NCBI GenBank assembly: GCA_945883725.1
Contig: CAMCXZ010000011.1
Coordinates: 1 to 37,729 of the forward strand
From: Bifidobacterium breve
GTDB lineage: Bacteria; Actinomycetota; Actinomycetes; Nanopelagicales; Nanopelagicaceae
Direction of reading: 5' to 3'
DNA: 37,729 bases
The first letter of the stretch is position 1. Every line of letters starts with the position of its first letter. Made by a program: the position numbers and the translations under genes. Under the pieces are notes generated by a model. That model saw only the letters and a list, made by a program, of their open reading frames with translations. It was not told the DNA's origin and ran no database searches. Shown in pieces: positions 1 to 37,729 of this stretch.

Positions 1-3000
1 TGGTGGTGGTGTTGGTGTTGGTGTTGGTGTTGGTGTTGGTGCAGATTGAACTGGTATTTCGCGCAGTAACACTTGGGTTGAAACATTGCCGGCAGCATCC
101 TCTGAGGTGGCATAAATCTTCCAAGTTCCAACATAGGTAGAGCCTGAGAAGTTGAGATTCACACGCCACACGCCATTGGCCGTGGTGCCGCTATATAAGA
201 CCGCTGGGAAAACTCCAACAACTGCAGTGTTTGCCACTAGCGATACAGAGACTTTAGTAACTCCAACATTATCTGTTGATTCAAGACTCAACACTGGAGT
301 CATTCCCAAATACATGGTCCAACCACTAACCATTTCCGACGATCCATCAACGACTACTGGCTTGGTCACATCTGGAGTTGGAGTTGGTGTCGGCGTTGGG
401 TCAACAGGTGCCGGTGTTGGTGAAGGTGTTGGTGAAGGTGTTGGTGAAGGTGTTGGTGAAGGCGTTGGTGAAGGCGTTGGTGAAGGCGTTGGTGAAGGCG
501 TTGGCGAAGGCGTTGGTGAAGGCGTTGGTGAAGGCGTTGGTGTTGGAGTTGGTGTTGGGTCAACAGGTTCCGGTGTTGGTGAAGGCGTTGGTGAAGGCGT
601 TGGTGTTGGTGACGGTGTTGGTGTTGGAACTATCGGTGCTGGTACTACAACTCGCATAGTTTCGAAACTTAGAATTGCGCTCTCTACCGATTTCCAACCA
701 GCACTGGCGGCATCTAATAAGAAGAATTTATAGTAATACTTGGTGTCTGATTCAAGTCCCGTAACGATTAGCTTAGAAACGTTATCAACGGCATTCGCCA
801 CCGCAAAAGGGGTTCCTTGTAGGGTGGTTCCGTCAACCAATGTTGGATCACTGCCGTAAGTGAAGTAGGCGCGGGTATTGCTGCCCATCGCATTGAATTG
901 TGCGTTCAAGGTAATTCCAGAAGCAGTGTTTGTATTTGCGTACGTATTCTTGATTACTGGATCTTCGCTATTTAAGATCGCATACTTAATTTCGCCCTTT
1001 GTCGCACCGGAAGCATTAAGAGCTGAGAATTGATAGTAGTAACCGGAGCCTGGAAGCATGCCACTTGTAATAGTCGCCGAAACATTAACGACTGAATCGC
1101 CCGTAATTGGGCTTTGTGGCAACGTAATTGTTGTTTGACCAGAGGTTAAAGACTTATCGCGACCAAAGGTAAAGGTAACTTTTGTAGTCTGGCTTTTTGG
1201 ATCAACAGTTCCCACAAAAGTGGCCGAATTATATTTGCGGCTTGTTGGATTTGGATCTGTAGTCACAACTGGAGCTAATCCAGGCGCAATTGGGGTATCG
1301 AAGGAAGCAACCTTTGATTGAACTGTTGCGGTTGAATTGATTGCTATAACTTTATAGTAATAAGTTTTTCCACCATCTAAGAAGGATATTGGCAGAGAAA
1401 CTGCTGTCACATTATTTCCATACACCTGGAATGGAATAGCGGCAATTGAATCTACATCTGTGGCAAAAGTTGAATCAGGGCTATACATAAAAGTAACTGT
1501 TGATGTTGAGTTACCGCCCATAACAGTTCCATTTAGAACCGCACTGTAAGCAGTTATATCTGTCGCAGCAGTTGCAACCGGAGTTGGTTTAGTTGCAGGT
1601 TGAGCTAAAGTCGTAAATGAACCAACTTGGCTCAATGTCTTTCCAGATTCATTAGTTGCTGAAATTCGGAATGAGTATTTTTTCAAAGGAAGCAACCCTG
1701 TTAGAGCAACTTCTGCGGTAGTTGTAGTTCCACCATCTACGCTACCCGGGTTAACCGAAGCAAATAACACGCCAGTGGCGAAAGTTGAATCTAAGGAATA
1801 TTCAAAGCCGAGCGTTGTCAGAGCAAAGCCAGCATTAACATCAATCGCAAAATCTGCACTCTCGTGTGTTATTTCAGTAATTTTGTTAAGGGCAACCGTT
1901 GGAGCAACAACAACGTCCCCGCCATCGGTCGGTGAAACATAAAGTAAGTTATTTACCGTGTTTGGTCTCAAGCCCGTGATGGCATTTTTAGTGGACTCAG
2001 AATTTAGGAACGATGCGACTGATGAAACTGATGCGCCAGATAATCCTAAATAAACTGCCGCCGCGCCAGCTACATGGGGCGCTGCCATGGAGGTGCCGTT
2101 AATTGTGTTTGTGGCTGTAGCTGAGCCAATCCATGCGCCAGTAATGCTTACACCTGGCGCGTTGATATCTACACAACTGCCATGATTTGAGAACGAGGCA
2201 GGTGTCTCATTTGGCGATGTGGCACCAACTGTAATCGCACTAGGTGCCCCAGCTGGAGAACGTGTACAGGCATCAGTTGCTTCATTACCAGCGGCGGCAA
2301 CAACTGTTATGCCGGCATTTGTTAATCTTTGAATTGCTGAATTTAGGGCAGAAGAACCTGGGCCACCAATAGAAAGATTTAGGACTGCATTACCCTTAGA
2401 GTTTGGATTTTCTGGACTTAAGATCCAATCAAGGCCCGCAATAACTTGTGAATACATTCCGCTACCAGAACAGTTTAAAATTCGCACTGGAACCAAGGTC
2501 GCATTCTTTGCGATTCCATATTTTGTTCCTGCTGCAGTTGAAGCAACGTGTGTTCCATGACCATTACAGTCGACAGTTCCATTGCCATCAGCTATTGCTG
2601 AATATCCAGAATTTGAAAGTCGAGTACCAAAATCAGAGTGAGGGTAAATTCCAGTATCACCAATATAAATTGTTGCTCCAGCGCCGGCACTTCGATAGCC
2701 AAATGAACTTACCGAACCTGCTAAACCTACTCGGCCACGTTGATCGATTCGATCTAGGCCCCAAGATGGGGTTGGTGTTTGCTCGGCCAAACCAACTGCC
2801 GTTTGATCTAATTCAACGTTTAAAATATTTGGTACTTTTTTGATGAGTGAAACGACCAACGTAGGTAATTCGACGGCATAACCATCAAATACATAATTGT
2901 ATTTAGTAGTTATCTTGCCGCCCACGTTGGTAATTGCTTTTTCGACAGCAGCACGAGCAGCAGGATCAATCGAGATGATGTATTTAGCTTTAGCGCCAAG

Positions 3001-3099
3001 ATTTAAAGCCTCTGAATGAGAAGACGTGCCCAACATTAAAAATGCTGAGAGAATGGCTACGCCAGAGAGTCGAAACTTCCTCTGGGTAAAACGACTCAT
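1..3099 (-). CDS. Secreted subtilisin-like serine protease (S8) with Fn3-like repeats, partial
   Basis: Extracellular endopeptidase. The frame is open from an ATG at 3099-3097 to the window edge, 1033 codons without a stop, so the C terminus is missing. An AAGGGG ribosome site lies about 5 bases before the ATG. A signal peptide (about residues 1-31) is followed by an I9-like propeptide (about 38-103) and the S8 catalytic domain (about 112-385). The domain shows Asp148 in IGDTG, His181 in NGHGTHVAS, the oxyanion Asn272 in AAGNE and Ser337 in [12 protein letters not shown], so the triad is intact. Four fibronectin-III-like repeats follow (about 400-497, 508-602, 609-710, 715-813). Then come a Pro-Thr-Ser linker (about 820-910), an Ig-like domain and a second Pro-Thr tract at the edge. 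The module string suggests a surface or polymer-binding protease, which is inference. The gene upstream on the same strand resembles a serine protease inhibitor. Confidence 0.93.
372..636 (-). repeat. Tandem minisatellite coding a Pro-Thr-Ser linker in the subtilase
   Basis: Ten consecutive 12-base units fill 421-540 (on the plus strand TGAAGGYGTTGG, with single-base variants), flanked by related 6-base and 12-base units. On the minus strand they encode a PTPSPTP linker between the Fn3-like repeats and the Ig-like domain. A second short tract of the same kind occupies 1-41. Open frames on the plus strand here are antisense artefacts of the repeat. Confidence 0.9.
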
Positions 3100-3198
3100 T
3101 CTGGCCCCTTGGCGCTAAAGACTTAGGGTGCCAAATGGCATCTCCTATTGATTGCTAAATTTTAGGGCACTAAGGGGTATACCCATAGGTTTCACGGC

Positions 3199-3230
3199 AA
3201 AAAAAATCGCTAATTGGCTAAATCAGCCAA
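3199..3230 (-). terminator. Possible terminator after the inhibitor-like gene
   Basis: A 6-bp perfect inverted repeat, TTGGCT/AGCCAA with a 5-base loop (3214-3230), includes the stop codon of the preceding gene. A run of eight U in the transcript (3199-3206) follows 7 bases later. That gap is longer than usual for an intrinsic terminator, so this is tentative. Confidence 0.35.
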
Positions 3231-3693
3231 CATCTACGCGTGTGATCACGCCTAACATCACTACGACAGTTACCCGATCAAAACGATAGTCCTTTGTGGT
3301 CGCAAACATCTCGCTATCTCGTTGTCCGACTCGGAACTCCCATTTGAGTGAGTCGGCACATTCATTACCTTTTTTCTCGCTCATGCCAATTAGTGCATTC
3401 GCTCTTGATTGCAAGATTCCGGATAGATCAGCTGAATCGACCTTTGGGCAAACCAGCAGATCGGTCGAACTGCCTGGCTTTGGCTTTGTGACTGCCGCTT
3501 TAACCAATACACCTTTATCCCAAACTAATTTTTTGCCATTTTTAACACAGGTGAATTTCTTGCCTTTAACAATTGATATGGTCTTTAGCTTTGTGCAGCT
3601 GGTTCCAGCTTTCGCAGTCGCACCACTTGCTTGAGGAAATGGCGCAAGACATAGAGTGAGAACCAAGAGAGACGAGAGCGTGCGCTTAAGCAT
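3223..3693 (-). CDS. Secreted small protein: WDKG module plus I78-like protease inhibitor domain
   Basis: A secreted protein of 156 residues. The ATG at 3693 is chosen over an in-frame TTG at 3708 because TATTCT ends exactly 6 bases before it, the leaderless pattern seen elsewhere in this window. A signal peptide (about residues 1-25, ending near QASGA) leads to a Cys-pair module (about 29-67) with the run [13 protein letters not shown]. The same run occurs in the large metalloprotease at 32818-35670. The C-terminal 80 residues, with two Cys and ending DYRFDRVTVVVMLGVITRVDVG-like in pattern (DYRxDR near the end, then a hydrophobic strand and a final Gly), resemble the I78 inhibitor family of serine proteases. 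The subtilase follows 123 bases downstream on the same strand, which fits a protease/inhibitor pair. The fold is read from motif resemblance only. Confidence 0.7.
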   Translation of the reverse strand: MLKRTLSSLLVLTLCLAPFPQASGATAKAGTSCTKLKTISIVKGKKFTCVKNGKKLVWDKGVLVKAAVTKPKPGSSTDLLVCPKVDSADLSGILQSRANALIGMSEKKGNECADSLKWEFRVGQRDSEMFATTKDYRFDRVTVVVMLGVITRVDVG

Positions 3694-3699
3694 GCTGTA

Positions 3700-3705
3700 A
3701 GAATA
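3700..3705 (-). promoter_or_regulatory. -10 element of a leaderless promoter
   Basis: TATTCT on the minus strand is followed by 6 bases (TACAGC) and the ATG at 3693, so transcription would begin at or next to the start codon. There is no Shine-Dalgarno sequence in between. Confidence 0.6.
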
Positions 3706-3733
3706 CAAGGCAAATCTGAATAAACCTAGATTC

Positions 3734-4336
3734 CTAGCTTTTGATTTTGGGCAAATTCCAGTTATGTTTAATTGAGATTAACCGGATACCAATTACTAAT
3801 ACGAATCCAATAGCCGAAGCTAATTCCTGATTAGCACCAGTTTCAATTGCGACTACTAGTGCACTTGCCCCAATAAATGAGGCAGTGCCATTAGTTTCAC
3901 GATGGAGCAGAACAGGTGGAACCTGTGCGAGTAAGTCGCGAGTTAGTCCGCCAAGTACCGCGCTGAGCAAGCCAAGCAGAATAGCTGGGATTGGATCTAA
4001 ATCAAGATCTAACGCAAGGGCGGTACCGGCAACTGTTGAAACACCTAAGCCGATGGAATCTATAAAGAGTACAAAACTTCCAACTTCTTTAGACCACTTA
4101 AACACAATAGTTAGAACCACAGCTAAAAGCACTGCGCCTAATAAGTAAGGTTTTTCAATCCAAGTTAGTGGAATATCAAGAACTAAGTTACGAAAAGTTC
4201 CACCAGTTAGCGCTGCGACCGATGCCACAAAGAGGATGCCGCCGTAATCCATAAAGCGACTCGCGGCAAGGCGGGCTCCTACCAGAGCAAAGGCAAAGGT
4301 AGAAAGAAAGTCAAGAACTACAAGAAAGTCATTCAC
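3734..4336 (-). CDS. TRIC/UPF0126 family membrane protein (putative channel or glycine transporter)
   Basis: An integral membrane protein of about 200 residues, the normal length for the UPF0126 (TRIC-like, YadS/YicG) family, whose members form trimeric cation channels. Seven hydrophobic helices are visible. The two family signatures are both present: GGTFRN (about residue 45) and GGLTRD (about residue 130), one in each half of the internal duplication. The GTG at 4336 is preferred over an in-frame TTG at 4342 because TAAACT ends exactly 6 bases upstream of the GTG. It is a single gene, transcribed away from the DUF2007-like gene. What it transports is not evident from the sequence. Confidence 0.85.
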   Translation of the reverse strand: MNDFLVVLDFLSTFAFALVGARLAASRFMDYGGILFVASVAALTGGTFRNLVLDIPLTWIEKPYLLGAVLLAVVLTIVFKWSKEVGSFVLFIDSIGLGVSTVAGTALALDLDLDPIPAILLGLLSAVLGGLTRDLLAQVPPVLLHRETNGTASFIGASALVVAIETGANQELASAIGFVLVIGIRLISIKHNWNLPKIKS

Positions 4337-4342
4337 GATCAA

Positions 4343-4348
4343 AGTTTA
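4343..4348 (-). promoter_or_regulatory. -10 element of a leaderless promoter
   Basis: TAAACT on the minus strand, then TTGATC (6 bases), then the GTG at 4336. No ribosome site is present. This decides the start codon of the TRIC-family gene. Confidence 0.55.
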
Positions 4349-4423
4349 TCGACTTTACTTTATGAAGGTAGTGCGTAAAACACCTAAAGCAATTACGCAT
4401 TCAATCTATGTAAATGATTCGGA

Positions 4424-4452
4424 CTGAAAAAAGCTTTCAGGTCTAATACCAT
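4424..4452 (+). promoter_or_regulatory. Leaderless promoter with palindrome over the -35
   Basis: CTGAAA (4424-4429) as -35, a 17-base spacer, TACCAT (4447-4452) as -10, then 6 bases to the ATG at 4459. The -35 is one arm of an inverted repeat, CTGAAA-N5-TTTCAG (4424-4440), which could bind a dimeric repressor. Confidence 0.55.
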
Positions 4453-4458
4453 TCCCGC

Positions 4459-4788
4459 ATGCTAGGTGGAATCAATAATGGACTTTTCCTATCGTCCTTT
4501 GGGGGCTTTTTCGCTCTAGCATTTTTAGCTCTTATTTTGAGGTGGGCATTTAGTAATCGCACCAAAGACAAAAAGTTTGTTGCCACCCCTGATCAAGCGG
4601 GTAAGAAAGATCAATATGGACTACTGGTGGCTCTGCCTACGCCAAAGAATTACATTGAAGCTGAGATGCTGAAGCAGAAACTATTGGCGGCTGATATTCG
4701 AGTTAATCTAACGCAAACCTTCGACGGCCCAGCACTGATGGTCTTTGAGAGAGATTTTAAGATTGCTCAGGCAGTTCTAAAAAGTTAG
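4459..4788 (+). CDS. Single-pass membrane protein with DUF2007-like domain
   Basis: A 109-residue protein. One N-terminal membrane helix (about residues 8-31) precedes a charged linker and a cytoplasmic domain from about residue 53. That domain reads LLVALPTPKNYIEAEMLKQKL...GIRV-like, the pattern of the DUF2007 (putative signal-transducing) family: a strand, an E-AEML helix, and a strand ending in a Phe-Glu-rich turn. Its ATG sits 6 bases after TACCAT, so it is probably leaderless. Its 3' end overlaps the convergent nuclease gene by 12 bases, with no terminator between. DUF2007 domains have no firm function, and I assign none here. Confidence 0.75.
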   Translation: MLGGINNGLFLSSFGGFFALAFLALILRWAFSNRTKDKKFVATPDQAGKKDQYGLLVALPTPKNYIEAEMLKQKLLAADIRVNLTQTFDGPALMVFERDFKIAQAVLKS

Positions 4789-6504
4789 GTTTCGTAAATA
4801 ATCGCGCACCGCAAAAGTCGCTCGGACATCGTCAAGGTTATAGGAATATAGCCAGTCAATAGACTCTTGTTGTTCGGCAGGTGACTTACTTGGATCAACT
4901 GCATCTTTATATTTCAGGAGTGAAAGTGCGCCGCCTGGATCGTCAACTTTCCAATTAAAACCAGCTTTTGGTGCTAATTTTTTAATGCCATAACCAGATG
5001 TACCCAAAGCAACTAGCTTGGCATATCCCCAAAGATCTTCGAAGTAATCACCAATAAAACTTTCAACTTCATCAAGAGTCGGTACTCCTGTTTTACCCTC
5101 GTGATTTCGTGCGAAGTTACGCCACCAAGTTTTTTCATGGCTGCTGTAATGGAAAATACCAATAGATTTTCCAGCCGATTCAGCCTTAGTTACTTGATCC
5201 TTAAGAAAGTTCCACATTTTAAGAAGTAGTTGGTATTCGCCTTCTTCGGTATTTGAATAATCTGAGAAAGAGTCAAAAGTTGCGCTGTGCCAATCCTTAT
5301 TTGAAGTTCGATCGTGGATTCCAAACCCATATAGATAAACCCGATCTTTGCCTTCGATCTCAGTTAAGCCACTGTCTTGAAAGGCCGAGAGACTATTTTC
5401 GAGATCGATGTCGATTTCAATATCAAATTCAGGAATCAAAAAATCTTTATCTGGATTAAGCAATATTGCTTTATTTAAAACTTTAGCTTGAGCTTGTGCC
5501 TGAAACTTCTCAGCTGTTTTTGGTAAGCCAGCAACTGCTGCTAAATCGCGAATGCTGGTGATATCTGGGAAGTACTTTGACTGCACATTCTTAGTAACGC
5601 CAGCCAATAGCGTTACATGACCAGCGCCGCCATCATGGTTTTTCAGTTCGCGATCGCAAATGAACTGGAACTGACATGCGCCACATCCGAACTTAGCATC
5701 GCCTTCGAGCGCCGAATAAGCAGCTGGAGGTAGCGATGGATCTTTCTGACGGGCTAGAGCGCTAGCAACTACTTGCTTTGCAGCATTAAATTTAATCAAA
5801 TAATCCGTTCCAGCATTGCCATCTTTTCCGCCAAGTCCAAGTGCAGTTTCAGAAAGTTTCGCCCACACTATGGTTTCGATATCACGGCCGATGACTCCGA
5901 TGTAACCCTCATCGGATGCCAATCCCAAATTTCTAAGGTGTTCGTTATAGTGAGCGAGTTGGGTCGCATCATCTAGATCTAAGCGAGAAACTATTTCTAC
6001 GCCGCTGGCCGGCAAAAGAGAATCCCATTTAGCCAGATAAATTTTGCTTGATTTATTCTCTTCAATCGGGTCATGGCTTTTGATATCAACTGGTGCCCAA
6101 CGTGGTTTTCCGTCATCGCCTTCGCCTACTCGAACCAAGAGATCAGGGCGACTAACACGATTAGGGTCACTAGCAGTTTCTCGACCAGTTAACTCAGCTA
6201 TTTTATCTTCGCACACTGAACTGATCCATGCGCCTAGGATTATTTGTGCGGTTGAATTAATCAAAGCTTCCGCTGTAGTTAGCTCTTTTTCTATCTCACC
6301 TTGATCCTTGTTGATGATCAAAACATCAAGATTTTTAGTGAGTAAATTCTCAATCGCACGTGATTCGTGAATATCACCTTGACGTTTTAATTCAAGCATC
6401 ATTGGTGAATCAAGTACTACATCTGTTAAATCAAAGCAATTGCGGGCATTTTTCTTGTGCAGGAACTCATGGCACTGCAAAGCTGCGCGGGCATCTAATC
6501 TCAT
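4777..6504 (-). CDS. TM0106-type RecB-like nuclease fused to an RNase H-like domain
   Basis: A predicted cytoplasmic DNA or RNA nuclease of 575 residues. The N-terminal half has a PD-(D/E)xK core: RPDLL with Asp121, then Asp140-Ile-Lys142. It is followed by a C-x2-C-x5-C cluster (Cys274, Cys277, Cys283) that, with an N-terminal Cys such as Cys11, looks like the iron-sulfur staple of Cas4 and AddB. The C-terminal half (about residue 360 on) begins with the DIEID signature of a DEDD-type RNase H-like exonuclease domain and ends YNLDDVRAT. This two-nuclease architecture and length match the TM0106 family. An AGGGG site lies just before the ATG, and TAAGAT 7 bases upstream could instead support a leaderless start. 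No CRISPR array or cas neighbour is present. Its biological role is unknown. Confidence 0.85.
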   Translation of the reverse strand: MRLDARAALQCHEFLHKKNARNCFDLTDVVLDSPMMLELKRQGDIHESRAIENLLTKNLDVLIINKDQGEIEKELTTAEALINSTAQIILGAWISSVCEDKIAELTGRETASDPNRVSRPDLLVRVGEGDDGKPRWAPVDIKSHDPIEENKSSKIYLAKWDSLLPASGVEIVSRLDLDDATQLAHYNEHLRNLGLASDEGYIGVIGRDIETIVWAKLSETALGLGGKDGNAGTDYLIKFNAAKQVVASALARQKDPSLPPAAYSALEGDAKFGCGACQFQFICDRELKNHDGGAGHVTLLAGVTKNVQSKYFPDITSIRDLAAVAGLPKTAEKFQAQAQAKVLNKAILLNPDKDFLIPEFDIEIDIDLENSLSAFQDSGLTEIEGKDRVYLYGFGIHDRTSNKDWHSATFDSFSDYSNTEEGEYQLLLKMWNFLKDQVTKAESAGKSIGIFHYSSHEKTWWRNFARNHEGKTGVPTLDEVESFIGDYFEDLWGYAKLVALGTSGYGIKKLAPKAGFNWKVDDPGGALSLLKYKDAVDPSKSPAEQQESIDWLYSYNLDDVRATFAVRDYLRNLTF

Positions 6505-6579
6505 TGCCCCTATCTTACGGGTGCCAACTGATAAATTTATGAACTGTCGCTCGTACTGGCTAACTTAACCAATGCCCTT

Positions 6580-6585
6580 TAGACT
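6580..6585 (+). promoter_or_regulatory. Possible -10 of a leaderless promoter (7-base spacing)
   Basis: TAGACT, then 7 bases, then the ATG at 6593. The spacing is one base longer than at the other genes. It supports the ATG at 6593 over the one at 6572, which has TAACTT 5 bases upstream. Confidence 0.4.
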
Positions 6586-6592
6586 GACCACT

Positions 6593-7441
6593 ATGACCAG
6601 ACCAATTGCGCGAAGTTATCTTTATGTGCCAGCTGATAACAAAGAACGCCTGGCAAAGGCTATAACCCGCGGAGCCGATGCATTAATTATTGACCTCGAA
6701 GACAGCGTATCACCAGCACAGAAAAGCCAGGCTCGCCAAAATTTAAAGGACTTTTTTGAATCATTTGAATCCGCAATTGAAGTCTGGGTACGAGTGAATT
6801 CCGAACAGAATGAACTTGTTCAAGACTTAGAAGCCGCAGTTAATATAAATTGCCGTGGAATAGTTTTGGCGAAGGTTGATTCGGTTTCTAATATTAACAA
6901 CCTGCAATCGATGCTCTCTGAATTTGAAATAAAGAAAAGTTTGGCCACTCCCCTTGAAATCTCAGCCCTAATAGAGTCGGCTAATGGCATTTTTAATGCC
7001 CGCGAAATAGCACTCGCTGATCGTGTTTCCAGACTGCAGATTGGTGAAGCAGATCTATCAGCTGAACTCGGGATTTCTGGTGCTGGTTCTACCGATTCGA
7101 AACAGTTTGCTCGCAATATGGTCGTTTATGCCAGTGCGGCTGCAGCAATTAATCTACCAATTGCGGCGATGTCATCTGATTTTAAGAATTTAGTTGAGTT
7201 CAGAAAATCTACAGTTCAATTTAAAGAGTGGGGCTATTTCGGTAGATCTTGTATACATCCAGATCAAGTTGCGATCGTGAATGAAGTGTTCACGCCAAGC
7301 GCTTCTGAGATAGAAAATGCTCAAGATATTCTCAAGCGATTGAATGCAAGCGGTGGTGGCGTTGCCCTAGATGCTAATGGGCGCATGATCGATGAGGCTC
7401 ATGCCAGATCAGCACGCCGAATTCTTGAGATAGGTAAATGA
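6593..7441 (+). CDS. HpcH/HpaI-CitE family CoA-ester lyase
   Basis: A predicted cytoplasmic lyase that splits a beta-hydroxyacyl-CoA (malyl-, citramalyl- or citryl-CoA type) into two products. Family marks are the N-terminal RSYLYVPADN strand, the metal and CoA-site motif DLEDSVSP, WVRVNS with the substrate Arg, LIESANGI with an acidic metal ligand, and the C-terminal GRSCIHPDQV seen in CitE-like proteins. Length is 282 residues, as expected. The start at 6593 is chosen because homologues begin just before this motif and a -10 lies 7 bases upstream; an in-frame ATG at 6572 would add 7 residues. A class III CoA-transferase starts one base after its stop, so the pair probably activates an organic acid to its CoA ester and cleaves it. 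The acid cannot be read from sequence. Confidence 0.85.
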   Translation: MTRPIARSYLYVPADNKERLAKAITRGADALIIDLEDSVSPAQKSQARQNLKDFFESFESAIEVWVRVNSEQNELVQDLEAAVNINCRGIVLAKVDSVSNINNLQSMLSEFEIKKSLATPLEISALIESANGIFNAREIALADRVSRLQIGEADLSAELGISGAGSTDSKQFARNMVVYASAAAAINLPIAAMSSDFKNLVEFRKSTVQFKEWGYFGRSCIHPDQVAIVNEVFTPSASEIENAQDILKRLNASGGGVALDANGRMIDEAHARSARRILEIGK

Positions 7442-7442
7442 T

Positions 7443-8660
7443 TTGAGTGCACTAAACGGAATAAGAGTTCTCGATACAGCTACTTTGTTTGCAGGCCCAA
7501 TGGCGGCCACTATGTTGGCAGATTTCGGCGCTGAAGTAATCAAAATTGAACATCCAGTCAAGGGCGATCCATCAAGACTTCATGGATATTCAAAAGACGG
7601 TGTTCCACTTTGGTGGACTATGTTGGGGCGCAATAAAAAAACTGTGGCATTAGATTTAGGTAAGAGCGAAGGTAGCGAAGTATTCAAAGAGCTAATCGCT
7701 AAATCTGATGTTCTTATTGAAAATTTCCGACCAGGTACCTTAGAACGTTGGGGAATTGGTCCTGATGTTTTATTGGCAATAAATCCTAAACTCATAATTA
7801 CGCGAGTTACCGGTTTCGGGCAATTTGGCCCTTACTCCGGTCGAGCAGGTTTTGGAACTCTAGCTGAATCAATGAGTGGATTCGCAGCTATGACTGGAGA
7901 GGTCGACGGTCCACCTACTTTGCCGCCGTTTGGATTAGCAGATGGCATTGCAGCGTTGGCAACTTCTCAGGCAATATTAATTGCGCTAGCTGCCCAAAAA
8001 AATCCAGAAAGCGAATCATTTGGCAAAGGACAGGTAATTGATTTAGCAATAATCGAGCCCATGTTGGCAATTCTTGGGCCGCAGCCAACTGTTTATGACC
8101 AACTAGGAATTGTGCAACCAAGATCTGGTAATCGCTCTGTTAATAACTCACCAAGAAATACTTATAAAACAAGAGATGGAAAGTGGGTCGCTGTCTCTAC
8201 ATCTGCGCAATCCATTGCTGAGCGAGTGATGAATTTGGTCGGCCATCCAGAAGTAATTTCAGAACCATGGTTCGCATCCGGTGGCGAGAGAGCAAAACAC
8301 GCTGATTTACTAGATGGCTACGTTTCAACGTGGATTGCCCAACGTGACACAGCGGAAGTTGTTCGGGCATTTGAAGAAGCTGATGCTGCGGTTGCCCAGA
8401 TTTACGATATCCGCGACATCATGCAGGATGAACAGTTCAAGGCGCTCGACACAATAACTACAATTGAAGATCCAGTATTAGGGTCAGTGCGAATGCAGAA
8501 TGTTCTTTATCGAATGAGTCAAACACCTGGCCAAATAAAATGGACTGGTCGTAAAATGGGCCAAGATACTCACGATGTCTTAGCTCATACTTTGGAATTA
8601 TCTGAAGAGAGAATTACGCAACTTGAAAAACTCGGAATAATCAAATTAGGTAACAATTAA
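7443..8660 (+). CDS. CaiB/BaiF family (class III) CoA-transferase
   Basis: It moves CoA from a donor thioester to a carboxylic acid. At 405 residues it is full length for the family. Visible marks are the N-terminal GIRVLD...FAGPMAATMLADFGAEVIKIE, cited here in parts, the LIENFRPG motif near residue 95, and Asp167 in GLADGIA at the position of the catalytic aspartate. The start is TTG, one base past the stop of the CoA-ester lyase gene, so translation is probably coupled. Only a weak AGATAGG lies upstream. With the lyase it resembles malate or itaconate (citramalyl-CoA) type modules, but no hydratase gene is next to it. Substrate is therefore open. Confidence 0.85.
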   Translation: MSALNGIRVLDTATLFAGPMAATMLADFGAEVIKIEHPVKGDPSRLHGYSKDGVPLWWTMLGRNKKTVALDLGKSEGSEVFKELIAKSDVLIENFRPGTLERWGIGPDVLLAINPKLIITRVTGFGQFGPYSGRAGFGTLAESMSGFAAMTGEVDGPPTLPPFGLADGIAALATSQAILIALAAQKNPESESFGKGQVIDLAIIEPMLAILGPQPTVYDQLGIVQPRSGNRSVNNSPRNTYKTRDGKWVAVSTSAQSIAERVMNLVGHPEVISEPWFASGGERAKHADLLDGYVSTWIAQRDTAEVVRAFEEADAAVAQIYDIRDIMQDEQFKALDTITTIEDPVLGSVRMQNVLYRMSQTPGQIKWTGRKMGQDTHDVLAHTLELSEERITQLEKLGIIKLGNN

Positions 8661-8661
8661 T

Positions 8662-8691
8662 AAAGCTTGCTAACTAGCTGGTGCAAGCTTT
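8662..8691. terminator. Hairpin between convergent genes, likely terminator
   Basis: A perfect 9-bp inverted repeat, AAAGCTTGC/GCAAGCTTT, with a 12-base loop lies between the CoA-transferase stop and the end of the thermonuclease gene, overlapping the latter's last codons. On the minus strand it is followed by a U-rich tail (ATTAATTGTT). On the plus strand there is no U run, so it serves the thermonuclease operon best. Confidence 0.5.
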
Positions 8692-9387
8692 CCCGTCGCC
8701 GTCCCCATCTAATTTATGTGGGTCCTTGCCGATAACGGTAACTGGCGCTAACCCAAGAGCTTTGATATCGCCGCAATCAAGGTCTGGTGGAAATAGTGGA
8801 ATACATGCTGCATAGTTCGGATCACAACCCGTTGATGGAATTGGCGCTGTAACTGTTGTTGATATTGGCGAAGGCACAGGGGTTCCAACAGCCTTGTAAG
8901 TAGTTATGGCTTTAGTTGGGACCAACTGTGTGCCTGGGCAAGTTTTCCAGAGTCCTACTTTGTAAAACTTGGCAGCTTGCGCCGCTTTCAACATAGCCGC
9001 TGAATAAATACCTTTTTCACCTTGATAAAAGTATGGAGCTGCTGCGCCAATTTTTACCATTTCAAGATTTACATTTAACTTTCCAACAAAGATGTATCGA
9101 AGCGCTCGACCATATCGATCATATGAAGCCGAAGCTGGATCGGCTTTTAAAGTAACCGTTCCTTTTTTTGCCAACAAATTCACCAGCGCGGCCTTGGATT
9201 CTTTGGCAAAACATTCATTTTCGCCAAGTTCTGGCGCATCAATTTGTAATAGTCGAATTTTCATACCATCGGCCATTGTTACAGTGTCGCCATCGTAGAT
9301 TTTTACGACTTTAAGTGCGCCTTGGGCTGGAACTACTCCTAATAATAGGAGGGCTGAAATAGCCAGTACGTACTTTGATTTAGGCAT
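8674..9387 (-). CDS. Secreted thermonuclease (SNase) with Excalibur domain
   Basis: An extracellular or surface-held nuclease of 237 residues that cuts DNA and RNA with calcium. A signal peptide ends near residue 24. The SNase domain (about 26-150) has DGDT, IRLLQIDAPE (catalytic Arg and calcium ligand Asp), a Glu in ENECF and Arg in DRYGRALRY, matching Arg35, Glu43 and Arg87 of staphylococcal nuclease. A Pro-Thr-Ser linker (about 165-185) leads to an Excalibur calcium-binding domain at the C terminus with LDGDGDGKAC. This domain order is common in Actinobacteria. The gene lies 8 bases after a small membrane protein gene and probably shares its promoter. Such enzymes can release nucleotides and phosphate from dissolved DNA, which is inference. 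Confidence 0.92.
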   Translation of the reverse strand: MPKSKYVLAISALLLLGVVPAQGALKVVKIYDGDTVTMADGMKIRLLQIDAPELGENECFAKESKAALVNLLAKKGTVTLKADPASASYDRYGRALRYIFVGKLNVNLEMVKIGAAAPYFYQGEKGIYSAAMLKAAQAAKFYKVGLWKTCPGTQLVPTKAITTYKAVGTPVPSPISTTVTAPIPSTGCDPNYAACIPLFPPDLDCGDIKALGLAPVTVIGKDPHKLDGDGDGKACTS

Positions 9388-9395
9388 TCAAAGAA

Positions 9396-9773
9396 TTACT
9401 TGCGAGTTAAACGCCAGTGATACACATATAGCGGCCCGGCAATAATTAATGTAGTAAGCGCATCAATCGCGCTCTTAACCGCTTGACGTTGGTTTTGATC
9501 TTCAAGTTGGGCAGCAATCACAGCAGAATCAACTTTTGGTGCCGGGTTATAAGGATCAACATATGCTGGATCTGGATAGGCCACATTGATGCCACTTCTA
9601 ATCAGTGAAACCAATGAGAAAAGACAGACCATTAAAGTAATTAAGCAGACCGCGTAGAGATATAGAGAACGCCAATCAATTTTGGGTTGCTGGTATATCG
9701 GCTGATTAAATTGGACTTTTGCAGGAGCTTTAGCTGCTGCTTTCTTTACTGCTGCTTTCTTAGTGGTTGCCAT
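9396..9773 (-). CDS. Small Lys/Ala-rich membrane protein, unknown
   Basis: I do not recognise a family. The product has 125 residues from the ATG at 9773, where an N-terminal Lys-Ala-Pro stretch (MATTKKAAVKKAAAKAP) resembles histone tails. Two hydrophobic helices follow (about residues 46-70 and 102-121), separated by a Pro/Asp-rich loop and a Gln-rich amphipathic stretch. Upstream in-frame codons are ignored because CATAAT sits exactly 6 bases before this ATG. It is the first gene of a probable two-gene unit with the secreted thermonuclease. The layout, a basic cytoplasmic tail that could bind nucleic acid at the membrane, is suggestive only. Confidence 0.7.
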   Translation of the reverse strand: MATTKKAAVKKAAAKAPAKVQFNQPIYQQPKIDWRSLYLYAVCLITLMVCLFSLVSLIRSGINVAYPDPAYVDPYNPAPKVDSAVIAAQLEDQNQRQAVKSAIDALTTLIIAGPLYVYHWRLTRK

Positions 9774-9779
9774 AATCAA

Positions 9780-9785
9780 ATTATG
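9780..9785 (-). promoter_or_regulatory. -10 element of a leaderless promoter
   Basis: CATAAT on the minus strand, 6 bases (TTGATT), then the ATG at 9773. The first base differs from TANNNT, so it is slightly weaker than the others. It lies back to back with the promoter at 9831. Confidence 0.5.
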
Positions 9786-9830
9786 CTCTCTAATTCTGAG
9801 AATAAGTCTTAAATCCGCGCAACTCGGCTC

Positions 9831-9836
9831 TATTCT
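9831..9836 (+). promoter_or_regulatory. -10 element of a leaderless promoter
   Basis: TATTCT, then 6 bases (TTTCAC), then the ATG at 9843. No ribosome site is seen. Confidence 0.55.
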
Positions 9837-9842
9837 TTTCAC

Positions 9843-10205
9843 ATGAGCGCAATCAAGCATATTTTTCTAGCAATTCATATCCTCGCCGTTATTGGCGGGT
9901 TGGTACTTCTTTTGACTTCACTTCCTAAACCAAAGAAATCCATCCATGTTGGCTTCTTACATTCAATGCTCACAGCTTTGGTGGCTGGCATTGCGTTAGT
10001 AGGAATTAACACGTCGCTGCATGCATCAGACCCAGCTAATTACGACGCAGCTGATCACGGAAAAGCGGGGATTAAGTTCCTGGTTCTGCTCGTCATTTTG
10101 GCTCTTACAATTAAGAATAAGAAGACATCTGAAGTCTCAACGGGTCTCTGGGCCGGGCTCATTGCTCTCACGCTAGCTAACGTTTTTATAGCCACATCGC
10201 TTTAA
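9843..10205 (+). CDS. Small four-helix membrane protein, unknown
   Basis: A 120-residue protein with four predicted membrane helices (about residues 6-26, 37-55, 75-88 and 99-117). A polar loop between helices 2 and 3 carries HASDPANYDAADHGK. There is no catalytic motif. The first helix has the look of a small integral membrane subunit, but I cannot place it in a family. It is transcribed divergently from the Lys/Ala-rich membrane protein across 69 bases, and from a leaderless promoter. The regulator gene begins 18 bases after its stop, with its own -10 in the gap. Confidence 0.7.
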   Translation: MSAIKHIFLAIHILAVIGGLVLLLTSLPKPKKSIHVGFLHSMLTALVAGIALVGINTSLHASDPANYDAADHGKAGIKFLVLLVILALTIKNKKTSEVSTGLWAGLIALTLANVFIATSL

Positions 10206-10211
10206 TTCACC

Positions 10212-10217
10212 TAGAAT
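10212..10217 (+). promoter_or_regulatory. -10 element of the regulator's leaderless promoter
   Basis: TAGAAT, then 6 bases (TACCGA), then the GTG at 10224. No -35 of good quality is seen 17 bases upstream, and no copy of the 14-bp operator is near, so the regulator does not appear to control itself at this site. Confidence 0.6.
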
Positions 10218-10223
10218 TACCGA

Positions 10224-11258
10224 GTGACCGCCAAGAGCACTTCCCGAAGCGTTGAAGTAACTATTGATTTAGTTGCCGAAACTGCTGGCGTCAGTCGTGC
10301 CACGGTTTCGCGAGTTATAAATGGCAGCGCAAAAGTTTCACCGGAAACCGAAAAAGCTGTGCGCAAGGCAATCAAGAAGTATGACTTCGTCCCGAACACC
10401 ACAGCTCGCAGACTTGCTGGAGGGCGAAGCGGGCTCGTCGCTCTGGTGCTCGAAGAATCAAGCGAAGAATTCTTCCTAAATCCATTCTGGGGTTTGGTAG
10501 TTCAGGGATTTACAACTGCCATTTCTGATGCTGGCATGCAGCCTCTACTTCTGATTCGCCCGAAAACTGGAAGTGAAGACTCACTTTTTGATTCGCTAAG
10601 AAAAGCCCAAGTTGATGGAATCGCAATGTTTAGCTGGCACCGTTCTGTAAAAAGCTTTGAACGCTTACTTCCTAAAGGCGTGCCAGTGGTTTTCGGTGGT
10701 GACTTAGGCGGCTCAGATAAGTTCCCTTATGTTGATGTTGATAACGTTCAAGGTGGCTACTTAGCCACAAAGCACCTGATTTCACAGGGTTGTAAGAAAA
10801 TAGTTGCGATCACTGGCGACTTAAAGTTGCAGTCTGGCCGCGATAGATTTGAAGGTTTTGAAAAAGCTATGTCAGAGGCTGGCCGTGAAATTTCACCGGC
10901 ATCTGTTTTAACTGGTGACTATTCAACTTCAAAAGCCGAAGAAGTTGTCCGCGAGTTTCTGAAGAAGAAGATTCCATTTGATGGAATTTTCGCTGGAAAT
11001 GATTTAAGTGCAATTGGCGCAATAAATGTTTTGTTGCAAAATAAAATTGCGGTTCCAAAACAAGTTAAGGTAATTGGTTTCGATAATTCACCAGTTGTTA
11101 CTAGCTCGGTCCCAGCACTTTCAAGTATCCATCAGCCAACTCGTGAACTAGGCGCTGAGGTAGCAAACATGTTGGTATCAGCTTTAAGCGGAAATGAAGT
11201 GACAAAAAAGATGTTGCCAGTAAAACTGGTGGCCAGAGAGTCAACTGCTAAAAGTTAA
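10224..11258 (+). CDS. LacI-family transcriptional regulator of the beta-glucan locus
   Basis: A sugar-responsive DNA-binding repressor of 344 residues. The N terminus holds the LacI helix-turn-helix (about residues 14-34, TIDLVAETAGVSRATVSRVI) and a hinge helix ending TTARRLAGGRSG. The hinge Leu is the type that opens a central CG step, matching the operator found at 12709 and 19812. The rest is a periplasmic-binding-protein-like effector domain (about 68-340), with a VDVDN strand near residue 170 and VIGFDNSP near residue 290. The start is GTG behind a TAGAAT -10. Its 3' end overlaps the GH1 gene by 4 bases, tail to tail. The inducer is probably a glucose or laminari-oligosaccharide, which is inferred from the neighbours. 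Confidence 0.93.
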   Translation: MTAKSTSRSVEVTIDLVAETAGVSRATVSRVINGSAKVSPETEKAVRKAIKKYDFVPNTTARRLAGGRSGLVALVLEESSEEFFLNPFWGLVVQGFTTAISDAGMQPLLLIRPKTGSEDSLFDSLRKAQVDGIAMFSWHRSVKSFERLLPKGVPVVFGGDLGGSDKFPYVDVDNVQGGYLATKHLISQGCKKIVAITGDLKLQSGRDRFEGFEKAMSEAGREISPASVLTGDYSTSKAEEVVREFLKKKIPFDGIFAGNDLSAIGAINVLLQNKIAVPKQVKVIGFDNSPVVTSSVPALSSIHQPTRELGAEVANMLVSALSGNEVTKKMLPVKLVARESTAKS

Positions 11259-12640
11259 ATTGGGCTGTTGGTGGCAATAATTTCTTTATACTTCTTTGCA
11301 CTTAACTTAGGCGTGCGAACTAAAGTCTTATAGTCAACGCGAACTAAACCAAAGCGCTTGGCATATCCTTCGGCCCATTCAAAATTATCAAGTAGTGACC
11401 AAGCAAAGTAGCCCTTTACTGGCACACCGGCCGCGATAGCTTTTTGTAGTGACTGTAGATGGCGTACTAAGTAAGAAGTGCGCTCAACATCGTTGATGCT
11501 TCCATCAGACTCGACCACATCTTCATAAGAAGAGCCGTTTTCGGTAATCATCAGATAAGGAATCTCTGGGTAATCACGATGAACCCGCGATACCAAGTTT
11601 CCTAGACCTTCAGGAGTTACAACCCAACCCATCGCAGTCAATGACCCAGCCAAGTGTGCCGGCGGTGAATTATCGCCCTTTTGCGGGAATGGGAAAATAC
11701 CAGTGCCGTTATCTACTAAATCTTCTGGGCGCGGGTCGCGTAAGAATGAATCAGAATAATAATTAATTCCAAGGTAATCAGGTGCGCATTTAAGCAATTC
11801 TTGATCACCTGGCAGAATTACATCACTTAGCGCTTGACCATAATAATCAAGAATATTTGTTGGGTATTTGCCATAAAGCATTGCTTCAATCCACCAACGA
11901 TTAATATTTGAATCTAGTAGCGCATTTAAAGTTACTAGCTCAGAATTCTCAGGATTTTCTAAATTATGGTTAGTCATATTAACGGTTAGACCCACTTGAG
12001 CATTTGGACGAATGCTCTTTATTGTGCGAGTTGCCATTGAGTGAGCAAGCGCTGTGTGATGAGAAGCTGCGATTGCAAGTGCATGATCTTTTTTGCCAGG
12101 TGCATGAACTCCAATTGAATAACCCAACCACGCAACACACCAAGGTTCATTGAGAGTAATCCAGTTACTTACTCGATCACCAAATTCTTCGGCACAAGCA
12201 AGTGCGTAATCTGCAAATGCTTCTGCAGTTGCTCTATTTGCCCAACCGCCTGCATCTTCTAGTTGTTGCGGTAGATCCCAGTGGTACAAAGTCACCATAG
12301 GTTCGATGTCAGCTTCAATGAGCGAATCGATTAAGTTGTTATAAAAATTAAATCCTCGCTCTTCGCGTACCCCGTCACCATTAGGGAAAAGTCTTGGCCA
12401 AGCAATTGAAAAACGATATGCCTTAACGCCGAGATCTTTCATTATTTCAATATCTTCTGGATAACGATGGTAGTGATCACATGCAACATCACCGTTATCG
12501 CTGCCTACAACTTTGCCAGGAGTTTTGCTAAAGGTGTCCCAAATGCTCGCGCCACGACCATCTAGTTGTGCGGCGCCCTCGATCTGATAACTGGCAGTTG
12601 CTGTTCCCCAAAGGAAGTCATCTGGAAAAACATTTGACAT
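11255..12640 (-). CDS. GH1 family beta-glucosidase, cytoplasmic
   Basis: It hydrolyses beta-linked glucosides to glucose by the retaining mechanism. The acid/base Glu165 sits in TLNEP and the nucleophile Glu367 in ITENG. The N-terminal FPDDFLWGTATASYQIEG, given here in family form, and the C-terminal WSLLDNFEWAEGY are GH1 signatures. Length is 461 residues, usual for the family, with no signal peptide. The ATG at 12640 is chosen because GGAG lies 10 bases upstream and homologues begin at this point; an in-frame TTG at 12664 is rejected. It is divergent from a GH16 gene, and the shared region holds the LacI-type operator. It should act on imported laminari- or other gluco-oligosaccharides. Confidence 0.95.
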   Translation of the reverse strand: MSNVFPDDFLWGTATASYQIEGAAQLDGRGASIWDTFSKTPGKVVGSDNGDVACDHYHRYPEDIEIMKDLGVKAYRFSIAWPRLFPNGDGVREERGFNFYNNLIDSLIEADIEPMVTLYHWDLPQQLEDAGGWANRATAEAFADYALACAEEFGDRVSNWITLNEPWCVAWLGYSIGVHAPGKKDHALAIAASHHTALAHSMATRTIKSIRPNAQVGLTVNMTNHNLENPENSELVTLNALLDSNINRWWIEAMLYGKYPTNILDYYGQALSDVILPGDQELLKCAPDYLGINYYSDSFLRDPRPEDLVDNGTGIFPFPQKGDNSPPAHLAGSLTAMGWVVTPEGLGNLVSRVHRDYPEIPYLMITENGSSYEDVVESDGSINDVERTSYLVRHLQSLQKAIAAGVPVKGYFAWSLLDNFEWAEGYAKRFGLVRVDYKTLVRTPKLSAKKYKEIIATNSPI

Positions 12641-12650
12641 AAAATTAGAA

Positions 12651-12654
12651 CTCC
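12651..12654 (-). promoter_or_regulatory. Ribosome binding site deciding the GH1 start
   Basis: GGAG on the minus strand, 10 bases before the ATG at 12640. It lies downstream of the rejected TTG at 12664. Confidence 0.6.
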
Positions 12655-12708
12655 GTTTCGGCAATTTCTACCCCTATACTTTCATACAAGAGCCTTATAA
12701 ACCGCCCT

Positions 12709-12722
12709 TGAAAGCGGTTTCA
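12709..12722. promoter_or_regulatory. LacI-type operator, copy 1
   Basis: TGAAAGCGGTTTCA matches the LacI-family consensus TGNAANCGNTTNCA, with a central CG and palindromic TGAAA/TTTCA arms. It lies between the divergent GH1 (ATG 12640) and GH16 (ATG 12756) genes, and its left end overlaps a -35-like TTGAAA (12708-12713). An identical 14-mer lies at 19812. A matching -10 could not be assigned with confidence. Confidence 0.85.
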
Positions 12723-12745
12723 TATCCTCAAACCCTATCCTATTT

Positions 12746-12750
12746 GGAGG
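12746..12750 (+). promoter_or_regulatory. Ribosome binding site deciding the GH16 start
   Basis: GGAGG, 5 bases before the ATG at 12756. This is a strong site and rules out the longer reading that would begin inside the operator at 12708. Confidence 0.8.
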
Positions 12751-12755
12751 CCAGA

Positions 12756-13559
12756 ATGTTAAGTTCAAATGCGAAAACATTGCTCTGGTCAGAAGAATTT
12801 CTTCCCACCCATGACGGACAGCCGAACCCCGAGATATGGACTCCTGACTTAGGCGATGGCTCGCAATTTGGTTTGACCGGATGGGGAAATCATGAACGTG
12901 AGTTCTACACAACCAATTCTTTGGTTGCTGATAACGGGTTGATAATCACAGCAGCTCGCGAACCAGGAATTTCTAGTATCGAAACTTATTATGGACCCGC
13001 TGAATGGACGAGTGGAAAAATACATACCAATGGCAAGCTCTACTTAAAATATGGATACCTAGAAATTTTGGCAAAAATGCCTAAAGGTATTGGAACCTGG
13101 CCAGCTCTTTGGCTGCTAGGTAAAAGTATTTCTGAGGGAACCGCTTGGCCAGCTTGTGGTGAGATTGACCTCTTTGAAGGAAACGGCGCAAAGCCAAAAA
13201 CTATTCAAGGAACGCTACACGCTACTGGATATGCCGGTGAATTTGGAATTACTGGTTTCCATGAAAGCTTGGATGATCTATCGGCAAATTTTAATCGATT
13301 CGCAATTGATTGGCGAGAAGACACAATTGAGTGGTTCTTTAATAATCAACCGTTTCAGAAATTCACTCGAGATAAGGGTGACTTCGCTGGTAAAGCCTGG
13401 CCATTTAATGATTACTTTTATCTAATCATTAACCAAGCTATCGGTGGCTGGTTTGTGGGTGAGGTTGACCCACTGCTACAGGAAAGCAAATTAGAAATTG
13501 CTCACATCAAGCACTTCATGATTGACGGTGTTGGTGAAGTCTTAAGAGTTAACGCTTAA
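12756..13559 (+). CDS. GH16 endo-beta-1,3-glucanase (laminarinase-type) without signal peptide
   Basis: A retaining endo-glucanase of 267 residues. The catalytic motif is Glu136-Ile-Asp138-Leu-Phe-Glu141, the ExDxxE spacing of laminarinases rather than the ExDxE of lichenases. Other GH16 marks are WGNHEREFYT near residue 45, EWTSGKI near 84 and YGYLEILAKMPKGIGTWPALWLLG near 100-125, cited for orientation. The protein begins MLSSNAKTLLWSEEF with no signal peptide or membrane helix, so it should be cytoplasmic, unlike the other two GH16 proteins here. A GGAGG site 5 bases upstream fixes the start. It lies divergent to GH1 with the operator between, and overlaps the next GH16 gene by 11 bases tail to tail. 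It would cut imported laminari-oligosaccharides before GH1 finishes them. Confidence 0.92.
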   Translation: MLSSNAKTLLWSEEFLPTHDGQPNPEIWTPDLGDGSQFGLTGWGNHEREFYTTNSLVADNGLIITAAREPGISSIETYYGPAEWTSGKIHTNGKLYLKYGYLEILAKMPKGIGTWPALWLLGKSISEGTAWPACGEIDLFEGNGAKPKTIQGTLHATGYAGEFGITGFHESLDDLSANFNRFAIDWREDTIEWFFNNQPFQKFTRDKGDFAGKAWPFNDYFYLIINQAIGGWFVGEVDPLLQESKLEIAHIKHFMIDGVGEVLRVNA

Positions 13560-14934
13560 TTACTTCGCCTACTCCATTGATTGAGTAAACCCGAATGTAA
13601 TCAAATTCCATTGATGAATCTGTCAGATTTGCTGCAATTTCCCCACCTAAATTACCGCCCATTGCTAAGTTAATGATGATGTAGAACTCATGGTCAAAAA
13701 CCCAGTCTTTATCAACCTTATTTAAGGTTGCAAACGGAACTCCATCTAAGAAGTAGCGAATTTGATCAGGTAGCCAATCGACTGCGTAGGTGTGATATCC
13801 GGCGTGATGAGGAGTTGCCATCTCAACTTTGTCACCACGACCACCTCCGCCTGAAAGCGGTCCGTGAATGTAGCCAAGATTAGTATTTGGCAATCGACCT
13901 AAAAGTTCGGTCACATCAATTTCACCGCAGCCAGGCCAACCTCGGTCATCGATATCTGCTCCAAGTAACCAGAAGGCTCCCCAAGTTCCACTTCCAACCG
14001 GACCTTTTATTCGAGCTTCCAGGCGGCCGTACTTAAATCCAACTTTATCTTTCGTGACCAACTTAGTGCTTGTCCACTCACAAGGTCCTTTGTAGTAACA
14101 ACTATTTACACCAGCACCAGTTTTTGTAGCCTTAATTACATATGATCCCGAACCATTGGTGGAGGAAATCTTGTCGTCATACCATTGTCTTTCGTTATTG
14201 CCCCAGCCACGATTTCCAAATGCTACGCCATCACCATTTTGGGCAACCCAAACCGTCGGGTCAGCTGGTGCTCCTGCGGGTCCGTTGAATTCTTCCGACC
14301 AAATCTGTTTATATGTTCGAGTGATGTTTGCAATGGCAACTGTGTTAGAAGTCTTCTTTGCTGAGACAAAACCTTTAGCCACAAAATTTACTTTGAGTGA
14401 AATATCGGTGCCTAAATCTGAAGTTGTTAAATTGTAGGTGCTCTTTGTTGCGCCTTTGATTTCAAAATATCCGACATACCATTGGTAGGTTGGCTTGGCT
14501 GTCGTGGGAATACTTTGTGGTAGCACCGCAATTTCCATGACCTTGTCATCACTTGGACGCACACGAATTGTTAAGGAATCAGATAAAAGAACATTTCCGA
14601 TCGTAATTGTGTTTGATTTTGCCGCAACAGATTTTCCATCATCGAAAATATGTGTCTCGCGCAATTGTAATTTCTTTTTATTATCGCTGCTTTTTAACTT
14701 AAGAGTTAGGGCCGAAGTGGCTAAAACCTTACCGTTTAGCAGCCATTCAAAGGAACTTGGTCCATTATCTGACCACTTAGCCGGGGTGGCTGTAAAGGTA
14801 TATCCGGTTGAACCAGCTGTAATTTTTGGCAAAGCTATTGGCTTCTTCAAATCTTCACCATGCGCTGCAATCATGGAAAAAGATGAAACGCTCAATGCCA
14901 AAGCGGCAATTAATGCTAGAACTTTGCGATACAT
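13549..14934 (-). CDS. Secreted GH16 endo-beta-1,3-glucanase with two N-terminal Ig-like domains
   Basis: A secreted laminarinase-type enzyme of 461 residues. A signal peptide (about 1-27) is followed by two Ig-like domains (about 35-110 and 115-200) and then the GH16 catalytic domain (about 210-455). The active site is Glu338-Ile-Asp340-Val-Thr-Glu343 in GCGEIDVTELLG. The domain matches its cytoplasmic paralogue over WGN-ER-Y, EWTS and GTW-FWLLG, and ends in the same tail, GVGEV. The Ig-like domains may hold the enzyme at the cell wall or bind glucan. It is the last gene of the probable operon that starts with the sugar-binding protein at 19720. A strong hairpin lies just upstream, in the gap after the modular protein gene. 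Confidence 0.93.
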   Translation of the reverse strand: MYRKVLALIAALALSVSSFSMIAAHGEDLKKPIALPKITAGSTGYTFTATPAKWSDNGPSSFEWLLNGKVLATSALTLKLKSSDNKKKLQLRETHIFDDGKSVAAKSNTITIGNVLLSDSLTIRVRPSDDKVMEIAVLPQSIPTTAKPTYQWYVGYFEIKGATKSTYNLTTSDLGTDISLKVNFVAKGFVSAKKTSNTVAIANITRTYKQIWSEEFNGPAGAPADPTVWVAQNGDGVAFGNRGWGNNERQWYDDKISSTNGSGSYVIKATKTGAGVNSCYYKGPCEWTSTKLVTKDKVGFKYGRLEARIKGPVGSGTWGAFWLLGADIDDRGWPGCGEIDVTELLGRLPNTNLGYIHGPLSGGGGRGDKVEMATPHHAGYHTYAVDWLPDQIRYFLDGVPFATLNKVDKDWVFDHEFYIIINLAMGGNLGGEIAANLTDSSMEFDYIRVYSINGVGEVIKR

Positions 14935-14962
14935 ATACCTAAATTCCTTAATTTAGAGAAGG

Positions 14963-14990
14963 CCGGCGAGGCTTATTAGGGCCCCGCCAG
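14963..14990 (-). terminator. GC-rich hairpin between modular protein and GH16 genes
   Basis: A 10-bp stem (arms 14981-14990 and 14963-14972, with two G-U pairs) and an 8-base loop in the minus-strand transcript. It is followed by CCTTCTCT rather than a clean U run. It could be a partial terminator, or a processing or stability element that sets the ratio of GH16 to upstream products. Confidence 0.5.
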
Positions 14991-14999
14991 CGATTGTCT

Positions 15000-16454
15000 C
15001 TACTTAACCGTAACTTCTAATTTGTAGGTCTTACCCGCAATTACAACCGATACAGTTTTCTTTCCTGCAGTAACGGTGTACTTGAAAGCTTGATTTGCAA
15101 CCGAGATCTTTTCAGTTACTTTCTTATTTCCAGTAATTGAGATAGCAGCTGTCTTTCCTGATGCGTTAGCAATTGCCACGGTAAGTGAATAAACAGTCTT
15201 GCCCTTAACAGTTGCCTTTGATGAGGTTGCTTTTACTGAAACTGCAGTAGAAGCTGGCACGGCAGCAACAGCTGCATCACCAACAAAGTGGAATTCCACC
15301 ATGTCAGCGATATCTATAGCTTCGCCAGCAATTTCTGGAAAAATCTGGCTGTATAAACCGTTAGTTGTTGGTGTAGGGGTAGTTAGCGAAGCAGGAACTG
15401 GTTCGCCCTTTTTGTCAGTGTTCTTAAGGGCGAATAGAACGTAGCCAAAACCATCAGTGGTACCTGTTAGCACCAATTGATCATTACCTTGCGAGTTGTC
15501 CTTCTTTGGATCTGTCGCATTGGTGCCATTCGCCATGCCAGCCTTCGAGTTGCTATAGGCCTTGTTCACACGAAGTTTCACGGTTGCATTGGGAAGAGGC
15601 TTACCATTGTCATCGGTAACTTTGTAAACCAGATTAATAGCTGATCCAGTTTGAACATAAGCTTCGCGGTAGCCAATTCCTTTGGCATACCAACTGTTCT
15701 CAACGCTTAACCTATTCTCTATATCAGCACGCTTAATTGAGTTAGCATCAGTCAAAACTGGTGAAACTAAGCGAATTGTAGGCTTTAGGGCAGTTTGAAC
15801 TGCCGGTGTCTTTGGGTCGTAATAATGGAATTCAGTAATAACTGAATGATCTGGCTTTTCGCCCGCTACTTCTGGAAATACCTGTGCGTGAAGATCGTTT
15901 AATCCATCAGGAGTAATATCTGGCTTAGCGGTCATCGATTCTGGTTCTGGTTCGCCAGTTCCTGGCTTATCAAGATTCTTCATTACAAATGTCACGTTTC
16001 CGTAAGCATCTGTCTTATGTGTTACTTGTGCCTGGTCGGCTGATACTGGCTTATGTACACCAGTTGTTATTTTGTCATCGACTTGAACAATTGCAGAAGA
16101 ATTTGAGTGGCCCTTATTGATGCGAAGTTTCACATCTTGACCAACTAGGATTTTTCCGTTCTTATCAGTTACGTTGTAGGTCAAAACAACTGTTGATCCA
16201 GTTGGCACGAATGCGCGTTGGAAAACCAAACCAGTTCCAAACCAATCATTGCCAACCCATTCATCTGCCAACTTTTGGTTTTTAGCAGCTTCACTTGTAT
16301 TTTCTGCGGTAAGAACTGGGCTAATCAATTTGATGACTGCATCCTGCGGTGGATCTCCTGCGGCCATAGCCGGAGCTGATACAGCGCTTGATAAAGCAAG
16401 CACAGTTATAGTGGCAGCAAAACTAGCAAGTACTTTCTTTGTCTTGATACTCAT
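15000..16454 (-). CDS. Secreted protein with two Big-1-like modules, beta-glucan locus (unrecognised family)
   Basis: A secreted protein of 484 residues that I cannot assign to a named family. A signal peptide ends near residue 31 (APAMAAG). Two homologous modules follow, about 42-220 and 227-395. Each has a start like RLVSPVLT, a core TGS-I-L-YKVTDDNGKPLPNATVKLRVNKAYSNS, cited in part, a TDGFGYVLFALKNTD strand and an end like QIFPEIAGE-D-VEFH. The VTD-GKP-P-A-V core looks like an invasin-type Big-1 Ig fold. A final beta-rich domain (about 400-484) lies at the C terminus. AGAGGA 6 bases before the ATG fixes the start. It sits between the permease gene and a secreted GH16 gene. A glucan-binding or surface-anchoring role is inference. 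Confidence 0.8.
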   Translation of the reverse strand: MSIKTKKVLASFAATITVLALSSAVSAPAMAAGDPPQDAVIKLISPVLTAENTSEAAKNQKLADEWVGNDWFGTGLVFQRAFVPTGSTVVLTYNVTDKNGKILVGQDVKLRINKGHSNSSAIVQVDDKITTGVHKPVSADQAQVTHKTDAYGNVTFVMKNLDKPGTGEPEPESMTAKPDITPDGLNDLHAQVFPEVAGEKPDHSVITEFHYYDPKTPAVQTALKPTIRLVSPVLTDANSIKRADIENRLSVENSWYAKGIGYREAYVQTGSAINLVYKVTDDNGKPLPNATVKLRVNKAYSNSKAGMANGTNATDPKKDNSQGNDQLVLTGTTDGFGYVLFALKNTDKKGEPVPASLTTPTPTTNGLYSQIFPEIAGEAIDIADMVEFHFVGDAAVAAVPASTAVSVKATSSKATVKGKTVYSLTVAIANASGKTAAISITGNKKVTEKISVANQAFKYTVTAGKKTVSVVIAGKTYKLEVTVK

Positions 16455-16519
16455 TTATCTTCCTCTTTCTTTTGCTTTTGTATTGTGTGCTTACTTTTCT
16501 CATGTCCCGCGAAAAATTC

Positions 16520-17362
16520 TTATCCTTTTACCGCTCCATCCATTACGCCGCTAACCAATTTGCGGCCCACAAAGATAAAGAGAATTAATAGCGGCGCGGT
16601 TGCCAAGAAAGCTCCGCCCATCTGAAGTGCGTAATCGAGTCCATACATCGGCTTAAGTTGAGTGAGTGCAACTTGGAGGGTGAAATTTTGTGGACTCTGC
16701 AAAACGATAGTCGGCCACAAGTAGTCGTTCCAAGAGGCCAAGAAGGCGAATAAACCAAGTACAAATGAGCTTTGGCGAATGATCGGAAGCACTATGCCAA
16801 AGAAAATACGTGGAACGCTCGCACCGTCAATGCTCGCAGCTTCGAGAAGTTCATTTGGTACTTGAGCGTCAATAATTTGCCGCATCCAAAATACGCCAAA
16901 GGCGGTAACTAGCGCCGGCACAATTAGTGCATACAGAGTGTCGACCATTTGTAGGTTTTTTACCAGAATGAAGAGTGGAATGATGCCCAACTGGCTAGGC
17001 AGCATCATGGTTCCAACGATGAAAAGAATAAAGAACTTGCGACCCTTGAAGTTCAGTTTTGCAAAGGCAAACCCGGCAAAAGCTGAGAAAATAACTTGAG
17101 CAACGGCGATAGAGATACCGACTATAAATGTGTTCATCAGAGCGGTATTGAAATAGACACCTTCGGCGCTAAGTACCTTCTGAGCAACAATTAGGAATCT
17201 GCCACCAGGGACTAGTGAGGGTGGACTCTTGGAGATTTCAGCATTTGTATTGGATGAAACTACGAACATCCAATAGAACGGAAAAATTGAAAGAAATGTA
17301 ATTGCGGCAAGGGCCACATAACTAAGTGGTGAAGTGCGCTGCCATTTTGGAATCTTCTCCAT
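16520..17362 (-). CDS. Sugar ABC transporter permease (MalG-type)
   Basis: The second membrane subunit of a carbohydrate uptake (CUT1) importer, 280 residues with six predicted helices. The EAA loop that contacts the ATPase is clear: EAASIDGASVPRIFFGIVLP near residue 175. An N-terminal helix with FPFYWMFVVSSN is typical of MalG-like proteins. Its ATG overlaps the stop of the MalF-type gene by one base (TAATG), so the two are translationally coupled. The 65 bases after its stop lead directly to the secreted modular protein gene, with no terminator. No ATPase gene is in the window. Confidence 0.93.
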   Translation of the reverse strand: MEKIPKWQRTSPLSYVALAAITFLSIFPFYWMFVVSSNTNAEISKSPPSLVPGGRFLIVAQKVLSAEGVYFNTALMNTFIVGISIAVAQVIFSAFAGFAFAKLNFKGRKFFILFIVGTMMLPSQLGIIPLFILVKNLQMVDTLYALIVPALVTAFGVFWMRQIIDAQVPNELLEAASIDGASVPRIFFGIVLPIIRQSSFVLGLFAFLASWNDYLWPTIVLQSPQNFTLQVALTQLKPMYGLDYALQMGGAFLATAPLLILFIFVGRKLVSGVMDGAVKG

Positions 17363-18351
17363 TATCGCCCACTTCCATCGTTGGAAATGCGACGAGTTAT
17401 TAGGAAATTGATCACCGAAATAATTAGAACAATGATGGTGATTGCGATTCCGATAGCTGCGGCATAGCCATACTTGTTATTGACGAATGCTTGGTTATAA
17501 AGAAAGAGAGTCAAGGTCAAGAACTGCTTGCTTGATCCACCATCTGCTGCCAGCTGTTGCGGTTCAGCAAATACTTGTAAGCCACCAATTGTGCCTACAA
17601 CCAAAACGAAAGTGATTGTATTTTTAAGCTGTGGCAACGTTACGTAGATGAATTGCTGCCATTTAGTAGCACCATCAACGGATGCTGACTCATAAAGCTC
17701 GTCAGGAATAGCCAGCATGGAAGCTAAGAAGATCAGCGTGTTATAGCCAACCCAGCGCCAAGTAATCATGGCGGCGATCTGAATGTGGCTCGGGACCACG
17801 CCCTCAATGAAGTCAATATTGTCAACGCCAAATATTCCAAGAATTCCGTTAATGATTCCAAAATCTCGACCAAATAGCTGTCCAAAAACAATAGTGATCG
17901 CAATTACGGAAGTGATATTTGGAACCAAGAAAATAGTTCTCCAAAAAGATGCTCCACGCAAACGCTTGCTTCTAAGAATTACAGCTAGCCCGATAGCCAT
18001 GGCCATTTGTGGAAATGTAGAAAGTGCCCAGATGCTAAAAGTGTTACGAATTGCTAACCAAAAATCAGAGTCACCCCACAGAGTTACGAAATTCTGCACC
18101 CCGTTGAAGGTTGATCCGCCAAGTGGATCCCATTTATAAAATGAAATGTAAATCGAATAAATAACTGGAGCCAGTCCGAAAATTAGGAAAATCACAAAAA
18201 ACGGAGCAATAAACGGAATACCGAAACGATGGTCTAAAGAGGCAACGCCCTCAATTGGTTTATTAGCTTTAGCAACCTTTTTTGGATTAGCTGATTTCCA
18301 AGGTGAGAGAGGCGCCTTGCGGCGCCCCTCTTTACCCTTTGAATTGCTCAT
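17362..18351 (-). CDS. Sugar ABC transporter permease (MalF-type)
   Basis: The first membrane subunit of the CUT1 importer, 329 residues. A basic, Pro-rich cytoplasmic tail of about 45 residues precedes the first helix (FGIPFIAPFFVIFLIFGLAP). Five more helices follow, and the EAA loop is YESASVDGATKWQQFIYVTLP near residue 225. Only a weak ribosome site is visible, so translation may depend on the binding-protein gene 28 bases upstream. It forms a heterodimer with the MalG-type protein. The likely substrate is a beta-gluco-oligosaccharide, inferred from the adjacent GH16 and GH1 genes. Confidence 0.93.
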   Translation of the reverse strand: MSNSKGKEGRRKAPLSPWKSANPKKVAKANKPIEGVASLDHRFGIPFIAPFFVIFLIFGLAPVIYSIYISFYKWDPLGGSTFNGVQNFVTLWGDSDFWLAIRNTFSIWALSTFPQMAMAIGLAVILRSKRLRGASFWRTIFLVPNITSVIAITIVFGQLFGRDFGIINGILGIFGVDNIDFIEGVVPSHIQIAAMITWRWVGYNTLIFLASMLAIPDELYESASVDGATKWQQFIYVTLPQLKNTITFVLVVGTIGGLQVFAEPQQLAADGGSSKQFLTLTLFLYNQAFVNNKYGYAAAIGIAITIIVLIISVINFLITRRISNDGSGR

Positions 18352-18379
18352 TAGTTTTTCAATACCTAGTTATAAATAT

Positions 18380-19720
18380 CTAGTTATTGATAACTTTTTT
18401 GATATCGACGAGTACTTGAGCCCATGATTTAGCGGCTGTCATTTTCTTTGCAGCCACTCGTCCTAGGCCAGCACCAATTGCTTGATCAATAGAACGTTGT
18501 AGTTTGCCTTCAAAGATTGGCTTCACCTTTGAAACACCCGCAGCGTAGATCTTCCCAACTGGGGCGTTATTAAAGAATGGATCCTTGTAGTTAAGCAAAG
18601 CAGCATCGTCATACAAAACCGAAGCAGCCGGGAACAAGCCGTAGGTCTTAAATACCTTTAGTTGTTGCTCTGGAGCTAGGTACCAACTGATGAAGTCATA
18701 TGCCTCTTGTGAATTTTTGGCATAAGAAGGAACTGCTAGTTGAGTGCCACCTTGGTTACCTCCACCACCAGGAAGAGCAGCAATGTCCCATTTACCAGCA
18801 GTATCTGGGGCCTGACTCTTTATGTAATCCATCATCCAGGCTGGAGCCAAAATAGTTGCGAAAGCTCCCTTATTCATTCCGATATTCCAGTCAGATGTGT
18901 ACTGACCAATACGGGTTCCGATACCTGCTTCAGTTGCTTTAATCGTAGTGTCCCAGGCCTTTTTAACCTGTGGATTTGTGCTATAAATTAATTTTCCTGC
19001 ATCGGTGCCGTCATTCTTGTAATACTTTTCAGTACCTTGATTCATGATTGCGGAATAAATAGTTCCCGCGTTATCAAGGAATCCTTTGCCAGCTTTCTTA
19101 TCTGCAGCACTTAACTTTGAATTGTACTTAACACCGGTAGCGATGAACTTGTCCCAAGTTGGCCATAGTTTTCCAACTGCGCCACGCTCGGTAGGAAGTC
19201 CAGCTTTTTTGAATAGATCAACTCGGTAGGCAACTTCAAGTCCGCCGACATCTGTTGGGAATCCGATAACGCTGTCGTCATAACCAACGCCTTGTTCCCA
19301 GCGCCATGGCAAGTAATTCTTCTTGAAGTCCAGGGCAGTCTTGCCCGCTGGAATATCCGCTTTAACGTTTGCCTCTGATGTTTTCATCGTACGCAAATCA
19401 GTAAAGCACTTTGGATATGAGCGCCAGTATCCGGAGTATTGAACTTCAACGGCCACAACATCTGGGCCAGTCTTAGAGGTACATGCGGTAACCATATTTG
19501 TACCATTTAGTGCGTCTAAATCTGATTTCTTGATTTCCAAAGTAATTTCAGGATGTAGGGCCTTATATTCTTTTACTAGCGTGCGCTGAATAACATCGCC
19601 AAAGGTCCAGATACTAATCGTTACATCTGCTGCACGAGCTGGGGTGCCCAGAACGCCAGCTGCCAAAATTGCCGCGGTTGAAACGGCAATCGAGCCTCTA
19701 AATAAGGTCTTCTTACGCAT
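18380..19720 (-). CDS. Extracellular sugar-binding protein of ABC importer
   Basis: The solute-binding lipoprotein-like or secreted subunit (family 1) of the importer, 446 residues. A signal peptide (about 1-30, ending TPARAAD) is followed by ISIWTFGDV, the usual first strand. Later marks are GPDVVAVEV near 90, YQVDLFKKAGLP-like (YRVDLFKKAGLP) near 160 and the WNIGMNKGAFATILAPAWM region near 290. There is no Cys lipobox. The ATG at 19720 is chosen because AAAGGAG lies 5 bases upstream; a 19-residue longer reading from 19777 would cover that site. It is the first gene of the minus-strand operon and has the operator about 92 bases upstream. Substrate is inferred as laminari-oligosaccharide. Confidence 0.93.
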   Translation of the reverse strand: MRKKTLFRGSIAVSTAAILAAGVLGTPARAADVTISIWTFGDVIQRTLVKEYKALHPEITLEIKKSDLDALNGTNMVTACTSKTGPDVVAVEVQYSGYWRSYPKCFTDLRTMKTSEANVKADIPAGKTALDFKKNYLPWRWEQGVGYDDSVIGFPTDVGGLEVAYRVDLFKKAGLPTERGAVGKLWPTWDKFIATGVKYNSKLSAADKKAGKGFLDNAGTIYSAIMNQGTEKYYKNDGTDAGKLIYSTNPQVKKAWDTTIKATEAGIGTRIGQYTSDWNIGMNKGAFATILAPAWMMDYIKSQAPDTAGKWDIAALPGGGGNQGGTQLAVPSYAKNSQEAYDFISWYLAPEQQLKVFKTYGLFPAASVLYDDAALLNYKDPFFNNAPVGKIYAAGVSKVKPIFEGKLQRSIDQAIGAGLGRVAAKKMTAAKSWAQVLVDIKKVINN

Positions 19721-19725
19721 ACCAA

Positions 19726-19732
19726 CTCCTTT
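19726..19732 (-). promoter_or_regulatory. Ribosome binding site deciding the binding-protein start
   Basis: AAAGGAG on the minus strand, 5 bases before the ATG at 19720. It is one of the strongest ribosome sites in the window, fitting high expression of a binding protein. Confidence 0.85.
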
Positions 19733-19811
19733 ATATTGAACAGCGCTAACAAAAAAGTTATCGTTTCGTAGTACCAATTTACCCGACCTAGAGGTAGGCT
19801 CTTACGCACCA

Positions 19812-19825
19812 TGAAAGCGGTTTCA
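19812..19825. promoter_or_regulatory. LacI-type operator, copy 2
   Basis: TGAAAGCGGTTTCA, identical in all 14 bases to the site at 12709. It sits between the divergent binding-protein gene (ATG 19720) and secreted GH16 gene (GTG 19934), so one site can control both transcripts. Confidence 0.87.
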
Positions 19826-19933
19826 CACTACTGTATCTAAGTGTGTAATTGCTAGGAGCGCAACACCAATTGCTTAGAGTTAAGATTTGTTATCAAAGCG
19901 TGACTGAGTAGGCAGGAAAGAGGAAATAGCAGC

Positions 19934-20860
19934 GTGAACCAGATCCGGAAGTCCCGAGTGCGGGTGTCGGCCCTAGTGTCGGCTTCAATTTTGGCGACCT
20001 CGATTATTGCCATTATGCCTGCCACTATTTCTCAAGCTGCCGGGCCTAAAGTGCTCAAGCTTCTCTGGTCTGATGAATTTAATGGCAAGAAAGGCGCACT
20101 GCCATCTTCGAAGAATTGGGAATACGACATAGGAAACGGTTATGGGTGGGGCAACGCCGAACTTGAGTACTACACGAATAAACCTGCCAATATTTCAACC
20201 GATGGCAAAGGCAAATTAGTAATCTCGGCAAATCGAATTTCTGACTCGCAAGGTAATGCCACTGATAACTCGAGCGCTACGACTAAAATTCTAGATACTT
20301 GTTGGGAATGCCAATTTACTAGTGCCAAAATAAAGACCTCCAAAAAAGTACAGTTTCAATATGGGCGCTTAGAGGCTCGGATGAAAGTTGCTCCGGGTGA
20401 AGGTACTTGGCCAGCTTTTTGGATGCTCGGTGCTGATTTGCTCGATGGTAATCCTTGGCCCGAATGTGGCGAAATTGATATCGTCGAAACTCGCGGCGTA
20501 GAACCATATTTCCTTTCGGCAGTTCTGCATGGTCCAGGTTACGGAAAAGGACCTGGAGTAGGCGGGTCGTACCAAAACCCAGCGCCACTTAGTGATGCCT
20601 ACCATGTATATGCGATTGAATGGAAAAAGGATAAAATTGATTTCTATTTTAACGATCGCCTAATCTCAAGTGAAACTCCCGCTTCAGTAAAACCCGGGAA
20701 CTGGGTTTTCAATCAAAAGTTTTTCATAATTCTAAATCTGGCAATGGGCGGCGAGTTCGGCGGGACAATTGATCCAGCAATAAAGCAAACTCAACTATTT
20801 GTTGATTACATCCGCTATTACTCAGTGGATGGAACCGGCAAAGTAACCAAACAAAAATAG
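19934..20860 (+). CDS. Secreted GH16 endo-beta-1,3-glucanase
   Basis: A secreted laminarinase-type enzyme of 308 residues. A long basic N-terminal stretch leads into a signal peptide ending near residue 35 (ISQAAG). The GH16 domain fills the rest. Its active site is Glu180-Ile-Asp182-Ile-Val-Glu185 in ECGEIDIVETRG, with WGNAELEYYT near residue 75 and CEFTSAKI-like CQFTSAKI near 125. It lacks the Ig-like domains of its paralogue but has the same kind of C-terminal tail (DGTGKV). The start is GTG with AGAGG 10 bases upstream. The second modular protein follows 53 bases downstream on the same strand, and the operator lies about 110 bases upstream. Confidence 0.92.
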   Translation: MNQIRKSRVRVSALVSASILATSIIAIMPATISQAAGPKVLKLLWSDEFNGKKGALPSSKNWEYDIGNGYGWGNAELEYYTNKPANISTDGKGKLVISANRISDSQGNATDNSSATTKILDTCWECQFTSAKIKTSKKVQFQYGRLEARMKVAPGEGTWPAFWMLGADLLDGNPWPECGEIDIVETRGVEPYFLSAVLHGPGYGKGPGVGGSYQNPAPLSDAYHVYAIEWKKDKIDFYFNDRLISSETPASVKPGNWVFNQKFFIILNLAMGGEFGGTIDPAIKQTQLFVDYIRYYSVDGTGKVTKQK

Positions 20861-20913
20861 AATAATGAGTAAAATTGTTTCATTCGAGTATCTACTCTAA
20901 TTAGGAGGCAAGC

Positions 20914-22494
20914 ATGAAGGCTACAGAAAGAATGCTCAAGATAGCGGTTTTATTTGTAACTGGCGTGCTCTCATTCAGTCTCCTCAGTCCACCGCTTCAA
21001 GCTGCCACAAGCACTCATGCCATTAGATTAGTGAAGGCGGATTCAGCTGGATTTGCTTGGATATTAGAAAACAAAGCGGCCCAAGCTGACTATACGAATT
21101 TTACCCAGTACTACACCCCGGCTGTAAAACTGCAGATGGTTATTGCCCCGGTTGGGGGCACATTGAATTTGAAGTGGAAAGTTACCGACGCACAAGGCAA
21201 GGCTGTGCCTAACACAGATGTGACATTAGTACTCAATCCCGCATACACAAATGGAACTGCAAATACGATTTCTGAAGATGGCCAAACTATCCCGCTTGCA
21301 AAAGGTGGTTCAAAAGATGGCTTTGATATCCCACTAAAGACAGATGCCGATGGTTTTGTTTTTTACACTTTGACAAATCAAGACACTAAAGGTGATAAGA
21401 ATATACCTAACGATGGATCAACTGTTCCTGACTACCAATCTGCTTTTGTATACACACAAGTGCAACTTTGGGTGGGAAATTTCACCTCGCGGGAAGAAAG
21501 AGATCCTGTTCGAAAAACTCAAGATCAAGACATTCTTGAAATCCACTTTACAGAGGGCGTCAAAGCTGAAAAGTCAGGTGTAGCAAAACCGACTCCGACA
21601 GTTACGAAGGAGCCCGTAGTGATAAAAACTCCTTCAATCAGATTGATCTCACCCGTCTATAATGACAAAAACAGCGTCGATTCAACAATCGATATTGTGA
21701 AATTTTTTACAGAGAAAAGTAAATCTTTCTACACTTATGTTGAAGCTGGAACAAAAATATCACTGACTTATCAGGTTACTTTAGACGGAACTACTGTTGC
21801 TGCAAAGCAATTAATTAAATTACAAGTTAACTCCTCTTACAGTGAGTCAAACGCGAGTTGGAAGACATCAACTGGTGTGACTGTTAAAGGGCAAAAAGGC
21901 GCAGATCCTGGGCTAGAACTTTCTGGTACGACTGATGAGTCAGGCAAAGTTACCTTTGTTATTGAAAATATAGATGTAGATAAATTAGAGGATTTCCCAT
22001 CCTCTCCAATTCAGTCTCGAGATAAAATCACACCAGGAAGACTTTTCGGAACCTTTAAACCGATATTCCCTGATAAAGGTGATAGCGAAGCAGATGTTGA
22101 TTTGGTAACTTTTGATATAACTAAGTCGGCGACTGCAACACCTGCTCCGACACCGTCGGCAACACCAACACCGACACCGTCGGCAACACCAACACCGACA
22201 CCGTCGGCTACGCCAACACCAACACCAACGCCCACCGTTACAACGGCGGCTCCAGTAGCTCAGATAATTGCAGCAGTTGCAACTTCGCTGAAGGTAGGAA
22301 AGTCATTAACGCTTCCAGCTAAAAGCACTGCAGGAATTTCAGTCAAGTGGGTCTCTACTACAAAGACAATCTGTACTGTCTCTGGCAGCAAAGTAACTGC
22401 GAAGAAAAAGGGTTCTTGTTCAGTAACTGGCACAAATGCTGGCGATGCTAAGAACACCGCCCTTTCAGTAACAAAGAAAATCACGGTAAAATAA
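20914..22494 (+). CDS. Secreted protein with two Big-1-like modules and Big-2-like C-terminal domain (unrecognised family)
   Basis: Paralogue of the modular protein at 15000-16454, 526 residues. A signal peptide ends near residue 31 (LQAATS). Two copies of the module follow, about 37-215 and 242-410. Each starts with IRLV or IRLIS, has a TLNLKWKVTD or KISLTYQVT core, N-AY-N or NSSYSES, then a DADGFVFYTLTNQD or TDESGKVTFVIENID strand. A PTPSAT linker (about 412-450) leads to a Big-2-like Ig domain (about 451-526) with VKWVSTTKTICTVSGSKVTA. AGGAGG upstream fixes the start. It follows the secreted GH16 gene and ends at a strong terminator. Function is not known; glucan binding is a guess from position. 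Confidence 0.8.
   Translation: MKATERMLKIAVLFVTGVLSFSLLSPPLQAATSTHAIRLVKADSAGFAWILENKAAQADYTNFTQYYTPAVKLQMVIAPVGGTLNLKWKVTDAQGKAVPNTDVTLVLNPAYTNGTANTISEDGQTIPLAKGGSKDGFDIPLKTDADGFVFYTLTNQDTKGDKNIPNDGSTVPDYQSAFVYTQVQLWVGNFTSREERDPVRKTQDQDILEIHFTEGVKAEKSGVAKPTPTVTKEPVVIKTPSIRLISPVYNDKNSVDSTIDIVKFFTEKSKSFYTYVEAGTKISLTYQVTLDGTTVAAKQLIKLQVNSSYSESNASWKTSTGVTVKGQKGADPGLELSGTTDESGKVTFVIENIDVDKLEDFPSSPIQSRDKITPGRLFGTFKPIFPDKGDSEADVDLVTFDITKSATATPAPTPSATPTPTPSATPTPTPSATPTPTPTPTVTTAAPVAQIIAAVATSLKVGKSLTLPAKSTAGISVKWVSTTKTICTVSGSKVTAKKKGSCSVTGTNAGDAKNTALSVTKKITVK
22147..22218 (+). repeat. Three 24-base tandem units coding a Pro-Thr-Ser-Ala linker
   Basis: Units at 22147, 22171 and 22195 differ by two bases in the third copy. 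They encode PTPSATPT repeated. The same 24-base design occurs on the other strand in the large metalloprotease gene at 35297-35440. Confidence 0.9.
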
Positions 22495-22503
22495 TTAAAT
22501 AGA

Positions 22504-22552
22504 AACTGCCCGCCTTTACTCACTTAAGAGTTAAGGCGGGCAGTTCTTTTTT
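22504..22552 (+). terminator. Strong intrinsic terminator
   Basis: AACTGCCCGCCTT pairs with AAGGCGGGCAGTT (22504-22545), a 13-bp perfect arm with a further pairing region inside. A run of six T follows (22547-22552). It ends the plus-strand GH16/modular-protein transcript and marks the right boundary of the glucan locus. Confidence 0.95.
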
Positions 22553-22553
22553 G

Positions 22554-22626
22554 TAGCCCCGAAGGGATTCGAACCCTCGTAGCTGGCTTGAGAAGCCAGA
22601 GTCCTAGGCCGCTAGACGACGGGGCC
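22554..22626 (-). tRNA. tRNA-Glu (CUC)
   Basis: A 73-base cloverleaf on the minus strand. The acceptor stem is GGCCCCG/CGGGGCT. The anticodon stem CTGGC/GCCAG encloses the loop TTCTCAA with anticodon CTC, and the T-loop is GGTTCGAATCC. CCA is not encoded. It stands downstream of tRNA-Gln and gltX, whose product charges it. Confidence 0.95.
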
Positions 22627-22660
22627 CTAGTACATATTTTAAATCTTTTAATCACGTTCG

Positions 22661-22732
22661 CTGGGGTACCAGGACTCGAACCTAGACTTACTGAACCAGA
22701 ATCAGCAGGGCTGCCAATTACCCCATACCCCA
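22661..22732 (-). tRNA. tRNA-Gln (CUG)
   Basis: A 72-base cloverleaf on the minus strand. The acceptor stem is TGGGGTA/TACCCCA. The anticodon stem GCTGA/TCAGT (one G-U pair) encloses TTCTGGT with anticodon CTG, and the T-loop is GGTTCGAGTCC. CCA is not encoded. In Actinobacteria this tRNA is usually first charged with Glu by GltX and then amidated by GatCAB. Confidence 0.95.
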
Positions 22733-22752
22733 TTTCGGCTTTCGCCCAAATG

Positions 22753-22773
22753 CGTTGACCGGCGTGGTCAACG
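22753..22773. other. Perfect 8-bp hairpin between gltX and tRNA-Gln
   Basis: CGTTGACC/GGTCAACG with a 5-base loop and no U run in either direction. It could be a processing or pause structure in the gltX-tRNA transcript. Confidence 0.5.
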
Positions 22774-22819
22774 AGGGTTAAGAATACCTTAGGAATTACC
22801 GCCTATAAAACCTTTAAAA

Positions 22820-24283
22820 CTAAAGGGAAAGCGCCAATTTGATGCGTTCTAAACTGACTTCCTGCCCGAGTAGCTCCATAGATTCAAAGAGTGGTGGCGA
22901 GATATTGCTACCAGTTGTGGCAATACGCACGGCGCTAAAAGCGATACGAGGTTTTAGCCCGAGCTCTTCAATGAGTGAAGAACGAAGTGCTGCCTCAATC
23001 GAATCGTGAGTCCAAGTAGTTAGCTTTGATAATTCAGTTGAACTACGTGACAGAACTGCTTTGGCAGCCTCGTCATTTACTTTGCTTATGCAATCTTCGG
23101 CAACTGCGAAGTTCTTAACGAATAAGAAGTTAAGCATTGCTGGCACTTCAGCCAAAGTAACGATGCGCTCTTGAATAATTGGTAGCGCAGCTTTAACAAC
23201 TGCGATCTCGGCATCAGTTCCAGAAATAATTGCCTCTTTAGTGAGAAATGGCAGCGACCAATTTAGGAATTCATCAGGAGATAGTGCACGGATCTTGTCG
23301 CCATTGATAGCCTCTAGCTTCTTCATATCAAATCGAGCAGGCGATGAGTGGACCTTATCGACGGTGAAGAGTTCAGTTAACTCTTTCATTGTTACATTTT
23401 CACGGTCATCCCCTGGTGACCAACCAAGGAGTGCTAAGTAATTACAAATAGCTTCAGGCAAGAAACCGCGCTCGCGATACCAAGCAATTGAAACTTCACC
23501 GTTTCGCTTTGAAAGTTTGGCATTGTCTTGACCCATCACAAATGGCAAGTGCGCAAATGTTGGGTAGTCCTCTGGTTCAACGCCCATTGCTTGATAAACC
23601 CGAATCTGGCGCGGGGTCGAAGAAAGTAAATCTTCGCCACGTAGCACATGGGTTACTTTCATCATGATGTCATCAACTGCAACTGCCAAGGTGTAAAGAG
23701 GCGAACCATCGCCACGAACCAGCACGAAATCCGGAACAACTTTATGATCGAAAGTTACATCGCCACGAATCTCATCAGTAAAAGTAGTGCTGCCATCAGG
23801 CATGCGCATGCGAACAACAGCTTCGCGGCCCTGCGTCTTGTAGTCAGTGATTTGAGCATTTGTTAAGTCGCGACATTGACCGTCATAGCCTGGTGCAACA
23901 TTTGCAGCACGTTGTGCCTCACGACGAGCTTCTAATTCAACAGGTGTGCAGTAACAGTAATAGGCATCTTTTTGATCAAGAAACTTTTGGGCCCACTGCG
24001 CATAAATATCTAAACGTTGTGATTGCAAGTAAGGACCATTTGGGCCACCGACTTCTGGGCCCTCATCCCAATCAAGTCCGAGCCATTTGAGCGTATCGAT
24101 GGCAGCTTGAATGTATTCATCAGTAACGCGAGTGGTATCAGTATCTTCGATGCGGAAAATAAAAGTGCCGCCGGTATGACGGGCATAAGCCCAATCAAAT
24201 AGTGCGGTGCGAATATTTCCCACATGGAGATCGCCGGTTGGTGATGGCGCAAATCGAACGCGAACTTCTTTACCCACGGGCAC
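22820..24283 (-). CDS. gltX: Glutamyl-tRNA synthetase
   Basis: Class I synthetase that charges tRNA-Glu, and probably tRNA-Gln for later amidation. Length is 487 residues, normal for GltX. The HIGH-equivalent is HVGN in APSPTGDLHVGNIRTALF, and the KMSKS-equivalent is KLSKR in DNAKLSKRNG. The insert CYCTPVELEARR near residue 108 and the anticodon-binding helical domain after about residue 330 are in place. The gene overlaps the FAH-family gene by 14 bases and is followed by tRNA-Gln and tRNA-Glu, an order common in Actinobacteria. No glutaminyl-tRNA synthetase is in the window. Confidence 0.97.
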   Translation of the reverse strand: MPVGKEVRVRFAPSPTGDLHVGNIRTALFDWAYARHTGGTFIFRIEDTDTTRVTDEYIQAAIDTLKWLGLDWDEGPEVGGPNGPYLQSQRLDIYAQWAQKFLDQKDAYYCYCTPVELEARREAQRAANVAPGYDGQCRDLTNAQITDYKTQGREAVVRMRMPDGSTTFTDEIRGDVTFDHKVVPDFVLVRGDGSPLYTLAVAVDDIMMKVTHVLRGEDLLSSTPRQIRVYQAMGVEPEDYPTFAHLPFVMGQDNAKLSKRNGEVSIAWYRERGFLPEAICNYLALLGWSPGDDRENVTMKELTELFTVDKVHSSPARFDMKKLEAINGDKIRALSPDEFLNWSLPFLTKEAIISGTDAEIAVVKAALPIIQERIVTLAEVPAMLNFLFVKNFAVAEDCISKVNDEAAKAVLSRSSTELSKLTTWTHDSIEAALRSSLIEELGLKPRIAFSAVRIATTGSNISPPLFESMELLGQEVSLERIKLALSL

Positions 24284-25058
24284 TCACCTTATTTGTTAAT
24301 TCACCTAAACCATCGATTGCGATAGTAATAGTTGATTTCTCTGGCATTGGACCAATACCAGCTGGCGTTCCAGTAATAATTACATCACCCGGAAGCAGTG
24401 TCATCACCTTTGAAACGAATTCTACAATCGCCGGCACATCAAACATCATTTGGCTTAACTTGCCATCTTGTTTAATTTCATCATTTAGCGTGGCCGTAAT
24501 TCGCTGAGTGCCAGGAATGAAATCAGTATCTATCCAAGGGCCAAGTGGGCAGAAAGTATCGAAACTTTTAGCACGAGACCACTGGCCGTCTTTCTTCTGT
24601 AAATCACGAGCGGTTACATCATTGGCAATCGTGTAACCAAAGATCACATCGTTAACGCGCTCTTTTGGAACATCTTTACAAATACGGCCAATCACGATTG
24701 CCAGTTCTGCTTCGTGATCAACTTGGCCAGCCATGCTCGGCCAAACGATGGTGTCATTTGGGCCAATTACCGAAGTATTCGGTTTAATAAAAATAATTGG
24801 TTCATCAGGTACTACACCTCCCATTTCAGCTGCATGATCGGCATAGTTCTTGCCGATACAGACAACTTTGCTGCGTGGAATAACGGGGGCAAGTAAACGC
24901 ACTTTGCTTAGCTCGGTAGTAGCTCCAGTCTTGGTTACCCCGTGATAAATCGGATCTCCAGAAATAACACTGATGGCGTTGTCATCTTCGAGCAACCCAT
25001 ATAGCGGATCGGTTCCGAGCCCAGTATCTGGGCCTGGGCTAAATCGAATTATGCGCAT
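24270..25058 (-). CDS. Fumarylacetoacetate hydrolase (FAH) family protein
   Basis: A cytoplasmic hydrolase or decarboxylase acting on a 2-oxo or beta-diketo acid, with a divalent metal. Length is 262 residues. The FAH core starts at VVCIGKNYADHAAEMG, followed by EPIIFIKPNTSVIGP. The metal ligands are in DHEAELAIVIGR (Glu-x-Glu) and the downstream YTIANDVTARDLQ Asp. The C-terminal GDVIITGTPAGIG is the family end mark. It overlaps both neighbours (gltX by 14 bases, the deaminase-like gene by one base at TAATG). The substrate cannot be told from sequence; oxaloacetate decarboxylase and acylpyruvase members exist. Confidence 0.92.
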   Translation of the reverse strand: MRIIRFSPGPDTGLGTDPLYGLLEDDNAISVISGDPIYHGVTKTGATTELSKVRLLAPVIPRSKVVCIGKNYADHAAEMGGVVPDEPIIFIKPNTSVIGPNDTIVWPSMAGQVDHEAELAIVIGRICKDVPKERVNDVIFGYTIANDVTARDLQKKDGQWSRAKSFDTFCPLGPWIDTDFIPGTQRITATLNDEIKQDGKLSQMMFDVPAIVEFVSKVMTLLPGDVIITGTPAGIGPMPEKSTITIAIDGLGELTNKVSARG

Positions 25059-25375
25059 TAAGCAATCTTATCGGGCACTGCCCCATCATTAGCAAAGAAG
25101 ATCGCAGCCATTGGCGCAAACTCAGTAATTACCGCAGTTTTCGCACTTCGCTCACCAGTAAAGACCACGGCTTCGATGCCACTAATTTGTGACGCTATCG
25201 CAACGGCAAACACTGCTTCGACTGCATCTAGTACTAGTGATGGTGAAACTACTGGCACTGCCACATAGGTGCGACCTGTGTTATCACGTAGAGCGGCAGC
25301 TTGTTTTGTGCCACTGCGCTTTAACGTGGCTTGGGCCAAAGTGACTAACTTTTGATCCTCTGGATTATTCAGCAT
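25058..25375 (-). CDS. Cytidine-deaminase-like protein lacking zinc ligands
   Basis: A 105-residue protein with the look of the small cytidine-deaminase fold: TLAQATLKRSG, then AAALRDNTGRTYVAVPVVSPSLVLDAVEAVFAVAIASQ, cited for orientation. The expected C-A-E or H-A-E and P-C-x-x-C zinc motifs are absent. In their place stand PSLVLDAVEA and TEFAPMAA. Actinobacterial genomes often carry such a protein next to the CNNM/CorC gene. It overlaps the CNNM/CorC gene by 11 bases upstream and the FAH gene by one base downstream, so it is inside the operon. It is probably not an active deaminase; a structural or binding role is possible. Confidence 0.75.
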   Translation of the reverse strand: MLNNPEDQKLVTLAQATLKRSGTKQAAALRDNTGRTYVAVPVVSPSLVLDAVEAVFAVAIASQISGIEAVVFTGERSAKTAVITEFAPMAAIFFANDGAVPDKIA

Positions 25376-26648
25376 TAGAAACTGGCTCCGCTAACTTTTC
25401 GATAAGAACGCTACTTATTCTACGACGTCGCCCGATTGGACGCTCTGACGTAATCGACCAGCCACCCAAATCTACGGTGCTGCCAGTAATTGGCACGCGA
25501 CCAAGTTTCTGTGCCATTAATCCGCCGATAGTGTCCACATCTTCGAAGTCTTGAGCTTCAATTTCAATTTCTAGCTCTTCGGCTAAATCTTCAATATGAA
25601 GTGCAGCCTTTGCGCGAGCTCTAGTTTTTTCATCATTTAGCCAAGTAAACGATTCAACGCCATCATCAAATTCATCAGCAATTTCGCCAACAATTTCTTC
25701 AATAATGTCTTCAATTGTAATTAGGCCTGCGGTGCCACCGTATTCATCAACCACGATTGCCAAGTGAATCTGATCGCGCTGCATTTCCTTCAATAGCTCG
25801 GCTGCAATCTTTATTTCAGGAACAAAGGTGGCTGGGCGCAAATGCTGCTCTACTCGCTCAGTTGTCTCGGCTTCATGGTGATCAAGTGCGCGACGGGCTA
25901 AGTCTTTTACATAGGTAATGCCAATAATGTTGTCGATGTTTTCACCTACGACTGGAATTCGAGAAAAACCAGATCGAAGTGCCAGTGAAAGGCCTTGGCG
26001 CAGCGTCTTATCTTTTTCTACCCAAACCATGTCAGTGCGTGGCACCATAAGTTCACGCACCAAAGTATCGCCCAGCTCAAAAACTGAGTGAATCATTTCG
26101 TGCTCGTCAGACTCAACTAGACCGCGTTCGTGAGCTTGATCCACTAAGTCGCGAAGCTCGGCTTCATTTGCAAATGGCCCACTTCTAAAACCTTTTCCAG
26201 GTGTCATGGCATTACCAATTGCGATAAGTAATTTGGTAACTGGTGCCAGAATAAATGCCAAGAAATAAGCAACGGTTGCGCCAGCTAGAGCCCAGTTATT
26301 GGGTTTTTGCTTGCCGAGTGTGCGAGGCCCAACGCCAACCATTACATATGAAACAACCACCATGATTGCAACCGTTAGCGCCATTGCCTGGGCCGATGAA
26401 TATTCGCGTAGCAAGATAACAGCTAATAGAACGGTTGCCGTTAATTCACAAGTCTTTCGAACTAAGAGCACCACGTTTAAATATCTGGCTTGGTCAAAGA
26501 AAACTTTCTTTAAGATCGCACCACCGCGTTTACTCTCTAGCTTTTCAATTACAACCCGAGAGATTGACGCCAGTGCTGATTCGGTGCCAGCTAAGAAGCC
26601 AGCAAAAGCCAAAAGTAGAATAATGGAAATTATGGGCAGGGGGTTCAT
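25365..26648 (-). CDS. CNNM/CorC (HlyC) family membrane protein with CBS pair
   Basis: A membrane transporter or regulator, often linked to magnesium export, 427 residues. The N-terminal DUF21/CNNM domain has about four helices (1-150) and opens with [21 protein letters not shown]. Two CBS domains follow (about 200-330), with [10 protein letters not shown] and [26 protein letters not shown], the latter cited as a known CorC mark. A C-terminal CorC/HlyC domain (about 340-415) ends the protein. It overlaps ybeY by 4 bases, so translation is coupled. In many Actinobacteria era follows this region, but here the FAH gene and gltX do. Confidence 0.94.
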
Positions 26649-27085
26649 TTACTTTCAGCACTCCATTGTTTTACTAGGGATTCTTGCAGCTCGAACATTA
26701 CTGTCTCTTCAACTACTTCAGCATGGTCATATCCCAGGATATGCAATAAGCCGTGGGTAGCCAAAATAAACATTTCATGTTCCGGTGAGTGGCCAGCTAA
26801 ATTTGCTTGCGCTGTTGCAAAATCTGGCGAAATAACAATATCGCCCAAAGTTACAACTTCACCTTCAGTTTCAGGCAAATCCATGGGAAATGAGAGCACA
26901 TCAGTAGAACCAGGTTCATCCATCCACTTAATGTGTAATTCAGTCATTTCGGCATCATCGACAAAAGTCACGTTCAAATCACAATCTGGATGCAAATCTA
27001 ATTTAGACATCGCAAAAGCCAAGAGCGATTGAATTTGATCACCAGGTGCAAGAGCCCCTGATTTATTAGTTATTTCAATGGTCAT
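26645..27085 (-). CDS. ybeY: Endoribonuclease YbeY (rRNA maturation)
   Basis: Zinc-dependent RNase that helps mature 16S rRNA 3' ends and control ribosome quality. Length is 146 residues, as usual. The metal site is HGLLHILGYDH, which supplies the three His ligands. LNVTFVDDAEMTELH and STDVLSFPMD are family marks. It overlaps phoH upstream and the CNNM/CorC gene downstream by 4 bases each, the conserved phoH-ybeY pair. Confidence 0.96.
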   Translation of the reverse strand: MTIEITNKSGALAPGDQIQSLLAFAMSKLDLHPDCDLNVTFVDDAEMTELHIKWMDEPGSTDVLSFPMDLPETEGEVVTLGDIVISPDFATAQANLAGHSPEHEMFILATHGLLHILGYDHAEVVEETVMFELQESLVKQWSAESK

Positions 27086-28074
27086 GGATTGCGAATCGAG
27101 CGCGGGGTTTGGCGCGCTTCATTGAACTTGTCGTAGGCCTTAACAATGTCGCCAATTAAGCGGTGGCGAACCACATCTTCGGCAGTTAGCTCTTGGAAAG
27201 AGATGTCATCGATATCTTGCAGAATGTCACGAATAATTGCGAGCCCTGATTTGGCGCCATTAGGTAAATCAATCTGAGTCACATCGCCAGTGATCACCAT
27301 CTTGGAACCAAAACCTAGACGAGTTAAGAACATCTTCATCTGCTCAGGCGTGGTGTTCTGGGCTTCATCTAAAATGATAAAGGCGTCATTAAGCGTGCGA
27401 CCACGCATAAATGCAAGTGGTGCGACTTCGATAACCCCAGATTGCATTAATCGTGGAATTGAATCGATATCGATCATGTCGTGCAGCGCATCAAATAATG
27501 GTCGTAAATATGGATCAATTTTCTCCGAAAGTGAACCAGGCAAGAAACCTAAATGTTCACCAGCTTCAACGGCTGGACGCGTTAGGACAATGCGATTAAC
27601 TTTCTTAGCTTGCAGTGCAGCCACAGCTTTAGCCATTGCTAAGTAAGTTTTACCAGTACCGGCCGGGCCGATTCCGAAAGTAATTGTGTTCTCATCAATC
27701 GCATCGACGTAACGCTTTTGATTAGCAGTCTTTGGTCTGATAGTTCGACCACGGTTAGAAACAATATTTAGTGATAAAACTTCGCCCGGATTATCTTGCG
27801 GGGTCTGCGCCAACATGCCAATGGATCGAATCACGGAATCAACATTTACGGTTTGCCCGGAACGGATTACCACCATCAGTTCGGTGAAAAGCTTCTCTAA
27901 TTGTTGGCAATCAATATGCGGACCGCGCAAAGTAATCTCATTGCCGCGCACTGTGATATTTACTGATGGGAACGCCGCTTCAACTGCCAACATATTTGCA
28001 TCATTCGCTCCGACCAAGGCAACCATTGGAATTGCGGGCGGAATCGTAATTAAGGTTCTCTCCATGTGTGGCAT
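27082..28074 (-). CDS. phoH: PhoH-like ATPase
   Basis: A cytoplasmic P-loop ATPase related to RNA helicase cores, linked in function with YbeY, 330 residues. Walker A is GPAGTGKTYLA, Walker B is FIILDEAQNTT, and an N-terminal KH-like region (about 15-75) is seen. The longer reading from 28158 would overlap the HIT gene by 74 bases and adds residues that homologues lack. The ATG at 28074, or the next at 28065 (MERTL), is more likely. No strong ribosome site was found for either, and the gene sits in a tight operon. Confidence 0.93.
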   Translation of the reverse strand: MPHMERTLITIPPAIPMVALVGANDANMLAVEAAFPSVNITVRGNEITLRGPHIDCQQLEKLFTELMVVIRSGQTVNVDSVIRSIGMLAQTPQDNPGEVLSLNIVSNRGRTIRPKTANQKRYVDAIDENTITFGIGPAGTGKTYLAMAKAVAALQAKKVNRIVLTRPAVEAGEHLGFLPGSLSEKIDPYLRPLFDALHDMIDIDSIPRLMQSGVIEVAPLAFMRGRTLNDAFIILDEAQNTTPEQMKMFLTRLGFGSKMVITGDVTQIDLPNGAKSGLAIIRDILQDIDDISFQELTAEDVVRHRLIGDIVKAYDKFNEARQTPRSIRNP

Positions 28075-28084
28075 AAGGCTATCT

Positions 28085-28420
28085 TTAACCGGGCGGCCAA
28101 GCCAGACCACGCCCACCCAAAAGATGTAAGTGAGCGTGAAAAACGCTTTGGCCAGCATCAGCGCCGGTGTTAAAAACGGTGCGATAACCAGTTAAACCTT
28201 CAGCTTCTGCCAATTGACCTGCAGCTGCAAAAACCGCACTTAGCGCCGCTGGTGATTTCTCGGCTAACTCAGCAGCATTTTCAACATGCAATTTCGGAAC
28301 AATCAGGAAGTGAACTGGCGCTTGCGGATTGATGTCAGCAAAAGCTATGACTTGCTCATCTTGAAACTTTAGCTCAGCCGGAATTTCACCAGCGATGATT
28401 TTGCAGAATAGGCAGCTCAT
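28085..28420 (-). CDS. HIT-family (HINT-like) nucleotide hydrolase
   Basis: A small cytoplasmic phosphoramidase or nucleotidyl hydrolase, 111 residues. The active-site triad is HAHLHLLGG, the His-x-His-x-His motif. It opens SCLFCKIIAGEIPA, a HINT mark with two Cys, and ends GLAWPPG, the usual C terminus. It starts 11 bases after rsmE. This HINT type is found next to phoH and rsmE in many Actinobacteria. Confidence 0.95.
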   Translation of the reverse strand: MSCLFCKIIAGEIPAELKFQDEQVIAFADINPQAPVHFLIVPKLHVENAAELAEKSPAALSAVFAAAGQLAEAEGLTGYRTVFNTGADAGQSVFHAHLHLLGGRGLAWPPG

Positions 28421-28431
28421 AGTTAATTAGT

Positions 28432-29151
28432 TTAGAAGACTTTCAGCAAAGAGTTAACGGCGCTAAGGGCAGCTAGCCCAGCGTGTGCTGAGCGCAAAAT
28501 AGGTCTGCCTAGGCCAGCAACATGAGCACCAGCTGCTGCAAAAGCAGCAAGTTCTTCCTCAGTTATGCCGCCTTCAGGACCGATCACAACAACAACGTTT
28601 TTCGCTTTTGTTTGCGGGGTAATAATTTCGCTTAACTTAACTTGAGCACTTTCATGAAACACGAGTGCTAAATCAGCGCTTTTAATTAATTCAATAACGC
28701 CTTTCTCTTTTACAGTTTCATGTAGCTGCGGAATAAATAGGCGCCGAGATTGCTTACTTGCTTCGCGAGCAGTTGTGGCAAATTTACTAATTACCTCGGT
28801 ACGACTAATCGAGCGATTTGCAAGCCAAGGCACAATGACATCTGCGCCAGCTTCAGTTAGTAACTCAACTGCCTCTTTTGCGCGATCACTCTTTGGCAGC
28901 GCTTGCACAACGGTAAACTGAATTTCCAAGGGCTCTTGGCGACCTACTTCTAATACTGTTGTTTCAAGTGATCGCTTAGTGACTTCAGTTACCTGAACAT
29001 TTGCCCAACCACCAACGCCGTCGGAAACTCGGAATATCTCGCCTACTTCAATACGCAGTACTTTAATTGCGTGGTTGGCATCTTCGGAATTAAATGAATA
29101 GCTTGCCCCAACTTGGGTTGGCAGATCTGGCACAAAAAATAGAGTTAACAT
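28432..29151 (-). CDS. rsmE: 16S rRNA m3U1498 methyltransferase RsmE
   Basis: SPOUT-fold methyltransferase for U1498 of 16S rRNA, 239 residues. Family marks are HAIKVLRIEVGE in the N-terminal PUA-like domain, QALPKSDRAKEAVELLTEAG, the SAM-binding knot VVVIGPEGGITEEE and the C-terminal LGRPILRSAHAGLAAL. It starts directly after the dnaJ stop (TAAATG), with no gap. Confidence 0.96.
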   Translation of the reverse strand: MLTLFFVPDLPTQVGASYSFNSEDANHAIKVLRIEVGEIFRVSDGVGGWANVQVTEVTKRSLETTVLEVGRQEPLEIQFTVVQALPKSDRAKEAVELLTEAGADVIVPWLANRSISRTEVISKFATTAREASKQSRRLFIPQLHETVKEKGVIELIKSADLALVFHESAQVKLSEIITPQTKAKNVVVVIGPEGGITEEELAAFAAAGAHVAGLGRPILRSAHAGLAALSAVNSLLKVF

Positions 29152-30264
29152 TTAACGACCGAAAGCGCCGCGAAGTTTATGGAAGAAACTTTGGTCGTGA
29201 TCCTTTATCTCAACTTCGCCAGCTTTTTCACCGCGAGATTCGGCAAACTTTCGCAATAACTCTTCTTCAGCCTTATTTAACTTAGTCGGGGTCTTTACTT
29301 CAACATGAACAATCAGGTCGCCACGGGTGCCACGGCGCAGATGGGTCATGCCCTTGCCCTTAACCGTAATAGTGGCGCCACTTTGAGTGCCAGCTTTAAC
29401 TTCTACCTCGATTGGGCCATCTAGCGTTTCAACCTTTACTTTTGTTCCTAGCGTTGCCGCAGCCATTGAAACGGCTAGTGCCAAGTGCAAATTATCGCCT
29501 TCGCGCATCAATGTTTCATGGGCAGTTTCGACGATTTCCACATATAAATCACCAGCCGGGCCACCGCCCGCCCCAACTTCACCACGGCCAGACATCTGAA
29601 TTCGGTTTCCAGTTTCAACACCAGCTGGAACTTTAATATCGATTGTTTGGCGAGCACGCACTCGACCATCGCCAGAACATTCGCGGCATGGGTTTGGAAT
29701 TGTTGACCCGTATCCCCCGCAATTATTACAAGGACGAGATGTCATTACTTGGCCGATAAAGGATCTAGTTACTTGTTGGGTTTCACCACGACCCTTACAG
29801 ATCGGACATGTCTGCGGTGTTGAGTTATCAGCACATCCACTACCTGTGCACTTAGAACAAACAACAGCGCTTTCCAAAGTAATGGTTCGCTCAGTTCCGA
29901 AACACGCTTCATTCAAATCTACGTCTATGCGAATCAGCGCATCTTGGCCAGCTCGCATGCGTGGTCGTGGACCACGATTTGCTGTGCCACCACCGAAGAA
30001 AGCATCCATGATGTCGCTAAAGCCACCGGTATTACCGAAACCCCCAAAGCCACCCATGTTGCTTCCGCCCATGTCATATTGCTGACGCTTTTGTGGATCA
30101 CTCAACGTGTCATAGGCCGCAGTAACTTCTTTAAATTTTTCTTGAGTTGCTGGATCTGGATTTACATCGGGATGTAATTCACGAGCAAGTTTGCGATAAG
30201 CCTTCTTTATTTCATCGCCAGAGGCATCGCGTGACACACCCAACGCTTGATAATGATCTGCCAC
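29152..30264 (-). CDS. dnaJ: Chaperone DnaJ
   Basis: A DnaK co-chaperone of 370 residues, type I. The J domain has the HPD at about residues 33-35. A Gly/Phe-rich stretch (about 70-92) follows. Four zinc-binding repeats are seen between about 145 and 210: [24 protein letters not shown] and CRECSGDG, and the C-terminal substrate-binding domains follow. It abuts hrcA with no base between. In this order it is the second, HrcA-linked DnaJ of Actinobacteria; dnaK is not in the window. Confidence 0.97.
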
Positions 30265-31278
30265 TTATGCACCTTCTGTTAAATATCGACTGATGTAACG
30301 AGCTACTGCGCCAACGGTTGCCATCGAACTGGCGTAATCCATTCGGGTTGGCCCCAAGATGCCAAGTGCGCCAAGAGGAGAATTATCTATGCCGTAGCCA
30401 ACAGTTACCAAACTGGTTTGCTGCAGATTTGCCACTTGCTGTTCATGTCCGATGCGCACTTTTACACTCTCATTGGCATCGCCAAGTAGGCGTAATAGAA
30501 CCACTTGCTCTTCAAGTGCCTCTAAAACAGGGTGGATCTGAGTTGAGAAATCCTCACTAAAGCGAGCTAAATTCGAGGTTCCAGCTAACACAATCTTTTC
30601 TTCTGGACGCTCCATCGACATTTCCAAAAGAGCTGAAATCAATAGCGCCACATCTTTACGTTCGTGTGCAGAATAAATATCCATAATGCCAGTAATGCGA
30701 TCTGCCACCTCGGGCAAACGATAACCAGCTAGTGCGTTATTGATCTGATTGCGTAAGCTAGCAATGAAAATATCATTAACGTCACTGCTCAATTCAATTA
30801 CTCGCTGCTCAACTCGACCAGAGTCGGTAATCAAAATCATCATCATGCGAGAAGTGGTAAGTGAAACAAGTTCAACGTGGCGCACCTTAGATTTAATCAT
30901 TGATGGGTATTGCACAACTGCTACCTGCTTTGTCACATCAGCCAAAAGGCGAACCGTGCGCATCACTACATCATCTAGATCAAGAGCACCTTCAAGAAAC
31001 GTTTCAATCGCGCGACGTTCTGCGGCTGAAAGTGGCTTTACAGTTTCGATGCGATCGACAAATAAACGATAACCAGAATCAGTTGGAATGCGACCAGCAC
31101 TGGTATGAGGTTGGGCGATTAAGCCCTCTTCTTCAAGTACTGCCATCTCGTTGCGAATTGTTGCTGGCGAAATACCTAATCCATGACGATCAGCAATAGC
31201 CTTTGAGCCAACTGGTTCTTGCGTTGCGACATATTCATCGACAATTGCTCGCAGAATTTCGAGTCGGCGGTTAGACAT
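30265..31278 (-). CDS. hrcA: Heat-inducible transcription repressor HrcA
   Basis: Repressor of class I heat-shock genes that binds CIRCE elements, 337 residues. The N-terminal winged helix opens NRRLEILRAIVDEYVATQEPVGSK and continues with GISPATIRNEMAVLEEEGLI, cited for orientation. The dimerisation and GAF-like domain fills the rest, ending in DYASSMATVGAVARYIS. It forms a unit with dnaJ. No CIRCE (TTAGCACTC-N9-GAGTGCTAA) was found upstream of it here, so regulation of this unit is not visible. A weak AGGT lies well before the ATG. Confidence 0.96.
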   Translation of the reverse strand: MSNRRLEILRAIVDEYVATQEPVGSKAIADRHGLGISPATIRNEMAVLEEEGLIAQPHTSAGRIPTDSGYRLFVDRIETVKPLSAAERRAIETFLEGALDLDDVVMRTVRLLADVTKQVAVVQYPSMIKSKVRHVELVSLTTSRMMMILITDSGRVEQRVIELSSDVNDIFIASLRNQINNALAGYRLPEVADRITGIMDIYSAHERKDVALLISALLEMSMERPEEKIVLAGTSNLARFSEDFSTQIHPVLEALEEQVVLLRLLGDANESVKVRIGHEQQVANLQQTSLVTVGYGIDNSPLGALGILGPTRMDYASSMATVGAVARYISRYLTEGA

Positions 31279-31294
31279 CAGGGGCAGTTTCTAC

Positions 31295-31633
31295 CTAGTT
31301 AATTGCGAGGGTGATCGAAATCAAAGTTAGCAAGAAGAATGCTGGAAAAGCAGTCTTCGCTTTATCTGCGCGGAAGTGGAAAAAGATTGCACCAGCCATG
31401 ATGCACCAAAGTGAAATAAGTGCTGGATACGCAAATGCTGACCACTTAAGCGCTAGAACTAAGCCAAGTGCTGCAGCTGCCTCAAATACGCCAGTAACGC
31501 GAGCAAGCCAATCTGGCACATTCACATCGCGAGTTCCGCTTAGACCCTTCTCGTTACCGCTGGCTTTAGAGAGGCCAGAGATAAGGAAAATCAGGGCTAA
31601 GAACGAGAGCAGGACGACTTTTGTGGTTTCCAT
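31295..31633 (-). CDS. DoxX-like family membrane protein
   Basis: A four-helix membrane protein of 112 residues. The first helix ends LIFLISGLSKASG, a DoxX-type start. Then come the loop VPDWLARVTGVFEAAAALGLVLALKW and two more helices, cited for orientation. DoxX-like proteins are linked to redox and thiol stress or quinone binding in some organisms, but no role can be fixed here. It lies 15 bases after hemW and 16 bases before hrcA. Confidence 0.85.
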   Translation of the reverse strand: METTKVVLLSFLALIFLISGLSKASGNEKGLSGTRDVNVPDWLARVTGVFEAAAALGLVLALKWSAFAYPALISLWCIMAGAIFFHFRADKAKTAFPAFFLLTLISITLAIN

Positions 31634-31648
31634 AGTGGGTAAAAGGTA

Positions 31649-32770
31649 CTACATAACGATTTCGCGCACGATTTGATCAGCGATCAACCGACCCGTTGGC
31701 GTTAATTTGATGCGATCACTCGAGGTATCTAGATATCCCTGTTCACGATAACTAGCCAATCGCTCAAGTTCTTGCGGCTTTAGCGCTTCAAAACTCAAAC
31801 CTTCGCGCATTCGAATTGCAAGCATGATCTCTTCATCACGCAACTGGGATGCATTCATGGTTTCGCGATCTTGTACTGGTGATTCACCATTAAATAACTT
31901 TGTCTTATAAGCAGTTGGATGTTTAACATTCCACCAACGTTCGCCATTTAGGTGCGAATGAGCCCCTGGCCCCAACCCCCACCAATTAGCACTCTTCCAG
32001 TACGCAATATTGTGTAAACACTCTTTGCCGGGCTTTGACCAATTACTTAACTCATACCAACTCAAGCCAGCCTCTTCGCATAACTGATCGACTAACAAAT
32101 ACATATCGGCCATCAAGTCATCATCAGGCATGGTTAGATCACCACGCTTAATTTGGGCCGCGAGCTTTGTGCCAGTTTCCACAATCAACGCATACGCACT
32201 TATGTGGTCAATATCTAAGGCAAGTGCCGCTTGAACTGTTTCGCGCCAATCATCTAGTGACTCACCCGGTGTTCCATAAATCAAATCAACGCTAATTGAG
32301 TTAAAGCCTGCAGTTCGAGCCATGCTCACAGCTTTTTCCACATTGTCAGGATTATGCGTGCGATCAAGAGCTGCCAATACATGCGGCTTAGCCGACTGCA
32401 TGCCGAATGAGATTCGATTAAAACCAACTTCTAAATACTCGGCTAATTTTTCAGACGTGACCGAATCAGGGTTTGCCTCTAACGTAATTTCAGCATCTGG
32501 TGCTAAATCAAAGCGATTGCGAATAGCAGCGATAACTCGACCTAAGTCAGCAGGTGGCAAAAGTGATGGCGTTCCCCCACCAAAGAAGATGGTCGGAACT
32601 GACGAAGTCGGAGCGCTCTCAAGTTCACGTAAAACGGCATCGATATAGTCATTCGAAACGATCTCTAGCGTGGCACCATCTTGTAGCTCGGAGGGCGTAT
32701 ACGTATTGAAATCACAGTACCCACAGCGCTTTACGCAGTACGGGATATGAACGTAAAACGAGAGCGACAT
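31649..32770 (-). CDS. hemW: Heme chaperone HemW (radical SAM)
   Basis: A radical-SAM protein that delivers heme to respiratory enzymes; often misannotated as coproporphyrinogen oxidase. Length is 373 residues. The 4Fe-4S motif is CVKRCGYC (C-x3-C-x2-C) at about residue 12, followed by FFGGGTPSLL and EANPDSVT. A C-terminal HemN-type domain contains LGPGAHSHL. It lacks the extra Cys of true HemN. The ATG at 32770 is chosen over the longer reading from 32803 because TACAAT ends exactly 6 bases before it and homologues begin here (SFYVHIPYC). Confidence 0.95.
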   Translation of the reverse strand: MSLSFYVHIPYCVKRCGYCDFNTYTPSELQDGATLEIVSNDYIDAVLRELESAPTSSVPTIFFGGGTPSLLPPADLGRVIAAIRNRFDLAPDAEITLEANPDSVTSEKLAEYLEVGFNRISFGMQSAKPHVLAALDRTHNPDNVEKAVSMARTAGFNSISVDLIYGTPGESLDDWRETVQAALALDIDHISAYALIVETGTKLAAQIKRGDLTMPDDDLMADMYLLVDQLCEEAGLSWYELSNWSKPGKECLHNIAYWKSANWWGLGPGAHSHLNGERWWNVKHPTAYKTKLFNGESPVQDRETMNASQLRDEEIMLAIRMREGLSFEALKPQELERLASYREQGYLDTSSDRIKLTPTGRLIADQIVREIVM

Positions 32771-32776
32771 GTATGT

Positions 32777-32782
32777 ATTGTA
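32777..32782 (-). promoter_or_regulatory. -10 element of the hemW leaderless promoter
   Basis: TACAAT on the minus strand, 6 bases (ACATAC), then the ATG at 32770. It fixes the start codon of hemW. Confidence 0.65.
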
Positions 32783-32817
32783 TGCGAGGTTTTGTGAAGA
32801 CAATAATTGTGCTGAAT

Positions 32818-35670
32818 TTAGTTTTCAACCAAGAGCGAAATGGACTTTGCAATCATTTTAACGGCATCATCCCAAGGTAGGCCGAAATGCTGCTCAAATG
32901 ATTTCTCAAAAGTCATTCCCTTAGATATATCAGTAAAAATCTGGATATTTATTGCTGGGCCCTTAATAGCTGTAAAAACTTCTGAAACCAGCATGCCCAA
33001 ATCATAAAGATGCCAACTTTCTCTTCCATCTTCTCGCCACGCTGAAGTATCAGGAGGTTTAATGAAATTTTCGATCCACTTTTCTGTGTATTTCTTATCT
33101 TTATTAGTCAAAAGTTCGTTGGCTTCATTCTTTCTTTCCTCTGAATATTTGGCAAATGAATTTGCATAAATGATCGCAAGTTGTGAAAAATTTGCCCCGC
33201 CTTCGACAAACCACCATGGAGCAAATGCCTTGATGCAGCACATTGCTTGATTTTGATTACCGGTGCCAAAGAAACTACTTATTTGCAGAACATGGGTATA
33301 TTCGTGCGCTTCTAAAGTGCCAGACGTGTGATTTTTATCAGGGTTACTGGTCATAACCGCAGAGAGAATTATACCGTTACCTAAACCGTTAATGGTTCCA
33401 CTTGCACCCCAGCAATATTCAATTTTCTGGCAACCATTCTTAGCTTCTTGGCCATTTGCATTTGCATACACTTCTGCATACTTCTTTTGCGCCCAATCTA
33501 TATCGGCATATGAGTAGTAAATTGCAAATACCTTTTCTGGGCTTTTAAATTCCGGATACAACCTTGACGCAGCGGAGATAGCACTCGCGGGATCCGGATT
33601 AGAAAGCTTTGTATTTGGCCCAATGATTAATTCAACAATTGGGCCTTTGGTGTTATTGCTTAATGCCTGGTCACTACTTTTCTTCCAAGCCCAATACGAA
33701 ACGTCGTTGGGTCTATCGACAGCATCCTGAAAACTCTTGATTTCTTTCGGCTCGACTATCGTTGGCGGGGACGTTAGCTTCGTAATCTCTATCGTCTCGT
33801 AATCACCAGTTCCAACAACTTTTATGCGAACGCCCTCTATGACAAAAGAGTCACCAAGGACTGCTACATATTCGCCTAAGTACTTCCTGTCCCCCACGTT
33901 TACATTAAATTGATTTGATCGCTCGCCTTGAACCTTCTGCCAGACAGCCCAGGCCCAATCATCATTCCCAAGTGAGGTTCCGTCAGAATTGATTGGAGGT
34001 CGAACATTCTTATCTAAATCAACGATATAGGCCATAACAGAGTAGAAGCCAGGCGGAAATTCTCGGTCACCGAATTTAGTGTTACTCCACTTATCGATTC
34101 CATGTGATTCAACAACAATAGCTTTCGTTGGAGACAATCTTATGACCGCCATCTTGGTTTGACGATCTTCACGCTCTACGGGCGATAAGGAAATTGTTGC
34201 ACTCTTTAGATTTGCCACATCGTCACAATAGATTTGATCGGCCGGCAACCAATCGAAGAGAAATTGCTCCCATGGATTTAGTGCCAGGCTTATCCCAGAT
34301 TGGTTGGTTCCAATGCTTAGGGGCCAACCATTTCCTGGAGCGTGCATTGTAATATTAAAATCATGCATGGTCTCGTGTATGTAATAGGACCATTTAAGGG
34401 TTTCCATTCCCTCTAAATTACGCCCCCAACTGAAAAGGTTTAAATTAACATCCCCTTCTTTGGTTTTAAAGACTTGATTGCGGATAATGAAGTCGACAAA
34501 AGTTATCTCACCATCTGGGTAGAAAAAGTAGACAGTTGAAAACTTGCGTAGGTCAACAACTTTTGTTATCTCATCGATAAAAGGTTGTGCCTGATTTGCC
34601 ATGCGACGACCGTGATCTGCGGCAAACGCATCAACTGTCTTTGCATCGCTCGGATAGGCTGCTCGCTCTTTCGGCATCCGCAGCCAATTATCTACTGTCG
34701 TGACATTAAATTTTGATTGTCCATTACTAAAGTATTCGTACCAGTCGGTCATCCACTTCTTGTCATACTCGAGTTGAGTTATCACCTCACTTCCACCAGG
34801 AAAATCGGGGAAATCAATGGGAACAATTAAGACCTCATTTGTTCCCTTCAAATTCATTCGATGCTTATTGCTGTTGACGAGTGGGAAGCCAACTAGTCCC
34901 GAGTTGCCATCTTTAACTGCTGAAGCACTATTTTGTAATCTGCAGACATCAATCGAGACTGGGCTTTGGGCATTTTCAAAAGTTGACTTAACCGTGTTTA
35001 TCTTTATCCATTTAAGTTGTCCTCCGTTTACCCAACGACATTCAAGAATGCCCCCCGTAATGTCAAAAGTATCTCCTGAATTTGCGCAGGTTAAGTTCTC
35101 CAGAGGAGTTACTGCGTAGTTATTTGATTTTGATGATGAAACTTGGGAAGTCTTGTAGTAACGCCATTGAACGTTCTTCAGAAAATCAACAGTTGGTCCA
35201 CCACCCCAAACACATTTCATGAACCCGTTATTGTCGGCGACCTTTGCGCCAATTTTTGTACAGGATGTTCCCGAAATAGGAAGTTGTATAACGGGCGTTG
35301 GTGAAGGAGTAGCCGTCGGCGTTGGTGAAGGAGTAGCTGTCGGTGTTGGTGAAGGAGTAGCCGTCGGTGTTGGTGAAGCAGTAGCCGTCGGTGTTGGTGA
35401 CGGCGTAGCTGTCGGCGTTGGTGACGGCGTAGCCGTCGGGGTTGGTGAAGGAGTTGGAGTTGCCTTTTTGATCAAGACGCCTTTATCCCAGACTAACTTT
35501 TTGCCATTCTTAATACAGGTATAGGTCTTATTCTTGTAAATAGTTTTTTGCTTAAAGGTCTTACATGCACTTCCTGGCGCTATCTTCGTTGCAGAAAAAG
35601 CTGACAACGGGAAAAGGGAAATTACGAGTGCTAGAACTAGCCCCTTGTAAAGATTCCGATTTGAGCACAT
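32818..35670 (-). CDS. Large secreted protein with two HExxH metalloprotease domains
   Basis: A secreted protein of 950 residues with two separate zinc-protease signatures. A signal peptide (about 1-26) is followed by a Cys-pair module with [13 protein letters not shown] (about 33-68), a PTPTATPS linker (about 70-127) and two more degenerate Cys-pair modules (about 135-175 and 195-225). The first protease domain (about 275-680) looks like the M6 (immune inhibitor A) type: [25 protein letters not shown], then His432-Glu433-Thr-Met-His436 and a possible third ligand at His443. The second (about 690-950) has His789-Glu790-Tyr-Thr-His793 and Glu823 in WWFVEGGAN, a gluzincin pattern. TAGACT ends 6 bases before the ATG at 35670, so it is probably leaderless. 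The substrate is unknown. Confidence 0.85.
35297..35440 (-). repeat. Six 24-base tandem units coding a Pro-Thr-Ala-Ser linker
   Basis: Units start at 35297, 35321, 35345, 35369, 35393 and 35417, with scattered single-base differences, followed by a truncated unit to about 35463. On the minus strand they encode PTPTATPS. The unit is of the same type as that at 22147. Confidence 0.9.
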
Positions 35671-35676
35671 TTCAAC

Positions 35677-35682
35677 AGTCTA
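35677..35682 (-). promoter_or_regulatory. -10 element of a leaderless promoter
   Basis: TAGACT on the minus strand, 6 bases (GTTGAA), then the ATG at 35670. Confidence 0.6.
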
Positions 35683-35725
35683 AGCCCCATAAAATCCAAG
35701 TGGAAGGCACTCGCCGCCTTAAAGA

Positions 35726-37606
35726 CTAATTTCCAGCCTTACGTGCGGCCTTGATCTTCTCGATATCGGCATCTGTGGCAAGAGCTGCAACGAATGCCTC
35801 TTGTGGAACTTCAACACGACCAACCATCTTCATGCGCTTCTTGCCCTCTTTTTGCTTTTCTAACAATTTACGTTTACGTGAGATATCGCCGCCGTAACAT
35901 TTAGCCAAAACATCTTTACGCATTGCTCTGATTGATTCGCGAGCAATGATGCGGGAACCAATAGCTGCTTGAATTGGAACTTCGAACTGTTGGCGCGGGA
36001 TTAGCTCGCGCAGTTTGCCAGTCATCATCACGCCGTAGGCATATGCCTTATCGCGGTGAACGATTGCGCTAAATGCATCAACTGCTTCGCCTTGTAGCAA
36101 AATATCAACTTTAACTAGGTTGCCTTCTTCATCGCCCTTTTCTTCGTAATCAAGGGATGCATAACCCTTGGTACGAGACTTCAATTGATCAAAGAAGTCG
36201 AAAACGATTTCGGCAAGTGGCAAGGTGTAGCGAATTTCAACGCGATCTTCTGAGATGTAATCCATGCCGAGTAATACTCCGCGACGATCTTGGCAGAGTT
36301 CCATGATTACGCCGATAAATTCAGATGGCGCCAAAATAGTTGATCTAACAATAGGTTCGAAAACAGCTGCGACTTTGCCATCTGGGAATTCAGATGGGTT
36401 AGTTACGCGAACTTCTTTTCCATCTTCCATCTTCACGTTATAAACCACGTTTGGCGCAGTTGAAATTAGATTTAACTTTGATTCACGTTCTAGGCGTTCG
36501 CGCACAATTTCCATATGAAGCAAGCCTAGGAATCCGCAACGGAAGCCAAAGCCAAGGGCAGCAGAACTTTCTGGTTCATATACAAGGGCTGCATCGTTAA
36601 GTTGTAACTTATCTAGCGCTTCGCGAAGTACTGGGAAATCTGCGCCATCTAGCGGGAATAGCCCAGAGAAAACCATTGGCTTGGGATCTTTATAGCCTGC
36701 CAAAGCGGTCTTTGTTGGATTGGTATAAGTCGTAACTGTGTCACCAACACGAGATTGACGAACATCTTTCACGCCGGTAATTAAATAACCTACTTCGCCA
36801 ACGCCTAAACCCTTGCTAGGCATTGGTTCTGGCGAAATAACGCCAACTTCAAGCATTTCGTGGCGCACGCCAGTTGAGAACATCTGAATCTGATCGCGTG
36901 GTGAAAGGTGGCCATCGACAACGCGCACATAAGTAACTACGCCGCGATAGCTGTCATAAACCGAGTCAAAAATAAGTGCGCGAGCTGGAGCACTTGCATC
37001 ACCTTGTGGTGCTGGGATTTGGGCGATGATTTGATCAAGAAGTTCGGCAACACCATCGCCAGTTTTTCCAGAGACTCGTAAGCAATCTTCTGGTTGGCAA
37101 CCAATTAGGTTTGCGAGTTCTTTGGCGAACTTTTCAGGTTGGGCATTAGGTAGATCAATTTTATTTAGGACCGGAATAATGGTTAAGTTATTTTCCATCG
37201 CGAGATACAAGTTAGCGAGTGTTTGCGCTTCGATTCCTTGTGCGCAGTCAACGAGCAGAACAGCGCCTTCGCATGCCGCAAGGGAACGGGAGACTTCGTA
37301 TGTAAAGTCAACGTGACCTGGGGTGTCGATCATGTTCAAGATGTATTCCTGGCCATCGATGCCGCTACGCCATGGCAAACGAACTGCTTGCGATTTAATC
37401 GTGATTCCGCGTTCGCGTTCAATATCCATGCGATCTAAATATTGCGCGCGCATATTGCGGGCTTCTACAACTTCGGTGATACCCAACATGCGATCGGCAA
37501 GAGTTGATTTACCGTGATCAATATGGGCAATGATGCAGAAGTTACGAATCTGCGCTGGATTAGTTGCGGCTGGTTGAGGTGCCTTGGCAAGTGAAATTGC
37601 AGGCAT
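35726..37606 (-). CDS. lepA: Elongation factor 4 (LepA), translational GTPase
   Basis: A ribosome-associated GTPase thought to act in back-translocation or in 30S assembly, 626 residues. The G1 loop is AHIDHGKST near residue 27, [12 protein letters not shown] covers the switch region, G3 is DTPGHVDF and G4 is NKIDLP. The C-terminal LepA-specific domain ends with [24 protein letters not shown], cited for orientation. An N-terminal extension of about 18 residues precedes the GTPase core. An AAGG site lies 7 bases before the ATG. rpsT ends 30 bases upstream, on the same strand. Confidence 0.97.
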
Positions 37607-37636
37607 CGTTAAGCCTTAAAAGTAACTAGTTGCGAA

Positions 37637-37729
37637 TTAACGAACGCCGGCTTTAACGGCAGCTTTTGCCATTGAAGACTTCTTGTTGGCAGCAGTGTTC
37701 TTGTGTAGAACACCCTTAGCAACGGCGAT
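37637..37729 (-). CDS. rpsT: 30S ribosomal protein S20, C-terminal part (partial)
   Basis: The last 30 codons and TAA of a gene that continues beyond the right edge. The reading ends GVLHKNTAANKKSSMAKAAV and then KAGVR, which matches the S20 C terminus (the KGVLHKNTAARKKS pattern). It lies next to lepA, as in many Actinobacteria. Confidence 0.85.
   Translation of the reverse strand: MAVAKGVLHKNTAANKKSSMAKAAVKAGVR

Follow-up and report, generated by a model that had tools for sequence, protein, structure and literature searches.

A predicted Ig-like module of secreted proteins encoded beside GH16 glucanases in a laminarin-type locus of Nanopelagicaceae

Genes of the locus and the two module proteins

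The window analysed here, a stretch of 37,729 nucleotides from a genome assigned to Nanopelagicaceae, contains a gene cluster whose make-up resembles a complete laminarin-type system, with a LacI-type regulator, a GH1 enzyme, three GH16 enzymes, two permeases and a sugar-binding protein. The same cluster encodes two secreted proteins, P1 and P2, each with two copies of a module that is the subject of this work. The features are as follows.

10224..11258, plus strand: LacI-type regulator (many LacI-family NCBIfam models, all under their own cut-offs)
11255..12664, minus strand: GH1 beta-glucosidase (TIGR03356, 563.8 bits against a cut-off of 478.5)
12708..13559, plus strand: third GH16, without an evident signal peptide by eye, probably cytoplasmic (PF00722, 70.4 bits)
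13549..14934, minus strand: GH16b, secreted, beta-1,3-glucanase-like, downstream of P1 (PF00722, 72.8 bits against a cut-off of 22)
15000..16454, minus strand: P1, secreted, 484 aa (ORF; PF05688, 35.2 bits)
15003..15245, minus strand: C-terminal Ig-like domain of P1, residues 404-484
15276..15776, minus strand: module 1b, P1 residues 227-393 (alignment and profile search; single-module model; clade support 0.974)
15819..16337, minus strand: module 1a, P1 residues 40-212 (alignment and profile searches; clade support 1.0)
16520..17362, minus strand: ABC permease 2, sugar type (UgpE/MalG-type models, under cut-off)
17362..18351, minus strand: ABC permease 1, sugar type (UgpA/MalF-type models, under cut-off)
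18380..19777, minus strand: ABC sugar-binding protein (PF13416/PF01547)
19934..20860, plus strand: GH16c, secreted, beta-1,3-glucanase-like, upstream of P2 (PF00722, 75.6 bits against a cut-off of 22)
20914..22494, plus strand: P2, secreted, 526 aa (ORF; PF05688, 31.1 bits)
21013..21555, plus strand: module 2a, P2 residues 34-214 (alignment and profile search)
21631..22122, plus strand: module 2b, P2 residues 240-403 (alignment and profile search)
22276..22491, plus strand: C-terminal Big-like domain of P2, about residues 455-526 (weak match to aBig_2, PF20578, 15.6 bits, cut-off 27)

A first-pass annotation of this DNA had placed a secreted GH16 gene beside each module protein, in opposite gene order on opposite strands, and this arrangement is confirmed: P1 precedes GH16b on the minus strand, GH16c precedes P2 on the plus strand, and both enzymes carry signal peptides as judged by eye. 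The third GH16 gene is additional to the pair noted there. GH16b and GH16c are assigned to the GH16 beta-1,3-glucanases by PF00722 scores above the cut-off and by their closest solved relatives, which are laminarinases and beta-1,3-glucanases for GH16b, and 3atg (a glucanase) and beta-1,3-glucanases for GH16c. The best-scoring solved relative of the ABC sugar-binding protein is 8bfy, a putative secreted cellobiose-binding protein.

P1 consists of a signal peptide, two modules and a C-terminal Ig-like domain (AlphaFold2 model, pLDDT 83.5), and P2 of a signal peptide, two modules, a Pro/Thr-rich linker and a C-terminal Big-like domain. The presence of two modules of about 165-180 residues in each protein, proposed in the same annotation, is borne out by an alignment of all four copies, which spans 194 columns with 18 invariant, the other three being 43, 27 and 28% identical to the first. 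The opening RL(I/V)SP given for the module is exact in two of the four copies, but module 1a starts with KLISP and module 2a with RLVKA. The repeat is not a product of chance, because the four-module profile has matches in 25 of the genus's 135 genomes, one of them being the genome of the window.

Family and fold of the module

The module had been described as unrecognised, which holds only in part: its core exceeds the cut-off (27.4 bits) of BIg21 (PF05688), presumably the former DUF824, in both proteins, but the match spans positions 1-84 or 2-85 of the 109 in the profile and about 82 of some 170 module residues, so that three inserts (AB, DE and FG) are only partly covered. Some relatives score below the same cut-off (L051, 20.7; L060, 19.5; L062, 14.7 bits), and many shorter relatives of P2 have no Pfam label. 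Plain Big_1 (PF02369) was considered and rejected, with 16.8 bits for P1 against a cut-off of 34.9 and P2 not listed.

A structure prediction, which the first-pass annotation had called for, gave a confident model (pLDDT 96.2 and pTM 0.90 for module 1b alone) with a two-sheet Ig fold of the invasin/macroglobulin type and about 75 extra residues; in comparison with the Ig domains of Big_1 and invasin-intimin proteins, about 75 of 171 module residues are unaligned. The fold matches listed are complement/macroglobulin, invasin, GH2 Ig and other Ig-like or beta-sandwich domains, and include no carbohydrate-binding modules (CBMs); domains of invasin, intimin and FdeC are among the neighbours, and a library of viral structures returned mostly phage Big-1 and uncharacterised proteins. 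CBM39 is absent among the Foldseek and VIA matches listed, though such an absence, of CBM39 or of other CBMs, does not argue against a structural relation. Relation to CBM families was judged from Pfam models and solved chains, without the CAZy library: the Pfam CBM models gave no sequence match to the module, and solved chains searched with the P1 and module profiles gave neither a convincing match nor a CBM. In the open-licence literature we found nothing on the module and no mention of PF05688, CBM102/CBM103 or 8QX6, while DUF824 appears there in the context of phage defence, by title. By its predicted structure, the module belongs to the bacterial Ig-like domains, in an elaborated form of the BIg21/Big_1/macroglobulin fold.

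Among up to 54 diverse modules, positions 255, 256, 266, 277, 300 and 368 (P1 numbering) are aromatic in 80-100%; 255, 256 and 300 lie outside strands, while 266, 277 and 368 lie within them and may be core residues. The mean top frequency of the three inserts (0.36-0.38, against 0.34-0.60 for strands) is on average below that of several strands. Some acidic residues are kept (D334 in 43/54, E351 in 37/54 and D384 in 42/53), but D334 belongs to the TD-x-x-G turn that Big_1 domains commonly have, and the module is unlikely to be an enzyme.

Genomic coupling and fusion with GH16

A whole-genome scan of the order (296 genomes) revealed the module in 34 genomes, GH16 in 35 and both in 33 (Fisher p 3e-40, uncorrected for relatedness). 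Profile A2 contains rows from genomes of the genus, which therefore score high inevitably; none of its rows comes from the nine positive genomes that belong elsewhere. For proximity, a GH16 was taken as an ORF scoring above 50 bits to a GH16 of the window and a module ORF as one scoring above 40 bits. By this measure 69 of the 76 module ORFs have a GH16 at most 5 kb away, 62 at most 1 kb away, and eight are fused to it, against one of 34 ORFs of the control Ig-like family He_PIG in the same genomes, contig breaks masking neighbours alike for module and control. For the remaining seven, the sequence covered contains no GH16, and one of these (L078) lies well inside its contig. Of 30 P1-type ORFs, 25 have permease 2 on one side and GH16 on the other, neighbours being the next taggable ORFs, so that an untagged intervening gene would go unseen. 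The functional coupling once argued from two pairings in a single window is strengthened accordingly, 33 of the 36 genomes with either gene having both.

A contig scan with one peptide pattern from the P1 profile, biased to P1 orthologues, yielded 37 loci, of which 17 were set aside because their contigs equal in length ones already counted; L170, among the remaining 20, is also such a contig (G298). GH16 is present on the stretch in 12 of these 20, GH1 only in five and neither in three, and none of the five tested neighbours in L166 is a carbohydrate-utilisation gene.

Fused module-GH16 ORFs, eight in the order and three in other loci, present the module as a discrete unit within a carbohydrate-active enzyme, as is characteristic of CBMs. 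The latter three are a protein of 988 aa in G423, from another family, L159:12854-14356 and L176:3113-7438, and Pro/Thr linkers separate module and enzyme in L062 and L065. An extra domain is present in four long module proteins, and its profile has a match to PDB 8qx6, 'PKD domain-containing protein' (E 3.6e-10, profile 81-176 of 186), which may be a CBM that binds laminarin, from a protein of a marine member of Bacteroidota.

A possible role in glucan capture

We propose, with about as much belief as doubt, that the module is an accessory, probably beta-1,3-glucan-binding, Ig-like component of a laminarin-utilisation locus in Actinomycetota. In the order of events we infer, with laminarin as the presumed substrate, secreted P1 and P2 would act in trans, keeping laminarin, and perhaps the GH16 enzymes too, close to the cell as the laminarin is cut by GH16b and GH16c; in cis, the module joined to GH16, sometimes by Pro/Thr linkers, would serve in the fashion of a CBM. 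The ABC transporter would take up the products, and the GH16 that lacks a signal peptide would, with GH1, complete their breakdown in the cell. A glucan-binding or glucan-holding role had already been suggested for the module; the coupling at the locus, the fusions, the place of P1 next to permease 2, the 8qx6-like extra domain, the conserved aromatic positions, the resemblance of the neighbouring GH16s to laminarinases and that of the sugar-binding protein to a cellobiose-binding one speak for it, while the modest average conservation of the inserts, the lack of CBMs among the listed folds, the lack of a CBM sequence match and the module ORFs and loci with no GH16 speak against it.

The analogy with SusD drawn at that time has been replaced. 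No SusD family is found among P1 and P2 matches at E up to 1, and the signal regions of both proteins lack the lipobox cysteine of a lipoprotein, as judged by eye. The best reading is that P1 and P2 are comparable to SGBP-B of Bacteroidota, by analogy and with binding and surface location presumed. A study of Bacteroides beta-1,3-glucan loci describes SGBP-B as a glucan-binding accessory protein with low sequence similarity between species, encoded in loci that may include GH16 (PMC7157763). Like SGBP-B, the module proteins are encoded with an endo-glucanase in a glucan locus (69/76 within 5 kb), but they differ in having no lipobox, in an ABC-type rather than SusC-like uptake, and in that neither P1 nor the module convincingly matched any solved chain by sequence. 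A beta-glucan system of Gram-positive type with GH16, GH1 and an ABC transporter has a likely parallel in Blautia producta, which one paper presents as a Gram-positive user of mixed-linkage glucan, and in which GH16, GH1, ABC transporter and solute-binding protein occur as terms (PMC10318527). The module-GH16 fusions resemble a further system by description, with no relation found. The beta-glucan recognition proteins of insects combine CBM39, an Ig-like glucan-binding module, with a GH16-type domain.

How P1 and P2 would stay at the cell bears on another, rather unlikely explanation, namely that the modules do not touch glucan but attach to the envelope or to the enzymes, so that GH16 and what it releases stay nearby. 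Both N-termini have a Sec-type signal without lipobox cysteine (by eye), Lgt is present in 21/21 genomes, and sortase (PF04203) was not found in any of the 21 genomes of the family searched; some other retention is needed because lipobox and sortase are both lacking. With the single module as query, Foldseek places cohesins, which are scaffold-docking domains, fourth, seventh and ninth (E 1.2e-3 to 2.2e-3, TMq 0.31-0.37), but none is among the 50 VIA matches listed, and a general anchor would be expected on many kinds of secreted proteins, not so predominantly near GH16. The C-terminal tails of P1 and P2 orthologues, one of which recurs on many unrelated secreted proteins, are more likely the anchor than the modules. 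A 29-residue C-terminal tail is common to many secreted proteins of the family.

Ig modules are often mere spacers, and it is conceivable, if improbable, that those described here give just length and flexibility, like the stalks of Big_1 proteins. The invasin, intimin and FdeC neighbours, the tandem copies and the modest average conservation of the inserts are consistent with such a function, but P1 and P2 contain little besides modules, which leaves nothing to space, and most modules retain certain aromatic and polar residues outside the strands. Moreover, in the tree of modules the first modules of P1 form a clade of 33 sequences (33/35, support 1.0) separate from that of P1b (22/22, support 0.974). 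That P1 and P2 serve to attach cells to the surfaces of algae or fungi instead of catching soluble glucan, as the invasin-type fold and tandem modules might suggest, is very improbable, the position of P1 in line with ABC transporter genes fitting oligosaccharide uptake better.

Returning to glucan capture, a more far-reaching version, which we offer tentatively and on balance doubt, is that P1 and P2 found a family of Ig-fold modules, hitherto undescribed, that bind beta-1,3-glucan, and that the two proteins with exchangeable C-terminal tails would provide surface glucan capture in sortase-less monoderm planktonic Actinomycetota, as a counterpart of SGBPs that feeds a cellobiose-type ABC transporter and not SusC/D.

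Few freshwater bacteria are as common as Nanopelagicaceae (acI), and algae produce laminarin in large amounts; the module bears on how such minute monoderm cells may retain the benefit of secreted laminarinases. It is a genetic marker of the laminarin trait, given that module and GH16 occur together in 33 of the 36 genomes that have either. If binding proves true, the module would represent a new CBM-type family, and P1 and P2 SGBP-like proteins, in the Nanopelagicaceae lineage.

A compact carbohydrate locus and its repeated module

The window, contig C11 of a 1.34-Mb genome that is 86% complete, contains a compact carbohydrate locus with two secreted proteins, P1 and P2. A relative of P1 (P0099) bears the label Nanopelagicaceae, which points to the acI group. 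As the first-pass annotation had described, each carries two copies of the same module and lies beside a GH16 gene.

Carbohydrate locus in the window (coordinates, strand, feature)
10224-11258, plus: LacI regulator
11255-12664, minus: GH1 beta-glucosidase, model score above cut-off
12708-13559, plus: GH16 without evident signal peptide
13549-14934, minus: GH16b, in a minus-strand group with the SBP, the permeases and P1
15000-16454, minus: P1, two copies of the module
16520-17362, minus: permease 2
17362-18351, minus: permease 1
18380-19777, minus: SBP (ABC sugar-binding protein)
19934-20860, plus: GH16c, divergent from the minus-strand group
20914-22494, plus: P2, two copies of the module, likewise divergent from that group

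Genes for tRNA-Glu and tRNA-Gln directly follow P2 (22553-22732). The module had been called unrecognised; at its core, however, is a domain of an Ig-like family already described, which makes its novelty moderate.

In a midpoint-rooted tree of 153 modules, the first modules of P1 proteins fall into one clade (33 of 35, support 1.0) and the second ones into another, separate clade (22 of 22, support 0.974), while P2 modules are dispersed over the tree. The 11 module sequences from ORFs fused with GH16 occupy five places, so that the fusion may have arisen more than once, although the largest such group has a support of only 0.25. In two fused loci (L062, L065) the module and GH16 are joined by Pro/Thr linkers.

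Association of the module with GH16

The coupling of module and GH16, previously argued from the two pairings in the window, is much strengthened by comparison across the order. In the genus, the profile of the four window modules matched 25 of 135 genomes and GH16 (PF00722) also 25, with 24 genomes shared, the window's own among them. In the order, 34 of 296 genomes were positive for a 39-module profile and 35 for GH16: 33 had both, one the module only, two GH16 only and 260 neither. The lone module-only genome (G151) is 61% complete, with its module close to the end of a 4-kb contig; those with GH16 only are G060 and G301, the latter with an open frame of 125 aa. In G060, the GH16 locus (L083) shares the ABC type but lacks the module; the gene that separates permease from GH16 there resembles, by eye, an oxidoreductase gene.

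Among the 76 module ORFs whose surroundings were fetched in the order, GH16 lies within 1 kb of 62 and within 5 kb of 69, and is part of the same polypeptide in 8; by comparison, only one of 34 ORFs (G024:C27) of He_PIG, another Ig-like family used as control in the same 34 genomes (ORFs counted by hand, in 20 of the genomes), has GH16 within 5 kb. Six of the seven exceptions are found on contigs shorter than 5 kb or where a contig ends; this does not hold for the seventh, an 833-aa protein of G147 (L078). Of 30 P1-type ORFs, 25 have permease 2 upstream and GH16 downstream on one strand as the next tagged genes, two have permease 2 and P2, two follow a GH16c, and one has permease 2 on one side and no tagged gene up to the contig end on the other; 16 of 23 P2-type ORFs stand behind GH16c on the same strand.

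Beyond the order, five of 394 genomes sampled across the class match the module profile, including G000 (the window's own), G283 and, weakly, G481 and G398. G423 belongs to another family. Its locus comprises two GH16, SBP, permeases, GH1 and LacI, behind which come three long ORFs (best module matches 51, 29 and 25 bits, the last two weak), and a separate contig bears a 988-aa GH16-module fusion (76 bits). Scanned with one peptide pattern that favours P1 orthologues, 84,980 named genomes yielded 37 loci, all actinobacterial by title. Twenty of them, read separately, comprise 12 with GH16 on the stretch, five with GH1 without GH16 and three with neither; one of the last (L166) has a phosphate transporter and a glycosyltransferase among its neighbours. 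Module proteins in L169, L171, L180 and L181 adjoin GH1 without GH16; the first three have four modules each and the L181 protein is cut. The ABC transporter is of the oligopeptide type, by Pfam in L169 and judged from gene sizes alone in the others, and a LacI relative is present in L169, L180 and L181. The substrate of these loci is perhaps a different beta-glucoside.

Retention at the cell and a 29-residue tail

By eye, P1 and P2 have no lipobox, and a search for sortase (PF04203) found none in 21 family genomes; Lgt was found in all 21. The SBP has a Sec-like signal without a lipobox Cys (by eye), though the genome has Lgt; such a sugar-binding protein is unusual for a monoderm.

Orthologues of P1 and P2 end in an Ig-like domain, in a Big-like domain preceded by a Pro/Thr linker, or in a basic 29-residue tail with two cysteines (consensus TTITCVKGKxTKKVTAVxPKCPxGYKKK; L049, L059, L061, L062, L064, L069, L073, L076). 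Many of the family's secreted proteins terminate in this tail. It is matched in 19 of 21 family genomes, at 17-23 places in five, 10 and 6 in two and 1-4 in twelve, counts that include some repeats within one ORF. It occurs genome-wide in G061, G062, G063, G066 and G067, and the window's own genome has it at G000:C21:21062-21148, C19:5995-6081 and C12:1603-1683. Across the class, 32 of the 33 positive genomes (394 searched) belong to this family. The protein ends 3-4 residues past the tail in 17 of the 18 stretches, out of 20 fetched, that were read by pattern, and most of these proteins have an N-terminus resembling a signal peptide (by eye). In the exception, L200, the motif sits behind the signal peptide. 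No Pfam family was listed over the tail in the one tailed protein checked (L059). The tail is a candidate for a new surface-retention or sorting tag.

In the secreted proteins at 3223-3708 and 32818-35670 of the window, the signal peptide is followed by a shared short two-cysteine segment whose end lies near [13 protein letters not shown] and [13 protein letters not shown], respectively. In the latter protein, inspection by eye also shows a Pro/Thr linker and two HExxH motifs; it is possibly a metallopeptidase.

Substrate and role of the module

The nearest solved relatives of GH16b and GH16c are laminarinases and beta-1,3-glucanases, and the top-scoring one of SBP is a putative secreted cellobiose-binding protein; together with the GH1 beta-glucosidase they point to beta-1,3-glucan as the substrate. 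The GH16 without an evident signal peptide suggests that the oligosaccharides taken up may be long. It stays beside GH1 in many relatives; may it be an intracellular laminarinase for such oligosaccharides?

Four long module proteins (L051, L063, L064, L078) have a second domain outside the modules (by eye). Its five aligned copies share 19-40% identity with the first, and their profile matches PDB 8qx6 (E 3.6e-10 over half of the profile), a chain named PKD domain-containing protein, which is probably a module that binds laminarin in a protein from a marine member of the Bacteroidota. A Pfam search gave no assignment above cut-off, one copy matching CBM_4_9 weakly (16.3 bits, cut-off 25.9).

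We infer a function of the module in glucan use. Since it is fused to GH16 in some genomes and free beside GH16 in others, we prefer glucan binding, at about an even chance of being right. Anchoring or scaffolding is an unlikely role, kept alive by cohesins among the Foldseek matches (ranks 4, 7 and 9); a mere spacer is improbable, and an adhesin slightly more so.

During a bloom in the North Sea, the activity of Nanopelagicales was apparently tied to diatoms (PMC10108472). In Bacteroides, SGBP-A/B occur with GH16 and GH158 (PMC7157763), and flavobacterial GH16_3 is joined to laminarin-binding domains (PMC11345257). A glucan-binding module would work in the way of a CBM where it is fused and of an SGBP where it is free-standing.
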